The position numbers and the translations under genes are program-made. Positions 1-64,000 of a DNA stretch of 64,000 nucleotides are shown here, in pieces (positions within the stretch are counted from its first letter, which is position 1; every line of letters starts with the position of its first letter). A model generated the notes under the pieces. The model saw nothing but the letters and a program-made list of their open reading frames with translations. It did no database searches and was not told the origin of the DNA. Source of the stretch: Paenibacillus donghaensis (GTDB lineage Bacteria; Bacillota; Bacilli; Paenibacillales; Paenibacillaceae); the NCBI RefSeq assembly GCF_002192415.1, contig NZ_CP021780.1:2604001-2668000 (forward strand). Direction: 5' to 3'.

Positions 1-237
1 CTTGATCCCGAAATGGTGCGTGAGGTCCTTGATGTTATTCTGGGTCTTGCCAAACAGGGAATGACAATGATTATTGTGACGCATGAAATGGGGTTTGCCA
101 AGTCCGTTGGGGACCGGATCGTATTCATGGATCAAGGCAAGGTATGTGAAGCAGCTGCACCGGAGCAGTTTTTTACTCAACCCGCGACAGAACGTGCACA
201 GCACTTTCTAAATATATTTCAGTACAATAAACTATAG
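1..237 (+). CDS. Polar amino-acid ABC transporter ATP-binding protein (3' part only)
   Basis: This is the C-terminal end of an ATPase that powers uptake of polar amino acids (GlnQ/HisP family); the gene starts before the window. The visible 78 residues open with LDPE, the D-loop region just after Walker B. The switch-histidine segment IIVTHEMGFA follows, then the usual C-terminal run with VFMDQGKV. It ends 19 nt before a solute-binding lipoprotein gene on the same strand, so the two probably belong to one importer whose permease lies upstream. The family assignment rests on the THEMGFA motif, which is typical of amino-acid importer ATPases. The exact substrate cannot be read from this fragment. 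Confidence 0.9.
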   Translation, partial: LDPEMVREVLDVILGLAKQGMTMIIVTHEMGFAKSVGDRIVFMDQGKVCEAAAPEQFFTQPATERAQHFLNIFQYNKL

Positions 238-256
238 AAACAGGGGATGAAGAAGG

Positions 257-1135
257 ATGAGAAAAGGCAGACAATTATTGATGGGATTCATAGCTGCAAG
301 TATGTTACTAATGGGAATAACCGCATGCGAAAATTCTGATAACAACGGAGGAACAAAAACGGACTCCTCCAAATTTGCATCTATAGAACAGCTGAAGAAA
401 AAAGACAAACTCAGAATTGGTGTATTCGCCGACAAGCCTCCATTTGGCTATGTGGATTCCGAAGGTAAAAATCAAGGGTTTGATGTTTACATTGCGAAGA
501 GATTCGCAAAGGATCTGCTTGGGGAAGAATCAAAGGCTGAATTTGTTCTGGTGGATGCGGCAAGCCGTGTTGCCTATCTGGAATCCAATAAAGTTGATAT
601 CATTATGGCTAATTTTACTGTTACAGATGAAAGAAAAGAAAAGGTGGACTTTGCCAGTCCTTACATGAAGCTGTCCTTTGGTGTTGTATCTCCTGACAGT
701 GCGCCGATCACTTCAATCGACCAGTTGAAGGAGAAAGGACAGAAGCTGATCGTAGCCAAAGGAACAACGGCGGAAACCTATTTCACCAAGGAGTATCCTG
801 AGATTGAATTGCTGAAATTTGATCAATACACGGAAATATTCTCCGCACTCAAAGATGGCCGCGGTGCTGCGATCGCGAACGACAATACTGAATTGATCGC
901 GTGGGCAAATTCAAATCCTGGTTTTACAGTCAGCATTCCTGCTTTTGGCGGTCAGGATACTATCGCACCAGCGGTTGCAAAGGGAAATGCCGAACTGCTC
1001 AACTGGATCAACAAAGAGCTTGATTCTCTCGGCAAAGAACAGTTTATTCATCAGGCCTATAAAGAAACCTTGAACGAAGTCTACGGTGAAGGGTATAGCG
1101 ATCAGCTTGTGGTGGAGGGCGGGAAAATCGAGTAG
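257..1135 (+). CDS. Amino-acid ABC transporter substrate-binding lipoprotein
   Basis: This is the extracellular receptor of the amino-acid importer whose ATPase ends just upstream. The 292-residue product has a lipoprotein signal: basic start MRKGRQ, hydrophobic stretch, and lipobox ITAC with Cys24 as the lipidation site. The mature part follows the bacterial SBP family 3 pattern: LRIGVFADKPPFGYVD near residue 52, a G-DVYIAK segment, and DIIMANFTVTDERKEKVDF around residue 116. These are the usual ligand-pocket strands of glutamate/aspartate/glutamine binders. The start at 257 is preceded by AGGGG about 10 nt upstream. The gene ends 159 nt before the next importer, which has its own promoter. 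Choosing among polar amino acids would be a guess. Confidence 0.9.
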   Translation: MRKGRQLLMGFIAASMLLMGITACENSDNNGGTKTDSSKFASIEQLKKKDKLRIGVFADKPPFGYVDSEGKNQGFDVYIAKRFAKDLLGEESKAEFVLVDAASRVAYLESNKVDIIMANFTVTDERKEKVDFASPYMKLSFGVVSPDSAPITSIDQLKEKGQKLIVAKGTTAETYFTKEYPEIELLKFDQYTEIFSALKDGRGAAIANDNTELIAWANSNPGFTVSIPAFGGQDTIAPAVAKGNAELLNWINKELDSLGKEQFIHQAYKETLNEVYGEGYSDQLVVEGGKIE

Positions 1136-1221
1136 TCAGATGATTTATTACCAAATAAAACGGATACATTTCCTGGGCTGGATAAATTAGTTTTGATTCC
1201 GTTATAACAATAATTTTTTGT

Positions 1222-1250
1222 TTGACAGAGTAGACAGTAGCCTCCATAAT
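1222..1250 (+). promoter_or_regulatory. Sigma-A-type promoter for the peptide/nickel-type importer operon
   Basis: TTGACA (1222-1227) and CATAAT (1245-1250) are separated by exactly 17 bases, 45 bases before the start at 1295. This is nearly a consensus vegetative promoter. It implies that the operon from 1295 to 8502 can be transcribed independently of the amino-acid importer upstream. Confidence 0.75.
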
Positions 1251-1294
1251 ACAATTCATACTAAACATATATGATTTGAAGGGGAGGGTCAGTC

Positions 1295-2914
1295 ATGTCA
1301 CGGTTTAACGCATCATTTAGAAAGTCATTTTGGATAGGAACATTAGCCATTCTATTATTGTTGGTGGTTGCAGGATGCTCCAATTCCAAGAATGAACCTG
1401 ATCCTAATAAAGGCGCTCAGCAAAACACGAATCAAGAAGCTAATCAGAGTGCAAATACGGAAGAGCCTGCGGCGGGAGGAACCTTCGTCTATGGACGGCC
1501 GGCTTCCGTAACGTCACTTGATTTGCATAATCAGATTACGTCGAACAATGCCTTTGCCATTGACAAGGTATTTGAATCCTTAGTTGCTTTTGACAGCAAG
1601 GGCGAAATCGTGGACTGGCTTGCCAAGTCCCATAACATCAGTGAAGACGGTTTGACATATACGTTTGTATTGCGTGACGGCTTGAAGTTTTCGAACGGCA
1701 CTGATGTTACTGCGGAGGATGCGGTATTCTCGTTACAGCGGCATTTGAAGGTTGGCGGCCCGCTGGCGATAGCGGCAAAGGTCGATACGACTAAAGCGCA
1801 GGATAAACAAACGTTTGTTATTACGCTTAAGGAGCCTTATACACCGTTTATCTCCGAGCTGTCCAACTTCTCCAATGGTATCATTCCGAACAATTTCGGC
1901 GGTGTTACCGAAGAAGAGTTCTTCAAGAAACCGGTAGGTACAGGACCTTTCGTTGTTGAAAAGTGGGACCCTGCAGGCGATCTGACTTTCACCAAGAACC
2001 CGAACTATTGGCAAGAAGGAAAGCCATATATTGATCAGCTTGTTTACAAGCTGATTGAAGACGACAGCCAGGCGATCAACCAGCTGAAGGCCGGGGAAGT
2101 TAATGCTATTGAATCTTTGGCTCTGCAAAATGCTGATGAAATCAAGCAAGGCCCTGACACTACAGTAGTAACCAATGGCAGTTGGGTAACAGAGCAATTG
2201 TTCTTCAATACGCTGGACAAGTATTTCTCTGATGTGCATGTCCGTCGTGCGCTCGCTCTGGCACTGGACCGTGAAGGCTTGACTAAGGCGCTTACCTTTG
2301 GATATGCACAAACTGCAAATTCATTGCTGCCGACAACGATTCCATATCATGCGAATGATACAATTAAGGCACTGAACTTCGATATAACTGCAGCCAAGGA
2401 AGAGCTTGCCAAATCTGCCTTCCCTAATGGATTCACTACAAAATTGCTTGTAGCATCCGGCAACGGCACAAGAGCACAAGAGGCGCAAATTATCCAGGCA
2501 GCGGGTAAAGCGATCGGGATCAACATTGAGATTGAATCGATTGAACTGGCCACTTTCCGTGAGCGTTTCTTCGCCTATGATTTTGCAATCATGCTCAACA
2601 GCGGTCAAGCCGATTCTCCCGAAGCGAACTCGATTATTGCTTTCCAAACCGATCCGGAAGGCTTCAGTAAATCGTACTGGACCCATTACACGAATGATGA
2701 AGTGACTAAGCTTCTATATGAAGGCCAAAAAACACCAGATGGCAAGGAACGTGAAGAAATCTACACCAAGCTGCTGCAAACTCTTGCTGATGAAGTGCCG
2801 TACATTCCGCTATATTATCCGGATATTCTGAAAGGCGTAGGTTCTTCAGTGGATGGTCTCGTAGTTTTACCTAACGGCAGCGTTCGTTTTGAAGAAGTCC
2901 GTATCGGTAAATGA
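1295..2914 (+). CDS. ABC transporter substrate-binding lipoprotein, family 5 (peptide/nickel type)
   Basis: This is the extracellular receptor of a dipeptide/oligopeptide/nickel-class importer, 539 residues, which is the usual length. It has an N-terminal signal with lipobox VAGC (Cys28) and a Gln/Asn-rich spacer after it. Family-5 hallmarks follow: a Y-FVLRDGLKFSNGTDVTAEDAVFS segment near residue 128 and VGTGPFVVEKWDP near residue 219. A GGAGGG ribosome site precedes the ATG. The stop overlaps the next gene's start (ATGA), so translation is coupled to the permease. The downstream ATPases are short and lack the C-terminal oligopeptide extension, so nickel-, metallophore- or small-amide-type substrates are as likely as peptides. 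Confidence 0.92.
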   Translation: MSRFNASFRKSFWIGTLAILLLLVVAGCSNSKNEPDPNKGAQQNTNQEANQSANTEEPAAGGTFVYGRPASVTSLDLHNQITSNNAFAIDKVFESLVAFDSKGEIVDWLAKSHNISEDGLTYTFVLRDGLKFSNGTDVTAEDAVFSLQRHLKVGGPLAIAAKVDTTKAQDKQTFVITLKEPYTPFISELSNFSNGIIPNNFGGVTEEEFFKKPVGTGPFVVEKWDPAGDLTFTKNPNYWQEGKPYIDQLVYKLIEDDSQAINQLKAGEVNAIESLALQNADEIKQGPDTTVVTNGSWVTEQLFFNTLDKYFSDVHVRRALALALDREGLTKALTFGYAQTANSLLPTTIPYHANDTIKALNFDITAAKEELAKSAFPNGFTTKLLVASGNGTRAQEAQIIQAAGKAIGINIEIESIELATFRERFFAYDFAIMLNSGQADSPEANSIIAFQTDPEGFSKSYWTHYTNDEVTKLLYEGQKTPDGKEREEIYTKLLQTLADEVPYIPLYYPDILKGVGSSVDGLVVLPNGSVRFEEVRIGK

Positions 2915-3900
2915 TGAAGAGAAGTAAGCCGTTGAGCCAATCGTCAGGAATGAATACATCTTACAGCTGGCTTGGGACAGCTCTGTTAAGAGCCTTGGCA
3001 GTTATCCTCTTTGTAGTGACAGCAGTCTTTTTTATTATCAGAATCGTGCCTGGGGATCCCGCCAAAATGATTCTGGGAGAATACAGCACGCCTGAGGCCC
3101 TCGAGAGTATGCATCATACTCTCGGGCTGGATCTCCCTTTATGGGAACAATTCATCCGGTTTGTGAAGACGCTGCTCACACAGGGAGATACCGGCAATTC
3201 TATTATTGCAGGAACTTCTACCAAAGTGCTGATTGCCGAGCGGGCGCCCATTACCTTGCTGCTTATTGGGATGGCCTGTATTTTGGCAATCATAATTGCA
3301 CTTCTGCTCGCTACGCTTGCAGCCACGCACAAGGATAAGCTGCCGGATCATTTGATACGTATTTTTCCTACAATAACTTTGGGTATGCCAATCTTTTGGG
3401 TTGGCATGCTTTTGATTCTGCTGTTCAGTGTCCGTCTTCACTGGTTTCCCGTTGGGGGTGTAGGCGAAGGGTGGACGGGTACCTTGTACAGTCTTACCCT
3501 TCCGGCGATTACCGTCGCCTTTTCCCAGATTCCAACGCTGGTCCGTTCGTTAAGAGCGCAGATGCTTGAAATATTGGAATCCGATTTTGTTGTCACATTG
3601 AAGGCTGCGGGATTACCAAGCAGGGTAATTCTGTTTAAGCATGTGCTGCGTAACTCTGCGCTTCCGACCCTGATGCTGCTTGGTGTAAATATTTCTTATC
3701 TTATCGGCGGTACCCTGGTCGTTGAACAGGTGTTTGGCATCAAGGGAATTGGCAGCTTGCTGTTTACTTCAATTTCGAATCGGGATTTCCCGGTCATTCA
3801 AGGCATAGCGCTTTATTGTGCGATATCTGTTGTGATCATCAGCCTCCTGATTGAAATCACTTCCTGGTGGCTTGATCCCAGAACGAAAGGAAAACAATGA
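2911..3900 (+). CDS. ABC transporter permease, DppB/NikB type
   Basis: This is one of the two membrane subunits of the importer, 329 residues. It has an N-terminal transmembrane helix near residue 25, the conserved FFIIRIVPGDPAKMILGE segment typical of DppB/OppB/NikB, and then five further hydrophobic segments. The cytoplasmic coupling loop is visible around residue 230 as TLKAAGLPSRVILFKHVLRN, the EAA-like motif that contacts the ATPase. The start overlaps the stop of the binding protein by 4 nt, and the stop overlaps the next permease by 4 nt (ATGA), so all are translationally coupled. Confidence 0.93.
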   Translation: MMKRSKPLSQSSGMNTSYSWLGTALLRALAVILFVVTAVFFIIRIVPGDPAKMILGEYSTPEALESMHHTLGLDLPLWEQFIRFVKTLLTQGDTGNSIIAGTSTKVLIAERAPITLLLIGMACILAIIIALLLATLAATHKDKLPDHLIRIFPTITLGMPIFWVGMLLILLFSVRLHWFPVGGVGEGWTGTLYSLTLPAITVAFSQIPTLVRSLRAQMLEILESDFVVTLKAAGLPSRVILFKHVLRNSALPTLMLLGVNISYLIGGTLVVEQVFGIKGIGSLLFTSISNRDFPVIQGIALYCAISVVIISLLIEITSWWLDPRTKGKQ

Positions 3901-4763
3901 AACGTATAAGAACAGAACCTATGTTGCTTGAGGACGGCAGGAACACAAGTGTTCTCCATCGAATAAGGAATACGCCTTCCCTTCTGGTGGGGAGCATTAT
4001 GTTTGCAGTGCTTATTATCTTGGCTGTATTCATCCCTTTTATTAGTCCTTACGACCCTTCAGAGCAGAATTTGAGCGCCTTTTTGCAACCCCCGTCTGCC
4101 GAACATTGGCTGGGGACGGATCAATTGGGACGTGATTTGTTTACGAGACTGATTTATGCTGCGCGAACCGATTTGAGTATCATGGTGCTGGCGGAAATTG
4201 TTCCATTCTGCACCGGTGTATTTCTGGGAATGCTTGCGGGGTATTACGGGAAATGGGTCGATAAGGTCATTACACTGCTGACGGATACGTTTATCGCTTT
4301 TCCTTTTTATCTGATCGTGATTATCGTGGCTTTTGCCAGCGGAGCAGGTGAACGGGGCATTTATATCACATTTATGCTTGTAGGCTGGATTGTGTTTGCC
4401 CGTGTAGTCAGAGGTCTTAGCGCATCGTTTCGCGAGCAGGAATGGGTAGCGTCCGCTCAGACCTTAGGGCTGCCTGGAGTGAAAATTATCCTTCGTCATC
4501 TCCTGCCCAATATACTGCCTCAAGCGGTTGTGGTTCTTATGACGGATATGGTCGGACTTCTTGTGGCCATTGTTACACTCGGTTATCTTGGCATCGGCAT
4601 TGCACCGCCAACCCCGGACTGGGGGACCATGATTTCGGATGGACAATCCTTCATAACTACAGCTTGGTGGCTCTCGGCGGTTCCGGGATTCGCAGTGGTA
4701 TACACGGGAATTGCGTTGTCTCTTGTAGGAGATGGGTTGGCAGACTTATGGAGGAAAAAATGA
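3897..4763 (+). CDS. ABC transporter permease, DppC/NikC type
   Basis: This is the second membrane subunit of the importer, 288 residues. It carries the DppC-family N-terminal helix followed by the periplasmic-side motif HWLGTDQLGRDLFTRLIYAA near residue 72, which is diagnostic of this subfamily. The coupling loop around residue 180 reads ASAQTLGLPGVKIILRHLLP. Starts and stops overlap both neighbours by 4 nt. The ribosome site for the next gene (GGAGG) lies inside the last codons of this one. Nothing appears truncated. Confidence 0.93.
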   Translation: MKRIRTEPMLLEDGRNTSVLHRIRNTPSLLVGSIMFAVLIILAVFIPFISPYDPSEQNLSAFLQPPSAEHWLGTDQLGRDLFTRLIYAARTDLSIMVLAEIVPFCTGVFLGMLAGYYGKWVDKVITLLTDTFIAFPFYLIVIIVAFASGAGERGIYITFMLVGWIVFARVVRGLSASFREQEWVASAQTLGLPGVKIILRHLLPNILPQAVVVLMTDMVGLLVAIVTLGYLGIGIAPPTPDWGTMISDGQSFITTAWWLSAVPGFAVVYTGIALSLVGDGLADLWRKK

Positions 4764-5527
4764 TTTCTACAAGCCCGATTTTGGAAATAAAAGGATTATC
4801 ACTGGCAACCAAATCAAATAAAAAATTAGTAAACAATGTTAGCTTTTCGCTGGGCAAAGGGGAGAGTCTGGGATTAGTAGGCGAATCGGGTTCAGGAAAA
4901 TCGCTTACGCTGCGTTCGATTCTGGGATTACTTCCACGTGGTGTTGAACAGACAGGTGGAGTCATTAAGAGTGACGTAAGCAGCGCTATGGTATTTCAAG
5001 ACCCGAGAGGTGCGCTGGACCCGCTCTGTCCGGTGGTCAAGCAGCTTGCAGAAGTTGTATATTATAGACAAAAAGTAAGCCGGAAAGCTTCGCGCATAGT
5101 GGCGCTGGAATTGCTCGAAATGCTTGGACTTCCTGATTCTTTAAAGAAAACGGACCGCTATCCGAGCCAGCTATCGGGTGGTCAGTGTCAACGGGTAGTC
5201 ATCGCCTTGGCACTGGCATGCAAGCCGGGAATTCTTCTCTGTGATGAGCCGACAACAGCGCTGGATGTTACCGTTCAGCGGCAAATTATCGAAACGATCA
5301 CCCGTCTACAGAATGAACTGGGCTTTGCCATGGTATTTGTTACCCATAATCTTGCGATTGCAGCCGCCCTGTGCTCTGAACTGTGTGTGATGAAAGAGGG
5401 CCAGATTGTTGAGCATGGCAATACCCTTAGCATTCTGCAGAACCCGCACAATCCTTACACACAGATGTTGATTAACTCGGTGCTTCCTTTGCCGGAGCTT
5501 GAAGGGAGCGGACAACCATGGAGTTAG
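4760..5527 (+). CDS. Importer ATPase, short NikD/DppD-like form
   Basis: This is the first of two ATPases of the importer, 255 residues from ATG 4760. That start is chosen because it makes the same ATGA overlap as the other genes and has GGAGG at 4750-4754. The frame is open further upstream, but that part lies within the permease gene. Walker A GESGSGKS is at residues 41-48, the signature is LSGGQCQRVVIALALA, Walker B is LLCDEPT, and the switch histidine is in FVTHNL. It stops soon after the core domain and lacks the Cys-rich C-terminal oligopeptide extension seen in the second importer (19673-21726). That shortness resembles NikD-type ATPases. Confidence 0.9.
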   Translation: MISTSPILEIKGLSLATKSNKKLVNNVSFSLGKGESLGLVGESGSGKSLTLRSILGLLPRGVEQTGGVIKSDVSSAMVFQDPRGALDPLCPVVKQLAEVVYYRQKVSRKASRIVALELLEMLGLPDSLKKTDRYPSQLSGGQCQRVVIALALACKPGILLCDEPTTALDVTVQRQIIETITRLQNELGFAMVFVTHNLAIAAALCSELCVMKEGQIVEHGNTLSILQNPHNPYTQMLINSVLPLPELEGSGQPWS

Positions 5528-6303
5528 CCTTGCAAGTTAACAATCTGACGGTTCATTATGGCGGGTTTACTGCACTGGATCGTATTAATCTGAATCTACA
5601 ACAGCATACCACCCTTGGCCTTGTTGGAGAGTCCGGCTCGGGCAAATCCACGCTGGCGCGGGTCATTGCCGGGTTGATCACCCCTGATGAGGGGCAGATT
5701 CTGCTGGGAGCACAAGCATTAAACAAGAAGAGAAGCCGTGAGCAGCGCAAGATGATTCAGATGATCTTTCAAAATCCGGATGCATCGCTGAATCCCAAGC
5801 ATTCCATCAGGCAGATTCTTTCTGAAGCGCTTCTGTTTCACAAAATTGTCGGCAGCACGGAGGTCGAGAAGAGATGTAAAGAGCTTTTGAGCCGTGTTCA
5901 CATGGAAGCCAAAGCATTGGACAGGTATCCTCACGAATTCTCCGGCGGTCAGCGCCAGCGGATAGCGATTGCACGCGCATTAAGTGTTGAGCCGAGTCTT
6001 CTGATTGCGGATGAACCGACCAGCGCCTTGGATGTATCCGTACAGCGGAGTGTGCTCGAACTGTTTAACACGCTCAAAGCAGAGCTTAATCTTACCATGC
6101 TGTTCATCTCCCATGATCTGGGGGTAATTCATGCAATCAGCGATACGGTAGCAGTCATGCGGCAGGGAAAGCTGGTTGAGATCAGCTCCAAGGATCAATT
6201 CTTCACCCGCCCTGAAACGGAATACAGCCGTGAGTTATTGTCCGCAGTCCCGAAAATGCCGAAGTCAATTCTATCAGGAGGTTTATATGAGCCGAGAACA
6301 TAA
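5518..6303 (+). CDS. Importer ATPase, short NikE/DppF-like form
   Basis: This is the partner ATPase of the preceding gene, 261 residues, overlapping it by 10 nt. Walker A GESGSGKS is at residues 37-44, the Q-loop region reads QMIFQNPDASLNPKH, the signature FSGGQRQRIAIARAL, Walker [13 protein letters not shown], and the switch histidine is in FISHDLG. Like its partner it ends shortly after the nucleotide-binding core. The 3' end overlaps the start of the aminotransferase gene by 17 nt, linking transport to metabolism in one transcript. Confidence 0.92.
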   Translation: MELALQVNNLTVHYGGFTALDRINLNLQQHTTLGLVGESGSGKSTLARVIAGLITPDEGQILLGAQALNKKRSREQRKMIQMIFQNPDASLNPKHSIRQILSEALLFHKIVGSTEVEKRCKELLSRVHMEAKALDRYPHEFSGGQRQRIAIARALSVEPSLLIADEPTSALDVSVQRSVLELFNTLKAELNLTMLFISHDLGVIHAISDTVAVMRQGKLVEISSKDQFFTRPETEYSRELLSAVPKMPKSILSGGLYEPRT

Positions 6304-7345
6304 AGGATTTATACCGCTTTCCCTGTCTGAGTTCGATACCCTTACACGTTTACTCTCAAGGCTCTTGAGTACTGGGCATTCCCCAGTCATCATTCCCGGT
6401 GAGGCGATCCTGGGAATTGAGGCGGTGGCAGCGGGGATATCTGCGCCTGGCCGTACGATTTTAAATATAGTCACAGGCCCTTATGGAAGTTTATTTGGAC
6501 AATGGCTTGAACGCGGCGGGGCGACGGTTGTTGAAGTTAAGGTCCCTTTTGATGAAGTGGTTACTGTCGAGGAGGTCGCTGCGGCGATTGAAAGGTTTAA
6601 ACCGTGTGCGCTTTCCTTTGTTCAGGCTGAAGTGGTTACAGGCGGATCGAATCCGGCCAAAGAAATAATAAAGCTTGCGCAGGGTGCTAACCTCGTTACG
6701 GTGACAGACTCCGTTTCGGCGGTTGGGGGAGAGGCCCTGCCGGTTGATGAATGGGGAGTAGATTTCGTAGCTGTAGGCGCCCAGAAAGCCTTGGCTGGGC
6801 CTAACGGCGTCAGCGCCGTAAGCATTTCACCGCGCGGCTGGGAATTCCTCGAAACCAATGAGAATGCTCCGCGCAATTCCATTCTGTCCTTGCTGGATCT
6901 TAAACCGTCACAGAATGGGACAACGCCGGTACGTGTATCGCCCAACATTCCAACGCTGGAGGCCAGAGCGCTGATCTCAGCATTGACAGCAATCGAGGAA
7001 GAAGGATTGGAACAGGTAATTAAGCGCCATGAATCTGCTGCAGCCTCTGCCATTGCCGGCATCAAAGCCTTGGGTCTGGAGCCTTGGCAGAAGGATAGTA
7101 AACACTATTCTACGCTGACTACGACGGTTCGGATTTCCGGGGAGCCGAACTTGCGTATCGGTCAGCCTATCGGTATCGTGGCTCCCGGAGACGGAGAACT
7201 ATTCGGCCAGCTTCTGCGGATTAACCATTTTGGAGCGAATGCTTGCCGGCGAAGTGTGGAAGAAGCCATTACAACGCTTGCTGGGCTGTTGAATCAGGAC
7301 CCTGATCATGCATTGAAGGCTATCCAGTTGGTTTGGGGGGAATGA
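6287..7345 (+). CDS. Class V PLP-dependent aminotransferase (alanine-glyoxylate/serine-pyruvate type)
   Basis: This is a probable cytoplasmic aminotransferase, 352 residues from ATG 6287, with AGGAGG 6 nt upstream; the open frame further upstream belongs to the ATPase gene. It has the class V fold markers: VTGPYGSLFGQW near residue 64, the cofactor-binding Asp in TDSVSAVGGEALPVDEW, and the Schiff-base lysine in VGAQKALAGPNGVSA. The C-terminal small domain is complete. It lies between importer ATPases and an amidohydrolase. The operon context suggests it removes the amino group from an imported amino acid or a hydrolysis product. The substrate is not evident. Confidence 0.8.
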   Translation: MSREHKGFIPLSLSEFDTLTRLLSRLLSTGHSPVIIPGEAILGIEAVAAGISAPGRTILNIVTGPYGSLFGQWLERGGATVVEVKVPFDEVVTVEEVAAAIERFKPCALSFVQAEVVTGGSNPAKEIIKLAQGANLVTVTDSVSAVGGEALPVDEWGVDFVAVGAQKALAGPNGVSAVSISPRGWEFLETNENAPRNSILSLLDLKPSQNGTTPVRVSPNIPTLEARALISALTAIEEEGLEQVIKRHESAAASAIAGIKALGLEPWQKDSKHYSTLTTTVRISGEPNLRIGQPIGIVAPGDGELFGQLLRINHFGANACRRSVEEAITTLAGLLNQDPDHALKAIQLVWGE

Positions 7346-7347
7346 AC

Positions 7348-8502
7348 ATGATCAACAAACATCCTGAGGAGCATGTCTTCAATTCTATTTTTATAGCAGG
7401 TATTGACGGGAAACGCTTTGAACTTTCGATTAAGGCTGGCCGGTTCTCATCTATAGTTGAAGCGGAGCCGCATAATGATCAGCCCGCTCATCCAGGCCAG
7501 GATTTATGGATAAGTCCGGGGGTTATTGATCTTCATACGCATCTGGCTTGGACGGACTTTGACCATGCGGACCAATTGAAACGCAGCAGCCATGAGCTAG
7601 AAGTCATGCAGGCTGGGGCGTTCGAAGCTACGCTTCGGACGGGTGTAACGACGGCGCGCGATGCAGGCGGGATTCTGCCAAGCACAGTGCAGCATCTCGT
7701 GCAGCACTATGGGCAGCCTTTAAGGGTACAGACCAGCAGCGATATGCTTGGAGCAGCGGATGCCCGCGGGATTAAGCATTTGGAAGGGCGGATGGCAGAA
7801 ATTTTTGATACAGGGGCTGGCTGGATCAAGATTATGGCAACAGGCGGCCTTGGAGCACCTACTGAAAAAGTGCTTGAACCGATTTTTTCAGAGGAAGAAT
7901 TCTCTTTCATTGTCAGCCATGCGCATGCTCATCATAAAAAAGTTCTGGTTCATACCTGGGGCGGAGTGACGGTAGACTGGTCTATCGATGCGGGAGTGAG
8001 ATCCATTGAGCATGGCATGTTTCTGACCGGGGATCAGGCGGGCAGACTTGCACAATCCGCAACGGCCTTTGTGCCTACAACCTCGATTTATCGGATTGCC
8101 GCAGATCCAAAAGGCGTACTGGCATTGAACCCGATCATTTGCGACCGGGCCACCCGCGCTGCAGAAGCCCACTCTAGAGCGATTGGCTATGCCCAGAGAG
8201 AAGGGGTCCGCATTGGATTCGGTACGGATTATGCAACCCCGGCACTTCATGGGTACAACCTTCAAGAGCTGGATACGCTGATGGAATACGGCTTGACCCG
8301 AACTGAAGCGTGGCACGCTGCCACGAAAAGCGCTGCTGAGATACTGGGAAGCGGCTACGAATTGGGGCAGATTGCAGAAGGGTATATTGCAGATGCTATT
8401 ATTTTCGATGCCGATCCGTATCAGGCGTCAAATGCGACCGAATTGCGGAAGAGTATCGTTTCTGTCATTACTGGGGCGCAGGAACAACACCAAGAAGCCT
8501 GA
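7348..8502 (+). CDS. Amidohydrolase family protein (imidazolonepropionase/prolidase-like)
   Basis: This is a metal-dependent hydrolase of the amidohydrolase superfamily, about 384 residues. Metal ligands are visible: HTHLAW (HxH) near residue 56, a likely carboxylated-lysine region in WIKIMATGGLG, His in VHTWGG and in SIEHG, and the late Asp in FGTDYATPALHG. Three starts are close together: TTG 7333, ATG 7342 and ATG 7348. The run of six G at 7335-7340 fits 7348 best, while 7342 gives an ATGA overlap with the previous stop. It is the last gene of the operon. Family members cleave cyclic or linear amides, including Xaa-Pro dipeptides. Here it probably processes the imported compound before or after transamination. 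Confidence 0.82.
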   Translation: MINKHPEEHVFNSIFIAGIDGKRFELSIKAGRFSSIVEAEPHNDQPAHPGQDLWISPGVIDLHTHLAWTDFDHADQLKRSSHELEVMQAGAFEATLRTGVTTARDAGGILPSTVQHLVQHYGQPLRVQTSSDMLGAADARGIKHLEGRMAEIFDTGAGWIKIMATGGLGAPTEKVLEPIFSEEEFSFIVSHAHAHHKKVLVHTWGGVTVDWSIDAGVRSIEHGMFLTGDQAGRLAQSATAFVPTTSIYRIAADPKGVLALNPIICDRATRAAEAHSRAIGYAQREGVRIGFGTDYATPALHGYNLQELDTLMEYGLTRTEAWHAATKSAAEILGSGYELGQIAEGYIADAIIFDADPYQASNATELRKSIVSVITGAQEQHQEA

Positions 8503-8511
8503 ATGATGAAA

Positions 8512-8558
8512 CTCCTCTACAGTACTTGTCTAACCACAAGTTCTGTAGAGGAGTTTTT
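8512..8558. terminator. Strong rho-independent terminator, end of the importer/amidohydrolase operon
   Basis: CTCCTCTACAG (8512-8522) pairs perfectly with CTGTAGAGGAG (8543-8553), with further partial pairing inside the loop, and TTTTT follows. It starts 9 nt after the amidohydrolase stop. The reverse strand has only three T after the stem, so it may also weakly stop the convergent amylase transcript. Nothing else is seen between 8559 and 8646. Confidence 0.85.
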
Positions 8559-8646
8559 GCTGCATGGCGGGGCGGCCGCTTACGACTTATCGCATCAGTG
8601 GAATACTGAACTGAGACTGCTTCGTTTTACTAAAACAGGCAGCAGT

Positions 8647-11600
8647 TTACTTCAGGTAGGTTCCCGTTTCTCCAATTCCGCCGCGGCCGTTTAATACATA
8701 CACTCTTGCATTTCCTTTGCCGGAGCATGTCAGGGTGATCGTGCCGTTAGTAACGGTTTTGGAATCGCCGGTCACCGCATCCACGTAAGTTCCATTCGGA
8801 ATTCCAGTAAAAGTCGCATTCCCCGAAATTGTAACCAATGCAAAGCTGTCAATGCCTTTGGCGCTGTCGGTATATCTTCTCTTAAACGCCAGGTTGCCCG
8901 TTACATTCTCTGTAGAATACTGACCTTTCTGCAGAGCAGGAACTGCTCTTCTGATTAAATTGAGCTGTCTGATATGTTTGGCCAGAGGATAGTTGAGCGA
9001 ATCCGCAAGTGTGCCGGTAGCATTGGTGTATCTGCCGTAATCTTGTACCGTAACACTGCCCTCAATGTGATCGCCATAGTAAGCACGGCCTGTTGTGCTA
9101 AGCGGTGCGTTTGGACCTACATCGATGACGGCCCCCTTTTGGAATTCGATTTCAGAACCATAGAAGATGGCGGGGATTCCCCGGAAAGTGAACATCAGAG
9201 CGAGATTCTCAGCCCAAGTATCCTGTGTACCCGCAAATCTCTGATTTTCCGGAGCCTGGTCAGGTGCATAGTCATGAGAGTCGATGTAGGTTACATTCCA
9301 GGTAGCATCGTTATAGTATTGGTCGCCGCTTCTCATACTGAATGCTTCCTGCGCTGTCTTGAATGCCCAATGCATTGGGAAATCAATCACATCCAGACCC
9401 GATTTCATCGAATAGTCAGGAGCATGATAGGTATTGCCGATTAAGTAAGCATTGTTCGAGGTTGGCTGTCCTGCTGTAGTAGAGTTGTCTGCCCACTCCT
9501 GTTCAACGGACGCTTTATTAGAAGCGTAATCATTTGTGACATCGCCTGGATACGATTTCGAAGATTTCCAAGTATAAAATGGCGTCGAAATTGCCGGAAT
9601 CCCGCTGTTCCAAACATCTCTGTAGCGGGTGGCTACTTCACCAAAGATAAAGAAGTCTGAGCCGCCTCTTGTCTTCCAGGCAGGAACAAAGTATTTATTG
9701 AAAATATACCGGCTCACATGCTTCACTGTATCGACACGGAAAGCATCAACACCCATATCAATATATTGGTTATAGGTGTCAATCAGATATTGGTCAACTG
9801 CAGGATTTTCCGTGTTGAGGTCCACGCAGTCTCCTGCAATCTGTCCTGTTTGTACGGTATAAGATTCCCAGGAAAGACTTTTCTCTGTATGGTAAATGTT
9901 ATTGTTCGTCTCAGCTGTCTTCATTAAGGCAAGTCTTGCCTGATATTGCTGGTCGGGTGTCATGGAATCATAGTTTGACGGCAGCTTATCCGTTATTTTG
10001 AGCATGTTGTTAACGGTGTCCGGCTTGGTCTCATCTTTCTTGAACATGGGGAACAAATTCTCTTCACCGAAATTACCGGTATGATTGACGACGATATCCT
10101 GAATAACCTTCAGCCCCTTGGCATGGGCCGCATGGATCAACTCCTGATAGGAAGCGCCTGCCGATTCATACCTTGGGTCTACTTTGGCAAAATTGATAGC
10201 GTGATAACCATGATAATCATAACCGCTCGCATTCTCCACAACAGGTGTAATCCAGATGGCGCTGAATCCGAGGGCTTTGATGTAATCAAGCTTTTGAATC
10301 AGCCCTTTGAAATCCCCTCTCCAAGCTGGGTCCGATTCCGGATTTCTCGCCTTGTTGTCATCCCATGCACGCACGTTGTTGCTCGGATCACCATCATAGA
10401 ACCGGGAAGTGATCACGAAGTAGATGCTGTCTTCCCGGAAATCGCCCGACTTCCCGATGTTGTAGATAAAATTCTGTGTAGTTTGATTGCCGGCGCCGTC
10501 TATAACAAGAAATTTCAAAGTCGTAGTCTTGGAAATAAGAATGGACGGACCGGTTAAGCCAGCCATTGCATTGCCAGCGATATAGACTTTAGAGCTGGTA
10601 GATGGTTCCTTACCATCATCGGTGTAGTAGGCCGTAGTAGTTGCCGCCTTGTTATCTTTCAGTTTGAAGGATACGGTAACTGAGGACTCCGAATTCCCAG
10701 CAGGCAAATTCGCAGTGATTACCGGAGCTTGCAGATCGGCGTTCAGGTCAATCACATAAGCGAATGAGGCGACATCTCCCGCTTGACCAAGTAAGTTAAC
10801 ACCAAAGGCCTTGATGTTCAATGAGGAAGCTACCTGGATGGGCGAGGTATACAAGGTCGATGATGTCGTAGGTGTCGAGCCATCTGTCGTATAGTAAATT
10901 TTATCGTCGCTGTTGGTACTGGAAAGCCTCACCGTTTGGATTGAATCGTATGTTTTCGGCAGAGGGGAGACGGAAATTAGCGGAATTTTGGGCCTTTCCG
11001 GGTTGGCATCATACCACACGTTATCCGTATAATACCAGCCCTCTTTCACAGTTCGGGACAAGTCGGTCGTCTGTTTGCCGCTGCCGTCATTAAAGATGAG
11101 GCTTGCGCCAGTGGCTTCGGGAATGGTATAGCTGTACCAGTCGTTGCCGTCCGACTTCATCAGGATTCCCGGCCAGGCTCCGCTTATCGGAACGGTTGCA
11201 GGACTCAGACTCCAGTAATGAATTCGGAGCGCTGAGTTCCAGTTTGAGGGTTTCTTAACATGAACCGTTAACCCGGTTGGCGTCGAAGTAGGTGTTGCGG
11301 TAGCTGTAGGTGTTGCGGTAGCTGTAGGTGTTACGGTAGCTGTAGGTGTTACGGTAGCTGTAGGTGTTACGGTAGCTGTAGGTGTTGCGGTAGCTGTGGG
11401 TGTTGCGGTAGCTGTAGGTGTTGCGGTAGCTGTGGGTGTTGCGGTAGCTGTGGGTGTTGCCGATGCCGTTGGTGATGGAGTAGCTCCACCCGGTGAGACG
11501 GTCACATAGTCGATATTAATATTTCCGCTGTCAGTTGAGTCGTATTTGTAGGCAATGGTATTATTCCCCACCTGTAAGGAGAGTGTTTCTGTTTGGTCAC

Positions 11601-12207
11601 CCCATGTATCCCAATTCGCCAACGTTGCCAATGTTGTCTGTTTTACATTTGTTCCATTGACGTAAATGGAGACCTTCTTGGCGCTGCCAGTCCCATTCGC
11701 ATAGTGGAGAGTGGCATTATAATCAGCTTGACCGGAAGACTGAACGTTGAAAGTTGTAGTTGCTCCGGACGCTGTGTATCCATCAACAAAACCGGTTCCC
11801 GAATATCCAGTGTGATTCGTATTTACCTTTGCGCCTCCTGATAAGGCTGCGCTTTCGGCTTCGTATTTCCCGGCAACCGGAATAACGGCCGTCCAGTTTT
11901 TCCCGCCATTGCTATCCCAGTAATCCGTTGGAGCCGTAATGTGATAACAATATATTAATGTGGTGCCCTCTGGGACATCGATGTTCGCTGTAAACGTGGT
12001 CCCATTCTTGGACATGGCCGTGTCCGTAATATTTGTCCAGTTATTCGAGGACCAATGCAGTGTCACAGCAGTTGCTGTGGAATTTGTATAGGTGACCGTA
12101 TAATTTGTGTTGCTGGCCGAAGCCCCGCCGGATAACCCGAGCAAGCTAAAGCATAGCGCAAAAATGATCACCCAAGAAACAAAACGCCTAGTTTTTTTCT
12201 GTACCAA
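8647..12207 (-). CDS. Secreted multi-domain GH13 alpha-amylase-type enzyme with carbohydrate-binding modules
   Basis: This is an extracellular starch-degrading enzyme of 1186 residues. The start is TTG (12205-12207), with AGGAGG 8 nt upstream. Order of parts: signal peptide (1-32, cleavage near GGASAS); an N-terminal starch-binding-like beta module (33-110, Trp-rich); a CBM6/35-like module opening with AESAALSGG (about 112-243); a Thr-Pro linker with nine TAT[A/V]TP units; a CBM26-like module (about 315-400); two chitobiase-C-like modules with YYTTDGSTPTTSS (405-575); and the GH13 barrel (about 585-1100). The catalytic regions are DAFRVDTVKH (nucleophile Asp near 823), FIFGEVAT (acid/base Glu near 855) and YIDSHDY (third Asp near 975). 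It is monocistronic, with two cre-like sites upstream. The exact product specificity is not decidable by eye. Confidence 0.93.
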   Translation of the reverse strand: MVQKKTRRFVSWVIIFALCFSLLGLSGGASASNTNYTVTYTNSTATAVTLHWSSNNWTNITDTAMSKNGTTFTANIDVPEGTTLIYCYHITAPTDYWDSNGGKNWTAVIPVAGKYEAESAALSGGAKVNTNHTGYSGTGFVDGYTASGATTTFNVQSSGQADYNATLHYANGTGSAKKVSIYVNGTNVKQTTLATLANWDTWGDQTETLSLQVGNNTIAYKYDSTDSGNINIDYVTVSPGGATPSPTASATPTATATPTATATPTATATPTATATPTATVTPTATVTPTATVTPTATATPTATATPTSTPTGLTVHVKKPSNWNSALRIHYWSLSPATVPISGAWPGILMKSDGNDWYSYTIPEATGASLIFNDGSGKQTTDLSRTVKEGWYYTDNVWYDANPERPKIPLISVSPLPKTYDSIQTVRLSSTNSDDKIYYTTDGSTPTTSSTLYTSPIQVASSLNIKAFGVNLLGQAGDVASFAYVIDLNADLQAPVITANLPAGNSESSVTVSFKLKDNKAATTTAYYTDDGKEPSTSSKVYIAGNAMAGLTGPSILISKTTTLKFLVIDGAGNQTTQNFIYNIGKSGDFREDSIYFVITSRFYDGDPSNNVRAWDDNKARNPESDPAWRGDFKGLIQKLDYIKALGFSAIWITPVVENASGYDYHGYHAINFAKVDPRYESAGASYQELIHAAHAKGLKVIQDIVVNHTGNFGEENLFPMFKKDETKPDTVNNMLKITDKLPSNYDSMTPDQQYQARLALMKTAETNNNIYHTEKSLSWESYTVQTGQIAGDCVDLNTENPAVDQYLIDTYNQYIDMGVDAFRVDTVKHVSRYIFNKYFVPAWKTRGGSDFFIFGEVATRYRDVWNSGIPAISTPFYTWKSSKSYPGDVTNDYASNKASVEQEWADNSTTAGQPTSNNAYLIGNTYHAPDYSMKSGLDVIDFPMHWAFKTAQEAFSMRSGDQYYNDATWNVTYIDSHDYAPDQAPENQRFAGTQDTWAENLALMFTFRGIPAIFYGSEIEFQKGAVIDVGPNAPLSTTGRAYYGDHIEGSVTVQDYGRYTNATGTLADSLNYPLAKHIRQLNLIRRAVPALQKGQYSTENVTGNLAFKRRYTDSAKGIDSFALVTISGNATFTGIPNGTYVDAVTGDSKTVTNGTITLTCSGKGNARVYVLNGRGGIGETGTYLK
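11291..11470 (-). repeat. 18-bp tandem repeat encoding the Thr-Pro linker of the amylase
   Basis: Nine consecutive 18-bp units (top-strand form GGTGTTGCGGTAGCTGTA, with A/G variants) run from 11291 to 11452, plus a degenerate tenth. They encode the hexapeptides TATATP and TATVTP. Copy number in such exact repeats can change by slippage, which would alter linker length without breaking the frame. Confidence 0.95.
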
Positions 12208-12245
12208 GTTAACAACCTCCTAATCATTTTTGTAGAATTACAGCG

Positions 12246-12259
12246 TGCAAACGTTTGCG
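12246..12259. promoter_or_regulatory. cre-like catabolite-control site 1, amylase leader
   Basis: TGCAAACGTTTGCG contains the perfect 12-bp palindrome GCAAACGTTTGC and fits the CcpA/LacI-family pattern TGNAANCGNTNNC. It lies about 40 nt upstream of the amylase start, in the expected leader, where a bound repressor could block transcription. Confidence 0.65.
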
Positions 12260-12339
12260 AAAAAAATAAAAAAAGAATAAATCTCCGATTATCTTGGATC
12301 CATTGATCACCCCCTCAGTATTTCATATAAAAATACACT

Positions 12340-12353
12340 TGTATGCGTTTACA
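12340..12353. promoter_or_regulatory. cre-like site 2, amylase promoter region
   Basis: TGTATGCGTTTACA has TGTA/TACA arms around CG, a second match to the cre pattern, 80 bp upstream of site 1. On the minus strand it overlaps a weak TTGTAA -35-like hexamer. Two such sites suggest repression by a preferred sugar or by a dedicated LacI-family regulator. The rest of 12208-12614 is AT-rich, with no other clear signal beyond the short open frame at 12538-12618. Confidence 0.5.
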
Positions 12354-12537
12354 ATTGAGATCGGAGGGAATTCATCATTACCATATAGATCCATATCCAA
12401 TGAATTTTCCCTTTTCATGATTATAGGCTGCAATCTTTTTTTGGTCAATGCATATTTTGGGCTATATTTCTAAATTTTTAGCTGTCTGATTACGTGAGTA
12501 CAATCGTTTTCACACACTAGTTGGTTTAGCCAGGTAA

Positions 12538-12618
12538 CTGGCGTCAGAATATAAAAAACACGCGTTTCATCAGCTTCGGCAGCAAATGATCGAGATGATA
12601 AGAAACGGAGAACTGTGA
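12538..12618 (+). pseudogene. Possible remnant of an antitoxin gene 3' end
   Basis: Directly after a TAA (12535-12537) the frame is open for 26 codons. It ends with a Gln/Arg/Met-rich stretch (LRQQMIEMIRNGEL) and a TGA at 12616-12618, and the next gene's ATG begins at 12618. That one-base overlap is the layout of toxin-antitoxin operons. No start codon with a ribosome site and no DNA-binding domain are present, so if it was an antitoxin its N-terminal part is gone. Chance remains possible. Confidence 0.3.
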
Positions 12619-12893
12619 TGCAGGTAGTCTGGACCAAACGTGCGGCTCAGAGCTTTTCCAAGATCGAAAGCATTCACTTCTCACCACAGGGAACAGCAGA
12701 GTATAAATTAAAGCAGTTCATGCGGATTGAAGAAAAGATTCTTCGGCCAGGAAAGTTGTTCCCGTCACGTAACTATAAGAACACTTACTATATTCGTCTT
12801 GACCGCTACATTGTTTCCTATGAGCCATCTGAGGATGGCTCATCCTACATAATAACGGCGTTTAAACATGGAAGACAGGATAGGTCATATTAG
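12618..12893 (+). CDS. RelE/ParE-family toxin-like protein, apparently without an intact antitoxin
   Basis: This is a 91-residue basic protein of the RelE/ParE fold class. It has an N-terminal VWTKRAAQSFSKIES helix, a central helix rich in Lys and Arg, a YIRLDRYIVSYE strand pair and the C-terminal strand with AFKHGRQDR, where family toxins place their active or target-binding residues. ATG 12618 with GGAG at 12607-12610 is preferred over GTG 12615. Most relatives are encoded with an antitoxin. Here only a short open remnant precedes it. A repeat unit starts directly after the stop codon. Whether it is still toxic cannot be told from sequence. Confidence 0.6.
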   Translation: MQVVWTKRAAQSFSKIESIHFSPQGTAEYKLKQFMRIEEKILRPGKLFPSRNYKNTYYIRLDRYIVSYEPSEDGSSYIITAFKHGRQDRSY

Positions 12894-12902
12894 ACCTCAT
12901 CA

Positions 12903-12940
12903 AATAAGCCTCTCTTCCGCTATAGGAAGAGAGGCTTATT
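12903..12940. terminator. Perfect 16-bp hairpin, probable bidirectional terminator
   Basis: AATAAGCCTCTCTTCC (12903-12918) pairs with GGAAGAGAGGCTTATT (12925-12940) across a 6-nt loop. A/T runs at both bases fit a terminator after the toxin-like gene. A diverged copy exists at 62145-62176, so the hairpin travels with the repeat unit. Confidence 0.65.
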
Positions 12941-12950
12941 CTCACATTTC

Positions 12951-13553
12951 GTTACTGCTTAGGATTCAGCCAGGATTTAGAGTGTTGCCCTGGAACCTTC
13001 GGTGGAATTAGATGCGAAACTGGTTACTACTTAGGACCCTGCGACACTCCAAGCCCTTGAACTAGGTAACCTGCATTCTAGCGGACCGTATAGCCCCTAT
13101 TTCCTCCTATCAGCGATCTTTTGACGTCTTACGGACCGTATAGCCCCTAAGTCGTCAAAACAGGCTCAAAAGCGAGGGTTTTCTGTGATATAGAGGCTCC
13201 TGGGTCCGTTAATCCTGCAAAACGGCCTATGTACAGCAAATAGAGGCTCCTGAGTCCGCAACCGTCTGAAATCGAAGCGAGGGTTACGAGCGAAGAGGGC
13301 TAGGGGACCTAAGTAGTAACCGTAACTGCAACTAATTTCAGCCGAAACGCCCATTATAAGGATAATAAGTGCAAATCTGCAACTAAATTCGAGTAGAGCA
13401 AGCTTATTACGCTCAAAATCCTAAATTAGGTGTGTTTTCGCAAAGGGGCAACCGCTGATTTTGGTTTTGAGCCGAAATTAAATGCACTTTTGCATCTAAT
13501 TTCTCTGGAAGCACCCACATAGCCTTCTACATCAGAGAGAACTAAGTAATAAC
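12951..13553. repeat. Possible outer inverted-repeat element enclosing the 300-bp element
   Basis: GTTACTGCTTAGG (12951-12963) and CTAAGTAATAAC (13542-13553) are imperfect inverted copies of the same terminus that bounds the inner element. They are about 600 bp apart. The second island shows a similar spacing at 61527-62124. This may be a decayed larger family member into which the inner copy inserted. The content right of 13380 is not shared with the second island. Confidence 0.35.
13022..13321. mobile_element. 300-bp MITE-like element, copy A
   Basis: The ends are perfect 14-bp inverted repeats: GGTTACTACTTAGG (13022-13035) and CCTAAGTAGTAACC (13308-13321). Flanks GAAACT (13016-13021) and GTAACT (13322-13327) look like a 6-bp target duplication with one mismatch. 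No credible reading frame lies inside; the 62-codon minus-strand frame at 13166-13354 crosses the boundary. Internally it holds two copies of CGGACCGTATAGCCCCTA and two related motifs in the opposite sense, so the centre can fold back. A near-identical copy is at 61723-62005. The non-coding size and terminal repeats fit a non-autonomous element moved by a transposase encoded elsewhere. Confidence 0.85.
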
Positions 13554-13610
13554 TAGAATTGCAGGCATATTGGGCAGCAGGTGACTATCATGGGCAGAGG
13601 AGCATGGCCG
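13322..13610. other. Intergenic stretch with quasi-palindromic AATTAGATGC-type motifs
   Basis: No gene is supported. Besides the R half of the repeat, 13470-13505 holds a quasi-palindrome, GAAATTAAATGCA then TGCATCTAATTTC. It resembles the AATTAGATGC/GCAACTAATT motif at the L-R junction. These look like one family of short hairpins scattered in the island. CTAAGTAATAAC at 13542-13553 is a terminus-like sequence. Confidence 0.6.
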
Positions 13611-13732
13611 GGTAAGAACCTCTGAAGCTTAGGACCCTACGACATTCGAAGCACCTGAACTATAGGCAACCAACGGTGTTGGATCAGAAGGCGGCGAGTA
13701 ACACAGAAGGAAAGGGAACCTAATCAGTAACC
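13611..13732. repeat. Degenerate, internally deleted copy of the 300-bp element
   Basis: Bases 13630-13671 match the left part of copy A from TTAGGACCCTGCGACACT onward with scattered changes and small gaps (here TTAGGACCCTACGACATT). Bases 13714-13732 (GGGAACCTAATCAGTAACC) match the right end. The middle is replaced by about 40 unrelated bases. The size, about 122 bp, suggests an old deletion derivative lying 290 bp from copy A. Confidence 0.65.
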
Positions 13733-13896
13733 CTAAAACGCAGCAGAGGATCAAAGAACAGAGCCGTATGCGATGATTGCATGTACAGATATATGCAGAT
13801 CTGTTGCAGGCCCGGCCCATGTCACTCGACATGGATTATTGCTGAAATATAAGAAATTATATGTTCTACACTATAATTCATCCTTCTATTTCTCGC
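13733..13896. other. Gene-free stretch with a small hairpin
   Basis: No coding region is supported. The only structure seen is CATGTC (13818-13823) facing GACATG (13828-13833) around a 4-nt loop, with no T-run after it. The sequence then becomes AT-rich towards the next structured repeat. Confidence 0.5.
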
Positions 13897-13976
13897 AGAA
13901 ACGGATGCCTGAAAGCGATACGTAGTATCGCTGCTTCGGAAGCATACGCTTCGCAGAGGACGGCGAAGCCGTTTCT
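13897..13976. repeat. 80-bp structured intergenic element
   Basis: Outer arms AGAAACGG (13897-13904) and CCGTTTCT (13969-13976) enclose a perfect inner hairpin, GCGATAC-gta-GTATCGC (13915-13931). A second imperfect GAAGC/GCTTC hairpin follows. The nested stems resemble a multi-branched repeat of the kind dispersed in Firmicute intergenic DNA. No second copy is in this window. From 13977 to 14095 I see only an imperfect CCCATCCTA/TAGGACGGG pairing. Confidence 0.5.
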
Positions 13977-14095
13977 TCTTATTGCCTGGAGATAAAGTCT
14001 GCCGTTAACAACACGGTACAGCTAGTTGAAAAACCGTCACCCATCCTAGGTACAGATTATAGGACGGGAAAATAAGAAAGAAAACAAAAAAACTA

Positions 14096-14150
14096 TTGCA
14101 TATATGTTTACTGGGGATTATATTTAATGGTATAAGGTCTAGACCATATA
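14096..14150 (+). promoter_or_regulatory. Promoter and palindromic operator of the GntR-led peptide operon
   Basis: TTGCAT (14096-14101) and TATATT (14119-14124) are 17 bp apart. Seven bases later a 20-bp palindrome (14131-14150) has the perfect core GGTCTAGACC (14136-14145) and TATA arms, with a single mismatched pair. It sits at the expected transcription start, where a bound GntR-family dimer would block its own transcription. The G-GT-n-AC-C character suits FadR-subfamily regulators, which fits the encoded FCD protein. Confidence 0.7.
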
Positions 14151-14168
14151 TAGATCGGAGTGTATGAA

Positions 14169-14915
14169 ATGTCGAGTGAATCCCATTTGCGGTTCGAGAA
14201 AGTGACCGCCAAGAAGGTGAGTGAGTTCATCCGGGAGCAGCTGGAGGAAGCGATTATTCTAAAAGAATTGCTCAGTGAAGAGCGGCTCCCCACCGAACGG
14301 GAATTGGCCGAAATCTTCAATGTCAGCCGGATTACCGTGCGCGAAGCACTCTCTGAGCTGGAGAGCAAAGGCTTGATCGAGAAGCGTGTGGGAGCGAAGG
14401 GCGGCACCTTCGTGCTGCCGGTTACAGCCAATTCCCACAAGCGCACACGGACAGAGATCAAGCGCGATTGGGAACTGATGCTGAAAGTGTTCGAATACCG
14501 GACGATCATCGAGCCGGAAGGCGCTTTTCTCGCTGCTGAGCGGATCACCGCAGGCGAACTTGAGCTTCTTCGGAGCTATCTGGACAAGAGCATGGAGCCG
14601 GATTGCACACGGGAATGGTTCCGGGCGTTGGATGTGAAGTTTCACCTGACGATTGCGAAGGCATCGGGCAATCCGTATTATGAAGCAGCCGTCCGGCAGA
14701 TCCGCACCAAGATTAACCCGGCGCTGGATCTGATGCCGTACGACGAAGAAATCCGGTCGCTGAATTATGGAATACATATGGAGATTCTTGCAGCGCTGCA
14801 ATCACATGACCGGGAGTTGTCCCGGGACATGATGAGCCGCCATATCGGCAATTCGGCACATGCGATTTATGCCAGATTAATAGCTGTAGATGAGGAAGGG
14901 GACAGTCATTCATGA
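14169..14915 (+). CDS. GntR-family regulator, FadR/FCD subfamily
   Basis: This is a transcription factor of 248 residues from ATG 14169 (GGAG 8 nt upstream; GTG 14160 is the other option). The N-terminal winged helix-turn-helix shows LPTERELAEIFNVSRITVREAL, and the wing ends with GGTFVLP. The C-terminal FCD domain has FEYRTIIEPEGAFLAAER, D-KFH around residue 155 with a metal-ligand-type Asp and His, and a late SRHIGNSAHAI. FCD domains bind small carboxylates or amino acids. Its stop overlaps the hydrolase start by 4 nt, and a palindrome lies at its promoter, so it probably represses this operon until a peptide or amino-acid product appears. Confidence 0.9.
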   Translation: MSSESHLRFEKVTAKKVSEFIREQLEEAIILKELLSEERLPTERELAEIFNVSRITVREALSELESKGLIEKRVGAKGGTFVLPVTANSHKRTRTEIKRDWELMLKVFEYRTIIEPEGAFLAAERITAGELELLRSYLDKSMEPDCTREWFRALDVKFHLTIAKASGNPYYEAAVRQIRTKINPALDLMPYDEEIRSLNYGIHMEILAALQSHDRELSRDMMSRHIGNSAHAIYARLIAVDEEGDSHS

Positions 14916-16096
14916 ACATCAGCGGACTACTCGCAGCAGCACGGCCGCTCCAAGAGCAGCTGAGTGCATGGCGCAGAGATTTTCACCGTCATCCCGAGAT
15001 CGGCTATGAGGAGGTGCGGACCTCGGCCATAGTAGCAGCTCACCTTAGATGTCTGGGGCTGGAAGTGACCACAGGTGTGGGACGTACCGGAGTAGTCGGA
15101 CTCTTAAGAGGGGAGACACCAGGACCGACGATAGGCCTGCGGGCAGATATGGATGCTCTCCCGATTCAGGATCAGAAGAGCGTGCCGTATGCTTCGGAGG
15201 TGGCGGACAAGGCCCATTTATGCGGGCATGATGCGCATACCGCCATTCTGATGGGGGCGGCACAGCTGCTGGCAGGACTTGGACGGCCGAAGACAGGTAA
15301 TATTAAATTTGTCTTTCAGCCGGCAGAAGAAGGACTGGCAGGAGCGCGCGAAATGATTAAGGATGGCGTACTGGAGAATCCCAAGGTAGATGCGATGGCC
15401 GGACTGCACATGTTCCCGGGTCTGGATACAGGGACCTTCGGCGTCTCCAAGGGAGTAGCGTTTGCTTCGGCGGACAGCCTGACCATCAAGATCCTCGGCA
15501 AGGGTGGACATGCCGCCCGCCCACAGGAAGGCGTGGATGCCATTGCGGTATCTGCCCAAGTGATCTCGGCGCTCCAGAATATCCCGAGCCGGATGATTGA
15601 TCCGCTGGAGCCGGTCGTGATTACCATCGGCAAAATCAGCGGCGGCTACATGGGCGCAGCGCTGGCCCCGGAAGTTGAGATGATAGGTACGGTACGCACC
15701 TTGTCCGCAGGCGTCCGTTCCCAAATGCCGGCCCTTATTGAGCGGGTGGTCTCCGGCGTATGCAGTTCCTTCGGAGCAGGTTATGAACTGAGCTATGGCA
15801 CAGGCTATCCGATCGTGCTGAACGATGAGGCCATGGTGGACCTGATGACACAGACCAGTGAGCAGCTGCTGGGCGGAAAGGTATGGAATGACATTAAGCC
15901 GTCCACGGGCGGCGAAGACTTTGCTTTTTACTGCGAACAGGTTCCGGGGGTATTCTTTCGACTGGGATCCGGGAGTGCTGACGAGAGTACCCGTTATCCG
16001 CTGCACCATCCGAAGTTTGATCTGGATGAAACGACGCTCCCTTACGGGGTCGCGATGTTGTCGGCGCTGGCTTTGAATTTTGTGAACCGAGCATAG
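14912..16096 (+). CDS. M20D family amidohydrolase/carboxypeptidase (hippurate hydrolase-like)
   Basis: This is a zinc-dependent aminoacylase/carboxypeptidase relative, 394 residues and full length. Family landmarks in order: WRRDFHRHPEIGYEE (residue 20 on), LRADMDALPI, the metal-binding CGHDAHTAILMGAA, FQPAEEG, the dimerisation-domain GKGGHAARPQEGVDAI, and a C-terminal GGEDFAFYCEQVPG. It would cleave N-acyl amino acids or the C-terminal residue of peptides in the cytoplasm. It starts within the regulator's stop codon (ATGA). It is followed by a complete peptide importer, so it probably acts on what that importer brings in. Confidence 0.93.
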   Translation: MNISGLLAAARPLQEQLSAWRRDFHRHPEIGYEEVRTSAIVAAHLRCLGLEVTTGVGRTGVVGLLRGETPGPTIGLRADMDALPIQDQKSVPYASEVADKAHLCGHDAHTAILMGAAQLLAGLGRPKTGNIKFVFQPAEEGLAGAREMIKDGVLENPKVDAMAGLHMFPGLDTGTFGVSKGVAFASADSLTIKILGKGGHAARPQEGVDAIAVSAQVISALQNIPSRMIDPLEPVVITIGKISGGYMGAALAPEVEMIGTVRTLSAGVRSQMPALIERVVSGVCSSFGAGYELSYGTGYPIVLNDEAMVDLMTQTSEQLLGGKVWNDIKPSTGGEDFAFYCEQVPGVFFRLGSGSADESTRYPLHHPKFDLDETTLPYGVAMLSALALNFVNRA

Positions 16097-16119
16097 AACA
16101 GATATAAGGAGTGGAAGAG

Positions 16120-17694
16120 ATGACAAAGCGTAAATGGACTACAGGCTTATTAACGTTTCTGGTAGCGGCAGTGGTGTTGTCCGGCTGTGGAGGCAATAAC
16201 GTAAGTAGCGGGAATGCGGCAGAGAGCCCGGCGCCCGCAAGCGGCAATACGGCAGATTCCGGCAGCAAAGTGCTGACGATTGCCAATACCACGGATATTG
16301 AGAGCTTTGATCCGCACAACAACAACAATACGGTCAGCGAATCGGTGCTGGTCAATGTGTTCGACTACCTGCTGAAGAATGACAGCGAGCAGAAGAAGGT
16401 GCCTGGACTTGCGACTTCGTGGGAACAGGTGGATGACAAGACCTGGCGCTTCCACTTGCGTGAAGGCGTAACTTTTCATAACGGAGATCCGTTTACTGCA
16501 GCAGATGTGAAATACACGATTGAACGTGTAGCCAAGGACAGTGCGCTCAAGCAGAGCTCTTATTTCAAAAACATTGTGGAGGTCAAAGTGGTCGATGAGC
16601 TTACCGCCGATGTTATTACCGACGGGCCGGACCCGCTGCTCTTGAACCGCTTGTCCAAGATGGGAGCGGGCATCCTGCCTTCCAAGTATATTGAAGCGAA
16701 CGGTATCGATGCTTTTTTGAAGCAGCCGGTCGGTACCGGACCTTACAAATTCAGCAAATGGACCAAGGATGACCGTGTTGAGCTGGTGAAGAACGAGAAT
16801 TACTATGAGGGAGCGCCGAAATGGGATGAAGTGGTCTTCCGCGCCATTCCTGAAGCTTCCACCCGTGTATCTGAACTGTTGGCCGGCGGCATCGACATTG
16901 CTGCCGGAATTCCCTCCACCGATGTAGCACGCGTGGAAGATACCGATCATAAACAAATTGTCAAAGCGCCAATCCAGCGTGTACTGCAACTGATCCTGCG
17001 TCAGACGGAAGGCAGTCCGACCGCCGATCCCAAAGTCAGAGAAGCGATTGATCTGGCGATCGACAAGCAAGGCATTGTGGACAGCATTGCCGGCGGTGCC
17101 GGTATTGTCACCCGCACCTCGGTAACTCCGGGCAACTTCGGGGCCGATCCTTCTCTCTACAAGCAAAGTTTGTATGACCAGGTGAAAGCCAAAGAACTGC
17201 TTAAGGAAGCCGGTTATGCCGAAGGCAGTCCGGAACTGACGATCTCCGTATCGTCGCAGTACAAAGAGTATTCCGAAGTGGTAGCCGCCATGCTGGAACA
17301 GAATGGCTTCAAGGTCAATCTGGATGTGCTGGAGCCGAGTGCATTCAGCGAGCGTTACAGCTCGAAGTCTTTTAAAGAAATCTTCATGATAGGGATCGGC
17401 AACTCGCTGTTCGATGCTTCCAACAACTACAACCGTTATCTGGCGGAAGAAGCGAAGGGCGAGACGGATTACAATAATCCGGAAATCGAGAAGCTCTTGC
17501 AGCAAGCGCTGGTGAACATGGACCCGGCCTCGCGTGAAGAGGAATACAAGCAGGTGCAGCAGATTCTGGCGGATGACCGTCCGGCCGTGTACTTGTTCCA
17601 AATGGAAGGAATCTACGGGACCGATGCCCGTGTGACCTTCACACCAAGAAGCGACGAAATGTTCTATGCAGAGGAAATTACGCCTGCGAACTAG
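16120..17694 (+). CDS. Peptide ABC transporter substrate-binding lipoprotein, family 5
   Basis: This is the receptor of the second peptide importer, 524 residues. ATG 16120 is chosen because AAGGAG lies 8 nt before it. The lipobox is LSGC (Cys23), followed by a Gly/Asn/Ala/Ser-rich tether. SBP-5 landmarks: NTTDIESFDPHNNNNT, WRFHLREGVTFHNGDPFTAADV, and VGTGPYKFSKW near residue 204. A hairpin with a T-run follows the stop, which would yield more receptor than membrane subunits. The dipeptide/oligopeptide substrate is inferred from the neighbouring peptidases. Confidence 0.93.
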   Translation: MTKRKWTTGLLTFLVAAVVLSGCGGNNVSSGNAAESPAPASGNTADSGSKVLTIANTTDIESFDPHNNNNTVSESVLVNVFDYLLKNDSEQKKVPGLATSWEQVDDKTWRFHLREGVTFHNGDPFTAADVKYTIERVAKDSALKQSSYFKNIVEVKVVDELTADVITDGPDPLLLNRLSKMGAGILPSKYIEANGIDAFLKQPVGTGPYKFSKWTKDDRVELVKNENYYEGAPKWDEVVFRAIPEASTRVSELLAGGIDIAAGIPSTDVARVEDTDHKQIVKAPIQRVLQLILRQTEGSPTADPKVREAIDLAIDKQGIVDSIAGGAGIVTRTSVTPGNFGADPSLYKQSLYDQVKAKELLKEAGYAEGSPELTISVSSQYKEYSEVVAAMLEQNGFKVNLDVLEPSAFSERYSSKSFKEIFMIGIGNSLFDASNNYNRYLAEEAKGETDYNNPEIEKLLQQALVNMDPASREEEYKQVQQILADDRPAVYLFQMEGIYGTDARVTFTPRSDEMFYAEEITPAN

Positions 17695-17710
17695 ATAGTA
17701 GGGAAAAGAG

Positions 17711-17748
17711 CGGCTGGGACCTGGACTTCAGGTTCCGGCCGTCCTTTT
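17711..17748 (+). terminator. Hairpin between receptor and permease genes, likely partial terminator
   Basis: CGGCTGGGACCTG (17711-17723) pairs with CAGGTTCCGGCCG (17729-17741), including G-U pairs, around a 5-nt loop; TCCTTTT follows. It lies inside the operon just after the lipoprotein gene. A partial stop or RNA-stabilising role there would raise the receptor-to-permease ratio, a common arrangement in binding-protein importers. Confidence 0.6.
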
Positions 17749-17787
17749 CAGAAGTGATGCTTGGATGAGGCTGGAGGTGAATCAACT

Positions 17788-18705
17788 TTGCTAAAATATA
17801 TCGTCAAATCCCTGCTGCAGGTCATCCCGACCTTGCTGATTGTCTCCCTGATCGTATTCGTGCTAGTCCGGGTTACGGGTGATCCCGTAGCGCTGATGCT
17901 GCCGGAGACGGCCACCGCCGCCGACCGGGCGGCATTGACTCAGGCGCTGGGGCTGGATCAGCCGCTCACGACCCAATATGTCAAATTCCTGGGCAGTGCG
18001 CTGCAAGGGGACTTCGGCAATTCGTTCCGCTACGGGGAATCGGCGCTGCCGCTGGTGCTGGAGCGGCTGCCGGCCAGCTTCGAGCTGGCCGCCTCCGCGA
18101 TGCTGTTCGCTGTTCTGCTGGCGATTCCGCTCGGTGTGGCTTCTGCGGTGAAGCGCAATACGTTCACCGATCTGATCATTTCCGGGGTCTCCGTCATCGG
18201 CAAGGCGATGCCGAACTTCTGGATGGGCATCATGCTGATTCTGCTGTTCTCGGTGATTCTCGGCGTGCTGCCGGTATCGGGGCGCGGAGGATTTGCCCAT
18301 CTGGTGCTGCCCGCCTTCACGCTGGGCGTGGGTCTGGCCGCACAGATGACCCGGCTGATCCGCTCAAGCATGCTGGACATTCTGAACCAGGACTACATCC
18401 GCACCGCGCGCAGCAAGGGCATCCGGGAGCTGCGGGTTGTGGGCAAGCATGCTTTTCGCAACGGGATGATTCCGGTGGTGACGATTATGAGCCTGCAGTT
18501 CACCAGCCTGATCGGCGGAGCGTTGATTACGGAGACGGTATTCGCCTGGCCGGGCCTCGGCCAGCTGCTGGTCGTTGCAGTGAACACGCATGACATGGCG
18601 ATTGTGCAGGCGGCCGTCTTTGTGATTGCTTTTATCGTGGTGGTTACGAATATTCTGACCGATGTGGCGTACCGGCTGCTCGATCCGCGGATTAAATATG
18701 ATTAA
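17788..18705 (+). CDS. Peptide ABC transporter permease, DppB type
   Basis: This is a membrane subunit of 305 residues. The TTG at 17788 is taken as start because GGAGGTGA lies 7 nt upstream; the frame is open back to 17761 but has no better site. The first helix is at residues 5-28. Next come LVRVTGDPVALMLPE and a coupling loop, RTARSKGIRELRVVGKHAFRN, near residue 205. The C-terminal ITETVFAWPGLGQLLV is typical of DppB. Its partner permease downstream carries a frameshift, so this subunit may lack a functional mate if that lesion is real. Confidence 0.92.
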   Translation: MLKYIVKSLLQVIPTLLIVSLIVFVLVRVTGDPVALMLPETATAADRAALTQALGLDQPLTTQYVKFLGSALQGDFGNSFRYGESALPLVLERLPASFELAASAMLFAVLLAIPLGVASAVKRNTFTDLIISGVSVIGKAMPNFWMGIMLILLFSVILGVLPVSGRGGFAHLVLPAFTLGVGLAAQMTRLIRSSMLDILNQDYIRTARSKGIRELRVVGKHAFRNGMIPVVTIMSLQFTSLIGGALITETVFAWPGLGQLLVVAVNTHDMAIVQAAVFVIAFIVVVTNILTDVAYRLLDPRIKYD

Positions 18706-18722
18706 GAAGGGAGGAACGTGCT

Positions 18723-19651
18723 ATGGCAGAGTCTACTCCGGGTGGGTCACTGGATACGGCCAGCGATGCGCAACTTGTGGCACATAAGCCGTCCGGATTC
18801 GGTCTGGGCTGGAACAGGCTGCTGCGCAGCAAGACCGGCACCTTCGGCGCTGTTCTGGTGCTGCTCGTCACACTGACAGCGCTGCTTGCACCGCTGCTGG
18901 CAGGGCAGGACCCCTCGGCGATTGACCCGCTGAGCCGGCTGAAGCCGCCGATGTGGCTGGACGGCGGTTCTGCCGCCCACTGGCTGGGCACGGATAATCT
19001 GGGCCGCGATATGTGGAGCCGGATCGTCTACGGTTCGCGCGTCTCGCTTATCGTCGGCATCGGGGCGGTGCTCGTCTCAGGGCTGATCGGCGCGGTGCTC
19101 GGGCTGTTGTCAGGCTTCTACGGCAAATGGGTGGATGCGGTGATTATGCGGGTCGCGGACTCTTTTATGGCGATTCCGACAATTCTGTTCATGCTCGTTG
19201 TACTCGCTGTGGTCGGTCCAGGACTGACTACGCTGATCTTCGTCATCGGGGTGACGAACTGGGTGTCCTACACCCGGGTCGTGCGCGGGAGGTGCTGAGC
19301 ATCAAAGAGCGGGATTTCGTCAAAGCGGCCAGATCGGTGGGCGCGAAGAACGGGCGGATTGTGCTGAAGCATATCTTGCCCAACATCCTCTCTTCGTTCA
19401 TTGTCCTCTCCGGGATGAATGTGGCGACGACGATTATTACGGAAGCTTCCCTCAGCTTCCTGGGGCTGGGCATCAAGCCTCCGGCGGTGTCCTGGGGGGG
19501 CATGCTCAGTGATGGAAGGCAATATATCGCGACCAGCTGGTGGGTAGCCACGTTTCCGGGGCTGGCAATTACGATTACGGTGCTTGGCGTGATTTTCCTG
19601 GGCGACTGGCTGCGGGACGTGCTGGACCCTCATATGAAGGAAAAAGGCTAA
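18723..19651 (+). pseudogene. Peptide ABC transporter permease, DppC type, interrupted by a one-base frameshift
   Basis: The first 191 codons (18723-19298) encode a normal DppC N-terminal half with AAHWLGTDNLGRDMWSRIVY. They run into TGA just after the coupling-loop start SYTRVVRG. The rest (EVLSIKERDFVKAARSVGA onward, to 19651) continues in another frame. Restoring one base near 19285-19292, a GC-rich run, would rejoin the halves into about 309 residues, the normal family length. Both halves are otherwise well conserved and the neighbouring genes are intact. The cause may be a very recent mutation or a sequence error. If real, the importer should be inactive unless another DppC-type subunit substitutes. 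Confidence 0.9.
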
Positions 19652-19672
19652 AGGAGACGGGAGGGAAACCAA

Positions 19673-20650
19673 ATGACAGCGAAACTGCTTGAAGTCAATA
19701 ATCTGCATACCTCTTTCAAAACGGAGGACGGAGTTGTGCCTTCGGTGGGCGGGGTCAGCTTTACGGTTGGCCGGGGTGAAACGCTGGCCATTGTCGGCGA
19801 GTCCGGTTCCGGTAAAAGTGTAACCTCCTTGTCGATCATGGGGCTGGTAGGTTCGCCGGGGAAAGTGACGGCAGGAGAAATCCGCCTGGAAGGCAAGGAT
19901 TTACTCCAGCTCTCCAAGCGGGAGATGCGCAAATACCGGGGCAATGTGATTTCGATGATTTTTCAGGAACCGATGAGTTCGCTCAATCCGGTGTTCACAG
20001 TGGGCAATCAGATCCGTGAGGTGATTCAGCAGCACCGGAGGATGAGCAAGCAGGAGGCCAAGGCGCGGAGCATCGAGATGCTGGATCGTGTCGGCATCCC
20101 GGGAGCGGCCAAGGTAGCCGGGTATTTCCCGCATCAGCTGTCCGGCGGGATGCGCCAGCGGGTGATGATCGCCATGGCGCTGGCCTGCCAGCCGAAGCTG
20201 CTCATCGCCGATGAACCGACAACGGCGCTTGACGTAACGATCCAGGCGCAAATTCTGAAGCTGATCGGCCAGCTGAGCAAGGAAGAGAACACAGGCATTA
20301 TTCTCATCACCCATGATCTGGGGGTTGTGGCCGAGATGGCGGACCGGGTGGTCGTGATGTACGCCGGGGAAGTGGTCGAGGAGGCGAATGTGTTCGACCT
20401 GTTCGAGAAGCCGGGGCATCCGTATACGATTGGTTTGCTGGCCTCCCTGCCCAAGCTGAATGAGCAGCGGGAGAGGCTGGATTCGATTCCGGGAACGGTG
20501 CCGAACCTGCTTAGAATGCCGGGTGGCTGCCCGTTTCATCCCCGCTGCCCGTACGCCCAGGAACAGTGTACGAAGGTGCACCCGGACTTGCGCGAGAAGG
20601 CGAGCGGGCATCAGGTACGGTGCTTGCGTATGGAGGAGGTATCACCATGA
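19673..20650 (+). CDS. Peptide importer ATPase, DppD type
   Basis: This is an ATPase subunit of 325 residues. Walker A GESGSGKS is at residues 42-49, the Q-loop [15 protein letters not shown], signature [16 protein letters not shown], Walker [13 protein letters not shown], and the switch histidine is in LITHDLG. Beyond the core it has the peptide-importer extension with IPGTVPN and a cysteine cluster, [16 protein letters not shown], typical of DppD/OppD. The ATG is preceded by a purine-rich GGGAGGG stretch. It overlaps the next ATPase by 4 nt. This fuller architecture contrasts with the short ATPases of the first importer. Confidence 0.93.
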
Positions 20651-21726
20651 ATGAAGCCGGGAACGTAATCGGGCGGGTCGCACAACAGACGCCATTGCTC
20701 GAAGTCCAGGGACTGAAGAAATATTATCCGCAGCAAAAAGGCTGGTTCTCCCGCAAAGGCGGGGACATCAAAGCAGTGGACGGCGTAAGCTTCCGGGTGA
20801 TGCCTGGCGAGACACTGGGGATAGTAGGTGAATCGGGCTGCGGGAAATCTACGACAGGCCAGATGATTACGCGGCTGCTTGAGCCGACGGAAGGGAAGAT
20901 TCTGTTCCAGGGCCGCGACTTGACGGCGTTATCCGCAGAGGAGACCCGCAAGGTCAGGAGAGATTTGCAGTTTGTGTTCCAGGACCCGTATTCTTCCTTG
21001 AACCCGCGCATGAAGGTATTTGATATTGTGGCCGAACCGCTTGAAGTGCATGGGCTGGCCAAAGGGAAGGAACTGAGGGCTGAAGTATTCCGCCTGCTGG
21101 AGACGGTGGGTCTGGGGGCGCATCTGGCTGACCGCCACCCGCATGAATTCAGCGGCGGGCAGCGGCAGCGGATCGGCATTGCCCGGGCGCTGGCGATGAA
21201 GCCGAAGCTCGTCGTGTGCGACGAGCCGGTATCGGCGCTCGATGTGTCGATTCAGGCCCAGATCCTCAATCTGCTCAAGGATCTGCAAGCACGGTTCCAG
21301 CTCACCTATATCTTCATTGCCCATGGGCTGCCATCCGTGAAGCATATCAGCGACCGGATTGCGGTCATGTATCTGGGCAAAATTGTGGAGCTGGCGGACC
21401 GGGATGAACTGTTCGCAAGGCCTCTGCATCCATATACGGAAGCGTTGCTTGAGGCAGTTCCTGTACCTGATCCGAGGCTGCGCAAGGAGCGGATTCCGCT
21501 CTCCGGGGAGATTCCCAGCCCGGCGAACCCGCCGTCCGGCTGCGCGTTTCATCCACGCTGCCCGTATGCCCGGGAGATCTGCCGGCAGGAGGCTCCGCCG
21601 CTTGCCGAACATGTGCCGGGCCATCTGGCGGCCTGCCATTTTCCAATATCCAGCCAGGAGATGTCTCAGGCCCCGGTGATTCACACGGGACGACATGCTC
21701 TACTGAAAGGGAGCGAACCTAAATGA
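20647..21726 (+). CDS. Peptide importer ATPase, DppF type
   Basis: This is the second ATPase, 359 residues from ATG 20647. That start overlaps the previous stop as ATGA and follows GGAGGAGGT; the open frame upstream of it is only the other gene's shadow. Walker A GESGCGKS is at residues 61-68, the Q-loop FVFQDPYSSLNPRM, signature FSGGQRQRIGIARALA, and Walker B LVVCDEPVSALD. The switch region reads FIAHGLPSV rather than the common SHDL. The C-terminal extension has GEIPSPANPPSGC and HPRCPYAREIC. Its stop overlaps the S9 peptidase start. Confidence 0.93.
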   Translation: MNEAGNVIGRVAQQTPLLEVQGLKKYYPQQKGWFSRKGGDIKAVDGVSFRVMPGETLGIVGESGCGKSTTGQMITRLLEPTEGKILFQGRDLTALSAEETRKVRRDLQFVFQDPYSSLNPRMKVFDIVAEPLEVHGLAKGKELRAEVFRLLETVGLGAHLADRHPHEFSGGQRQRIGIARALAMKPKLVVCDEPVSALDVSIQAQILNLLKDLQARFQLTYIFIAHGLPSVKHISDRIAVMYLGKIVELADRDELFARPLHPYTEALLEAVPVPDPRLRKERIPLSGEIPSPANPPSGCAFHPRCPYAREICRQEAPPLAEHVPGHLAACHFPISSQEMSQAPVIHTGRHALLKGSEPK

Positions 21727-23744
21727 GTACACGGCCTATCCTGCCTGAGGATTTATACCAATTTCATTGGATCAGCAGTCCCTCCGTCCATCGGGATGGA
21801 GCGGTAGCCTGCGTGCATACGTCTATAGACAAAGACAAGAATGACTATCTTACGCAGCTTCATATCATTGCGCCGGATGGCCGTGGGGAATCACGCCTGA
21901 CCTTAGGAGATCAAGATTCTGCTCCGGCTTGGTCGCCTAACGGTTCTCAGCTGGCTTTTGTGAGGATTGCGGAAGGAAGGAAGCAGCTCTGGACGGTCCC
22001 GGCCGGGGGCGGAGAGGAAACGCAGCGTACCGCTATCAAGCGGGGGGTGGGCGGTTTTGTCTGGTCGCCGGACGGGAAGTATATCGCTTTTACGAGCCGT
22101 ATCAGTCTGGATGCCGGAAGGGAAGACATGTCCATTGAGGAATACATTGAGCAGTCCGGCCGGGTGGGGCGCAGCTTCGAGCGGACTACGCCCAAAGCGG
22201 AAGGCTCAGGCTGGTGGGACGGAATGTTCAGCCACTTGTATGTTGTAGAGCTGGATACGAATACCGTGTCTCTAGTGACCTCAGGGGCCTGGGATGCAAC
22301 CGGCCCGGAGTGGTCGCCGGACAGCACGGCGATTTCCTTCATCTCGAAGCAGGTGGAAGAGGAAGAGGCGGATGCAGATCTGCTTCAATACGCCGATGTA
22401 TACACGGTTAGCCGCACCGGCGGACAGCCCGTCAAGATAACGGACTCCAGCCTGGCTGTTAGCCAGCTTGCTTATTCATTGGACGGCAACCAGCTGTACC
22501 TGATTGCCAGTGACCGGACTTACGGCAGCGGCAGCCACAACCGGCTCTATACTGTGGCGGCATCGGGCGGCAGCCCCGGGCTGCTAGTGCCGGGGCTGGA
22601 TATGCAGCTGGGCAATTTTGCGCTGAATGGTATGAAATCGGCGGTGCCTTCCCGCAGTCCGCAGGTCGTTGCAGCTGACGGCCGGGAATGGATTTATGTC
22701 CTGGGAACGATGCAGGGCTCTGTCCATGTCTACCGCTTCTCGCCGGACGGCACCTATGAGCCAGTGACATCAGGCAAGGGTAGAGATATCTATCAATATA
22801 CACTGTCTGCAGATGGGCATGATCTGGTATTTGCCGCGCTTGAGGCTTCGGGGCCGGGAGAGTTATATCGTCTGAATGTGCAGACCGGAGAAGAACATCG
22901 GATCACCGGGTATAACGATGAAATACTTGCGGAGCTTCAAGTAAATCTCCCGGAAGAATTCATCTACACCTCGTCGGACGGACTCCGCCTGCAAGGCTGG
23001 ATCATCAAGCCTGCCGGGCTTACAGCGGATAAACAGATTCCGCTGATCCTTCACATTCACGGCGGGCCGCATGCAATGATCACCGGTGCTTACAGCCACG
23101 AGATGCAGACGCTGGCGGCGCAAGGGTATGCGGTTCTGCTGCTGAACCCGCGCGGCAGCTTCGGGTATGGGCAGGATTTCGCCAAGGCCTGCCGGGGAGA
23201 CTTCGGCGGTGGAGATTGCCAGGATCTGCTGGACGGTGTGGATGAGGCGCTGAAACGTTACGATTATACCGATGCTGCGCGGCTGGGGATTGCCGGCGGA
23301 AGCTATGGCGGACTCATGACCAACTGGATCATTGCCCACTCGGGCAAATTCCGTGCGGCCGTATCGCAGCGCTGTATTTCCAACTGGCTGTCCTTCTACG
23401 GACTGAGCGATATCGGCATTTCTTATACAGAAGGGATCGTAGGCGGCAATCCGGCGGAGAATCCCGGCCTGCTCTGGTCTAAGTCCCCGCTCGCCCATGC
23501 GCACCGCGTCGAAACGCCGCTCCTCCTTATGCATGGAGAGAACGATTTTCGCTGCCCGGTCGGTCAGGCTGAGGAATTCTACACCGCACTGAAGCGGCTC
23601 GGCAAGACCGCCAAGTTGATCCGTTACCCGGGTTCGAACCATTCCCTGCTTAAGCTTGGCAAACCGTCCCTGCGCGTGGACAGCTTTGAACAGGTGAATG
23701 CCTGGTTTCACGACTATTTACGTAAGGGAGAGGAAGAGCAATGA
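21723..23744 (+). CDS. S9 family serine peptidase (acylaminoacyl-peptidase/prolyl oligopeptidase-like)
   Basis: This is an intracellular peptidase of 673 residues without a signal peptide. The N-terminal two thirds carry WD40-like propeller blades such as SAPAWSPNGSQLAFVR and GFVWSPDGKYIAFTSR. The C-terminal alpha/beta-hydrolase domain has the oxyanion region HIHGGPHAM, the nucleophile in GGSYGGLMTNW, Asp in MHGENDFRCPVGQA and His in GSNHSLLK. It overlaps the importer ATPase by 4 nt and the next gene by 4 nt. Imported short peptides are therefore the natural substrate. Propeller gating restricts this family to oligopeptides. Confidence 0.94.
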   Translation: MSTRPILPEDLYQFHWISSPSVHRDGAVACVHTSIDKDKNDYLTQLHIIAPDGRGESRLTLGDQDSAPAWSPNGSQLAFVRIAEGRKQLWTVPAGGGEETQRTAIKRGVGGFVWSPDGKYIAFTSRISLDAGREDMSIEEYIEQSGRVGRSFERTTPKAEGSGWWDGMFSHLYVVELDTNTVSLVTSGAWDATGPEWSPDSTAISFISKQVEEEEADADLLQYADVYTVSRTGGQPVKITDSSLAVSQLAYSLDGNQLYLIASDRTYGSGSHNRLYTVAASGGSPGLLVPGLDMQLGNFALNGMKSAVPSRSPQVVAADGREWIYVLGTMQGSVHVYRFSPDGTYEPVTSGKGRDIYQYTLSADGHDLVFAALEASGPGELYRLNVQTGEEHRITGYNDEILAELQVNLPEEFIYTSSDGLRLQGWIIKPAGLTADKQIPLILHIHGGPHAMITGAYSHEMQTLAAQGYAVLLLNPRGSFGYGQDFAKACRGDFGGGDCQDLLDGVDEALKRYDYTDAARLGIAGGSYGGLMTNWIIAHSGKFRAAVSQRCISNWLSFYGLSDIGISYTEGIVGGNPAENPGLLWSKSPLAHAHRVETPLLLMHGENDFRCPVGQAEEFYTALKRLGKTAKLIRYPGSNHSLLKLGKPSLRVDSFEQVNAWFHDYLRKGEEEQ

Positions 23745-24259
23745 GCAGTGTACAGCTATCCATCCCGGTGGCCATGCTGGTAGAGAACGCATTAACCAGC
23801 GGCGAACCGGCTGAGATTATTATCGACTGGCTGCGGCGGCGGGAATTCGCCCCTTTGCAGGGCAAGGTCAAGGATCAGGAGATGAATTTCGCGGAACGGC
23901 TGGATACGGCAGCCGAGCTTGGCGACCCCTGGGAAGAAGCCATCCGCAGCGGATATGCCTTCAAGTTCCTGCATATCGGAGGCCTGAAGCGGCTGCTGGA
24001 TTTCCGGTTCAACCGGAAGATAGAGCAGGATTTCGTGCAGGAGGGGACGAGCCTCAGACATCTGTATTTGAGTCCGCAGGAGATTGCAGAGCTGCGCCCG
24101 CTGATCAGCAGACAATGGGAGGTACGCGAGGAAACCGGATCGGGTGCTGACCGGAAAGGGCTGAGTACGGAGGAAGCGGCTGTAGATGATACTGCCTTAA
24201 GAGAAACGGCCGGGAGTGAACGGCTTTTGCAGGTAAGTGTGGAGCTGAAGTATCAGTAG
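23741..24259 (+). CDS. Uncharacterised protein co-transcribed with the S9 peptidase
   Basis: I do not recognise this 172-residue family. It starts within the peptidase stop codon (ATGA) and ends before a strong terminator, so it is the last gene of the peptide operon. There is no signal peptide or transmembrane segment. Residues 1-75 look alpha-helical and acidic/basic mixed (EPAEIIIDWLRRREF, SGYAFKFLHIGGLKRLLDFRF). Residues 85-115 include LRHLYLSPQEIAELRPLIS. From about 120 the sequence is low-complexity and Glu/Thr-rich, probably a disordered tail. Position suggests a peptidase partner or a peptide-sensing role, but that is only context. Confidence 0.75.
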   Translation: MSSVQLSIPVAMLVENALTSGEPAEIIIDWLRRREFAPLQGKVKDQEMNFAERLDTAAELGDPWEEAIRSGYAFKFLHIGGLKRLLDFRFNRKIEQDFVQEGTSLRHLYLSPQEIAELRPLISRQWEVREETGSGADRKGLSTEEAAVDDTALRETAGSERLLQVSVELKYQ

Positions 24260-24265
24260 CTTTCG

Positions 24266-24305
24266 AAAAAGCCGCGAAACCCCTGAAGGTTATCGCGGCT
24301 TTTTT
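24266..24305. terminator. Rho-independent terminator, end of the peptide operon
   Basis: AAAAAGCCGCGA (24266-24277) pairs with TCGCGGCTTTTTT (24293-24305) around a 15-nt loop, 7 nt after the last stop. A-run on the left and T-run on the right make it usable in both directions, so it may also end the convergent lacI-type gene. Confidence 0.9.
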
Positions 24306-24334
24306 GCTGTGAAAAGGATTCCTTATGCGTTCAG

Positions 24335-25384
24335 TTAGGCTGGGGTCACAGCCGCGGGTGCTGCACAGGACAAACGTTCCGTGAAGAGGGTGTCCACCAC
24401 CGTCTTCACACTGGTGCGGCTGTCACCGCTCATGGAGTCTACGAGTAAATCTACCGCGGTAATGGCCAACAGCTCCTTCTCCACATGAATGGTGGTCAGC
24501 TCGGGCGAGACAACGATGGATTCGCGGATGTTATCGAAGCCGATCACGGAGACATCCTCAGGAACATTCAGTCCAAGCTCTGCCAGCGTCTTCATTACAC
24601 TGATGGCAATATAATCGTTCTCACAGAATAGTGCAGTCGGGAATCCGCCTGAAGCCTGCTTGTACGCCGACAGCTGCTCCTTGAAGGATTCCTGTACCGA
24701 AAGGACGGTAGGGGAAACTGTAAACACGCGAGAGTCCGGCAGATCCAGATTTAATTCCTTCAAGGCGCGTTTGAAGCCACGCTTACGTGAGTCGAAGTTG
24801 TGAATCCGCACGGAGGAGGCAACGTAGCCAATTTCGCGATGGCCGATATCATGCAAGTGAACAGCTGCCTGATGAGCGCCCATTATGTTATTAATCTCAA
24901 CAAAATGAATCGGAAGCGTCTCATACAGGGTATCCAGCACCACGATGCTGGGCATTTTCGCCGCGATAGTGGCAACTTGCTCCCGGGTGAGATTGGTGCC
25001 GAGCAGGATTACACCGTTGCCGGAATTCTCATCGGCGACCAACTCGATATCACGCTCGAAGAATTCCATATCTACAGAGGAGAAGAGCATGGAATAACCC
25101 TTGGAGCGGGCGCGCTCCTCCGTATGCTGGATCAATTCACGGAAAAATGGCTGCTGGTAGAAGTCCTCCAGTACAATCCCCGAATTGGTGAAGGCCAGAA
25201 AAAGCAGCGTTTTTGCTTGTTTGGCTGGAGCCGCAGGTTTAATCCGGGCGGCATAGCCCGAATCCTTGGCGATACGCAGAATCCGGTCGCGTGTCTCAGG
25301 CCCGATTCCCGGTTTGCCGTTTAAGGCCAAGGAGACTGCTGCTTTGGATACATTAGCTATCTTCGCAATATCTTCCATCCTCAT
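24335..25384 (-). CDS. LacI-family transcriptional regulator
   Basis: This is a sugar-responsive repressor of 349 residues from ATG 25384. GGAG lies 9 nt before it and helix 1 begins at MRMEDIAKIANVS. An in-frame ATG at 25399 has no good ribosome site. The N-terminal helix-turn-helix and hinge helix (KAAVSLALNGKPGIGPETRDRI, written here as one segment of residues 14-35) are followed by a periplasmic-binding-protein-like effector domain with LFCENDYIAISVMKTL and VSVIGFDN. It is divergent from the truncated isomerase and GH78 genes, so regulation of rhamnoside or pectin-side-chain use is likely. The AT-rich divergent region carries repeated TTAAGTTA-type sequences that could be its sites. Confidence 0.9.
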   Translation of the reverse strand: MRMEDIAKIANVSKAAVSLALNGKPGIGPETRDRILRIAKDSGYAARIKPAAPAKQAKTLLFLAFTNSGIVLEDFYQQPFFRELIQHTEERARSKGYSMLFSSVDMEFFERDIELVADENSGNGVILLGTNLTREQVATIAAKMPSIVVLDTLYETLPIHFVEINNIMGAHQAAVHLHDIGHREIGYVASSVRIHNFDSRKRGFKRALKELNLDLPDSRVFTVSPTVLSVQESFKEQLSAYKQASGGFPTALFCENDYIAISVMKTLAELGLNVPEDVSVIGFDNIRESIVVSPELTTIHVEKELLAITAVDLLVDSMSGDSRTSVKTVVDTLFTERLSCAAPAAVTPA

Positions 25385-25440
25385 GGGTTGATTCTCCATT
25401 CGTTCATCAAAATTCCTGTAAACAAGTTAATTCTACTACT

Positions 25441-25632
25441 GAACTTAAGTGAAATCAAGTTTGTACATACAATTAATTATACTTAATTTAAATGATTATT
25501 AAGTTAGTGTTAACTAAAATATTCTCTAAAATCAATTGACGGCACTGATTTCTGGTGATATTATGGCTCTTAAGAGGTAATCCACTGAACGACACCCACA
25601 AAGTTAAGTTAATATTTATATTTAGTTAAGTT
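25441..25632. promoter_or_regulatory. AT-rich divergent control region with repeated AGTTAA/TTAACT motifs
   Basis: Related half-sites occur at about 25443 (ACTTAAGT), 25500 (TTAAGTTAG), 25509 (GTTAACTAA), 25603 (AGTTAAGTTAAT) and 25624 (AGTTAAGTT). They fall into two clusters flanking a TTGACG at about 25537, a possible -35. Spacing and recurrence suggest operators shared by the divergent LacI-type gene and the rightward genes. Which site is the true operator cannot be decided by eye. Confidence 0.4.
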
Positions 25633-25695
25633 CTTGATGCTGTTCAGCAGGCCTGTTGATCCTCTCTCTAACTACATTGCACGGAGGAATTGATA

Positions 25696-25839
25696 ATGAA
25701 GAAGCTAAAGCTTGGTTATGCTCCGACACGGCGGTTCACATTTAGCGCAGAAGATGCCTTCCGCTACAAAGTAACGATCCGCCAGAAGATGGAATCCTTC
25801 GGACTCTGCGGCGCTTTAATGTTCCCTTCACTTATGTGA
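25696..25839 (+). pseudogene. 5' remnant of an L-fucose/arabinose-isomerase-like gene
   Basis: ATG 25696 has a strong ribosome site (GGAGGAAT, 25683-25690) and encodes MKKLKLGYAPTRRFTFSAED followed by about 18 residues ending in KMESFG. This N-terminus looks like that of fucose-isomerase-family proteins of about 480 residues. After residue 38 similarity stops, and a TGA follows at 25837-25839. The next 80 bases read openly in another frame (RRFNVPFTYVTNCRVDDPVF), without a family I recognise. This looks like a deletion that removed most of an isomerase gene but kept its translation start. Confidence 0.6.
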
Positions 25840-25920
25840 CGAACTGCAGGGTCGATGATCCTGTTTTTGAAAGGGGTTTCACCAATTCTGGAGTTGATCT
25901 AAATAATGGAGGAACTTGTG

Positions 25921-28596
25921 ATGACAATTTCGGTTACAGGCTGCAGGACTGAATATTTGGACAATCCGCTGGGACTCGACGAGCTGCATCCACGCCTGTT
26001 CTGGAGGCTGGAATCAGAAGGGGCGGCTGCAGCACAGACTGCGTATCAGATTCTGGTGACTGCCACCCGGGAGGGGCTGGATCAGGATGAAGGCGATATG
26101 TGGGACAGCGGCAAGACGGACAGCAGTGAGTCCACCCATATCAGCTATGAAGGTAAGGCGCTTCAGGCCGAAAGCACCTATTATTGGAAGGTCCGTGTGT
26201 GGGATGAACAGCATAAGATATCGGCCTGGAGCGAACCGGCGCTGTGGAGTATGGGCATCCTGGCCCGTACCGGCTGGAAGGCCAAATGGATTGGCCGCAA
26301 AGCCGAAGCGGATCTGAACAGGCAGCCTGCGCCCTTTTTCCGCAAGGACTTTATATTGAGGTCTGAAGTGAAGCGGGCAGTGGTCTATGCCACGGCGCTT
26401 GGGCTGTACAATCTGAGAATGAATGGCCAAAAGGTAGGTGACCTGTTCACCCCGGGCTGGACGGATTACGATAAACGGGTTCAGGTTCAGACCTACGATG
26501 TTACGGACCGAGTGACGCAGGGGGATAACGCTTTGGGCGTTATTCTGGGCGATGGCTGGTATGCAGGAACGGTTGGCTTTATTTCAGACAAGATATACGG
26601 CGAGCGCCCCTTTCTCTTTCTGCAAATGTCTGTAGAGTACAAGGACGGCACGAAAGAGCGGATCATCACGGATGACAGCTGGAAAACAACAAGAGGCCCT
26701 ATAGAGTATTCTGACATGATCCTGGGCGAGAGTTATGATGCGACCCGGGAACTGCCGGGCTGGGACCGGGCAGGTTATGATGATTCCGGCTGGGAGCTGC
26801 CGGACATCCGGCCGGGATATAACGGACTGCTGGTAGCGTCCATGGAACCGCCAATCCGGATTACGAAGACGATTCAACCGTTAAGTGTGCGGAAGACCGA
26901 ATCCGGAACCTATATCTATGATATGGGCCAGAATATGGTTGGCTGGTCGGAAGTGAAGGTCAAGGGTGAACGCGGGACGCGAATTACACTCAGCCACGCA
27001 GAGATGCTGAATTCCGATGGCAGCATGTATCTCGACAATTTGCGGGTGGCGGTGCAGCAGGAGCATTACATTCTGAAGGGCGCAGGCGAGGAGCGGTACG
27101 AGCCGCATTTCACCTTTCACGGTTTCCGTTATGTCGAGCTGGCCGGATATCCGGGAGAACCTGATCTGGATACGATTACCGGCAAGGTGATTCATTCGGA
27201 CACCCCGGTATCGGGCAGTCTCGAAACCTCTGATCCGATGGTTAATCAGCTGTATTCCAATATTACATGGGGACAGCGCGGCAACTTTTTATCCGTGCCG
27301 ACGGACTGTCCGCAGCGGGATGAACGGCTCGGCTGGACGGGGGATGCACAGATTTTTGCCCGCACGGCTTCTTACAATATGGATGTGTCCCGCTTCTTCA
27401 ATAAATTCATGTGGGATATGATTGATGCCCAGCAGCCTTCCGGCGCATTCACGGACGTGGCACCGGATGCCGGCTGGATGCGCTACAAGATGTGGAGTAC
27501 GCGGCTGGACTGGTTCGCTCCCGATAACGCGGGCTGGGGGGATGCCGGTGTCGTGATTCCCTGGACGTTATACCTAATGTACGGGGACGTGCGCGTTCTG
27601 GAAACTCATTATGATGCCATGGTTCGCTGGGTAGAGTATCTGGAGTCGATGTCGGATGATTGGGTACGGCCGGATTATGCCAACTATGGAGATTGGCTGT
27701 CTATCGGTGCGGATACACCTAATGATGTGCTGGCTACCGCCTATTTTGCCTACAGCACGAAGCTGCTGTCCTTTATTTCCAAGGTGCTGGGCAAACCTGA
27801 AGATCAGGAGCGTTTTGAGACCTTGTTCGCCGGAATCGCCGGTGCTTTCCGGGATGCTTTTGTGGCGGCGGACGGCCGTATTCAAGGGAATACACAAACC
27901 GTGTATGTACTTGCGCTGCAATTTGGCCTTTTGACACCGGATCAGCAGACAATGGCTGCCCGGCATCTGGTTCAGGATATTGAAGGCCGGGGAAACCGGT
28001 TGTCTACAGGTTTTCTCGGCGTAGGTTATCTATTGCCTGCACTGACTGACCATGGACAATTGGATGTGGCCTATTCGCTGTTAACCCAGGAAGAATTCCC
28101 CTCCTGGATGTACTCGATCAAACATGGAGCGACAACGATTTGGGAACGCTGGGATGGCTGGACCGAGGAGAACGGGTTTCAGACGCCGGATATGAATTCC
28201 TTCAATCACTATTCCCTTGGCTCTGTGGGAGAGTGGATGTTCCGCTATATGGCGGGTCTGGAGACTGATCCGCAGCAGCCCGGGTTCAAGCATTCCATCA
28301 TCCGTCCGCAGCCGGGCGGGAAGATCACCTCGGTTAAAGCAGGCTACGAAAGCTTGTACGGCAGTCTTAAGGTGGAGTGGCAGCTGGCAGAAGACGGAGA
28401 ATTCCGGCTTACCGTACACATTCCGGGGAACACAACGGCTACCGTATACCTTCCGGGCAGCGAGGCCAAGGTAGAGACAGATGCCCATGCGCTGGCTCAA
28501 TCTATTCCTGCACCAGAAGCTGAATTGCATGAGGCAGCGGCCTTCCGCGTCGGCTCGGGAACCTATAGCTTCACCTCCCGGATTAAGAAAAGTTGA
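25921..28596 (+). CDS. GH78 alpha-L-rhamnosidase, intracellular
   Basis: This enzyme releases terminal alpha-L-rhamnose, 891 residues without signal peptide, so it acts on imported oligosaccharides or glycosides. ATG 25921 is preferred (GGAGGA at 25908-25913) over ATG 25906. Family parts in order: an N-terminal fibronectin-like domain with PRLFWRLES; the Bac_rhamnosid_N domain with YATALGLYNLRMNGQKVGD and FTPGWTDYDKRVQVQTYDVT; a concanavalin-like domain; and the (alpha/alpha)6 catalytic barrel with VPTDCPQRDERLGWTGDAQI, which holds the acidic active-site residues, and ATTIWERWDGW. A C-terminal beta domain ends the protein. It follows a truncated isomerase and a divergent LacI regulator. The YesM sensor gene follows after 182 nt. 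Confidence 0.95.
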   Translation: MTISVTGCRTEYLDNPLGLDELHPRLFWRLESEGAAAAQTAYQILVTATREGLDQDEGDMWDSGKTDSSESTHISYEGKALQAESTYYWKVRVWDEQHKISAWSEPALWSMGILARTGWKAKWIGRKAEADLNRQPAPFFRKDFILRSEVKRAVVYATALGLYNLRMNGQKVGDLFTPGWTDYDKRVQVQTYDVTDRVTQGDNALGVILGDGWYAGTVGFISDKIYGERPFLFLQMSVEYKDGTKERIITDDSWKTTRGPIEYSDMILGESYDATRELPGWDRAGYDDSGWELPDIRPGYNGLLVASMEPPIRITKTIQPLSVRKTESGTYIYDMGQNMVGWSEVKVKGERGTRITLSHAEMLNSDGSMYLDNLRVAVQQEHYILKGAGEERYEPHFTFHGFRYVELAGYPGEPDLDTITGKVIHSDTPVSGSLETSDPMVNQLYSNITWGQRGNFLSVPTDCPQRDERLGWTGDAQIFARTASYNMDVSRFFNKFMWDMIDAQQPSGAFTDVAPDAGWMRYKMWSTRLDWFAPDNAGWGDAGVVIPWTLYLMYGDVRVLETHYDAMVRWVEYLESMSDDWVRPDYANYGDWLSIGADTPNDVLATAYFAYSTKLLSFISKVLGKPEDQERFETLFAGIAGAFRDAFVAADGRIQGNTQTVYVLALQFGLLTPDQQTMAARHLVQDIEGRGNRLSTGFLGVGYLLPALTDHGQLDVAYSLLTQEEFPSWMYSIKHGATTIWERWDGWTEENGFQTPDMNSFNHYSLGSVGEWMFRYMAGLETDPQQPGFKHSIIRPQPGGKITSVKAGYESLYGSLKVEWQLAEDGEFRLTVHIPGNTTATVYLPGSEAKVETDAHALAQSIPAPEAELHEAAAFRVGSGTYSFTSRIKKS

Positions 28597-28632
28597 ACTT
28601 GAAAAATTAAGAATATGGGAAAAAGTGGTGAG

Positions 28633-28683
28633 GAGAAGTTTGGAACTGTAGGAGCGTCAGCGGCCGGAAGTCCAAACATTCTC
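28633..28683. repeat. Intergenic hairpin upstream of the sensor kinase gene
   Basis: GAGAAGTTTGGA (28633-28644) faces TCCAAACATTCTC (28671-28683), a 12-bp stem with one bulged base enclosing a GC-rich 26-nt loop. There is no T-run, so a terminator is less likely than a dispersed repeat or an RNA-stability element between the GH78 and yesM-like genes. Confidence 0.5.
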
Positions 28684-28778
28684 TTTAGCCATGACCCATC
28701 CCAAAATTCATAAATCATAGGTTCATAGATACATGCTCTGATGATTATGGTGTCTCACTCCATAGAGAGGGTGGGTTT

Positions 28779-30593
28779 ATGCAGTTATGGAATCATTTCC
28801 GCTACCGGATTTCGGGCATCCGCACAACGCTGCTCTTAAGCTATTTGGTTATTATTTTTAGTTGTATTGCCATGGTGGGAGCAGCCTCCTACTATATTTC
28901 CTACAAATCGATGCTGGAGAAAGTAGAGACGGCCAGCTTCCAGATCGTGCGCCAGATTGAGAATAATATGGACAACGATATGCACAATAAACGCAATCTG
29001 CTGCTGTCTCCCTATTATAATCAGCAATATATAGATGATATCAACGCCTATGCCTCTATGAACAGCGAGAGCAGATTTGTGATCGGACAGAGCTTCGAGG
29101 ACTTGTATCTAAAAACATTCAACACGACTCCAATCACGGACTTCGTCCGTTTTCGGATCTATTACAGCACAGGGGAAATGCTGAGTTCTTCCAATAACAG
29201 CGTTCCCGTGGAACCGGCTGAAGTGAGAAATGAACGATGGTTCAGGGATACGGTGCACAAGGACGGAATGGTGAACTTCATTAACGTTCCAGACTCGGGA
29301 GTTGTCTCCGAAGAGCGGACCATTGCCTACTCGACAGCGATCCTGATTCGCGATTTCGCCAACCCCGATCAATTCATTGTGGTTCGTGCCGATTACAGCG
29401 ACAGCTTATTCCGCAACATTTCCCGGCATGCCGACCTTACAGGGAACAGTAAATTTCTTGTGCTGGATGAGAACAATATCCCGGTTTATGTTACGAAAGG
29501 TTATACAGAACAGCTGATGCAGGATATTCTGTCCCGTATAGAGGGCAAGCAAGGGAAGTTCTGGTTTAATCACGAGGCCAGCCCTTACTTTATCTCCTAT
29601 ACACGTTCAGAGTATTCGGGCTGGAAAACTGTGCTTCTGATGCCGAAGGAAGAAATTATCAGCCCGCTGCACTCGATAAAAACGGCGGTTATGTATACAG
29701 GCGTGTTCGCCTTCATGATCACCTTTCTGCTCTCTATTCTGCTGGGTCGAATGATCACGAAGCCGATTCTTGATTTACATAAAAGCGTCAACCGGATCAA
29801 ACGCGGCGATTTCTCAGCGGGGCTTGATGTGAGCCGCAGAGATGAAATCGGCCGGATCGCAGTGAATTTCAATGCGATGCGCAATGAATTGCAAATGCTG
29901 ATTGAGAACAAATATATATACCAGATCAAGCTGCAGGAGGCAGAGCTGGCGATGCTCTATTCGCAAATCAATCCGCATTTCCTCTACAATACCCTCGACA
30001 GTATTAAGGCTATGGCAGACTATTATGCTGTGGAAGTGATTAGCGAGATGGCACAGTCACTGGCAGATATGTTCCGTTATAACATCAAGAACAGTGATGA
30101 AGTAGTGTCCTTGCGTGAGGAATTAGAGCAGATTGAGGCTTATATCAGAATTCAAAGCTTCCGGTTTGAGGGGAAGTTTCACTATAGTGTGGACGTGGAA
30201 GAAGAACTGTACGATTATCCAATGTTGAAAATGACCTTGCAGCCACTCGTCGAGAACGCAGTCTTCCATGGAATTGAGCCGATGAGAGGGAAAGGCATGA
30301 TTAGGATAACTGCCCGCAAATATGCGGACGGTGTACATCTGAGTGTCAGCGATAATGGGGTGGGCGTCATCGAAGAACGGCTGGCGAAGATCCGGGCAGA
30401 CCTTGTGCGTCCAGTAGTGCAGGAACAAAATCTGAGCTTGTCCTCCGGTGCAGGGATTGGCATTCGTAATGTGTATACCCGCTATGCTATTCGTTACAGC
30501 AACAGAGTGGAGTTCCGGATCGATAGCGGGGAAGGGGCAGGTACGTTGATTACGCTGATTCTTCGGGAGGAAGCTGCAGGAAAGTCGAAATAA
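28779..30593 (+). CDS. Sensor histidine kinase, YesM type
   Basis: This is a membrane sensor of 604 residues that pairs with the YesN-type regulator at 33829. A transmembrane helix at about residues 16-38 and another near 305-325 enclose an extracellular sensing domain. A HAMP segment follows (MITKPILDLHKSVNRIKRGDF). The His_kinase motif QINPHFLYNTLDSIKAM contains the phospho-accepting His, and the C-terminal ATPase has LQPLVENAVFHG, DNGVG and GAGIGIRNVYTRY. Such sensors usually respond to extracellular oligosaccharides and control the neighbouring importer. A cre-like site lies between it and the binding-protein gene. Confidence 0.94.
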   Translation: MQLWNHFRYRISGIRTTLLLSYLVIIFSCIAMVGAASYYISYKSMLEKVETASFQIVRQIENNMDNDMHNKRNLLLSPYYNQQYIDDINAYASMNSESRFVIGQSFEDLYLKTFNTTPITDFVRFRIYYSTGEMLSSSNNSVPVEPAEVRNERWFRDTVHKDGMVNFINVPDSGVVSEERTIAYSTAILIRDFANPDQFIVVRADYSDSLFRNISRHADLTGNSKFLVLDENNIPVYVTKGYTEQLMQDILSRIEGKQGKFWFNHEASPYFISYTRSEYSGWKTVLLMPKEEIISPLHSIKTAVMYTGVFAFMITFLLSILLGRMITKPILDLHKSVNRIKRGDFSAGLDVSRRDEIGRIAVNFNAMRNELQMLIENKYIYQIKLQEAELAMLYSQINPHFLYNTLDSIKAMADYYAVEVISEMAQSLADMFRYNIKNSDEVVSLREELEQIEAYIRIQSFRFEGKFHYSVDVEEELYDYPMLKMTLQPLVENAVFHGIEPMRGKGMIRITARKYADGVHLSVSDNGVGVIEERLAKIRADLVRPVVQEQNLSLSSGAGIGIRNVYTRYAIRYSNRVEFRIDSGEGAGTLITLILREEAAGKSK

Positions 30594-30627
30594 TCAACAC
30601 TAAAGGTCAAGATCGTGAATGGGAGAT

Positions 30628-30641
30628 AGAAAGCGCTTGCA
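30628..30641. promoter_or_regulatory. cre-like catabolite-control site before the sugar importer
   Basis: AGAAAGCGCTTGCA fits the cre pattern WGNAANCGNTNNCA with an AAGCGCTT palindromic core. It lies 51 nt upstream of the binding-protein start, in the 98-nt gap after the kinase gene. This suggests CcpA-type repression of the importer and downstream catabolic genes in rich sugar. Confidence 0.65.
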
Positions 30642-30691
30642 TTAAGATGGAGGAGCAGCAGGGAACAAGAATAATAGGGAGGTTATAGCAA

Positions 30692-32044
30692 ATGAAAAAA
30701 ATAAAAATGGTATCAATGTTGCTCGCAGTATCTTTGGCATTACTTGGTTTGGCAGGTTGCGGAGGGAATAACAGCCAGAATAGTAAAGCCGCAAGCGGCA
30801 ATACAGCCAATTCAGACACAAGCGCCACAGAGACCAAAGCCAAGGACCCGGTTACGCTTAGCTTCGTGATACCCAATACGGTAGATACAGCACCCTTTGC
30901 CCAGTTGTTCGGGGAATTCGAACAGCAGACAGGCAATACAGTCGAGCTACAAGCGCTTCCGGGCGGGGAATTCGACAACATGATGAAGACGCGTTTCTCT
31001 ACCGGTGATTTCCCGGATTTGTTCCTGATGCAGCCGGGTACGAAGCAATACGTCAAGCTGCGCGCGGATGAAATGCTGTATGAGTGGTCCGGCGATGCCG
31101 ATGTGTGGTCCCGAATCATTCCTTCCATGAAGGAAGCCCAGACCCTGGACGGTAAAATCTATGGTGTTCCTTATGGAGCTACCGGTATGTATGGAGTGTT
31201 CTATAACAAGGATGTTTTTGCAAAAGCTGGCGTAGAGCCGCCCAAGAATTATGCCGACCTCATTACGATTGCCAAAAAAATCAAAGCAACGGGTGTTACC
31301 CCCTTCTATGAAGGTGTTAAGGACGGCTGGCCTGCTCAAATCTTCTATCTGACCGGTTGGGTATCGAATGTGGACCCTGCCATCGGAGATGAAGGCGTGG
31401 CTAAGCTGCAGACGAATGAACTGAAGATGAATGCGATCCCAGAGCTGAAGAATCTGTTTGTTAAACATAAGGAGCTTATTGATTTAGGCTTGTATCAGGA
31501 TAACGTACTGGCAGGTACCTTTGATGAGATGCAGACAATGCTTGGCGAAGGCAAAGCCGCAATGGTTTTCAATCTGGACGGCATTGTCCCGCAGCTGGAG
31601 AAGAAGTTCGGCAAAGCGTTCGTTAACGATAAGTTAGGCTTCTTTCCGTTCCCTTCAGACGCTGATCAGGGAGTGGCAGTAGTTACGCCACCGAATCAGC
31701 TGATGATTCCTACACAAGCCAAACATGCGGATGCTGCAGTCGAGTTGGTGAAGTTCATGCTTACACAAGAGATGACTGATCTGTATTATGCTGCCGCTCC
31801 GGGAATTCCAATCTTTGAGAAGGCCAAGGTGGAGCTGGTCCCGGTACAACAGACCGTCAAAGACTTGATGGAAGCCGGTAAATCCCAAATCAACATCCAG
31901 AACCGCCTCACTCCGGTCTTTGCAGATTTCCAGAAGCTGCTGCAAATCTTCTTTATCGACGGTGATGTGGATAAGGCATACAACGATTTCGCAGCCAACT
32001 ATGAGAAGGACGGCAAATCTAAGCTTCTCGAAGGCTTCAAGTAA
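30692..32044 (+). CDS. Sugar ABC transporter substrate-binding lipoprotein, family 1 (CUT1)
   Basis: This is the extracellular receptor for an oligosaccharide importer, 450 residues, with signal peptide and lipobox LAGC (Cys23). Family-1 landmarks: ELQALPGGEFDNMMKTRFST near residue 85, a VPYGATGMYGVFYNKDVFAKAG stretch near residue 160, and WPAQIFYLTGW. The ribosome site is GGGAGG before ATG 30692. Two permease genes follow directly. No ATPase gene is present, so it probably relies on a shared MsmK-type ATPase encoded elsewhere, as is common for CUT1 importers. The pectin-like ligand is inferred from context. Confidence 0.93.
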   Translation: MKKIKMVSMLLAVSLALLGLAGCGGNNSQNSKAASGNTANSDTSATETKAKDPVTLSFVIPNTVDTAPFAQLFGEFEQQTGNTVELQALPGGEFDNMMKTRFSTGDFPDLFLMQPGTKQYVKLRADEMLYEWSGDADVWSRIIPSMKEAQTLDGKIYGVPYGATGMYGVFYNKDVFAKAGVEPPKNYADLITIAKKIKATGVTPFYEGVKDGWPAQIFYLTGWVSNVDPAIGDEGVAKLQTNELKMNAIPELKNLFVKHKELIDLGLYQDNVLAGTFDEMQTMLGEGKAAMVFNLDGIVPQLEKKFGKAFVNDKLGFFPFPSDADQGVAVVTPPNQLMIPTQAKHADAAVELVKFMLTQEMTDLYYAAAPGIPIFEKAKVELVPVQQTVKDLMEAGKSQINIQNRLTPVFADFQKLLQIFFIDGDVDKAYNDFAANYEKDGKSKLLEGFK

Positions 32045-32066
32045 GCAGAGAAAAGGGGAGACATCC

Positions 32067-32936
32067 ATGAAAGGAAGCAAATACCCTTTGTATTTCGCAT
32101 TTCCGGCACTTGCGGTATTCCTGCTGTTCTTCATAACGCCGACCGTTATCGGCTTCTATTACAGCTTTACCGACTGGAACATTAACGCGGATACAATATC
32201 TTTCAACGGACTGGATAATTACCGGGCGTTGTTTCAAGAGCCGAGATTGCTGACCGCTTTTAAGAATACGCTTATATTTGCAGCTGCAGTTACCGTGTTC
32301 CAGAATGTTCTGGGGCTTGGATTGGCACTGATTCTGAACGAGGCACTCAAGGCAAAGAATTTCTTGCGTATGATCTTTTTTATGCCCTATGTCATCTCGC
32401 CGATCGTCATTGGCTATATATTCCGGGCCATCTATCATCCCTCGAACGGTATCATTAATCAAGCCTTGAACTCCGTGGGACTGGGCTTTATGGCCCAGGA
32501 TTGGCTTAATGATCCGAAATTTGCCTTATTCTCAATCATTGTCACCGATTTGTGGCGGGTGACAGGCTTCTCAATGGTTGTCTATCTTGCAGGCCTGCAA
32601 TTTATCTCCAAGGATTTAATTGAGAGCTCATCCATGGATGGAGCGCATTATTGGCAACGCTTCCGCTTCATTGTCTTCCCTCTGCTGGCGGCTTCTTTAA
32701 CCGTGAATGTGCTGCTGGCGATGATTAATTCGATGAAAATCTTTGAAATGGTGATGGTGCTGACAGATGGCGGACCAGGGTATACGACAGAAGTATTCTT
32801 CACTTATATAAGGAATATGTTCAGTACAGGGCAATTTGGATATGCCACCGCGGTCAATCTGATGCTGTTCGTACTGGTTACCTTAATCGGTGTACCGGTG
32901 CTAATGGGCTTGAAGAAGAGGGAGATGGAATACTGA
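32067..32936 (+). CDS. Sugar ABC transporter permease, CUT1 MalF/UgpA type
   Basis: This is a membrane subunit of 289 residues from ATG 32067 (GGGGAG 6 nt upstream). It has six hydrophobic segments. The opening is ALAVFLLFFITPTVIGFYYS followed by FTDWN. The coupling loop is IESSSMDGAHYWQRFRFIVFP near residue 190, and the FEMVMVLTDGGPGYTTEVF segment is typical of MalF/UgpA relatives. The stop (TGA) shares its last base with the next ATG. An open frame extending upstream overlaps the receptor gene and is not used. Confidence 0.93.
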   Translation: MKGSKYPLYFAFPALAVFLLFFITPTVIGFYYSFTDWNINADTISFNGLDNYRALFQEPRLLTAFKNTLIFAAAVTVFQNVLGLGLALILNEALKAKNFLRMIFFMPYVISPIVIGYIFRAIYHPSNGIINQALNSVGLGFMAQDWLNDPKFALFSIIVTDLWRVTGFSMVVYLAGLQFISKDLIESSSMDGAHYWQRFRFIVFPLLAASLTVNVLLAMINSMKIFEMVMVLTDGGPGYTTEVFFTYIRNMFSTGQFGYATAVNLMLFVLVTLIGVPVLMGLKKREMEY

Positions 32937-33760
32937 TGCAGACAGAGAAACGTAGCAGGTTGATTGTGTTAGAAATCGTTGCCTTTGCGCTGGCCATTCT
33001 CATTCTCATCCCTTTCTTCATGATTCTGGTTAACTCCTTCAAGGACATCCGAGAATCCGCATTGTTTGGTCTGGGGCTCCCATCCGCATGGAAGCTGTCC
33101 AACTATAGAGATGTATTCGAGCAGGCCAACATTCTGCGCGGATTCAAGAACAGTGTGATGATCTCCGCTTCAGTAGTTGTGTGTGTCAACCTGTTTGCTT
33201 CCATGGCGGCCTTCGTCATTCAACGGAGGGATGACAAGTTCCTGCGCGGCGCTTTTTATATGTTCATTGTGGGCCTCATCGTCCCGGTCTCCATTGTTCC
33301 GACGATCAAGCTGATGAGCGATCTGCATATCAAAGGCACATACTTCAGTCTGGTGATGTATTACACGGCGGTGCTGCTGCCCTTTGCTATATTCATGCTG
33401 GTAGGATTCATGAAGTCGATCCCGCGTGAACTGGATGAAGCGGCATTAATGGAAGGGAGCAGCTATTTCCGGCTCTATGTTCAAATGATTCTGCCGCTTC
33501 TAATAACGGTGCTGGTCACTGTAACTATCGTGGTGCTGGTGTCCGTGTGGAATGACTTCTTTGGGCCATTCTATCTCATGACGGACAGCACCAAGTGGAC
33601 GCTTGTGCTGCAGGTGTTTAACTTCGTCACTCTGTACAGCACCAATTGGGGCGTTGTATTTGCCTTCATGGTGATGGTGGTTGCCCCCGTACTGATCATT
33701 TACCTGTTCCTGCAGCGTTTTATCATAGACGGATTAACTGCAGGCTCATTAAAAGGCTGA
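32936..33760 (+). CDS. Sugar ABC transporter permease, CUT1 MalG/UgpE type
   Basis: This is the second membrane subunit, 274 residues. The first helix is at residues 10-32, followed by the MalG-type NSFKD segment. The coupling loop reads RELDEAALMEGSSYFRLYVQ near residue 165. The C-terminal FLQRFIIDGLTAGSLKG is the canonical ending of this family, which touches the transporter interior. It overlaps the preceding permease by one base. The response-regulator gene follows after 68 nt. Confidence 0.94.
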   Translation: MQTEKRSRLIVLEIVAFALAILILIPFFMILVNSFKDIRESALFGLGLPSAWKLSNYRDVFEQANILRGFKNSVMISASVVVCVNLFASMAAFVIQRRDDKFLRGAFYMFIVGLIVPVSIVPTIKLMSDLHIKGTYFSLVMYYTAVLLPFAIFMLVGFMKSIPRELDEAALMEGSSYFRLYVQMILPLLITVLVTVTIVVLVSVWNDFFGPFYLMTDSTKWTLVLQVFNFVTLYSTNWGVVFAFMVMVVAPVLIIYLFLQRFIIDGLTAGSLKG

Positions 33761-33828
33761 TCTTCATAGGTTATAAGTCCCCGCCAGAGCTTATCAGGCA
33801 ACGTCATTCCACCTCGGAGGTTACAACC

Positions 33829-35457
33829 ATGCGCAGAGTATTGATCGTTGATGATGAAAAATGGATACGCAGAGGTCTGATCCAATCAATTGCCTGGGGT
33901 GAATTGCAGCTGGAGCTGGCGGGAGAAGCGGAGAACGGGGACGATGCCTATGCAGTGACAATGGCTGAACAGCCGGATGTGCTGTTTCTGGATATGCGGA
34001 TGCCGGGAATGGACGGCAAACAGCTGCTCGGACTGCTTAGTCAAGAGCTGCCGGAGCTGCTGGTTATTGTAATCAGCGGATATTCGGATTTCGAATATAC
34101 CAAAGAAGCGATCCGTCATAAGGTATTTGATTATTTGCTGAAGCCGGTCCGCAAGGAGGAGCTGAACACTGTACTGGCCAAAGCCTGCAAGGAGCTGCAG
34201 CAGCGTGAGCATAACCGGCGTGCAGCCTTGCAGCACAGAGACGCGGGCTGGGTCCGGGCATTGCTGGACAGTTCTGCGGAAGAAGCAGGTGCTGGTGCTA
34301 CAGACATGACCAAGTCTATGCCGCCAGAGTGGGTGGGCAAGGAGCTTATGGTGCTTATTGGGCAATCCGATGTCTTCCTGGAAGCTGTAGATTTGGATTC
34401 AGCTTGCCTGCTGAGCTGTCTCCGGGAGCAATTGGACCGGGTGAAGCCGCTTCTTTTCGGGCACGGAAGCTGGGCCTTTGAAGTCTCTCTTATGAACGGC
34501 GTTACCCGGAAACTGCTGCTTGTGTTATCCGGAAGCCGGCTCGGGCGGAACGATCTGCAGCGGGTAGGCGGCATTCTGCAGAATGTGCTGAAGCAGGCCG
34601 GTTGTCCCTCGGCAAGTGTCGGGCTCAGCACAATCAAACAGGAGGGAGGGCAGCTTCGGGGAGCTGTGCGGGAAGCGGAGCAAGCGCTGAAGGACAGATT
34701 GCTGGGACAGAGCGATCTGGTTCTGGAGGCTGAGCACAAGCGGGCGGCTTCCACATCCATTTATCCCGGTGAGCAGGAACGGGCCTTTCTGCTTGCCCTG
34801 CAATCCGGGAACTGCACTGCGGCTGAGCGTGAATTCTACGAATTTCTGTCTAAAATCTCAATGGATACGGTGAGCGTGGAGCAGCTGCAGCGAAGCTCGT
34901 TGCTGCTCATGTACGCGGTCGAGAAACAGCTTCAGGCTAAAGGTGCAGATTTCGGACATATTTGCGGGAAATCCCCGCCGGTGTACACGGAAATTCTGGA
35001 TGCGAGAAATGATAAAGATTCAGTTACTGCCATATTCACAGAAGAGCTGATTCCTGCAGTAACCGGCTTTTATAACCGTCTCGGCGAGAAACAGGCCGGA
35101 AAGGTGGTGGAGGAAATGAAGCGCCAGGTGGAAGCGTATTATGATCAAGCCTTGTCATTGCAGGGAATTGCTCAGAGCTGTTATATGAATCCGGACTATG
35201 TAAGCCGGATCTTTAAGAAGGCAACCGGCAAGAGTTTTATTGATTACCTGACCGATGTGCGTATAGGCAAATCCAAGGAATTAATGAAGTCATCAACTTA
35301 CAAAAATTATGAGATCGCACAAATGGTAGGGTATGAGGATTATCGGTATTTTAGCCGGATTTTCAAAAAAAGACTGGGTATGACCATAGGCGAATACCGT
35401 AATTCTGTCCGCCACGCCGATCTTCAAGGGAGAGAAGAACCATGTCGAAACATTTGA
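33829..35457 (+). CDS. Response regulator with AraC-type DNA-binding domain, YesN type
   Basis: This is the cognate regulator of the YesM-type sensor, 542 residues from ATG 33829 (GGAGG 8 nt upstream; the frame is open further back inside the permease gene). The receiver domain (1-120) has acidic LIVDDEKW, phospho-acceptor Asp in VLFLDMRMPGMDG, and the late KPVRKEEL. The middle 250 residues are a variable linker. The C-terminal AraC domain shows two helix-turn-helix units (LQGIAQSCYMNPDYVSRIFK and NYEIAQMVGYEDYRYFSRIF). It sits after the permeases, unlike the usual adjacent kinase-regulator pairing. Its last 16 nt overlap the hydrolase gene. Confidence 0.94.
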   Translation: MRRVLIVDDEKWIRRGLIQSIAWGELQLELAGEAENGDDAYAVTMAEQPDVLFLDMRMPGMDGKQLLGLLSQELPELLVIVISGYSDFEYTKEAIRHKVFDYLLKPVRKEELNTVLAKACKELQQREHNRRAALQHRDAGWVRALLDSSAEEAGAGATDMTKSMPPEWVGKELMVLIGQSDVFLEAVDLDSACLLSCLREQLDRVKPLLFGHGSWAFEVSLMNGVTRKLLLVLSGSRLGRNDLQRVGGILQNVLKQAGCPSASVGLSTIKQEGGQLRGAVREAEQALKDRLLGQSDLVLEAEHKRAASTSIYPGEQERAFLLALQSGNCTAAEREFYEFLSKISMDTVSVEQLQRSSLLLMYAVEKQLQAKGADFGHICGKSPPVYTEILDARNDKDSVTAIFTEELIPAVTGFYNRLGEKQAGKVVEEMKRQVEAYYDQALSLQGIAQSCYMNPDYVSRIFKKATGKSFIDYLTDVRIGKSKELMKSSTYKNYEIAQMVGYEDYRYFSRIFKKRLGMTIGEYRNSVRHADLQGREEPCRNI

Positions 35458-37166
35458 TTCCTGACACACTGATGCTTGAAGAGAGAGCTTTGCACGCCAT
35501 TAACGCGATTGTAGGCATTGCCGACCCTGATCATGACGGCATTCCCTTTTTTGCAGCTGATCTGATGCAGGAGCCTGCCTGCATGACCCATGGAGATTGG
35601 GATTACGGCTCCTCCCACGGGCGGATGATTGATGCGCTGGTGCTGGCCCGCCATATGACGGGTTCGGCAGAGGGCCAAGAGACGGAAGAGAAATACCGCG
35701 CGAATCTAATGTCCTTTTTCAAAGAAGATGGACTTAGCTACCGTCAAGTCAGTCCGGCTCATGATTGGGAACCTAACGCTAATCTGATCGACCAGCGGGC
35801 AGTCATTCTGTCATTGACCTCCTGGTATATGGAGAGCGGGGACCCCAAGGTGAAGGAGGCGGCAGACCGCCATGTGGCTGCTCTGAAGCGGATTGCCATT
35901 AAAGAACGGGACATCTGGTATTATCCCGCCTCTGAATATAAGGAAGGCGGCTGGCCTTCCTCAAATGGAATCCTGCTGCGTCTTGCACCGGACCCGGCCT
36001 CCTTCTGCGGCAGACTGGTCATGCCGCTGCTGAAATATCATGAGGTGACAGGCAACAAGGATGCTTTTGAGCTATGCCAATTCTTTACGGCGCTGATTAT
36101 AGAGCGCAGCGGTGTGTTTAATGAGGACGGCAGCTTTAACACATCGCTTGCCTACCGCAGCGGGCATTTCCACACGCGTGTAGGGACGCTGGATGCGATT
36201 GCCCGGTTCGGGAAGTTTACCGGAAATGCAGCGATGATCGCTTGGGTGAAGAAGAGCTATGATTGGGCGCTGACTGTGGGAACTGCCTTCGGCTGGACTC
36301 CCGGTGATATGCATGAGCAGGCTTATGAACACGAGACTTGCTCGCTGGTGGATCTGATCTCAACCGGGATTACGTTGGCCCAGTGCGGTTATGTAGAGTA
36401 TTGGGGTACCGTAGAACGATTCCTGCGCAATCATCTGACAGAATCACAGCTGCTCGATCTGGATTGGGTGCAGCAATCGGAAGACCGCTCGAACGACATT
36501 CATGGCGATATTTCCTATTATAAGGTAGCGGACCGGACCAGAGGCGCCTTCGCGGGCTACTCCGCCCCGAATGATTTCGTCTGTGATGTGATCGAGGGAC
36601 GGGGACATACCAATGATCTGCAAATCTGCTGCCTCGGCTCGGGAACCCGCGGATTGTTCATGGGCTGGAGCAATACCGTTACAGAGCATCAGGGTACTGT
36701 AAGTGTGAACTTCCTGCTGAACCGCGGCTCTAAATGGCTGGATGTGCATAGCTATCTGCCCCATGAAGGCAAGATTATCCTGCATATCCATGCCGATATT
36801 TCCCGTCTGCAGGTGCGCATTCCCGAATGGGCAGGCTTCACCAAAATCCAATACACACGCGAACGCGGCAGCATTGTAACAACTGGGCACGGCAAAGAGT
36901 CAAGCCGCTGGGTGAACCGCTGCTTCCTGCTGCTGGATGAGGCTTATGAGGGTGAGACAGTGACGATTACGTTCCCTCTAAGCTTGCGTACGACAGTGGA
37001 GACTGCTGTGAATCAGAGCTTTGTCACCGAATGGCGCGGGGATGATGTGGTCAGCATTACCCCGCAGGGCAAGACCAAACCGCTCTACACTTCACGTGTG
37101 GTATTGGGGCAAGCGCCAATGAAGGAAGGCAGCTTGCGGCGTCCGGAGCAGGACTTTATCTGGTAA
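35442..37166 (+). CDS. Cytoplasmic glycoside-hydrolase-like protein of alpha/alpha-barrel type (GH127-like)
   Basis: This 574-residue protein has no signal peptide and overlaps the regulator by 16 nt. Helical repeats of an (alpha/alpha)6 barrel span residues 1-370, and a beta domain ends it. The stretch HETCSLVDLISTGITLAQCG plus YWGTVERFLRNHL resembles the GH127 segment where a conserved Glu and Cys occur. LQVRIPEWAGF resembles their C-terminal beta domain. A later ICCLGSGTRGLFMGW adds further cysteines. By analogy it may remove L-arabinofuranose or a related sugar from imported oligosaccharides. Similarity is partial, so this may be a separate family, and the function is inference. Confidence 0.6.
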   Translation: MSKHLIPDTLMLEERALHAINAIVGIADPDHDGIPFFAADLMQEPACMTHGDWDYGSSHGRMIDALVLARHMTGSAEGQETEEKYRANLMSFFKEDGLSYRQVSPAHDWEPNANLIDQRAVILSLTSWYMESGDPKVKEAADRHVAALKRIAIKERDIWYYPASEYKEGGWPSSNGILLRLAPDPASFCGRLVMPLLKYHEVTGNKDAFELCQFFTALIIERSGVFNEDGSFNTSLAYRSGHFHTRVGTLDAIARFGKFTGNAAMIAWVKKSYDWALTVGTAFGWTPGDMHEQAYEHETCSLVDLISTGITLAQCGYVEYWGTVERFLRNHLTESQLLDLDWVQQSEDRSNDIHGDISYYKVADRTRGAFAGYSAPNDFVCDVIEGRGHTNDLQICCLGSGTRGLFMGWSNTVTEHQGTVSVNFLLNRGSKWLDVHSYLPHEGKIILHIHADISRLQVRIPEWAGFTKIQYTRERGSIVTTGHGKESSRWVNRCFLLLDEAYEGETVTITFPLSLRTTVETAVNQSFVTEWRGDDVVSITPQGKTKPLYTSRVVLGQAPMKEGSLRRPEQDFIW

Positions 37167-37199
37167 TAATTAAAGACTAATAAGCGGGAGTGTGAAGAG

Positions 37200-37859
37200 A
37201 TGAAGACTGTGGTAGCTGTGTATACAGGACAAGGGCTGGCTGATCCGCTGAAGGCGATCTTCAAGGAGCTGCTGCCAGACATCAGATTGGTTAGCATTAT
37301 AGATGATAGCCTGATCGGAGATGTGGTGCAGGCTGGTGGGGTTCCACCCGGTGTAGCCAGAAGACTGGTGCAATATTTCCATAACGGGGAAGAGCTTGGA
37401 GCCGATGTGATTCTGAATACCTGCTCTTCCGTCGGTGAGGTTGCCGATGCTGCGCGGAAATTGATCGGGGTACCTATTGTGAAGATCGATGACTTGATGG
37501 CAGCGAAGGCGGTTGAAGGCTACAGCCGGATTGCTGTGCTGGCGACGCTGCCGTCCACGCTTGCGCCGACGATGCGGCTTATCCAGAGCAAAGCCAAGCA
37601 AGCCGGCAAGGAAGTTACTGTGGTCAATGGCCTTGCGGCCGGGGCTTTCGACGCGCTGGTCTCCGGCAGACCAGAGGAGCATGACGCCATTCTGCTGCAG
37701 ACAGCTATAGAGGTTTCCGGGCATGCAGAAGTCATTGTGCTGGCTCAAGGCTCGATGGCCCGAATGGAGCAGGAGCTGCAGGCTGCAACAGGCATTCCTG
37801 TGCTCTCTTCCCCGCGCTTCGGCATAGAACAGGTGAAGGAACTGCTGGACACTCTATAG
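37200..37859 (+). CDS. Asp/Glu racemase-superfamily protein with only one catalytic-type cysteine
   Basis: This is a 219-residue two-lobed protein of the aspartate/glutamate/hydantoin racemase superfamily. The first-lobe motif ILNTCSSVGEVAD holds the first catalytic Cys (near residue 73). The second-lobe position, usually G-C-A/T-G-M, reads VLAQGSMARME, so the second Cys is replaced by Gln. Two-base racemisation is therefore unlikely. Related one-Cys enzymes include decarboxylases and isomerases. It lies between a GH127-like gene and a DUF1537 kinase gene, which suggests a role on an acid-sugar intermediate. The ribosome site GGGAGTG precedes ATG 37200. Confidence 0.75.
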   Translation: MKTVVAVYTGQGLADPLKAIFKELLPDIRLVSIIDDSLIGDVVQAGGVPPGVARRLVQYFHNGEELGADVILNTCSSVGEVADAARKLIGVPIVKIDDLMAAKAVEGYSRIAVLATLPSTLAPTMRLIQSKAKQAGKEVTVVNGLAAGAFDALVSGRPEEHDAILLQTAIEVSGHAEVIVLAQGSMARMEQELQAATGIPVLSSPRFGIEQVKELLDTL

Positions 37860-37881
37860 GACAAGAGGAAGGTGAGCATGG

Positions 37882-39321
37882 ATGGAGAAGCAGAAGCTGA
37901 GTGAGCTACAGAGCAGTTTCCCAGAACCGGACTCAGAACGCCTGAAAGAGCTGTTATCCCGGGCGATTAAGAGCAATGCCAGTAAAATTATTGTCCTGGA
38001 TGATGATCCAACAGGTGTGCAGACGGTACATGATGTAACGGTAATCACCGATTGGAACATAGAGAGCATCCGGAAGGGATTTCTTACCCCTGAGAAGGTA
38101 TTTTTTATCCTGACGAATTCAAGAAGCTTCACGGAAGCGCAAACGAGTGCCGCACATCAGGAAATAGCCGAGAACATTATGGCCGTATCCCGGCAGCTGG
38201 ATAGAGACTATATGATTATCAGCCGAGGGGATTCCACCATGAGGGGTCATTATCCGCTGGAAACCGAGGTGCTGAAGGATAGTATTGAAAGCAAGGCCAG
38301 CTACACCTTTGACGGTGAGATTCTCTGCCCTTTTTTCAAGGAAGGGGGCCGGTTCACGGTTAATAATATACACTATGTCGCGGAGCATGACCGGCTTACG
38401 CCCATTGGCGATACGGAGTTCGCCAGAGACAAGACCTTTGGCTACACATCTTCCGGGCTGGGGGAATGGGTGGAGGAGAGAACCGGTGGCGCTTTCAGGC
38501 AGGACAGCATGACGATGATTACGCTGGAGGAGCTGAGAGCCTGCGAGATCACGGCTATTGTGAAGAAGCTGAACGCTGTAACCGGCTTCAATAAAGTGAT
38601 CGTCAATGCGCTGGACTATTGCGACCTGCAGGTGTTCTGTATAGCTCTATATGAGTCGTTGGCTGAAGGGAAGAAGTTCCTCTACCGGACAGCCGCGAGC
38701 TTGGTAAGGGTGATTGGCGGAATCAGCGAGCAGCCACTGCTGAGAGCAGAGCAGCTTATCGAGCCGGGAAGCGGGAGTGGAGGACTAATTGTTGCCGGCT
38801 CGCACACTTCGAAAACCACAGCACAGCTGGAGCAGCTGAAGCCTGGCGGCCATGTGGTCATGCTGGAGTTTAACCAGCATTTGATGGTGGAGTCTGAGGA
38901 GCGGGTGCAGCGAGAAATTGCCAGGGTGATTGAACAGTGTACTCTGCTGCTGAGTCAGAATCGAACGGTTGCGCTCTGCACAAGGCGTGAACGGCTGGAC
39001 CTGAACAGCGGCAATAAAGAAGATGAGCTGAGAATATCCGTTAGAATCTCTGACGCGTTAACCCATATTGTCGCCAGTCTGCAGATTAGACCCCGCTTTA
39101 TTATTGCCAAAGGGGGCATTACCTCCAGCGATATCGGAACCAAAGCCTTGAAGGTGCAGCAGGCTATCGTTGCCGGGCAGATCAAGCCGGGCGTTCCAGT
39201 TTGGATATGCGGCGAGGAAAGCAGGTTCCCGCAGTTGCCCTATGTGATTTTTCCGGGGAATGTGGGAGAAGAGTCAACGCTGAAAGAAATTGTAGAGGAG
39301 CTGACCTTATGCGAAAGATAA
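37882..39321 (+). CDS. Four-carbon acid sugar kinase family protein (DUF1537, OtnK/DtnK-like)
   Basis: This probable ATP-dependent kinase acts on short sugar acids such as threonate or erythronate, 479 residues. N-terminal domain: VLDDDPTGVQTVHDV (substrate-binding Asp cluster, residues 34-50) and SRGDSTMRGHYPLE. C-terminal nucleotide-binding domain: the KGGITSSDIGTKAL motif near residue 410, typical of the family. ATG 37882 follows AGGAAGGTGAG. In known pathways this kinase works with a dehydrogenase/isomerase and an aldolase, or with a PdxA2-type oxidoreductase. None of those is here. A DUF849 gene overlaps its 3' end by 13 nt instead, which makes the route unusual. Confidence 0.88.
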   Translation: MEKQKLSELQSSFPEPDSERLKELLSRAIKSNASKIIVLDDDPTGVQTVHDVTVITDWNIESIRKGFLTPEKVFFILTNSRSFTEAQTSAAHQEIAENIMAVSRQLDRDYMIISRGDSTMRGHYPLETEVLKDSIESKASYTFDGEILCPFFKEGGRFTVNNIHYVAEHDRLTPIGDTEFARDKTFGYTSSGLGEWVEERTGGAFRQDSMTMITLEELRACEITAIVKKLNAVTGFNKVIVNALDYCDLQVFCIALYESLAEGKKFLYRTAASLVRVIGGISEQPLLRAEQLIEPGSGSGGLIVAGSHTSKTTAQLEQLKPGGHVVMLEFNQHLMVESEERVQREIARVIEQCTLLLSQNRTVALCTRRERLDLNSGNKEDELRISVRISDALTHIVASLQIRPRFIIAKGGITSSDIGTKALKVQQAIVAGQIKPGVPVWICGEESRFPQLPYVIFPGNVGEESTLKEIVEELTLCER

Positions 39322-40106
39322 TAATCTCTGTTGCCCCAACCTCTGCCCAGGTAACCTCCATCGATCCGGCCGAGCTAGCCAGGGAGGTACTGGACGCAGG
39401 ACAGGCTGGAGCTGCCATGGTCCACATGCATGTAAGAGACAGTGGAGGACAGCTTACTGAGGATACCCGTCTGTTTCAAGATACAGTAGAGCGGATTATC
39501 CGCGAGAGCGACATTGTGATCCAGGCCTCGACGGGGGGGCTGTCTGAGCTGACGATTGAGCAGCGCTGTGCACCTATTCTCTATGACAAGGTAGAGATTG
39601 TCTCCTTGAATGTGGGATCAGTCAATCTTGGGGAGGCCATTTACCGGAACCCGCTTGGCGAGGTGAAGTATTGCGTGGCGCAAATTCTGGAGCAGGGCAA
39701 AATTCCGGAAATTGAAATCTTTGAACTCGGCATGATTCATACCGTACTGGAGCTGGATAAGCAATTTAACCTGCCGAAGCCGATTCTGTTTGATCTTGTA
39801 CTGGGCCATCAGGGCGGCGCACCAGCTACCATTGAAGCCTTAATCGCTTTGCGTAGCTGCGTTCCTCAAGATGCATTGTGGGGAATTACTCATGCTGGAC
39901 GAAGTGATTATACGATTATTACTGCAGCTATCGCGATGGGGGCGAGTCTGGTACGGATCGGCTTTGAGGACAGTGATTATCTTACTGAACGCGAGCGCGC
40001 AAGTAGCAATGCCCAGCTTGTAGCGAAGATCGCGGGTATAATTGAAGCTATGGAACTGGAGGTTGCCAGTCCGGCGGATGTCAGGAAGATGCTGAACGTG
40101 CGGTGA
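39309..40106 (+). CDS. DUF849/BKACE family enzyme (beta-keto acid cleavage)
   Basis: This TIM-barrel zinc enzyme has 265 residues from ATG 39309, overlapping the kinase by 13 nt. Landmarks: IISVAPTSAQ at the N-terminus, the metal-binding HMHVRD near residue 38, DIVIQASTGG, an E-F-lacking EIEIFELGMIH stretch, and a late GHQGGAPAT. Family members (Kce type) cleave beta-keto acids with acetyl-CoA, giving acetoacetate and a new acyl-CoA. Here the substrate could be a keto acid formed from the phosphorylated acid sugar, but no oxidising enzyme is encoded nearby. It is the last gene of the cluster, before a terminator. Confidence 0.85.
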   Translation: MRKIIISVAPTSAQVTSIDPAELAREVLDAGQAGAAMVHMHVRDSGGQLTEDTRLFQDTVERIIRESDIVIQASTGGLSELTIEQRCAPILYDKVEIVSLNVGSVNLGEAIYRNPLGEVKYCVAQILEQGKIPEIEIFELGMIHTVLELDKQFNLPKPILFDLVLGHQGGAPATIEALIALRSCVPQDALWGITHAGRSDYTIITAAIAMGASLVRIGFEDSDYLTERERASSNAQLVAKIAGIIEAMELEVASPADVRKMLNVR

Positions 40107-40121
40107 TGAGCGGTAAAGGAT

Positions 40122-40159
40122 GATCTCCTGCTCCCAAATTAAGGGGCAGGGGTCTTTTT
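40122..40159 (+). terminator. Rho-independent terminator after the acid-sugar cluster
   Basis: CTCCTGCTCC pairs with GGGGCAGGGG (within 40125-40152) with G-U pairs and a short loop, then TCTTTTT (40153-40159). It lies 16 nt after the DUF849 stop, which matches a transcript end. Confidence 0.75.
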
Positions 40160-40228
40160 GATGTGTTAAGGGTCCAATGGCACTAGTGTGGCACAAGTAA
40201 CGGCGGATATAGTAGCAGGCGCAGACGG

Positions 40229-40413
40229 TAACTGTATTTCGTACAGCTAAATTAAACGTTTGGGCAGAAAAAAGAGATGTAACTGTATTCCGCGCAGTTA
40301 CATCTCTTTATTTAGGCCTCAAACGCTGTTTGGAAAGAAAATAACTGCAGCAAATACAGCTAAAGTCGATTTTGTCCCATATTTATGCGAAATAGCTGTA
40401 CAAAGTACAGTTA
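40229..40413. repeat. Array of four quasi-palindromes of type TAACTGTA...CAGYTA
   Basis: Copies are at 40229-40250 (TAACTGTATTTCGTACAGCTAA), 40280-40300, 40342-40363 and 40393-40413. The last is in the inverted sense. Each is a 21-22 bp near-palindrome with TAACTG/CAGYTA arms and a variable centre. Spacers are unrelated and of unequal length, so this is not a CRISPR array. Together with the surrounding sequence this fills the 311-bp gap between the DUF849 and aldo/keto reductase genes. Confidence 0.75.
40271..40309. terminator. Perfect 15-bp hairpin, likely bidirectional terminator
   Basis: AAAGAGATGTAACTG (40271-40285) pairs perfectly with CAGTTACATCTCTTT (40295-40309) over a 9-nt loop, with T-rich flank TTTATTT on the right and AAAAAA on the left. 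It is an extended form of repeat copy 2. It sits between two convergent genes, where it could stop both transcripts. Confidence 0.7.
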
Positions 40414-40417
40414 AGCT

Positions 40418-41323
40418 CTACACATGCTGCGTATAGCGGTTCGCCATGCTCAGACTGCGGATGATCTCCTGTTCGCCGGGAGACAGCGGAGCAACTGCAG
40501 CAGCTGCTGCATTCTGCCGCAGCTGCTGCATGCTGCTGGCGCCGGGGATGATCACGGCGACACCGGGATCGGCGAGCGGATATTGCAGCGCGGTCTGGGC
40601 AAGCGTGCGCCCGCCGGTCTGCAGCTTCAGCTCATCCAGCAGTGCAAGCAAGGCTTCCGGGGAGTACCCCAGGTACTCCTTGTCAATCTTGTGCTGCCCC
40701 TGATCGGTCAGCCGCCCGCCCGCAAGCGGGCCGCGGGCAATCAGGCTGATGCTGCTGGCCTTAAGCAGCGGCAGTACGGACTCCTCCGGCCGTCGGTCCA
40801 GGATACTGTACTGGCTCATGACGCTGACGATATTCGAGCGGTTCACATATTCCCTGATTACATTGGGGCGGATGGAGGAGATGCCGTAATAACGGATCAA
40901 GCCTTCCCGCTGCAGCTCCTCGAAGGCCTCGATCGTCTCGTCGATCGGGTCCTCCAGCGTTCCTCCATGCAGCTGATAAAGGTCAATATAATCGGTCTGC
41001 AGCCGCCGCAGACTGTCTTTCACAGCAGTTTTGATATATGCCTTGGACGGGTCCCAGCTCCAGCCTTCCTTGCCGGGAATCCTGCGGTTGCCCACCTTGG
41101 TGCTGAGAATGACGTCCCCGCGGCGGTGGCGGATCGCTTGTCCAACCAGCTCTTCATTCCGGCCATCATCATAAAGATCGGCGGTATCCAAGAAGTTAAT
41201 CCCCAGGTCCAGCGCCTCATGCACAATCGAAACCGCCTGCTGCGGTTCTGTCCCGAGGGACATGCAGCCGAGGGCAATTTCACTTACTTCCAGCTCCGAA
41301 CAACCTAACTTCCGTGTCTTCAT
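40418..41323 (-). CDS. Aldo/keto reductase
   Basis: This NAD(P)H-dependent oxidoreductase has 301 residues and a TIM-barrel fold. The catalytic tetrad regions are visible: Asp and Tyr in FLDTADLYDDGRNEELVG, Lys in VILSTKVGNR, and His in DLYQLHGG. The cofactor-binding end shows GVAVIIPGASS. ATG 41323 has AAGGAG 10 nt upstream. A run of Ala/Gln codons (MQQLRQNAAAAAV) gives repetitive GCTGCTGC DNA near 40490-40540. It is divergent from the tetR-type gene. The physiological carbonyl substrate is unknown. Confidence 0.92.
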   Translation of the reverse strand: MKTRKLGCSELEVSEIALGCMSLGTEPQQAVSIVHEALDLGINFLDTADLYDDGRNEELVGQAIRHRRGDVILSTKVGNRRIPGKEGWSWDPSKAYIKTAVKDSLRRLQTDYIDLYQLHGGTLEDPIDETIEAFEELQREGLIRYYGISSIRPNVIREYVNRSNIVSVMSQYSILDRRPEESVLPLLKASSISLIARGPLAGGRLTDQGQHKIDKEYLGYSPEALLALLDELKLQTGGRTLAQTALQYPLADPGVAVIIPGASSMQQLRQNAAAAAVAPLSPGEQEIIRSLSMANRYTQHV

Positions 41324-41351
41324 CTAATCTACCTCTCCTTAAAAAATGTGG

Positions 41352-41380
41352 TTGTCGTAAAACCGTCCAGACGGTATACT
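41352..41380 (+). promoter_or_regulatory. Promoter with embedded TetR-type operator
   Basis: TTGTCG (41352-41357) and TATACT (41375-41380) are 17 bp apart. Their spacer carries the perfect palindrome ACCGTC-CA-GACGGT (41362-41375), a typical TetR-family operator shape. A bound regulator would block RNA polymerase and so autoregulate the tetR-SMR pair. The divergent reductase gene starts only 29 bp away and could be co-regulated. Confidence 0.8.
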
Positions 41381-41403
41381 ATGAATCGTGAGCTTGAAAA
41401 AGT

Positions 41404-41416
41404 GTTACTACTTAGG
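41404..41416 (+). repeat. Solo terminus of the GGTTACTACTTAGG repeat family in the tetR leader
   Basis: GTTACTACTTAGG matches 13 of the 14 terminal bases of the MITE-like elements at 13 kb and 61-62 kb. No matching right end is found nearby, so it may be an excision scar or a truncated copy. It lies between the promoter and the ATG at 41485, in the transcribed leader. Confidence 0.6.
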
Positions 41417-41484
41417 CATGGGCATGCATGTTATCTATTATAAGGAAACATTTACCTAAAACTAAACTTGGAGGTGATGTACGG

Positions 41485-42036
41485 ATGACTAGCAGCAATA
41501 ATTCCAAACCGGATTTAATTCTAAAGGCTGCTTCCACCATTGTCCAGCGAGACGGTATGGCTCAGTTGACGCTGGAGGCCGTTGCCCGGGAAGCCGGGGT
41601 CAGCAAGGGAGGACTGCTTTATCATTTTGCCAGCAAAGATGCACTAATCAAAGCAATGGTAGACAAATCGAATGAGGTCTATGGAGATGCGGTACGCCGC
41701 CAGGCGCTGGCTGATCCGAACACAAGCGGAGCCTGGAGCCGAGCTTATGTGGAGACTGCCTTTGAATGTCCTGAGGAGGGCATGGATCAGAGCTCTGCCT
41801 TATTCGCCGCCGCTTTTGCCAATCCGCAGCTGCTGGAGGGCATGCGTGAGCAGTTTGAACAATGGCAGCATCAGATTGCCAATGACGGAAATGATCTGGT
41901 ATTGGCTACAATCACCCGACTGGCTGCGGACGGATTATGGTTTGCCGAGATCTTTGGACTTGCCCCGCCGGATGCAGAGCTAAGGGATAAGGTCTATCGG
42001 CAGTTACTTGCTTTTACAGAAAGGGGACGTACATAA
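41485..42036 (+). CDS. TetR-family transcriptional regulator
   Basis: This is a repressor of 183 residues. ATG 41485 is chosen because GGAGGTGAT lies 6 nt upstream; an in-frame ATG at 41428 lacks a ribosome site and would only add a basic extension. The helix-turn-helix is LTLEAVAREAGVSKGGLLYHF followed by ASKDALIKAMVD. The ligand domain ends in a C-terminal FTERGRT. The stop abuts the SMR gene's ATG with no gap, so the two are coupled. It probably senses a drug or cation exported by that pump and binds the palindrome at 41362-41375. Confidence 0.92.
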   Translation: MTSSNNSKPDLILKAASTIVQRDGMAQLTLEAVAREAGVSKGGLLYHFASKDALIKAMVDKSNEVYGDAVRRQALADPNTSGAWSRAYVETAFECPEEGMDQSSALFAAAFANPQLLEGMREQFEQWQHQIANDGNDLVLATITRLAADGLWFAEIFGLAPPDAELRDKVYRQLLAFTERGRT

Positions 42037-42405
42037 ATGGCTTATTTATATTTAGCATTCTCGATTGTTGGAGAGCTGTTCGGCACTTCCATGCTTAAGG
42101 CTTCCCAAGGGTTCAGCAAGCCGCTGCCCTCCATAGGAGTCATCGTCGGCTTTGTGTTTTCCTTCTTCTTTCTGTCGATTACACTGAAGACACTTCCACT
42201 CAATGCAACTTATGCCATATGGTCAGGGGTTGGCTCAGTAGCGACGGTAATCATCTCTGTGCTGATCTGGAAGGAGAAGATTACGCTCGGCAGTCTGGCT
42301 GGTATTGCTCTAATCATTATTGGCGTGGTGGTACTGAACCTGTTTGGTCCGGGGCATGGGGAATCCCCTGCGGATACGGTATCCGGGCAAGTGTCCAGGC
42401 AGTAG
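42037..42405 (+). CDS. Small multidrug resistance (SMR) family efflux protein
   Basis: This is a four-helix proton-coupled exporter of 122 residues. The first helix contains the essential membrane-embedded Glu in SIVGELFGTSMLKASQGF, matching Glu14 of EmrE-type pumps. The family segment NATYAIWSGVGSVATVI follows, and the last helix is GIALIIIGVVVLNLFG. A hydrophilic tail of about 17 residues extends beyond the usual end. It starts directly after the tetR-type stop. Substrates in this family include quaternary ammonium or guanidinium compounds. Confidence 0.93.
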   Translation: MAYLYLAFSIVGELFGTSMLKASQGFSKPLPSIGVIVGFVFSFFFLSITLKTLPLNATYAIWSGVGSVATVIISVLIWKEKITLGSLAGIALIIIGVVVLNLFGPGHGESPADTVSGQVSRQ

Positions 42406-42507
42406 CCGGCAGAATCGGTGCTTCATCGCACAGCCTAACTTGTAAGCGGAATGTATAATGTTAGTTTATAACATCTGTTCAAACCAAAGGTAATAGAGGT
42501 GTCTTCC

Positions 42508-44256
42508 TTGTCCAAGCTTATCCGATTTATGAAACCCCATTGGTTAGCGGCCCTGCTGGGACCACTGTTCATGCTGCTTGAAGTGAGTATGGACCTGATG
42601 CAGCCGCGTCTGATGGCCAGCATTGTGAACGAAGGGGTGTCTACCGGCAACTTGCTGCATATCCGCAATACAGGCGGAATTATGCTGGCTGTTGCCCTTG
42701 TAGGTCTGGTCGGCGGCGTATGTTGTACGATCTTCTCGGTAAAGGCTTCGCAGCGGTTCGGAGCGGACCTGCGGCAGGAGCTGTTCGGCAAAGTGCAAAC
42801 CTTGTCCATCCGCAGCCTCGACCGGCTGGGCACAGGGTCGCTTGTCACCAGACTGACCGGGGATATCGTCCAGCTGCAGAGTCTCGTGCTGATTGCCCTG
42901 CGGATGTTTCCCAGACAAGCGTTTCAGTTCGCGGGCAGTCTGATTATGGCTTGCATCATCAGTCCGCGGCTATCGCTGATTCTGCTTGTTATGCTGCCGC
43001 TGCTGGCAGTGGTGGTCACAGTAACCACGCGTATGATGATTCCGCTCTACGGGAAGGTGCAGGAACAGCTCGACCGTGTTAATACGAAGATGCAGGAGAA
43101 TCTGGCCGGGATTCGCGTAGTCAAAGCTTTTGTGCGCAGCAAGCATGAGCAAGACAGCTTTGAGTCCAGCAACAGCCAATTTCTGGCCACCAGCCTGAAG
43201 GCGGCTAAGACAGCGGCCTTAAATTCCCCGCTCGTCTCACTGATTCTTAATTTCAGTGTAGTGGCTGCCTTGTGGTATGGTGGTGTGCTGTCGAGAGAAG
43301 GGGCTTTATCCGTAGGGGATCTTGCCGCCTTCCTAACTTATATTTCACAGCTGCTGTTCGCTGCGCTCGGATTAAGCAACCAGCTGATGATGCTCTCCCG
43401 GGCCAAAGCCTCGGCAAGCCGGGTGACAGAAGTCTTATCGGAGCCGTCAGCAGAATCTTCATTAACCAAACCAGCTGTTCCATCTGCCCTGACTGCCACT
43501 GCTAACCGGACAACTACCCGGAGTGGACAGTTGGAATTCCGGGACGTGACCTTCAGCTACGACGGCAATGAGAAACATGCCGTGCTGCGCGATATCAACT
43601 TCACTGCTGAGCCGGGTCAGATTATTGGCATCATCGGCATGAACGGCTCCGGCAAATCCACGCTGGTCAGTCTGATCCCGCGTTTCTATGAAGTGACCGC
43701 GGGAGAGATCCGGCTGGATGGCCAGAACATCAACGAGCTGCCGGCAGAGGAGCTGCATCAGGAGGTGGGGATGGTGCTGCAGCAGGCGCTGCTCTTCAGC
43801 GGCACCATCATGGAGAACCTCCGATATGGCAAGCCGGAAGCGGCGCGGGAAGAGGTGGAAGCGGCTGCAAGGCACGCACAAGCGCATGATTTCATTATGC
43901 GGCTGCCGGCAGGCTACGACACTGTACTCGGTCAGCGGGGAGTCAACCTCTCCGGCGGTCAGAAGCAGCGGATCGCCATCGCCCGCACCCTGCTGACGAA
44001 ACCGCGCATACTCATTCTGGATGACTGCACAAGTGCAGTGGATCTGACCACGGATCTGCGGATTCGTGAAGCTCTAAATACAGCCATGTACGACAGCACC
44101 TGTCTGATCATCGGGCAGCGGATCGCTTCCATTGAACATGCCGATCACATTCTTGTCCTCGAAGAAGGGCGAATCACGGCGCAAGGCACACACCAGTCGC
44201 TGCTGCAGAGCAGCAGACTGTATAGGGAAATTGCCTTGTCCCAGCAAGGAGCCTGA
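42508..44256 (+). CDS. ABC exporter subunit with degenerate catalytic site (TM287-like half)
   Basis: This is one half of a heterodimeric multidrug-type exporter, 582 residues from TTG 42508 (GAGGTG 7-8 nt upstream); GTG 42499 is the other possible start. The six-helix membrane domain spans residues 1-310. The nucleotide-binding domain has Walker A GMNGSGKS and signature LSGGQKQRIAIART. In Walker B, LILDDCTSAVD carries Asp in place of the catalytic Glu, and the switch position reads IIGQRIAS with Gln in place of His. Both changes define the non-hydrolytic site of TM287/288-like pairs. The canonical partner follows after 2 nt. Confidence 0.92.
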   Translation: MSKLIRFMKPHWLAALLGPLFMLLEVSMDLMQPRLMASIVNEGVSTGNLLHIRNTGGIMLAVALVGLVGGVCCTIFSVKASQRFGADLRQELFGKVQTLSIRSLDRLGTGSLVTRLTGDIVQLQSLVLIALRMFPRQAFQFAGSLIMACIISPRLSLILLVMLPLLAVVVTVTTRMMIPLYGKVQEQLDRVNTKMQENLAGIRVVKAFVRSKHEQDSFESSNSQFLATSLKAAKTAALNSPLVSLILNFSVVAALWYGGVLSREGALSVGDLAAFLTYISQLLFAALGLSNQLMMLSRAKASASRVTEVLSEPSAESSLTKPAVPSALTATANRTTTRSGQLEFRDVTFSYDGNEKHAVLRDINFTAEPGQIIGIIGMNGSGKSTLVSLIPRFYEVTAGEIRLDGQNINELPAEELHQEVGMVLQQALLFSGTIMENLRYGKPEAAREEVEAAARHAQAHDFIMRLPAGYDTVLGQRGVNLSGGQKQRIAIARTLLTKPRILILDDCTSAVDLTTDLRIREALNTAMYDSTCLIIGQRIASIEHADHILVLEEGRITAQGTHQSLLQSSRLYREIALSQQGA

Positions 44257-44258
44257 CC

Positions 44259-45998
44259 ATGACTACAACTGCAACGATCCGAAGATTAGGCAAATACCTG
44301 CTCCAGTCCCCGCTGCGGCTGGTATTTGTAACCATACTAACCCTATCGATAGCTGTGCTGAACCTGCTTGTGCCTTTCATAACAGGCTACATATTGGATA
44401 CCTTTATTATTACAGGACAATATGAAGGTTTCCTGCGGCTGTGTCTGCTGCTGGGCGGTGTGACACTGGCAGCAAGCCTCGTCATCTGGCTGCAGAGCAT
44501 TATTCTCGCTGATATTTCACAGCGTACCGTATACACTTTGCGGAAGCAGCTGTTTGAGCATCTACAAGAGCTTCCATTACCTTTTTTTGCCTCCAAAAGC
44601 CATGGAGAGCTGATGAGCCGCACCACCAATGATATCGATAACGTCTCGACGTCACTGAACCAGAGTCTTACGCAACTGATTTCCAGCATCATTATGCTGG
44701 TGGGCTCTCTGACCATGATGCTGCTGCTGAATGTATGGCTGACGCTGATTGCATTGGTAACGGCACCCCTGATCACCTGGTTTGCGAAATCGGTGGCTCG
44801 CCGGACACAATCCCAGTTCAAAGGCCAGCAGCAGGAGCTGGGTCAGATGAACGGCTTCATTGAAGAGACGGTGTCCGGGCATAAGGTGGTTCATCTGTTT
44901 CACCAGGAAAAGCGGATTGCCTCCCGGTTCGCGGAAACCAATGACCGCCTGAAGGAAGTGGGGATCAAAGCGCAGATCTTCTCCGGCCTGATGGGACCGT
45001 TCATGAATCTGTTCAGCCACACCACCTATTTGCTGATTGCTGCTGTAGGCGGCTGGCTCGCTATTAATAATCACACGACTGTCGGGATTATCGTCAGCTT
45101 CCTCGGGTATGCCCGCCAGTTCAGCGGACCGCTGAATGAAGTCGCCAACCAGTACAACATGATTCAGGCCGGTGTAGCCGGGGCTGAACGGGTATTCGAG
45201 ATTATGGATGTGCCATCTGAATATGATGGGGAAGATTCACTTGCAGACATGAAGCCCATTACAGGTGAGGTTGAATTCAGAAATGTAGGTTTCGGTTATG
45301 ACGAGGATAAAGAGATTCTGCAGGGGATCAGCTTCACGGCTCAGCCTGGGCAGACCATTGCACTCGTGGGTCCTACTGGTGCGGGGAAGACGACGATTGT
45401 CAACCTGCTGGGACGTTTCTTCGATACGAATGCCGGGCAGATCCTGATTGATGGCACAGATATAAGCACCATGAACAAAAACAGCCTTCGCCGTCAAATG
45501 TCCATGGTGCTGCAGGATGCCCATCTGTTCTCTGGTACGGTTCGTGAGAATATCCGCTACGGCAGGCTGGAAGCCACGGATGAAGAGGTGGAGGCGGCGG
45601 CCGTGAAGGCATACGCCCACGCCTTCATTAGCAAGCTTCCGGAAGGCTATGAAACCCCTTTAAGCGCAGAAGGTGGCAATCTCAGCCAAGGACAAAGACA
45701 GCTGATCACCATTGCACGAGCCATTCTGGCGGACCGGGCACTGCTAATCCTGGATGAAGCGACGAGCAGTGTCGATACATTGGCCGAAATCGAGATCCAG
45801 CGAGCGATCAGACAAGTCATAGCCGGACGAACCAGCTTCATGATTGCCCACCGGCTCAGTACGATCCGTCATGCCGATATGATTCTGGTAATTCAGGACG
45901 GACAGATCGCCGAGCGGGGCAGCCATGAACAGCTGATGTTGGCCGAAGGCTTGTATTACCGGCTGCATGGCAGTGGCTCGCAAACTTCAGAAGACTAG
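44259..45998 (+). CDS. ABC exporter subunit with canonical catalytic residues (TM288-like half)
   Basis: This is the partner of the preceding gene, 579 residues. The membrane domain spans about residues 1-320. The nucleotide-binding domain has Walker A GPTGAGKTT, the Q-loop region MSMVLQDAHLFSGTVREN, Walker B LLILDEATSSVD with catalytic Glu, and switch His in MIAHRLSTIRHAD. The signature is LSQGQRQ, not LSGGQ, as in TM288-type halves, so the composite site it completes on the partner is the degenerate one. Its stop codon lies in a CTAG shared with the convergent DUF1657 gene's stop. Confidence 0.93.
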   Translation: MTTTATIRRLGKYLLQSPLRLVFVTILTLSIAVLNLLVPFITGYILDTFIITGQYEGFLRLCLLLGGVTLAASLVIWLQSIILADISQRTVYTLRKQLFEHLQELPLPFFASKSHGELMSRTTNDIDNVSTSLNQSLTQLISSIIMLVGSLTMMLLLNVWLTLIALVTAPLITWFAKSVARRTQSQFKGQQQELGQMNGFIEETVSGHKVVHLFHQEKRIASRFAETNDRLKEVGIKAQIFSGLMGPFMNLFSHTTYLLIAAVGGWLAINNHTTVGIIVSFLGYARQFSGPLNEVANQYNMIQAGVAGAERVFEIMDVPSEYDGEDSLADMKPITGEVEFRNVGFGYDEDKEILQGISFTAQPGQTIALVGPTGAGKTTIVNLLGRFFDTNAGQILIDGTDISTMNKNSLRRQMSMVLQDAHLFSGTVRENIRYGRLEATDEEVEAAAVKAYAHAFISKLPEGYETPLSAEGGNLSQGQRQLITIARAILADRALLILDEATSSVDTLAEIEIQRAIRQVIAGRTSFMIAHRLSTIRHADMILVIQDGQIAERGSHEQLMLAEGLYYRLHGSGSQTSED

Positions 45999-46201
45999 AA
46001 ACCTTTGTACTGTGGTTCTTCTTTTTCGATTTCTGCAACACGGCTTTCCACCTGTTCAACGATCTGCTGGGTTTGTCCAGCAGCTTGCGTGAACAGGTTT
46101 TTGGCGTCCTCATTTTGTGTTCCAAGGGCGAACTGCTCCAGGCTGGCCTGAGCGCTTTTTAGGGAAGAGAGACAGGTTTTCACTTCTGAGGCTACGGTCA
46201 T
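45995..46201 (-). CDS. DUF1657 family small protein
   Basis: This is a 68-residue protein from ATG 46201, about 10 nt after AAAGGAG; an ATG at 46210 is too close to that site. It starts MTVASEVKTCLSSLKSAQAS and continues LEQFALGTQNEDAKNLF, a two-helix pattern typical of DUF1657. Such proteins are often encoded with spore-membrane genes, in SpoVA-type operons alongside DUF421 proteins. Here a divergent DUF421 gene lies 139 nt away, and that protein's C-terminus repeats the DUF1657 pattern. The molecular role is unknown. Confidence 0.85.
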   Translation of the reverse strand: MTVASEVKTCLSSLKSAQASLEQFALGTQNEDAKNLFTQAAGQTQQIVEQVESRVAEIEKEEPQYKGF

Positions 46202-46340
46202 GGTTAACATTCTCCTTTATTGTTGGTTTAGTCTTCTTTATTAATGTGCATTCTGTCCTTCCTTTATTCAGCATATGTCCCATGGACGTTGGCAATACTG
46301 AAGATTAAATCTGATGATTACTGGATAGGGGGAGTTGACC

Positions 46341-47201
46341 ATGCCGGAATGGCTGGAGGTTATTGTACGGACTATATTTGCGGTGGTTGTGTTGTTTCTG
46401 CTCACTAAATTATTGGGAAAAAGACAAGTTTCCCAGCTCTCGTTCTTCGAATACATCACTGGGATCACCGTCGGCAGCTTGGCCGCCTATATCTCACTGG
46501 ATACCGACAAGACCTGGCATCTCGGACTGATTGCGCTCGTTGTCTGGATTGCGTTCTCACTGGGGATTGAATTTCTGCAGATGAAGAGCAAGAAAGCGCG
46601 TGACTTTCTCGATTTCAAATCTACGGTGCTGATCAAAGACGGCAAGATCCTGGAAGACAATATGAAAAAAGAACGCCTGACCACCGACGAGCTGCTGTCA
46701 GAGCTGCGCAAGAAAGACGTGTTCAAGCTGGCAGATGTTGAATTCGCCATTATGGAATCGGACGGTGCAATCAATCTACTGCTGACCCGTGAGAACCAGC
46801 CGCTAACTCCGAAACATCTGGGGATTCAGGTGGCTCCCGAGCAGGAGACGCAAGCCGTTATCATGGATGGAGAGATTTTGGATGATGCACTGGATATCCT
46901 TGGGCTGTCGCGGAAGGGGCTGCAGGAGAAGCTGGCAGAGCTCAATCTGTCGGTGCAAAATGTATTCCTGGGGCAGGTGGATTCATATGGTGAGCTGACG
47001 GTGGATCTCTATACCGATCAGGTTGAGGTTCCCAAGCTGGAGGAGAAGCCGCAGCTCTATGCGCTGCTGAAGAAATGTGAAGCGGATCTGGAACTGTTCA
47101 GCCTGTCCACCTCCAACGAGGAGGCCAAAAACATGTATGAGCAGTGCTCCTTACAGCTCCAAGAGATGCTGCGGACCTTGAAGCCTCTGATCCAGACCTG
47201 A
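46341..47201 (+). CDS. DUF421 (YetF-like) membrane protein with C-terminal DUF1657-like domain
   Basis: This is a membrane protein of 286 residues from ATG 46341 (GGGGGAG 6 nt upstream; TTG 46335 is also in frame). Three hydrophobic helices occur in residues 5-80. The conserved LLGKRQVSQLSFFEYITGIT marks DUF421/YetF. A soluble domain follows with KDGKILEDNMKKERLTTDEL and VNLL-like strands. The last 50 residues (LYALLKKCEADLELFSLSTS, then NEEAKNMYEQCS) align by eye with the adjacent DUF1657 protein. In spore formers this combination is linked to spore-membrane operons; that link here is inference. Confidence 0.88.
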   Translation: MPEWLEVIVRTIFAVVVLFLLTKLLGKRQVSQLSFFEYITGITVGSLAAYISLDTDKTWHLGLIALVVWIAFSLGIEFLQMKSKKARDFLDFKSTVLIKDGKILEDNMKKERLTTDELLSELRKKDVFKLADVEFAIMESDGAINLLLTRENQPLTPKHLGIQVAPEQETQAVIMDGEILDDALDILGLSRKGLQEKLAELNLSVQNVFLGQVDSYGELTVDLYTDQVEVPKLEEKPQLYALLKKCEADLELFSLSTSNEEAKNMYEQCSLQLQEMLRTLKPLIQT

Positions 47202-47241
47202 AGCGTGTGAGCTAGAAGGGCAGGGGTTAGCTAGTACTGTA

Positions 47242-48306
47242 TTATGAATACAGCTGCCAGATGAGCTCCCGGCGGCTCTTGACGCCTGTTTTGGCAAAAA
47301 TCGATTTGAGGTGATCTTGTACCGTGTAGGCCGAAATATAAAGAGCTTCCGCTACCTCCTTGGTCGATTTCCCTTTGGACAGCTGTTCAACGATTTCTTT
47401 CTCGCGTTCTGACAGCCCGTAGGCTTCAGTAATCAGCGGGAGCAGGTCTGCTGCCTTGGCAGCTGTAAAAGAAACCGCCAGCTGTACCAGCCCGGAGGGG
47501 CCTTCGAGTCTGCTGGCGGTGATGGTCAGGAATTGTCCAGCCGCTGCCTGAAAACACAATTTGGCGGTTGGCAATCCGCCTTGAGGAAGCGGCTTCTCGG
47601 CCAGCGCCTGCAAGCTGACGGCCCGAATCGGTCCGGGCAGTTTCTGTTGACCCTGGCCTTCCGCCTGCTGCAGCTTGCCAAGCCAATAGTTGCCTCCGGA
47701 ATTAAGGCTTATCGGAACCAGCTGCTCATCAAGCAGCAGAATGCCTTCCTCCAGCTGTTGTTCAGGCTCATTGGTGTGCAACCGGCTGAGCGTGCCCGCT
47801 TTTAACCTTCTGGCTATCAGCGGAATAATGTCCTCGATCCAGGTCAGTTCCTCCGCGGTGAAAAGGCCGTTATCCACACTGCGGAATAACGTCAGGAATC
47901 CCCAGCATACTCCATCCACCTTAAGTGCAGCCCGCAGCTCATCTGCGAAGCCAGCAGGTCTAAGCAGCTCGCGGTATCTTCGGCTAAGCTCCGGCTGTCC
48001 TCCCGTTATTTGTCCCAAGGCACTTACAGGGATCTTCGCATCGGCTAGCTGGCTGAACTTGTTATAGTCCTCGTGCAGATATTCATTATCCATCAGACTA
48101 CCATGAATGGCCTCCACGCCTTGCTCTGTAATAGCGCCCGTAGTAAGTAAGGTAACCGGATCAACGGTTGTACAGCAGGCTGCGTCAAAGGGCAGTACCG
48201 TTCTTAGCCGGGTTAACATGATTTCTCTGTACATCAAAGAGGAGAGGTCTGCCTGATCCAGCTCTTGAAGTAGTTTAACAATTACATGGGAAGGTTCTTT
48301 CATCAT
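47242..48306 (-). CDS. LuxR-type helix-turn-helix regulator with N-terminal sensory region
   Basis: This is a transcription factor of about 354 residues. The start is taken at the tandem ATGATG (48306/48303), with AGAGAGG 5-8 nt upstream; ATG 48327 lies inside the palindrome at 48321-48338 and is less likely. Residues 1-280 form a GAF/PAS-like sensory region (LPFDAACCTTVDPVTLL, GVCWGFLTLFRS). The C-terminal LuxR domain reads LSEREKEIVEQLSKGKSTKE and then VAEALYISAYTVQDHLKSIF. The gene is divergent from the methyltransferase gene. The signal it senses is unknown. Confidence 0.88.
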   Translation of the reverse strand: MMKEPSHVIVKLLQELDQADLSSLMYREIMLTRLRTVLPFDAACCTTVDPVTLLTTGAITEQGVEAIHGSLMDNEYLHEDYNKFSQLADAKIPVSALGQITGGQPELSRRYRELLRPAGFADELRAALKVDGVCWGFLTLFRSVDNGLFTAEELTWIEDIIPLIARRLKAGTLSRLHTNEPEQQLEEGILLLDEQLVPISLNSGGNYWLGKLQQAEGQGQQKLPGPIRAVSLQALAEKPLPQGGLPTAKLCFQAAAGQFLTITASRLEGPSGLVQLAVSFTAAKAADLLPLITEAYGLSEREKEIVEQLSKGKSTKEVAEALYISAYTVQDHLKSIFAKTGVKSRRELIWQLYS

Positions 48307-48320
48307 GTCAGCCTCTCTAA

Positions 48321-48338
48321 ATCCCATAAATGTGGGAT
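48321..48338. promoter_or_regulatory. Palindrome in the luxR-type/methyltransferase divergent region
   Basis: ATCCCATAAATGTGGGAT has ATCCCA/TGGGAT arms and sits 15 nt upstream of the preferred LuxR-type start, in the divergent control region. It could be the regulator's own site. No binding consensus is known to me for this protein. Confidence 0.4.
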
Positions 48339-48424
48339 GGTGGTTTTGCGTCGTTATCGTGATAATTAAGATTAGTTCTTAGTATACACTATTTCATCAG
48401 ATCAATGACCCGGAGGGGAAACCT

Positions 48425-49159
48425 ATGAAAGACAATAGCATAGAAATGGCCAGTCCCTGGGAGCAGGCGGCAGCGGCTAAATATCACGAGCAGATTGCGC
48501 TAAAAATACCCGGTTATCAGCTGCAGTATGACCTTCTGGACACACTGGCTACAGCAGCGCTTACGGAGCGGACAGCCGCACGGCTGCTGATTGTGGGAGC
48601 AGGCGGAGGACAGGAAATCCTGACTCTGGCGCAGAAACATCCGCACTGGAGCTTCACCGGCGTTGACAACTCGCAGCGGATGCTGCTGGTAGCAGAAGAA
48701 AGGCTTGCTGCAGCAGCGCTTACGACAAGAGTGTCTTTGCAGCAATGTGAGCTGGCAGATTGGGATGACCACGGACTGTATGATGCGGCAACCTGCATGC
48801 TGGTGCTGCATTTCGTGGAAGGGCGTGAACGCAAGCTTGCGCTGCTTCAATCAATTGCCTCGCGTCTGCAGCCAGGCGCTCCGCTGTTTCTGTCTGCGAT
48901 AAACGGGGATATGACATCCCCGGCTTGGTTAAGCCAGCTGGCAGGCTGGAAGCTTCATATGCTCGGTCAAGGCATTACGCTGCAGCAGTGGGAGCAATTT
49001 GAGCAATCTTTTGGAATAACGTCCCATCCTCTTCCGGCAGAAGAGATCGAGGAGATGCTTAGGCAAGCCGGATTTACGGCAATCAGCAGATTCTTCGGTT
49101 CCTATCGGGTAGACGGATGGATGGCGGTTAAGAGGGGGAGTGAACAGGATGAGAACTGA
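48425..49159 (+). CDS. Class I SAM-dependent methyltransferase
   Basis: This is a cytoplasmic methyltransferase of 244 residues. Motif I for S-adenosylmethionine is LLIVGAGGGQEILTLAQKHP near residue 58. The acidic FTGVDNSQRML follows, and the later motif DAATCMLVLHFVEG precedes LAL-LQSIASRLQPG. The GGAGGGG ribosome site lies before ATG 48425. The acceptor substrate is not recognisable. The 3' end overlaps the next gene by 11 nt, so the two probably work in one process. Confidence 0.9.
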   Translation: MKDNSIEMASPWEQAAAAKYHEQIALKIPGYQLQYDLLDTLATAALTERTAARLLIVGAGGGQEILTLAQKHPHWSFTGVDNSQRMLLVAEERLAAAALTTRVSLQQCELADWDDHGLYDAATCMLVLHFVEGRERKLALLQSIASRLQPGAPLFLSAINGDMTSPAWLSQLAGWKLHMLGQGITLQQWEQFEQSFGITSHPLPAEEIEEMLRQAGFTAISRFFGSYRVDGWMAVKRGSEQDEN

Positions 49160-50273
49160 TATTGTAGTCATTGGCGGTTACGGCCATGTAGGATCACAAA
49201 TATGCACGCTGTTGGCTGACCTCTATCCGGGTGTGGTGTATGCGGCAGGCCGAAGCCTGGCGCGTGCGGAACAGTTCTGCAAAGGCTCCGAAGGCAGAAT
49301 CAAGCCGATGCAGATTGACGTTTCCGCTGCGCTATCGGTAGATAAGCTGCGAAAGGTCAAGCTTGTGGTGATGTGCCTCGATCAGAGTGACACCTCCTTT
49401 GCCGAGGCCTGTCTAATTCAGGGGATACATTACATGGATGTCACGGCTAATCTTGATTTCTACAGACAAATGAAGCAGCTGACAAGCTCAGGCAATACCT
49501 ATGCGGCCTCGGCTGTACTCAGCGTGGGACTGGCACCCGGACTGACCAATCTGCTCGCGGGTGAAGCAAGGCGGTCGATGGATGAAACCTGGCAGCTGGA
49601 CATTTCCGTTCTGCTGGGGCTGGGGGACAGCCATGGACAAGCGGCCATCGAATGGACGGTGGACAATCTGAATGCAGAGTATGAGGTTATGCAGAGTGGC
49701 CGTTCCCATCGGGTGAAGAGCTTTACGGATGGTCAAACCATCGATTGGGGACAATCGCTGGGGAGAAGGCGGGCTTACCGCTTCCCTTTCTCTGACCAGT
49801 TGACTCTCCCGGATACACTCGGCATTGCCACCGCATCTACCCGCTTATGCTTCGATTCCAGAATAGCCACATATGGCTTGGCTCTGCTTCAGAAGCTGGG
49901 TCTGCTAAGATGGCTCGAACGAAGCCGGATCCGAAACGCTGCGGTTCGTTCTTTTGGCAGAGTCCGCTGGGGTACTGACAAATATGCTATAAAGGTAGAA
50001 GCGACAGGTCTTAGGAACGGGGCCAAGGCAAAGGCTGAATATGTGATTCAAGGGTCCAAGGAATCTACAATTACAGCCCAAGTCGCTGCAGCTATTGCCG
50101 GAATACTATTCAAGGAATGGTCAGGCAGTCCCGGTGTTTATCATGTTGAACAGCTATTCGGGCTTCAGCTGGGTGAACATCAGATATCACTGTACCTGCG
50201 TGGAGATGCTGATCGGTTATCAGAGGCTTCTAATCCTATCGGAGGGCTGAACTGCTGGTCCAGAATTTCTTGA
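49149..50273 (+). CDS. Saccharopine dehydrogenase-like NAD(P)-binding protein
   Basis: This is an oxidoreductase-like protein of 374 residues from ATG 49149 (GGGGGAG about 8 nt upstream; GTG 49140 is in frame). The N-terminal Rossmann motif IVVIGGYGHVGSQICTLLA binds NAD(P). GIHYMDVTANLDFYRQM and VGLAPGLTNLLAGEA are typical of the saccharopine-dehydrogenase/homospermidine-synthase-like superfamily. It overlaps the methyltransferase gene by 11 nt. The actual substrate is unknown, and true lysine-pathway function is unlikely from this context. Confidence 0.85.
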   Translation: MRTDIVVIGGYGHVGSQICTLLADLYPGVVYAAGRSLARAEQFCKGSEGRIKPMQIDVSAALSVDKLRKVKLVVMCLDQSDTSFAEACLIQGIHYMDVTANLDFYRQMKQLTSSGNTYAASAVLSVGLAPGLTNLLAGEARRSMDETWQLDISVLLGLGDSHGQAAIEWTVDNLNAEYEVMQSGRSHRVKSFTDGQTIDWGQSLGRRRAYRFPFSDQLTLPDTLGIATASTRLCFDSRIATYGLALLQKLGLLRWLERSRIRNAAVRSFGRVRWGTDKYAIKVEATGLRNGAKAKAEYVIQGSKESTITAQVAAAIAGILFKEWSGSPGVYHVEQLFGLQLGEHQISLYLRGDADRLSEASNPIGGLNCWSRIS

Positions 50274-50392
50274 ACAAGTATCCTCGATAATCCTTAACTC
50301 AGATATTTGGTATTATTCACTTTGTTGTAATAAATTAGAATATTTTTCGTTGTTTTTTACCATAAATTTACCTATAGTGGGGATATGGATTT

Positions 50393-50424
50393 GCCCTCCT
50401 GAAGCAATTACTCTTAAGGAGGGC
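50393..50424 (+). other. Leader hairpin upstream of the pectate lyase gene
   Basis: GCCCTCCTGAAG (50393-50404) pairs with CTTAAGGAGGGC (50413-50424) with one mismatch and an 8-nt loop. No T-run follows, so it is not a simple terminator. It lies about 130 nt before the start and could be an RNA stabiliser, protein site or attenuator. The right arm contains AAGGAGGG, a ribosome-site-like sequence that the stem would hide. The following short frame ATGTCCGCAATC at about 50429 may be a leader peptide, but this is weak. Confidence 0.4.
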
Positions 50425-50554
50425 GACCATGTCCGCAATCTATATTTTAATACTGACAGGAGGAATGTTTCTGCCCGAATCTGCTGGTTGTTCCTGATTA
50501 CACCTCTGCAGCACTTTGTACAAAAAAAGTAATATCAGAGAGGAAAATGTTCAC

Positions 50555-53500
50555 GTGAAATGTAAAAAAGGTTTATCGATCGTGATTATGATTGCGCTTA
50601 CAGTATCTCTGGTACTAAACGGATTTGAATGGAGTACCCCATCTGTGCAAGCTGCATCAAGTATGTTCAGCGATGATTTTGAATCCGGCAATGCAGATCA
50701 ATGGAACAGTACCACAGGTTCTTGGGCCGTAGTTGAAGATAACGGCTCCCGTGTTTATTATCAGTCCAGTGCAACCGAAGCGCGCACCTCGGCAGGCAAT
50801 AGCTCATGGACCGATTACAGCGTGCAGGCAGATGTTAAGATTGATAATTTCAATGGCAACAACCGGACTTATGTAAGCGGAAGGTACACGGACGGCAACA
50901 ATTATTATGCCGCTTCCCTATCGAACAGCAGCGGTGGAACCCTGGAGCTTCACAAAAAAGCCGCCGGTTCAAGCACCACGCTGGCCAGCAAAAAAGACTT
51001 CCCCATAACTGCAGGTACCGTATACACGGTAAAGCTTGAAATGATCGGTGATTCGCTTAATATGTATGTGAATAATGTTCTGCAGCTTAATGCACACGAT
51101 AACAATCTGGCCTCAGGCGGCATTGGCCTGATTGCATACAAAACCGCAGCCAAATTTGACAATATATCCGTAAGCAGCGTAGATTCGACCACTCCAACGC
51201 CTGCACCTACAGCAGCGCCTACAACCGCACCTACAACCGCACCAACTTCTGCACCTACGGCAAGTCCATCAACTGCACCAACGGCGGTACCAACAACAGT
51301 ACCAACATCTGCACCTACCGCAACTGTCGCGCCAACGGCTTCCCCTACCGCAGCGCCAACGGCTTCCCCTACCGCAGCGCCAACGGCATCAGCCACTCCG
51401 GTTACAGGCTCCATCTATGTAGCTCCTGAGGGTGTGGCTGGCAACCCTGGTACAATTGGCAGCCCGACTACATTGACTTCGGCTATTGCCGCAGTGGCTC
51501 CCGGAGGCACCATTTACATGCGTGGCGGAACTTACAGCTATTCGTCGCCCGTTACCATCGATTTGACCAACAGCGGTACATCTAGCCAGCGTAAAACGCT
51601 TGTAGCTTACGGCAGCGAGAAGCCGGTACTTGATTTCTTCGCCCAGACCTTTGCGTCTACAGAACGCGGCCTGCAGATTAACGGCAGCTACTGGCATGTG
51701 AAAGGGCTGGAAGTCAAAGGAGCCGGAGACAACGGTGTCTTTATCGGCGGCAATTACAATATTATCGAGAACCTTGAAACCCATCATAACCGGGATTCCG
51801 GTCTGCAGATCAGCCGCGCAGCTTCATCAATGACCAACATGAGCGATTGGCCGAGCTATAATCAGATTATCGGCGTCTACTCGCATGACAATTTCGATCC
51901 GGACAATGGGGAGGATGCGGACGGGTTCGCCGCCAAGCTGACCATTGGCCCCGGCAATGTATTTGACCGCTGTATCTCGGCCTGGAATACGGATGATGGC
52001 TGGGATCTGTACACCAAGTCTGAAACCGGACCGATCGGTGCAGTAACGATCAAGAACAGTATTGCCTATAAGAACGGCCAGACCTCTGACGGCAGCACAA
52101 CCTCCAACAGCGACGGCAACGGCTTCAAGCTGGGCGGCGAGAAGATCGCCGTCAACCATATCGTTCAGAACAGTGTCGCCTACCAGAACAAAAAACACGG
52201 GTTCACCTATAACAGCAATCCTGGTTCGATCCAAATGACCAATAATACTTCGTGGAGCAATGGTCAGAGCAATTTTGCCTTTGATACTGGAACTCATCAG
52301 TTCACCAACAATTTGTCCTTTGCCGGTTCCTCCAGTGACAAATCAAGCGGAACCGATGTCCAGAACACCAATGTATGGTGGAAGAGCAATGCCAGTACCA
52401 ACGGCAAAGGGCTGGTTGCCAGTGCCGCCGACTTCGTCAGTCTTACGCCTTGGGTCACCCGCAGTGCGGACGGCTCTTTCTCGCTGGGCAACTTCCTGAA
52501 GCTAGCCAGCGGCAGTGATCTGATTGGCTCCGGCACACCAAGCGGAACCAATATCGGGGCATCCTTAAGCGGTGGAGGTTCGGTGACGCCAACTCTAGCA
52601 CCAACAGCTACCACCACACCGCAGCCAAGCGCAACGCCGGCACCAACTGTCCAAGCAACCTCAACACCGGCACCAACGGTGGCACCAACAGCAGCGCCTT
52701 CTCAGACACCTGCGGCCAGCACGGCTCCAGGCGCACTAAGCGCTTATAATCTGAACGGGTTCTCCGCCGGTAATGCGGGTGGAGGAAATGTAAGCGAATC
52801 CAACACTGCACTTTATAAGAAAGTATACACTGCAACTGACCTGGCCTTGGCACTTAAGAAGAATTCAGGAGTCAAAGTAATTGAGATCATGAATGACCTT
52901 AATCTGGGCTGGAACGAGATTCCAGCTGCTGCCAAGGTATCTCCATTCTCTGCCCACAACACAGCGCTGACTCATCCCGTGCTGCTCCAGACCGGAGTAA
53001 GCAAGATCAATATGGATGGCTTTGACGGATTAACGATCTTCTCGGCCAATGGAGCCAAGATTAAACACGCAGCCTTCACGATCAAACGGAGCTCGAATAT
53101 CATTATCCGCAATCTGGAATTTGATGAGCTGTGGGAATGGGATGAATCAACCAAAGGCGATTATGACAAAAATGACTGGGACTACATTACGCTTGAAGAG
53201 AACAACAAGGTCTGGATTGACCATTGTACCTTCAACAAAGCCTATGACGGGCTGGTCGATTCCAAGAAAGGCACCTCGGGAGTGACCATCTCATGGTCCA
53301 CCTTCAAGGGGGATGACCGCAGCTCGAACAGCTGGGTGACACAGCAGATCAATGCGCTGGAAGCCAACCCTTCCAAGTATCCGATGTACGCATATCTGCG
53401 CAGCAGCGCCATCGGACTGAGCAAGAGCGATATTATTGCGGTGGCCAGCTCACAGAAGAAGGGGCATCTGGTGGGTGCAACCTCTTTTGATTCCGGCAAT

Positions 53501-54067
53501 CCGAAGCTGAGCATCACCCTGCATCACAATCTTTATCTGGATATTCAGGACCGTCTGCCCCGCCTGAGAGGCGGCAATGCCCATGTATATAACATTCTGG
53601 CTGACAATTCTGCAGCCTGGGCAGCCAAATCCAAGATCACTACGGCGATGGCAACCGCGCTTGCGTCCAAAGGCTATAAATTTGGCGTAACCAGCAATGG
53701 CACCATTGCTACAGAAGGCGGCGCGGTACTGGTGGAGAAATCGAACATTATTGACATCCAGTATCCATTGCGCAACAATCAGACCGACCCCAGTGATTCC
53801 AGCTATACCGGCAAGATCAAAGCGCTGGATACGATCTATTCCTTGAACGGTACTGTATTCAGAGGCAGCAGCGAAACCTCCGGCAGTCCGCTGGCACCGG
53901 TGCCGGCAACGATTATACCGTTCTCCTGGAGTGGGATCTCGGGCTTGCCTTACAGCTATACAACAGATGATCCGTCCACACTTGCGGCGAGATTAACCGC
54001 CTCCAATGGCTCCGGGGCTGGCAAGCTGTCCTGGTCCAAGGACAACTGGCTCAAAACCGCTTACTAA
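50555..54067 (+). CDS. Secreted bifunctional pectate lyase (PL9 plus PL1 modules)
   Basis: This is an extracellular pectin-degrading enzyme of 1170 residues. The start is GTG 50555 with AGAGGA 11 nt upstream; TTG 50516 is in frame but lacks a site. Order: signal peptide (1-36, cleavage near VQAASS); a concanavalin-like binding module with DDFESGNADQW (40-210); a Thr/Pro/Ala linker (212-282); a PL9 right-handed helix with EDADGFAAKLTIGPGN and NTDDGWDLYTKSE (283-672); a second linker (677-725); and PL1 with WDYITLEE, WIDHCTFNKAYDGLVDSKKG and DRLPRLRGGNAHVYN (727-1170). Both catalytic modules look complete, so one chain can combine two cleavage modes. A terminator follows 35 nt after the stop. 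Confidence 0.93.
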   Translation: MKCKKGLSIVIMIALTVSLVLNGFEWSTPSVQAASSMFSDDFESGNADQWNSTTGSWAVVEDNGSRVYYQSSATEARTSAGNSSWTDYSVQADVKIDNFNGNNRTYVSGRYTDGNNYYAASLSNSSGGTLELHKKAAGSSTTLASKKDFPITAGTVYTVKLEMIGDSLNMYVNNVLQLNAHDNNLASGGIGLIAYKTAAKFDNISVSSVDSTTPTPAPTAAPTTAPTTAPTSAPTASPSTAPTAVPTTVPTSAPTATVAPTASPTAAPTASPTAAPTASATPVTGSIYVAPEGVAGNPGTIGSPTTLTSAIAAVAPGGTIYMRGGTYSYSSPVTIDLTNSGTSSQRKTLVAYGSEKPVLDFFAQTFASTERGLQINGSYWHVKGLEVKGAGDNGVFIGGNYNIIENLETHHNRDSGLQISRAASSMTNMSDWPSYNQIIGVYSHDNFDPDNGEDADGFAAKLTIGPGNVFDRCISAWNTDDGWDLYTKSETGPIGAVTIKNSIAYKNGQTSDGSTTSNSDGNGFKLGGEKIAVNHIVQNSVAYQNKKHGFTYNSNPGSIQMTNNTSWSNGQSNFAFDTGTHQFTNNLSFAGSSSDKSSGTDVQNTNVWWKSNASTNGKGLVASAADFVSLTPWVTRSADGSFSLGNFLKLASGSDLIGSGTPSGTNIGASLSGGGSVTPTLAPTATTTPQPSATPAPTVQATSTPAPTVAPTAAPSQTPAASTAPGALSAYNLNGFSAGNAGGGNVSESNTALYKKVYTATDLALALKKNSGVKVIEIMNDLNLGWNEIPAAAKVSPFSAHNTALTHPVLLQTGVSKINMDGFDGLTIFSANGAKIKHAAFTIKRSSNIIIRNLEFDELWEWDESTKGDYDKNDWDYITLEENNKVWIDHCTFNKAYDGLVDSKKGTSGVTISWSTFKGDDRSSNSWVTQQINALEANPSKYPMYAYLRSSAIGLSKSDIIAVASSQKKGHLVGATSFDSGNPKLSITLHHNLYLDIQDRLPRLRGGNAHVYNILADNSAAWAAKSKITTAMATALASKGYKFGVTSNGTIATEGGAVLVEKSNIIDIQYPLRNNQTDPSDSSYTGKIKALDTIYSLNGTVFRGSSETSGSPLAPVPATIIPFSWSGISGLPYSYTTDDPSTLAARLTASNGSGAGKLSWSKDNWLKTAY

Positions 54068-54102
54068 GCTGCAGCAACATGCAGATCGAAGCATGAACAG
54101 AT

Positions 54103-54130
54103 AAGCCGTCCCTTGCGGGCGGCTTTTTTG
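54103..54130 (+). terminator. Rho-independent terminator after the pectate lyase gene
   Basis: AAGCCGTCC (54103-54111) pairs with the GGGCGGCTT region (54117-54125) across a short loop, and TTTTTT follows. It lies 35 nt after the stop, so the lyase is monocistronic. Confidence 0.85.
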
Positions 54131-54198
54131 AAATATTTATATTATACTATAGGGGCTGGAAATTATTAACGGTCTTATTCAGAGAGGATGGCGTTAGG

Positions 54199-55191
54199 AT
54201 GGATTATGTGAAGCTTGGTACTACAGGGCTGGAAGTCTCCCGTATCTGCCTGGGATGCATGAGCTATGGCTTGCCGGACCGAGGGTCCCACCCCTGGACA
54301 TTGAATGAAGAGGCGAGTCGCCCGTTTATCCGCAAGGCACTGGAGCTGGGAATTAATTTCTTCGACACCGCCAACGTTTATTCGGACGGGACAAGCGAGG
54401 AGATTGTCGGGCGCGCCTTGAAGGATTACACTACGCGGGATGAGGTAGTTATCGCTACCAAGGTGCACGGCCGGATGCGCCCGGGTCCCAACGGCGGCGG
54501 ATTGTCGCGCAAGGTGATTATGAGTGAAATCGACCACAGTCTGAAGCGGCTGGGTACGGATTATGTCGACCTCTACCAGATTCACCGCTGGGATAATGAG
54601 ACTCCGATCGAGGAAACGATGGAGGCCCTGCATGACGTAGTGAAGTCCGGCAAGGCACGCTACATAGGTGCTTCCTCAATGTACGCCTGGCAGTTCATGA
54701 AGGCACTGCATACCGCTGAGCGGCATGGATGGACCAAGTTCGTCTCGATGCAGAATTATCTCAATCTGCTCTACCGTGAGGAGGAGCGGGAGATGCTGCC
54801 GCTCTGCGAAGCGGAAGGCATTGGCGTAATCCCCTGGAGTCCGCTGGCACGCGGTAGACTGACCCGGGATTGGGAGGAGACCAGCTCCCGCTCGCAGAGC
54901 GATTTTTTCGCGAAGATACTCTACACGAAGACGGACGAAGCAGACCGGGTTGTCGCGGAACGAGTCAAGGAAATTGCCGCTGAACGTGATGTCCCGCGGG
55001 CACAGGTCGCCTTGGCCTGGGTGCTGCAGAAGAAGCCGGTCACCGCGCCGATTGTAGGGGCAACCAAGGTGAATCATCTGGAGGATGCCGCCGCAGCGGT
55101 CAGCCTGAAGCTGAGCAGTGAGGAGATCCTTCGGCTGGAGGAGCCGTACATTCCACATGAAGTCAGCGGCGGTTTGGATGCATTGAAATAA
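54199..55191 (+). CDS. Aldo/keto reductase, second copy type
   Basis: This oxidoreductase has 330 residues. The catalytic Asp and Tyr are in FFDTANVYSDGTSEEIVGRA, Lys in VVIATKVHGR, and His in VDLYQIHRWDNETPIEE. The cofactor end shows TAPIVGATKVNHLEDAA. It resembles the YajO/Tas-like branch (DYVKLGTTGLEVSRICLGCM at the N-terminus) and differs clearly from the reductase at 40418. The ribosome site is weak (GAGAGG 12 nt before the ATG). It is monocistronic between two terminators. Confidence 0.92.
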   Translation: MDYVKLGTTGLEVSRICLGCMSYGLPDRGSHPWTLNEEASRPFIRKALELGINFFDTANVYSDGTSEEIVGRALKDYTTRDEVVIATKVHGRMRPGPNGGGLSRKVIMSEIDHSLKRLGTDYVDLYQIHRWDNETPIEETMEALHDVVKSGKARYIGASSMYAWQFMKALHTAERHGWTKFVSMQNYLNLLYREEEREMLPLCEAEGIGVIPWSPLARGRLTRDWEETSSRSQSDFFAKILYTKTDEADRVVAERVKEIAAERDVPRAQVALAWVLQKKPVTAPIVGATKVNHLEDAAAAVSLKLSSEEILRLEEPYIPHEVSGGLDALK

Positions 55192-55227
55192 GAATATTCT
55201 ACCGCAACTAAATACACTATTCCTCAG

Positions 55228-55252
55228 GAGCCGGTCCCGTACCGGCTCTTTG
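55228..55252 (+). terminator. Rho-independent terminator after the aldo/keto reductase gene
   Basis: GAGCCGGT (55228-55235) pairs perfectly with ACCGGCTC (55241-55248) across a 5-nt loop; TTTG follows. It lies 36 nt after the reductase stop. The T-run is short, so efficiency may be moderate. Confidence 0.65.
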
Positions 55253-55365
55253 TGCTGCTCCCGCCAGTTGTCATTATAAACTGAAGACGCTTTCTGTTAT
55301 GATTAGGTATATATTGGTTGTTATAGTACATATCCTAATCTCTTAATTGGAAGGTGTGTTTCATA

Positions 55366-56343
55366 ATGAATCTTCAAGAAGCCGTGAAGCTGGTCGGTTC
55401 GATCAGAGAGAACCTGGCGAAGGTAATTGTAGGCAAAAAAGAAGGCGTCGACCTGCTGCTGACCGCGCTGCTGGCCAATGGCCATGTACTGCTGGAGGAT
55501 GTCCCAGGCACTGGCAAAACCCTGCTGGCCAAGGTGCTCGCCCGCTCGCTGGACAGCTCATTCAAGCGTATACAATTCACGCCAGATCTGCTGCCCTCAG
55601 ACCTCAGCGGCATTAATTTCTATAACCAAAAGACCGGCGAGTTTCAATTCCGCCCCGGTCCTGTCTTTACCAGCATCCTGTTGGCGGACGAGATCAACCG
55701 GGCCACCCCGCGTACCCAGTCCAGCCTGTTGGAGAGCATGGAGGAACGGCAGATCACCATTGACGGTGTGACCCATATGCTGGAGTCGCCGTTCCTGGTC
55801 ATTGCCACCCAGAATCCGGTGGACAGCCAGGGTACGTTTCCGCTGCCTGAAGCGCAGCTGGACCGATTCCTGATGCGGATTACGACGGGCTATCCCAGCT
55901 TTGAGGAAGGCGTCCACATCCTGCAGCGTTTTCGGGAATCCAATCCGCTTGACGAGGCGGTTCCGGTGGCAAGTGCGGCAGACATCCTGGCTGCGCAGCG
56001 GTTAACGGCGGCGATAGAGATCAGCGATGAGCTGCTGGGTTATATCATCCGTATCACGGAAGCGACCCGCAAATCGTCTTCGGTCAGATTGGGTGCGAGT
56101 CCCCGCGCCAGCGGCGCGCTGCTGCGCGCCTCCCAGGGGTATGCGCTGATCCAGGGCCGTTCGTATGTGATTCCGGACGATATCAAAGCTGTTGCCGTTG
56201 CGGTGCTCGCTCATCGGCTGCTGCTCAGCCGGGGTCTTGGCGTACGGGAAGGACAAGCAGCTGAAATTGTGCAGCAGGTGCTCCGTGAGGTGGAGGTTCC
56301 CGCAGAGCCGGTTGCAGCTTCGGGCAAGGCCAGGGGGGAATAA
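55366..56343 (+). CDS. MoxR-family AAA+ ATPase
   Basis: This is a chaperone-like ATPase of 325 residues from ATG 55366 (GGAAGGTG 9 nt upstream; GTG 55354 is in frame). Walker A is DVPGTGKTLLA near residue 46, Walker B ILLADEINRATP with sensor region TQNPVDSQGTFPLPEAQLDRF, and arginine-finger area SPRASGALLRASQ. MoxR proteins are usually encoded with DUF58 and membrane or transglutaminase-like partners. Exactly that order follows here with 2-nt and 4-nt junctions. The role may be assembly or activation of an extracellular or metal-dependent enzyme, unproven in this group. Confidence 0.93.
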   Translation: MNLQEAVKLVGSIRENLAKVIVGKKEGVDLLLTALLANGHVLLEDVPGTGKTLLAKVLARSLDSSFKRIQFTPDLLPSDLSGINFYNQKTGEFQFRPGPVFTSILLADEINRATPRTQSSLLESMEERQITIDGVTHMLESPFLVIATQNPVDSQGTFPLPEAQLDRFLMRITTGYPSFEEGVHILQRFRESNPLDEAVPVASAADILAAQRLTAAIEISDELLGYIIRITEATRKSSSVRLGASPRASGALLRASQGYALIQGRSYVIPDDIKAVAVAVLAHRLLLSRGLGVREGQAAEIVQQVLREVEVPAEPVAASGKARGE

Positions 56344-56345
56344 GC

Positions 56346-57434
56346 ATGGGCCTGGCAGGGTTCATCTTCAGCACACTGGCGCTCCTGCTGGCAATATCAA
56401 TAATCTACCAGCGGCATGCGCTGAGATCCGTCAGTTACGCGCGTTATTTCTCGCATCCGGCAGCTTTTGCAGGCCAGGAAGTAGAGATGGTCGAAGAGAT
56501 TGTGAACCGGAAGCTGCTGCCACTGCCCTGGCTGCGGCTGGAATCCAGCATCGAAACAGGGCTGCTGTTCGGAGCACAGGACAATCTCGGCATCAGCACC
56601 GGAGATATCTATCAGAATCATGTCAGCCTGTTCTTTCTCAGATCCTATCGGCATATCAAAAGACGCCATCTGATTACTTGTGAACGCAGAGGATTCTATC
56701 GGCTGGAATCGGTCACGATGACTACCGGCGATTTGTTCGGGTTAAGCCGCAAGACCCAGACCTACCCTCTGCAGCTTACACTGCTGGTGTATCCGCAGCT
56801 GCTCGACTTGTCCGAGCTGCCGCTGCCGGTCCACAGCTGGCTGGGCGAGCTGCCGGTGAAGCGCTGGATCGTTGAGGACCCGTTCCTGACCTCCGGTATC
56901 CGCGAATACAGCGCGGGAGATGCCCTGGGGCTGGTGAATTGGCAGGCGACCGCGCGCACCGGCACCCTGCAGGTGCACAAGAAGGATTACACAGCCGATT
57001 CCCGGCTGATCATCTGCCTGAACATCGAGATCAGCGATTCGATGTGGAGAACGGTAACCGATGTGCAGCGGGTTGAAATGGGTATCCGTTACGCGGCTAC
57101 AGTGGCAGAATATGCGCTGGGGCATGGCATTGAGACCGGCTTCATCTGCAACGGCAGGCTGGTAGGCACAGGTGCAGCCGACCCCGTCTCGGAGGAGCCG
57201 ATGGGCCGGCTGGAGGATTTTCTCGAGCTGCTGGCCAAGCTGGAGCTGGACCGTACGCTTCCGATGGGCCGCCTGCTGCTGGAGCAGGCCGAGGCCGGCG
57301 CGGCGGACACGGATTACCTGCTGATCAGCTGCCATCAAGGTGCAGAGCTGCAGGAGGCTGCCGGAGTGCTGATGGATCAGGGCAACGGTGTGGAGTGGCT
57401 GATTATTCCGCAGCAGGGGAGGGAGATCGCATGA
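56346..57434 (+). CDS. DUF58 domain protein
   Basis: This is a 362-residue protein, partner of the MoxR ATPase 2 nt upstream. An N-terminal hydrophobic helix (residues 3-20) anchors it to the membrane. The middle has RRHLITCERRGFYRLESV. The DUF58 core motif is GIREYSAGDALGLVNWQATAR near residue 180, followed by a VWA-like LIICLNIEISDSMW with a metal-site-type segment. Family members are thought to help MoxR in assembling a complex. It overlaps the next gene by 4 nt. Confidence 0.9.
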   Translation: MGLAGFIFSTLALLLAISIIYQRHALRSVSYARYFSHPAAFAGQEVEMVEEIVNRKLLPLPWLRLESSIETGLLFGAQDNLGISTGDIYQNHVSLFFLRSYRHIKRRHLITCERRGFYRLESVTMTTGDLFGLSRKTQTYPLQLTLLVYPQLLDLSELPLPVHSWLGELPVKRWIVEDPFLTSGIREYSAGDALGLVNWQATARTGTLQVHKKDYTADSRLIICLNIEISDSMWRTVTDVQRVEMGIRYAATVAEYALGHGIETGFICNGRLVGTGAADPVSEEPMGRLEDFLELLAKLELDRTLPMGRLLLEQAEAGAADTDYLLISCHQGAELQEAAGVLMDQGNGVEWLIIPQQGREIA

Positions 57435-58768
57435 GCGTGAGATTACGATTTAGAGGTTACACGGGAGAAAGCTTGAGGTTAGGGCTGATCAGCTTGATCG
57501 AGCTGCTCGTGTTCCTCCCGCTGCTGATTATATTTGCCCGTTATCTGCTGCCGGAGTCTGTGGATATCCGCTGGATGCTGGCTTTGCCGCTTAGTTCGGT
57601 GGCAGGCGTTCTCTTGCGGCGCTTCGGCAATGTCCGCTGGAAGCAGCTTGGCATGGCCGTAGTGATTGGTATGGCAGTGGGCTTCCTGGCTATAGCGGGC
57701 ACAGGGTCTCTGAGTTGCCTGTCCTTGGGAGCAGCTGGCCTCATCTGCAGCATTCAAGGGTTGACCGCCGATGCCAGGACCGAAAGGTTCCGTATATATT
57801 GGGCGGGGATCGCCGTCTATCTGCTCGCAGCTCTAATCTTCCCGCGCATTCCTGCACTGGAGGGCAGCATTCCGCTGATCACCTGGTGCGGCAGCCTGAC
57901 CTTGATCCTGACGTTGTTTATGTCCAACAGTCATCTGCTGCGTTACAGCTCGCTGTCTGAGGAGAATGGACCGCTGCCGGCAGGGCTGCGGCGACATAAC
58001 CGTGTGTTTGTCATCGGTATTCTCCTTGCAGCGGTGCTGCTGGCCGTTGGAGCCGGTCGCGCCATCGCACACGGAATCTGGCTTCTGCTGAGCGGATTGA
58101 TCAGCTGGATCAGTGGCTGGTTCACAGACACGCCGCCCCCGCAGCCGCCTTCCGCACCGCCTGCGGCGGCTCCAGAGATGCTTCCCGACGATACCTCCGG
58201 CCCCGGGCTGCTGAGTTTAATCCTCGATATTGCCCTATATGTATTTGCTGTGGCAGTCATTGGCACAATTGTTTATTTCGGTATTCGCTGGCTGTACAGG
58301 AACGCCGGAGGCACCCTGCGCCGGGCGATGGACGCACTGCTGAAGCTGCTGCGGCGGCAACATGTGCCGCAGGATTCCAGCCGGTACCGGGATGAAGAGA
58401 ACAGTGTCTTCACCTGGGATCAGGCGCTGCAGGGCTTAAGGAATTTCTGGAGCAGCCGCTTCACACCAGGCGAACGCCGGGAGCGCTGGGATCAGCTGAA
58501 CAATGGACAGGAGAAGGTTCGCTGGCTGTACCGGCACTGGGTTGGCCAGCAGCAGGCCGGCGGTTATGAAGCCAAGGCCAGCCTGACTCCGCAAGAGACG
58601 GCAGCCGACGTCCACCGCTGGAAGGCGGGTCAAGCCAAGACGCGCAAAGGGGGCGCTGACCCGGATCGTGCAGCGCCGCTGATCCGGCTGTACGAGCAGG
58701 TCAGATACGGCGGGAAGGAGCCACCGCACGCAGATGTGACTGCGGTCAAGGAGCAGCTGAAGCTGTAG
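57431..58768 (+). CDS. Multi-pass membrane protein with C-terminal DUF4129-like domain
   Basis: This is the third gene of the MoxR cluster, 445 residues from ATG 57431 (GGGAG upstream, ATGA overlap). Six to seven hydrophobic segments occupy residues 15-225. A Pro-rich loop (FTDTPPPQPPSAPPAA) follows, then one more transmembrane helix and a cytoplasmic tail. The tail ending in DRAAPLIRLYEQVRYGGKEP resembles DUF4129, which ends many transglutaminase-like proteins. The transglutaminase core found in fused relatives is not present, so it may be encoded elsewhere or lost. Confidence 0.75.
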   Translation: MSVRLRFRGYTGESLRLGLISLIELLVFLPLLIIFARYLLPESVDIRWMLALPLSSVAGVLLRRFGNVRWKQLGMAVVIGMAVGFLAIAGTGSLSCLSLGAAGLICSIQGLTADARTERFRIYWAGIAVYLLAALIFPRIPALEGSIPLITWCGSLTLILTLFMSNSHLLRYSSLSEENGPLPAGLRRHNRVFVIGILLAAVLLAVGAGRAIAHGIWLLLSGLISWISGWFTDTPPPQPPSAPPAAAPEMLPDDTSGPGLLSLILDIALYVFAVAVIGTIVYFGIRWLYRNAGGTLRRAMDALLKLLRRQHVPQDSSRYRDEENSVFTWDQALQGLRNFWSSRFTPGERRERWDQLNNGQEKVRWLYRHWVGQQQAGGYEAKASLTPQETAADVHRWKAGQAKTRKGGADPDRAAPLIRLYEQVRYGGKEPPHADVTAVKEQLKL

Positions 58769-58818
58769 GCAGCGAGCGGATAATATCGTATATTTATGCT
58801 TCGAAAGGAGATCCTGCG

Positions 58819-59232
58819 ATGGTGCTGTATCTGCGCGGAGAGATGGCGAAGGCGGCCAATGTGAATATTGAAACGCTGCGTTATTATGAGCAGCATGGCC
58901 TGCTGCCAGCTCCGTCACGTTCTGAATCGGGCTACCGGCTCTATAGTGAGGAGGACTTGACCCGGCTCACGTTCATCCATAATGCCAAACGGTGCGGGTT
59001 TACCCTGAAGGAAATCCGCAAGGCACTTACGAAGTCTGTTGATGCGGGGATCTCCATCACAGAGTTCACTGATGTGATCGACAGCAAGCTGAACAGCATC
59101 GACCTGGAAATCGGCAAGCTGGAACAGACTAAGCTGATGTTGGCGCACCTGAAGTCCGATCTGGTTGCAGAACAGAAGAATCCCGGTGTCCGCGAGGTGC
59201 TGCCCCAGTGCTGCTCTCGCCGCTGCGGATGA
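58819..59232 (+). CDS. MerR-family regulator, C-terminus fused to hydrolase remnant sequence
   Basis: This is a 137-residue transcription factor. AAGGAG lies 9 nt before ATG 58819. The winged helix shows GEMAKAANVNIETLRYYEQH and RSESGYRLYSEEDLTRL, followed by a coiled dimerisation helix (SITEFTDVIDSKLNSIDLEI). The last dozen residues (after VREVL, PQCCSRRCG) are read from DNA that in another frame encodes the end of an alpha/beta hydrolase. A deletion probably joined the two genes. Cysteine-rich tails are common in metal-sensing MerR proteins, but here this one looks accidental. Confidence 0.75.
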   Translation: MVLYLRGEMAKAANVNIETLRYYEQHGLLPAPSRSESGYRLYSEEDLTRLTFIHNAKRCGFTLKEIRKALTKSVDAGISITEFTDVIDSKLNSIDLEIGKLEQTKLMLAHLKSDLVAEQKNPGVREVLPQCCSRRCG

Positions 59233-59459
59233 ACCTGGAAGGGCTGCCCAGCCTGCTGATCCAGGTCGGTGATGCCGAAGTGCTGCTGAGTGACGCCGAA
59301 CGGCTGGCGCAGCAAGCCAGGCTTGCCGGTGTTGAAGTCACCCTGGAAGTATGGGAGGACATGTGGAGCGCTTTTCAGCTGCTGGCGGCGATATTACCTG
59401 AAGCGAGGCAAGCCATTGCCAATATTGGCGGATTCGTACGGAGGGTTATCGGCAAGTGA
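59202..59459 (+). pseudogene. 3' remnant of an alpha/beta-hydrolase (HSL-type esterase) gene
   Basis: The last 85 codons of an esterase remain: SPLRMNLEGLPSLLIQVGDA, then the C-terminal Asp-type region EVLLSDAERLAQQAR and EVTLEVWEDMWSAFQLLAAI. In intact HSL-family enzymes the residue after MW/MF is the catalytic His, but here it is Ser. The N-terminal three quarters, including the nucleophile motif, are missing. The only start available is GTG 59208 without a ribosome site. It overlaps the MerR gene's 3' end. Confidence 0.75.
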
Positions 59460-59490
59460 AAGTGGGCATCCTTATTTTAACGTTTGGTAC

Positions 59491-59522
59491 AAGCTTGTTC
59501 GGCACCTCGAACAGGCTTTTTT
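59491..59522 (+). terminator. Rho-independent terminator after the hydrolase remnant
   Basis: AAGCTTGTTCG (59491-59501) pairs with CGAACAGGCTT (59508-59518), with one G-U pair, across a 6-nt loop; TTTTTT follows. It was probably the original end of the MerR/esterase transcript. Confidence 0.8.
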
Positions 59523-59585
59523 ATTGTATAGGAAATTATAGAGTGTAAAAAAATGTGGATAACTCCGATGAAAAAAGGAGGAGGG

Positions 59586-60869
59586 ATGGACGTGAAGAAT
59601 CAGGAAACGTGGAAGAAACGAGGAGTCATCCGGCAGATTTTAAAAGATCACTTTCATGGATTCATGGAAATGCACGGACATCATCTGCCCAAGGAACTCC
59701 ACAGTAGCATGATAGAAACCGTGAATAAAGCGATACGCTGTGGTACACGGGATATGGGCTATGCCAGATATGAGTGCAAGGGATGCACGGAGGGAACGCC
59801 GGAACCCGTGTTTATTTGCTTCACCTGTAAAAGCCGTTTTTGTCATGGATGTGGGAAGAAATATACGGATGAATGGGCGGAAAAGCAGCAAGAACGAATA
59901 CTAGATGTACCTCATCGCCACCTCGTATTTACAGTGCCTGAAGAACTACGCAAGGTATTCTTTCAAGACCGGCGGAAGTTAAATGAACTGAGTAACCAAG
60001 TGGCCAAGGTCATTCAATATTATTACCGGCGGAAAAATAAGAGCAAGAAATACGAAGTCGGTGTGATTACCGTGATTCATACCTTTGGCCGTGATTTAAA
60101 GTTTAATCCGCATATCCATGCGCTAATTACGGAAGGCGCGCTAGACCGGAACAAGGAGTGGAAGAAGGCGGAGTATATCTCGTATGAGTACTTGCGGAAA
60201 TCGTGGCAGAAACTGCTACTGGATTTAATGATGAAATGGTATCCGGAGGAAGAACGTGTAAAGAGACTGGTGAATGAGTTATACCAGCGCTATTCGCAGG
60301 GGTTTTATGTGAATGCGGAGCAGCGGATGAAAAATGCCCGAGGAGCAGCGAAATACATTGGGCGCTATTTGGCGCGTCCGGCGATCGCGGAGTACCGGGT
60401 AGTAAGCTACAACTACCACAAGGTGCACTACTGGTATGAGGATCACCGAACGGGCAAACGGGTGGATGTGGTATCGCCGGTAATGAAATTCATTTACGAT
60501 CTGGTGCAGCACATTCCGCCCAAGCATTTTCGGATGGTGGGGCGCTATGGTCTATACAGCCGGGGGAAAAACAAAGAGTCACAAAAGGTAATTAATCTGT
60601 GGCGGTACATGGTGCACAAACAAATCGAGATGACTTTTCCAGCGGAGGAAAGGAAGAAGAAAAGCTACCGCCAGCGGATGCTGGAGAGCTATGGGCGAGA
60701 CCCGATGCTTTGTCCCTGCTGCAAGCACCGGATGTTGCTTGTGGTGATTTGGCATGCGGAATATGGGAGAATTTATTATTATGACGAGCAGCGAGAATAT
60801 GAAAACCAAAAGAAATGGGGGATACGAAGTCATGGGAAAAGAACAGGGCCAAAAGTCCGGACAGGATAA
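59586..60869 (+). CDS. IS91-family transposase (zinc-binding N-terminus, HUH nuclease)
   Basis: This is a rolling-circle-type transposase of about 427 residues. ATG 59586 or GTG 59592 are the likely starts, after GGAGGAGGG; ATG 59553 is in frame but would lie before the ribosome site. N-terminal zinc-binding cysteines: YECKGC and CFTCKSRFCHGCGKK. The HUH motif is FNPHIHALITEG near residue 180, and the catalytic tyrosine region is AAKYIGRYLARPA near residue 260. The C-terminal LCPCCKHRM is another CxxC pair. All motifs look intact, so it may be active. It overlaps the next small gene by 38 nt. Confidence 0.92.
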   Translation: MDVKNQETWKKRGVIRQILKDHFHGFMEMHGHHLPKELHSSMIETVNKAIRCGTRDMGYARYECKGCTEGTPEPVFICFTCKSRFCHGCGKKYTDEWAEKQQERILDVPHRHLVFTVPEELRKVFFQDRRKLNELSNQVAKVIQYYYRRKNKSKKYEVGVITVIHTFGRDLKFNPHIHALITEGALDRNKEWKKAEYISYEYLRKSWQKLLLDLMMKWYPEEERVKRLVNELYQRYSQGFYVNAEQRMKNARGAAKYIGRYLARPAIAEYRVVSYNYHKVHYWYEDHRTGKRVDVVSPVMKFIYDLVQHIPPKHFRMVGRYGLYSRGKNKESQKVINLWRYMVHKQIEMTFPAEERKKKSYRQRMLESYGRDPMLCPCCKHRMLLVVIWHAEYGRIYYYDEQREYENQKKWGIRSHGKRTGPKVRTG

Positions 60870-61086
60870 AGAACAAGAACTGGACCTATGGAATCCATGG
60901 GAGGAAGAAGAGGAGCCAGAGGTATGGATCGATTATATCTGCGTGAAATGTGGGATGATGGACCCTGTACCTGAATTTATAGTAGCCGAGTGTTCGTATG
61001 AACTGGAAGGCGGAGAATCCCCAGAGTTTTTCTGTCCTGTTTGTAATGGAACCTTGGTGAGAAAAGAAGAGCCAGCGGATAAATAA
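60832..61086 (+). CDS. Small zinc-ribbon protein overlapping the IS91-like transposase
   Basis: This is an 84-residue acidic protein from ATG 60832 (GGGGG 10 nt upstream), starting inside the transposase gene in another frame. The first half is charged and low-complexity (EQELDLWNPWEEEEEPEVW). The second half has two CxxC pairs, YICVKCGMM and FFCPVCNGTLV, about 38 residues apart, forming a plausible zinc ribbon. It is probably part of the insertion element. Its role is unknown: a target selector, transposition regulator or passenger are possible. Confidence 0.7.
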   Translation: MGKEQGQKSGQDKEQELDLWNPWEEEEEPEVWIDYICVKCGMMDPVPEFIVAECSYELEGGESPEFFCPVCNGTLVRKEEPADK

Positions 61087-61105
61087 CCGCTGGCTAGAAA
61101 GTTAT

Positions 61106-61129
61106 TCACCCGCCAGGGTGATTTTGTTC
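61106..61129. other. Hairpin plus GTTC at the probable right end of the IS91-like element
   Basis: TCACCC (61106-61111) and GGGTGA (61116-61121) form a perfect stem over a 4-nt loop, followed by TTTT and GTTC. IS91-type elements have a hairpin near the end next to a tetranucleotide target. The T-run also makes it usable as a terminator. The next 70 bases to 61206 hold no gene. Confidence 0.45.
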
Positions 61130-61206
61130 TGCTGTTTGAGGCGCTGTTTTGAAAACTCCTTGAAGAAAATAACAAAAGGAACATAAAAAAATGGACGCTT
61201 CTGCCG

Positions 61207-61526
61207 ATGAATAGTTCAATTCGCAAGAAGACATATAACATAACATGACGTCTTTCATTTTTTGCCAAGAACCTCATTGTCGCTTTTGCCAGTATTCTTG
61301 TTATCGGGCTGGTCATTTCATTCGGAGGGGTTGGAATTCAACGCAAGCTGGCTCTGGACAATCTGAATAATCAGTCCCTGGGCATTGCGGCCATGGTAGA
61401 AGGAACGCTTGAGAATGAAGCTGTACAGGCTGCAGCGGCTGCTCCCAATAATACTAGTGCGGCTGTACAGGGAATTATGGCCAAGCTGGACGCAGTATCC
61501 GACGCCAATAAGAATGTGGCCCAAGT
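61207..61526 (+). pseudogene. 5' fragment of a methyl-accepting chemotaxis protein gene
   Basis: ATG 61207 encodes MNSSIRKKTYNIT, then an in-frame TGA (61246-61248). The frame goes on as RLSFFAKNLIVAFASILVIG with a transmembrane helix and an extracellular start (NQSLGIAAMVEGTLENEAVQ). This is typical of a chemoreceptor N-terminus. The coding similarity ends at about 61526, exactly where the repeat terminus GGTTACTACTTAGG starts. HAMP and signalling domains are absent. The gene is broken by both a nonsense change and the repeat island. Confidence 0.75.
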
Positions 61527-61588
61527 GGTTACTACTTAGGACTCCGTATGATAAGAACACTTCAGATTCAGTTCCATGATATATAACG

Positions 61589-61675
61589 TGAACTTAAGAA
61601 TGTTATATTCGAGTGGTCCGGGTAGCCCTATGCACCAGTCATTCTGACAACTCCACCGTTTCATTCTTAAGTTCA
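61589..61675. repeat. 87-bp element with perfect 14-bp inverted ends
   Basis: TGAACTTAAGAATG (61589-61602) and CATTCTTAAGTTCA (61662-61675) are perfect inverted repeats. The interior is 59 bp with no reading frame. These termini differ from the GGTTACTACTTAGG family, so this seems to be a second tiny palindromic element nested in the island. Confidence 0.6.
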
Positions 61676-61722
61676 TCTTATAGAGTCTCATATCTCCAGT
61701 CCAAAGAATTAGTTGCGAAACT

Positions 61723-62005
61723 GGTTACTACTTAAGCCCTTGAACTAGGTAACCTGCATTTTAGCGGACCGTATAGCCCCTATTTCCTCCTATCTGCGAT
61801 CTTTTGACGTCTTACGGACCGTATAGCCCCTAAGTCGTCAAAACAGGCTCTTAAAGCGAGGGTTTTCTGTGATATAGAGGCTCCTGGGTCCGTTAATCCT
61901 GCAAAACGGCCTATGTACAGCAAATAGAGGCTCCTGAGTCCGCAACCGTCTGAAATCGAAGCGAGGGTTACGAGCGAAGGGGGCTAGGGGACCTAAGTAG
62001 TAACC
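61723..62005. mobile_element. MITE-like element, copy B
   Basis: Same orientation as copy A (13022-13321). Left end GGTTACTACTTAAG (61723-61736) and right end CCTAAGTAGTAACC (61992-62005). It lacks 18 bp present in A just inside the left end and has one extra base in the middle, giving 283 bp. The rest looks nearly identical by eye. The left flank TGCGAAACT is shared with copy A, but the right flank differs, and no clear target duplication is seen. Confidence 0.85.
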
Positions 62006-62184
62006 AGATTTGCACTTATTATCCTGATAATGGGTGTTTCGGCTGAAATTAGTTGCAGTTTCGCATCTAATTCCTCCGAAGGTTCCAGGGCAACACTCTA
62101 AATCCTAGTTGGAGCTTAAGAAGTAACGAAATGTGAGAACAAGCCTCTCTTCCTGTAGCGGATGAGAGGCTTGTTTGATGAGGT
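62006..62184 (-). repeat. Uninterrupted L-R intergenic unit in inverted orientation
   Basis: The reverse complement reads ACCTCAT, the CTCTC-hairpin, the segment GGATTTAGAGTGTTGCCC and GATGCGAAACTGCAACTAAT, then on to GTGCAAATCT. It matches 12894-13021 joined directly to about 13328-13380. It therefore shows the sequence as it was before the 300-bp element split copy A. The unit's own hairpin is at 62145-62176. Confidence 0.8.
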
Positions 62185-62187
62185 ATA

Positions 62188-62246
62188 GGTTACTACGTAA
62201 GGCCCCTTGCCTTCTGATAGAGGTTTTAGCTTTCTAAGGAGTAACG
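62188..62246. repeat. Short 59-bp derivative with family-like termini
   Basis: GGTTACTACGTAAGG (62188-62202) and CTAAGGAGTAACG (62234-62246) are imperfect inverted repeats related to the family terminus. The core is unrelated. It may be a minimal deletion derivative. The remaining bases to 62380 hold no supported feature. Confidence 0.45.
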
Positions 62247-62380
62247 CGTAGGTGGCTATGGGGAAAAACTACTGTTAATCCCACGGCAAAGGTTCAGTTG
62301 CTTTTGCACATGGGGAAAAGGGGTGCAGGCATTCTGGTGGACGGCGGGTACACCATTAAATAACTCTTTTGGATGAAAAA

Positions 62381-62713
62381 TTAGAAGAAATAGCGCAAGA
62401 GCATGATTGAGATCATCCCGGCAATGACGGTACCCAGCAGGCTGCGTGTTTTGACTGCGATCCAGAAGGTAGGAAGGGCTGCAAGCAGCTCCAGATTGCC
62501 TGATAGGCTCCATCCGGTCAGTTGTCCATCATGTATCAAAAGCTCCTGGGCGATCAGCGCAGACATCACTGCGATCGGGACATAATTTAACCAGCGGTTT
62601 GCCCACTCCGGCAGCTCGATCCGGCTAAGCAGCATCAACGGCAGCACTCTCGGAATGACAGTAACCAGTGCGGCACCCGCGATGATAAGAAGGATTTCTG
62701 CTCTTATTTCCAT
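62381..62713 (-). CDS. azlD: AzlD-family branched-chain amino acid export subunit
   Basis: This is a small membrane protein of 110 residues with four hydrophobic segments. The pattern VTVIPRVLPLMLLSRIELPE near the N-terminus and LNYVPIAVMSALIAQELL is typical of AzlD/YgaH. It overlaps the AzlC gene by 10 nt. The two subunits together export branched-chain amino acids or analogues in characterised relatives. Length is normal and no defect is seen. Confidence 0.92.
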   Translation of the reverse strand: MEIRAEILLIIAGAALVTVIPRVLPLMLLSRIELPEWANRWLNYVPIAVMSALIAQELLIHDGQLTGWSLSGNLELLAALPTFWIAVKTRSLLGTVIAGMISIMLLRYFF

Positions 62714-63438
62714 TGTTCCACCACCATTCCCAAGGTTGCCGCAACAACTGTGGCTACAATGACTCCCATGCTGGGCGAAACCAAGATGGAGACCACAACT
62801 GCAAGTACAACAGCGGTCAGGCCTACAGCGATATCTGCTGCATATTTGCTTCGGCTAACCAAGGTAAGCACCAATAAACCGATAAACATCGCCGGCAGTG
62901 CGAAATCCAGTCCATAACGCTCCGGCTCTGCTATCCATTGCCCCAGGAAGGCCCCGGCCATATTGGCGATAATCCAATTCAGGTAAGCCGTAAGATTCAG
63001 GCCGTGCATCCAGCGTTCACTGATGCGGCGGCTGCGAGCGGCGCGGGTAATCGCCACACCAAAGGTCTCATCGGTCAGCAGAGCACCGAGCAGCAGATTC
63101 CGCAACGGGGTCAAGTGGCGGAAATAGGGGGACAAGGCAGCACTCAGCAGCAGGTGGCGCAGGTTCACGAACAGGATAGTAATAATAATTCCAGAGACCG
63201 TACTACCTGCCGCGATCATTCCGGCAGCTATAAACTGTGCTGAGCCGGCATACAGCAGTGTGGACATCAGTGCGATTTCGGCGAGGGTAAGTCCGGCCGT
63301 CTTCTCAACCACTCCTGCAGCGAAGCCGATGCTTAAATATCCCAGCAGTGTGGGAAGACAATCCTTCACGCCCTGCAGGAAGTTGTCCTCTGTATCTGGA
63401 ACTGCAGGTTCCGCCAGCCCGGCGGTTTCCTGTGTCAT
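62704..63438 (-). CDS. azlC: AzlC-family branched-chain amino acid export permease
   Basis: This is a membrane permease of 244 residues with about seven hydrophobic segments. Family landmarks: CLPTLLGYLSIGFAAGVVEK near the N-terminus, LYAGSAQFIAAGMIAAGS, VNLRHLLLSAALSPYFR and ALLTDETFGVA. AAAGGAG lies about 10 nt before ATG 63438. It is translated first, with AzlD coupled by a 10-nt overlap. The usual regulator (AzlB) is not in view. Confidence 0.93.
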   Translation of the reverse strand: MTQETAGLAEPAVPDTEDNFLQGVKDCLPTLLGYLSIGFAAGVVEKTAGLTLAEIALMSTLLYAGSAQFIAAGMIAAGSTVSGIIITILFVNLRHLLLSAALSPYFRHLTPLRNLLLGALLTDETFGVAITRAARSRRISERWMHGLNLTAYLNWIIANMAGAFLGQWIAEPERYGLDFALPAMFIGLLVLTLVSRSKYAADIAVGLTAVVLAVVVSILVSPSMGVIVATVVAATLGMVVEQWK

Positions 63439-63542
63439 CTATAAATCTCCTTTCAATCCGTGCTGCAATCAAAAGTTTACTATAGTAGTTAACGCTATTT
63501 CTGTCAATTGCCAACAACGGCACCGACCCCCTAACGCATAAA

Positions 63543-63576
63543 CAGCACCTGAGCCATGAATCGTGGCCAGGTGCTG
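63543..63576 (-). terminator. Hairpin terminator after the beta-galactosidase gene
   Basis: CAGCACCTG (63543-63551) pairs with CAGGTGCTG (63568-63576). GCCA/TGGC adds four more pairs after a one-base bulge, over a 7-nt loop. On the minus strand GTTTAT follows. It is 46 nt downstream of the galactosidase stop and before the azlC promoter region, so it probably separates the two transcripts. Confidence 0.65.
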
Positions 63577-63621
63577 CTTGTGTTTATATGAAGCGCTAAG
63601 CTGTTTATAGGGTTAGCTTGC

Positions 63622-64000
63622 TTACTGTAGAATCAATACGCCATAGCCCTCCAGCGTATATTCTCCTGTAATAACTTCGCCGCTCAGCAAGTCCGTCTTG
63701 CTGCCTGCAACCCGGATCACCGCAGGTGTCTCTTCATAGTTCAGCAAGAAAGTGAAGCTTGTGTCTGCATTGGAGCGGATCTGCAGTTCCACTTCCGCCG
63801 GCAGCTCCAGCCATTCCGCAGCAGGAGAACGGAGACCCAAATGCTCAATTAGATTGAGTGCGGCCTCTTCATTAAATACAGCGCCATAATACCATACCTC
63901 GCCCTTACCGCGTGTATTGCGGGTTACAGCCGGTTTGCCTGCGTAGTAATCCGACGCATAGGTCCCCATAACCTCCACCGTATCTTCTTCCACATGCAGG
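63622..64000 (-). CDS. GH42-like beta-galactosidase, C-terminal part
   Basis: The gene enters the window from the right; only the last 125 residues are seen, and the frame is open to position 64000. The segment MGTYASDYYAGKPAVTRNTR, then GKGEVWYYGA, followed by a small beta domain (NADTSFTFLLNYEE and LEGYGVLIL), matches the trimerisation and C-terminal beta domains of GH42 beta-galactosidases. No catalytic residues are visible. In this pectin-oriented neighbourhood it may act on galactan side chains. Confidence 0.75.
   Translation of the reverse strand, partial: LHVEEDTVEVMGTYASDYYAGKPAVTRNTRGKGEVWYYGAVFNEEAALNLIEHLGLRSPAAEWLELPAEVELQIRSNADTSFTFLLNYEETPAVIRVAGSKTDLLSGEVITGEYTLEGYGVLILQ

Follow-up and report, generated by a model that had tools for sequence, protein, structure and literature searches.

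The window analysed here, a stretch of 64,000 nucleotides from the soil bacterium Paenibacillus donghaensis, carries four tightly packed genes on the + strand (35442-40106 in the open-frame list), which we denote GHx (35442..37166, 574 aa), RAC (37200..37859, 219 aa), KIN (37882..39321, 479 aa) and BKACE (DUF849; 39306..40106, 266 aa). RAC follows GHx after 33 nt and KIN follows RAC after 22 nt, while the start of BKACE overlaps KIN by 16 nt and that of GHx overlaps, likewise by 16 nt, the end of a YesN-type response regulator (33829..35457, + strand; Response_reg and AraC HTH). Further 5' on the same strand lie a GH78 alpha-L-rhamnosidase (25906..28596; open frame and family match), a YesM-type sensor histidine kinase (28779..30593; PF06580, HAMP) and a sugar ABC importer with a solute-binding protein (30692..32044; PF01547) and two permeases (32067..32936, start set at MKGSKYPLY, and 32936..33760; both PF00528). 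Read by eye, the true start of the rhamnosidase may be the ATG at 25921, with GGAGGA upstream. Open frames and Pfam matches bear out the preliminary description, in which the four genes were packed with these gaps and short overlaps behind a YesMN-regulated importer. DUF1537 kinases are said to operate in tetronate pathways in the combinations DtnK-PdxA2, OtnK-OtnC-OtnI and LtnK, a system attributed to Zhang et al. in 2016. KIN belongs to the same kinase family, but the partner enzymes of these pathways are not seen near it: among the open frames of the window, read by eye, there is no tetronate dehydrogenase, isomerase, aldolase or PdxA2, the genome contains no match to the PdxA family, and its three Aldolase_II genes lie away from the module. 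The earlier claim that the standard partner sets of DUF1537 kinases and BKACEs are missing, with no standard dehydrogenase/aldolase set nearby, therefore stands.

GHx is predicted, from sequence pattern and structure model, to be a distant GH127-type cysteine glycosidase. It matches no Pfam or NCBIfam model and does not reach the cut-off of PF07944, a domain carried by one of 120 listed relatives (P0050); some relatives are named as GH127, DUF1680 or beta-L-arabinofuranosidase-domain proteins, and many as 'hypothetical protein'. The predicted fold, an (alpha/alpha)6 barrel with a beta-sandwich, matches GH127/GH146 structures, with ~11-16% identity to the solved enzymes among the structural matches. 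E298, C300, C396 and C397 (E298-x-C300 and C396-C397) are invariant in 21 GHx sequences, and profile alignment places the CC pair opposite that of 5opj, so that the Glu-x-Cys and Cys-Cys zinc site is present by sequence pattern, with nearby loops of low confidence in the model. Ndeh et al. reportedly described in 2017 a Bacteroides RG-II degradation system in which BT1003 is a GH127 aceric acid hydrolase. BT1003 is given as a GH127 member and 3-C-carboxy-5-deoxy-L-xylose hydrolase (PMC5698469, PMC10850190), and the zinc-cysteine pattern of GH127/GH146 as E723, C725, C804 and C805 (PMC10850190). GHx shares with BT1003 the GH127-type fold and the zinc-cysteine pattern, and its loci share with the Bacteroides system companions of GH78, GH106, GH140 and GH95 type. 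However, BT_1003 (5mqo) is no closer among the structural matches than the arabinofuranosidases, at 14% identity, and GHx stands behind an ABC importer, is followed by metabolic genes and has no Pfam match. Fold and E-x-C/CC pattern together uphold the earlier assignment of GHx as GH127-like.

RAC matches PF01177 (70.4 bits, cut-off 31), and its model (pLDDT 95) finds allantoin and aspartate racemases as best fold matches. In an alignment of 56 rows, Cys75 is kept in 53 (two gaps, one X), and the usual second-cysteine position is Ser185 in 54, the others being one Gly in an out-of-frame fragment and one gap, confirming the earlier view of a one-cysteine racemase-like protein. Judged by this alignment, RAC lacks the two catalytic cysteines that characterize two-cysteine racemases. 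Its fold is common to the Asp/Glu/hydantoin racemases and arylmalonate decarboxylase, and the single-cysteine state is that of the latter; in natural arylmalonate decarboxylase, however, the cysteine lies on the side opposite to that of RAC, which keeps the first cysteine and has serine at the second position. We propose that RAC is an aldose-ketose isomerase, although we know of no such enzyme with a racemase fold.

KIN matches PF07005 (159.6 bits) and PF17042 (119.9 bits). Its best NCBIfam model is DtnK (NF047819), at 55.8 of 450 bits and hence far under the cut-off, followed by 29.7 of 350 bits for the 3-oxo-tetronate kinase model, and it has no match to OiaK (NF042436) at E<=0.001. A tree, obtained like that of the RuBisCO-like proteins (RLPs) below by a quick search without bootstrap, sets KIN apart from seven OiaK-like kinases, and by sequence KIN thus appears to be a DUF1537 acid-sugar kinase outside the OiaK-like clade. 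The last gene product matches PF05853 (225 bits), and a single branch (100/100) splits 12 GHx-linked BKACE rows from 14 unlinked rows (11 different), the latter chosen by profile from those fetched, in a tree for which the program gave a long-branch warning.

The distribution of these genes relates the module to a known system. OiaK, a DUF1537 kinase, and OiaX, a RuBisCO-like decarboxylase, reportedly serve a D-apionate pathway described by Carter et al. in 2018. The pathway is also mentioned in PMC6302742. Genes related to this pair occupy, in relatives, the slot taken here by KIN and BKACE. Among 392 genomes of the window's order, 45 carry 50 full-length GHx loci, counted with cut-offs of >=900 bits for GHx (50), >=500 for OiaX-related RLP (58), >=240 for RAC (54) and >=100 for BKACE (23 of 42 rows listed, 19 weaker rows being dropped). 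Distant paralogues (~25-32% identity) were set aside in this count, as were the copies in G235, G253 and G068 that are split or partial. An RLP lies within 20 kb of GHx at 43 of the 50 loci and a BKACE at five (5/392 genomes); no locus has both and two have neither in that range. None of the five BKACE genomes matches the RLP query at E<=0.001, and the count in the window genome is zero. A second survey, of the best 80 of 117 GHx loci in named genomes, gave the same exclusion, with RLP at 50, BKACE at eight, both at none and neither in the stretch at 22, and with an OiaK-like kinase at 49, KIN at six and both at none. Since RLP and BKACE, and likewise OiaK-like kinase and KIN, never occur together, KIN and BKACE by all appearances fill the slot of the OiaK/OiaX-type pair, the window genome lacking both RLP and OiaK-like kinase and carrying instead a BKACE and a DUF1537 kinase of another clade. 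The pairing of DUF1537 with DUF849, for which the preliminary description had proposed a neighbourhood search, is thus recurrent: KIN and BKACE stand with GHx in one stretch at six of these 80 loci, including Oscillospiraceae and Anaerocolumna, and the order GHx-RAC-KIN-BKACE is kept in five loci (L014, L032, L048, L096 in G012 and L097 in G007).

RAC is present at 53 of the best 80 of 117 loci and absent from 27, among them L087/L089, where KIN and BKACE are present, and every one of the 15 actinobacterial loci; another isomerase or another route would be required there. RAC and BKACE occur without KIN at L086/L088, and the 19 kb of L121 contain RAC, RLP and kinase but lack GHx. The best NCBIfam models are OiaX for three GHx-linked RLPs (465-473 bits) and OiaK for two kinases (498-511 bits), in each case under the 700-bit cut-off.

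The neighbours of GHx point, as far as family assignments go, to side chains of rhamnogalacturonan-II (RG-II). Several loci contain GH78, GH106-like, GH42, GH95, GH2 and GH140 apiosidase genes; L016, from Paenibacillus oryzisoli, and L018 line up a GH140 apiosidase, an SGNH esterase, GH42, GH95, GH78, GHx, RAC, RLP and kinase, and a second GHx locus in the window genome has GH2, GH78, GH106-like, apiosidase, RAC, GH42 and GH95. For GH106-like genes of the c36 type, the match to PF17132 is weak and confined to the N-terminus. Among the matches listed, which comprise 51 apiosidase positions, PF13204 lies within 60 kb of at least 23 of the 50 GHx loci. This search covered 344 genomes, a set differing from the 392, with matches listed in 132 overall and in 38 of the 45 full-length-GHx genomes (none in G012, six not shown). 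Recurrence and RG-II-type neighbours together support the earlier idea that the genes form an atypical module for acid sugars, linked to the import of a pectin-type oligosaccharide.

Aceric acid, a constituent of RG-II, is among the rarest sugars of plants. Based on gene content, co-conservation, the exchange of BKACE for RLP, the RG-II-type neighbours and the motifs, we infer the substrate and reactions as follows, and give a probability of about one half to the reading that the operon breaks down aceric acid from an RG-II side-chain fragment to DHAP, acetaldehyde and CO2. The YesMN-regulated importer would take up a side-chain oligosaccharide, from which GH78 would cleave off alpha-L-rhamnose and GHx would free aceric acid (3-C-carboxy-5-deoxy-L-xylose). 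RAC would then convert this aldose to the 2-ketose HOCH2-CO-C(OH)(COOH)-CH(OH)CH3, a beta-keto acid that would be an analogue, one carbon larger, of the OiaK substrate 3-oxo-isoapionate, with CH(OH)CH3 for CH2OH as the sole difference. That a beta-keto acid could be reached by isomerisation alone would account for the usual absence of dehydrogenases, the GHx loci usually having the racemase-fold protein instead of an ApnO-like gene. The ketose would be processed in most relatives by a kinase resembling OiaK together with a RuBisCO-like decarboxylase resembling OiaX, a task that KIN and BKACE would take over in the window operon without a RuBisCO-like protein. Either KIN would phosphorylate the ketose before BKACE, as a zinc enzyme, decarboxylates it, or BKACE would perform a retro-aldol cleavage to acetaldehyde and 3-oxotetronate, the latter being phosphorylated by KIN and losing CO2 to give DHAP. 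The retro-aldol-first order may be slightly favoured, since KIN lies closer to DtnK than it does to OiaK.

Since BKACE is found where the OiaX-type protein is absent, it may well handle a branched beta-keto acid with a fully substituted alpha carbon, through a C-C cleavage that we propose to be CoA-independent. The canonical acetyl-CoA-dependent cleavage requires an alpha proton and could not start on such a substrate. The preliminary description had instead ended the route in acetoacetate and an acyl-CoA, i.e. in canonical cleavage of a phosphorylated or C4 beta-keto acid, an ending that the exchange with the OiaX-type protein does not support and that we regard as unlikely. BKACE does keep all canonical motifs (HxH, STGG, E and RxGFED in the alignment), among NCBIfam models it comes closest to the 3-keto-5-aminohexanoate cleavage enzyme (220 of 382 bits), class III CoA-transferases lie downstream in L016 and L018, though these are RLP loci, and a 3-oxotetronate intermediate would carry the required alpha proton; with the motifs intact, canonical chemistry could still operate, particularly on the cleaved C4 product. 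However, the window BKACE falls in the separate GHx-tied clade, and BKACE alternates with OiaX-type RLPs, which decarboxylate or transcarboxylate without using CoA and whose proposed substrate here bars the canonical first step. The family also includes cis-epoxysuccinate hydrolase, which came up as a match and the chemistry of which requires no acetyl-CoA.

Rather improbable, too, is that the module belongs to apiose and apionate breakdown, with GHx or a neighbour freeing apiose and kinase and RLP or BKACE acting on 3-oxo-isoapionate. The OiaK/OiaX-type partners in most relatives and the apiosidases near part of the GHx loci agree with such a role, and an ApnO-like gene occurs in two of the best 80 of 117 GHx loci; the other 78 are without it and hence without a known entry for apionate. 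The gene is one we take to be ApnO-like from PF16896 and KARI_N matches; no NCBIfam model names it. At L114-L117 it accompanies RLP and kinase, with no RAC found. In a tree of 38 of the 41 GHx-linked RLPs (three excluded for length), these fall into more than one clade, 29 of the 38 rows in the main one. The four ApnO-linked RLPs form their own branch with L118 (94), joined by L049 and separate from the main clade of GHx/RAC loci (98); L118, in which no ApnO-like gene was found, has an RLP near-identical to those of L114 and L116. Scores against OiaX, on the other hand, do not separate the ApnO-linked RLPs (439 and 457 bits) from the GHx-linked ones at 465-473, which tells against the aceric acid reading, as does the spread of GHx-linked RLPs over more than one clade. 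The window genome also has a separate isomerase, split transketolase and FGGY-kinase operon at 0.58 Mb, ~9 kb from an apiosidase-like gene, which is a plausible apiose route of its own. Least probable is a plain beta-L-arabinofuranosidase beside a RAC-KIN-BKACE set for an unrelated sugar acid, e.g. a tetronate or a product of uronate breakdown: characterised GH127/GH146 enzymes are mostly arabinofuranosidases (PMC10850190) and DtnK is the best model for KIN, but 48 of the 50 full-length GHx loci have an RLP or BKACE within 20 kb, the genome has no PdxA match, no tetronate dehydrogenase is seen nearby, and L-arabinose use requires no RLP- or BKACE-type enzymes.

If the aceric acid reading is true, it would close a gap in pectin degradation, give two folds new functions, i.e. 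an isomerase in a racemase fold and a BKACE standing in for a RuBisCO-like protein, and provide a natural experiment, one beta-keto acid step being served from one gene slot by two unrelated enzymes. More tentatively, this would be the first aceric acid catabolic pathway, combining GH127-type release, a racemase-fold isomerase and a CoA-independent BKACE in place of a RuBisCO-like protein. To our knowledge, from an incomplete check of the literature, no route for the use of aceric acid after its release has been described. Titles and abstract openings of the listed papers on aceric acid, RG-II and GH127 name no such pathway, a weak basis for calling it absent from print, and the passages of the one paper found to mention both DUF1537 and DUF849 do not link the two.

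At the 5' side of the cluster, a LacI-family regulator (24335..25399, - strand) is 64% identical to a LacI of relatives, which adjoins an isomerase, transketolase and FGGY-kinase operon in several genomes. Between it and the rhamnosidase lies what is left of a decayed FucI/SftI-like sugar isomerase gene (25696..25889, + strand), two pieces of 83-86% identity without the middle part, which is a deletion scar.

The GHx-RAC-KIN-BKACE group is a genuine, recurring operon, formed by a distant GH127/GH146-type hydrolase (GHx, 35442..37166, + strand), a protein of the Asp/Glu racemase fold (RAC, 37200..37859, +), a DUF1537 kinase (KIN, 37882..39321, +) and a DUF849 enzyme (BKACE, 39306..40106, +). 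The reading that fits best is an aceric acid pathway whose usual RuBisCO-like protein (RLP) and OiaK-type kinase are replaced by BKACE and by a DUF1537 kinase belonging to another clade. In its strongest form this would, if true, represent a first aceric acid route and add two new enzyme functions.

The order common to many Paenibacillus and Cohnella loci is GH78, YesM, importer, YesN, GHx, RAC, RLP and DUF1537 kinase. For one GHx-linked RLP and one kinase, the nearest NCBIfam models are OiaX (465 bits) and OiaK (498 bits), the RLP and kinase of the D-apionate route (cut-off 700 for both); the others tested score similarly, and these scores fail to separate GHx-linked from ApnO-linked proteins. 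Across 80 GHx loci from the named-genome scan (the best 80 of 117), tblastn detected RAC in 53, RLP in 50, the OiaK-like kinase in 49, KIN in 6 and BKACE in 8, with neither RLP and BKACE nor OiaK-like kinase and KIN together in any of the 80; in 22, neither RLP nor BKACE was found in the stretch examined per locus. L086 and L088 have RAC and BKACE without KIN; there, a transaldolase-like gene immediately precedes RAC, BKACE and GHx, and a kinase is missing (L086 7384-11770). On a Limnochordia contig (L085 5477-9167), GHx and RAC are followed by transketolase halves, a third solution downstream of RAC that would likewise suit a 3-C-branched ketose. In L016/L018 (15198-21142), a Gfo/Idh dehydrogenase, two class III CoA-transferases and an amidohydrolase lie 3' of the RLP/kinase pair.

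The same exchange is seen in the order, where 45 of 392 genomes hold 50 full-length GHx places. Within 20 kb of GHx, 43 places have an RLP (at least 500 bits), five have BKACE (the window genome G000, G007, G012, G018 and G287), none of the 50 has both, and two have neither: one is the second GHx copy in the window genome, the other is in G049, where the RLP sits 105 kb away. At E<=0.001 the RLP query has no match in any of the five genomes with BKACE. In the BKACE tree, a branch supported at 100/100 separates all 12 GHx-linked rows, spanning Paenibacillus to Oscillospiraceae and Lachnospiraceae, from 14 unlinked rows of the order (11 different); the linked rows retain HxH, STGG, E and RxGFED, and the residues beside these motifs differ slightly. 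KIN is distant from the OiaK-like clade, and GHx-linked KINs are dispersed among other DUF1537 kinases rather than forming one clade. Together, the exchange pattern, the BKACE branch and the placement of KIN make KIN and BKACE a non-orthologous replacement of the kinase and RLP pair in the same operon slot. The common intermediate is likely a beta-keto acid, as RLP and BKACE are both suited to such compounds.

Several GHx loci are rich in enzymes for rhamnogalacturonan-II (RG-II) side chains, on which aceric acid is carried by rhamnose of side chain B, adjacent to apiose. L016 and L018 hold consecutive genes for a GH140 apiosidase (PF13204, 375 bits in L016), an SGNH esterase, GH42, GH95, GH78, GHx, RAC, RLP and kinase. 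The second GHx locus of the window genome (L094, L095 and L108, G000:C1:8053000-8082300) is a large RG-II side-chain locus. Besides GHx and a second RAC, it encodes GH2, GH78, GH42, GH95, a GH106-like protein and an apiosidase (PF13204, 373 bits), along with importer and YesMN genes. At least 23 of the 50 GHx places have an apiosidase-family match no more than 60 kb away. In the 15 actinobacterial GHx loci, GH78 occurs in 14 and a relative of the L062 DUF5060/DUF5605 protein in 11; a sister of the L062 protein has a PF13204 match (72 bits), but the two actinobacterial relatives scanned (L068, L093) match DUF5605 above cut-off and not PF13204. None of these hydrolases was seen in 20 of the 80 GHx loci, within the stretch examined per locus. 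An open frame at the window end (63622-63993) resembles a GH42 family member (36% identity over 122 aa). The GH127 member BT1003 is described in two reports as freeing aceric acid (3-C-carboxy-5-deoxy-L-xylose) from RG-II (PMC5698469, PMC10850190). For GHx, BT_1003 is not a closer match than arabinofuranosidases. In L121, RAC, RLP and kinase occur but GHx is missing from its 19 kb, and a different hydrolase may release the same sugar there; its 1261-15758 stretch reads RAC, OiaK-like kinase, GH95, RLP, GH42 and GH106-like genes.

In the apionate route, 3-oxo-isoapionate is HOCH2-CO-C(OH)(CH2OH)-COOH. Its 4-phosphate is decarboxylated or transcarboxylated by apiose-route RLPs (PMC6302742). Shifting the aceric acid carbonyl from C1 to C2 would give HOCH2-CO-C(OH)(COOH)-CH(OH)CH3, the corresponding analogue, without oxidation. 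This would explain why the OiaK/OiaX-type pair is present but an ApnO-like gene rare (2 of 80 GHx loci), and the need to move the carbonyl would explain the presence of RAC. Four RLP and kinase loci do carry an ApnO-like gene (L114-L117); RAC is in none and an apiosidase relative in two. Their RLPs group with that of L118 on a branch of their own (support 94), outside the main GHx/RAC clade (98), where 29 of the 38 GHx-linked rows fall; L049, a locus with both GHx and an ApnO-like gene, has its RLP on the ApnO branch. L119, L120 and L122, which have RLP and OiaK-like kinase with neither RAC, ApnO-like gene nor GHx, perhaps serve a third acid sugar; GntR-like and alcohol-dehydrogenase-like genes, named by eye, also occur there.

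RAC is the candidate isomerase, as the sole operon protein without an assigned role. An ordinary two-cysteine racemase is unlikely, since there is one cysteine only: Cys75 is found in 53 of 56 aligned rows (two gaps, one X), and the second-Cys position is Ser in 54 of 56 (one Gly, one gap). A single-base proton shuttle or decarboxylation would match better. The 27 of 80 GHx loci without RAC include all 15 actinobacterial ones and both Oscillospiraceae loci bearing KIN and BKACE.

In the canonical mechanism, BKACE enzymes remove an alpha-proton and then attack acetyl-CoA. This first step would be impossible on the proposed ketose, whose fully substituted C3 offers no proton. In one option, KIN would phosphorylate the primary hydroxyl and the BKACE zinc would drive decarboxylation to 5-deoxypentulose 1-phosphate, which would then go to a class II aldolase; the window genome has three Aldolase_II genes at other sites. 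In the other, slightly preferred as consistent with the distance of KIN from OiaK, BKACE would perform a retro-aldol cleavage at C3-C4 to acetaldehyde and 3-oxotetronate, the latter then phosphorylated by a DtnK/OtnK-type kinase. Both would end in DHAP, acetaldehyde and CO2. An aldo/keto reductase gene (40418-41323, opposite strand) lies just past BKACE and was not seen there in L096.

Apiose itself appears to be handled away from the window operon. An operon at 0.58 Mb of the window genome (L126 9242-14093), with a FucI/SftI-like isomerase, split transketolase and FGGY kinase, is likely an apiose/apulose route; an apiosidase-like gene (L127 3187-4938; PF13204, 57.5 bits) lies about 9 kb away. 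A decayed fragment of this isomerase, with an internal deletion, remains in the window at 25696-25889, flanked by the LacI gene and GH78; the intact copy is at G000:C1:584659-586086. As the same LacI type adjoins the isomerase/transketolase/FGGY kinase operon in several relatives, deletion seems to have removed an operon of this kind from the window locus. A distant GHx paralogue (27% identity) is found at G000:C1:3069735-3071291, and many genomes of the genus have a counterpart.
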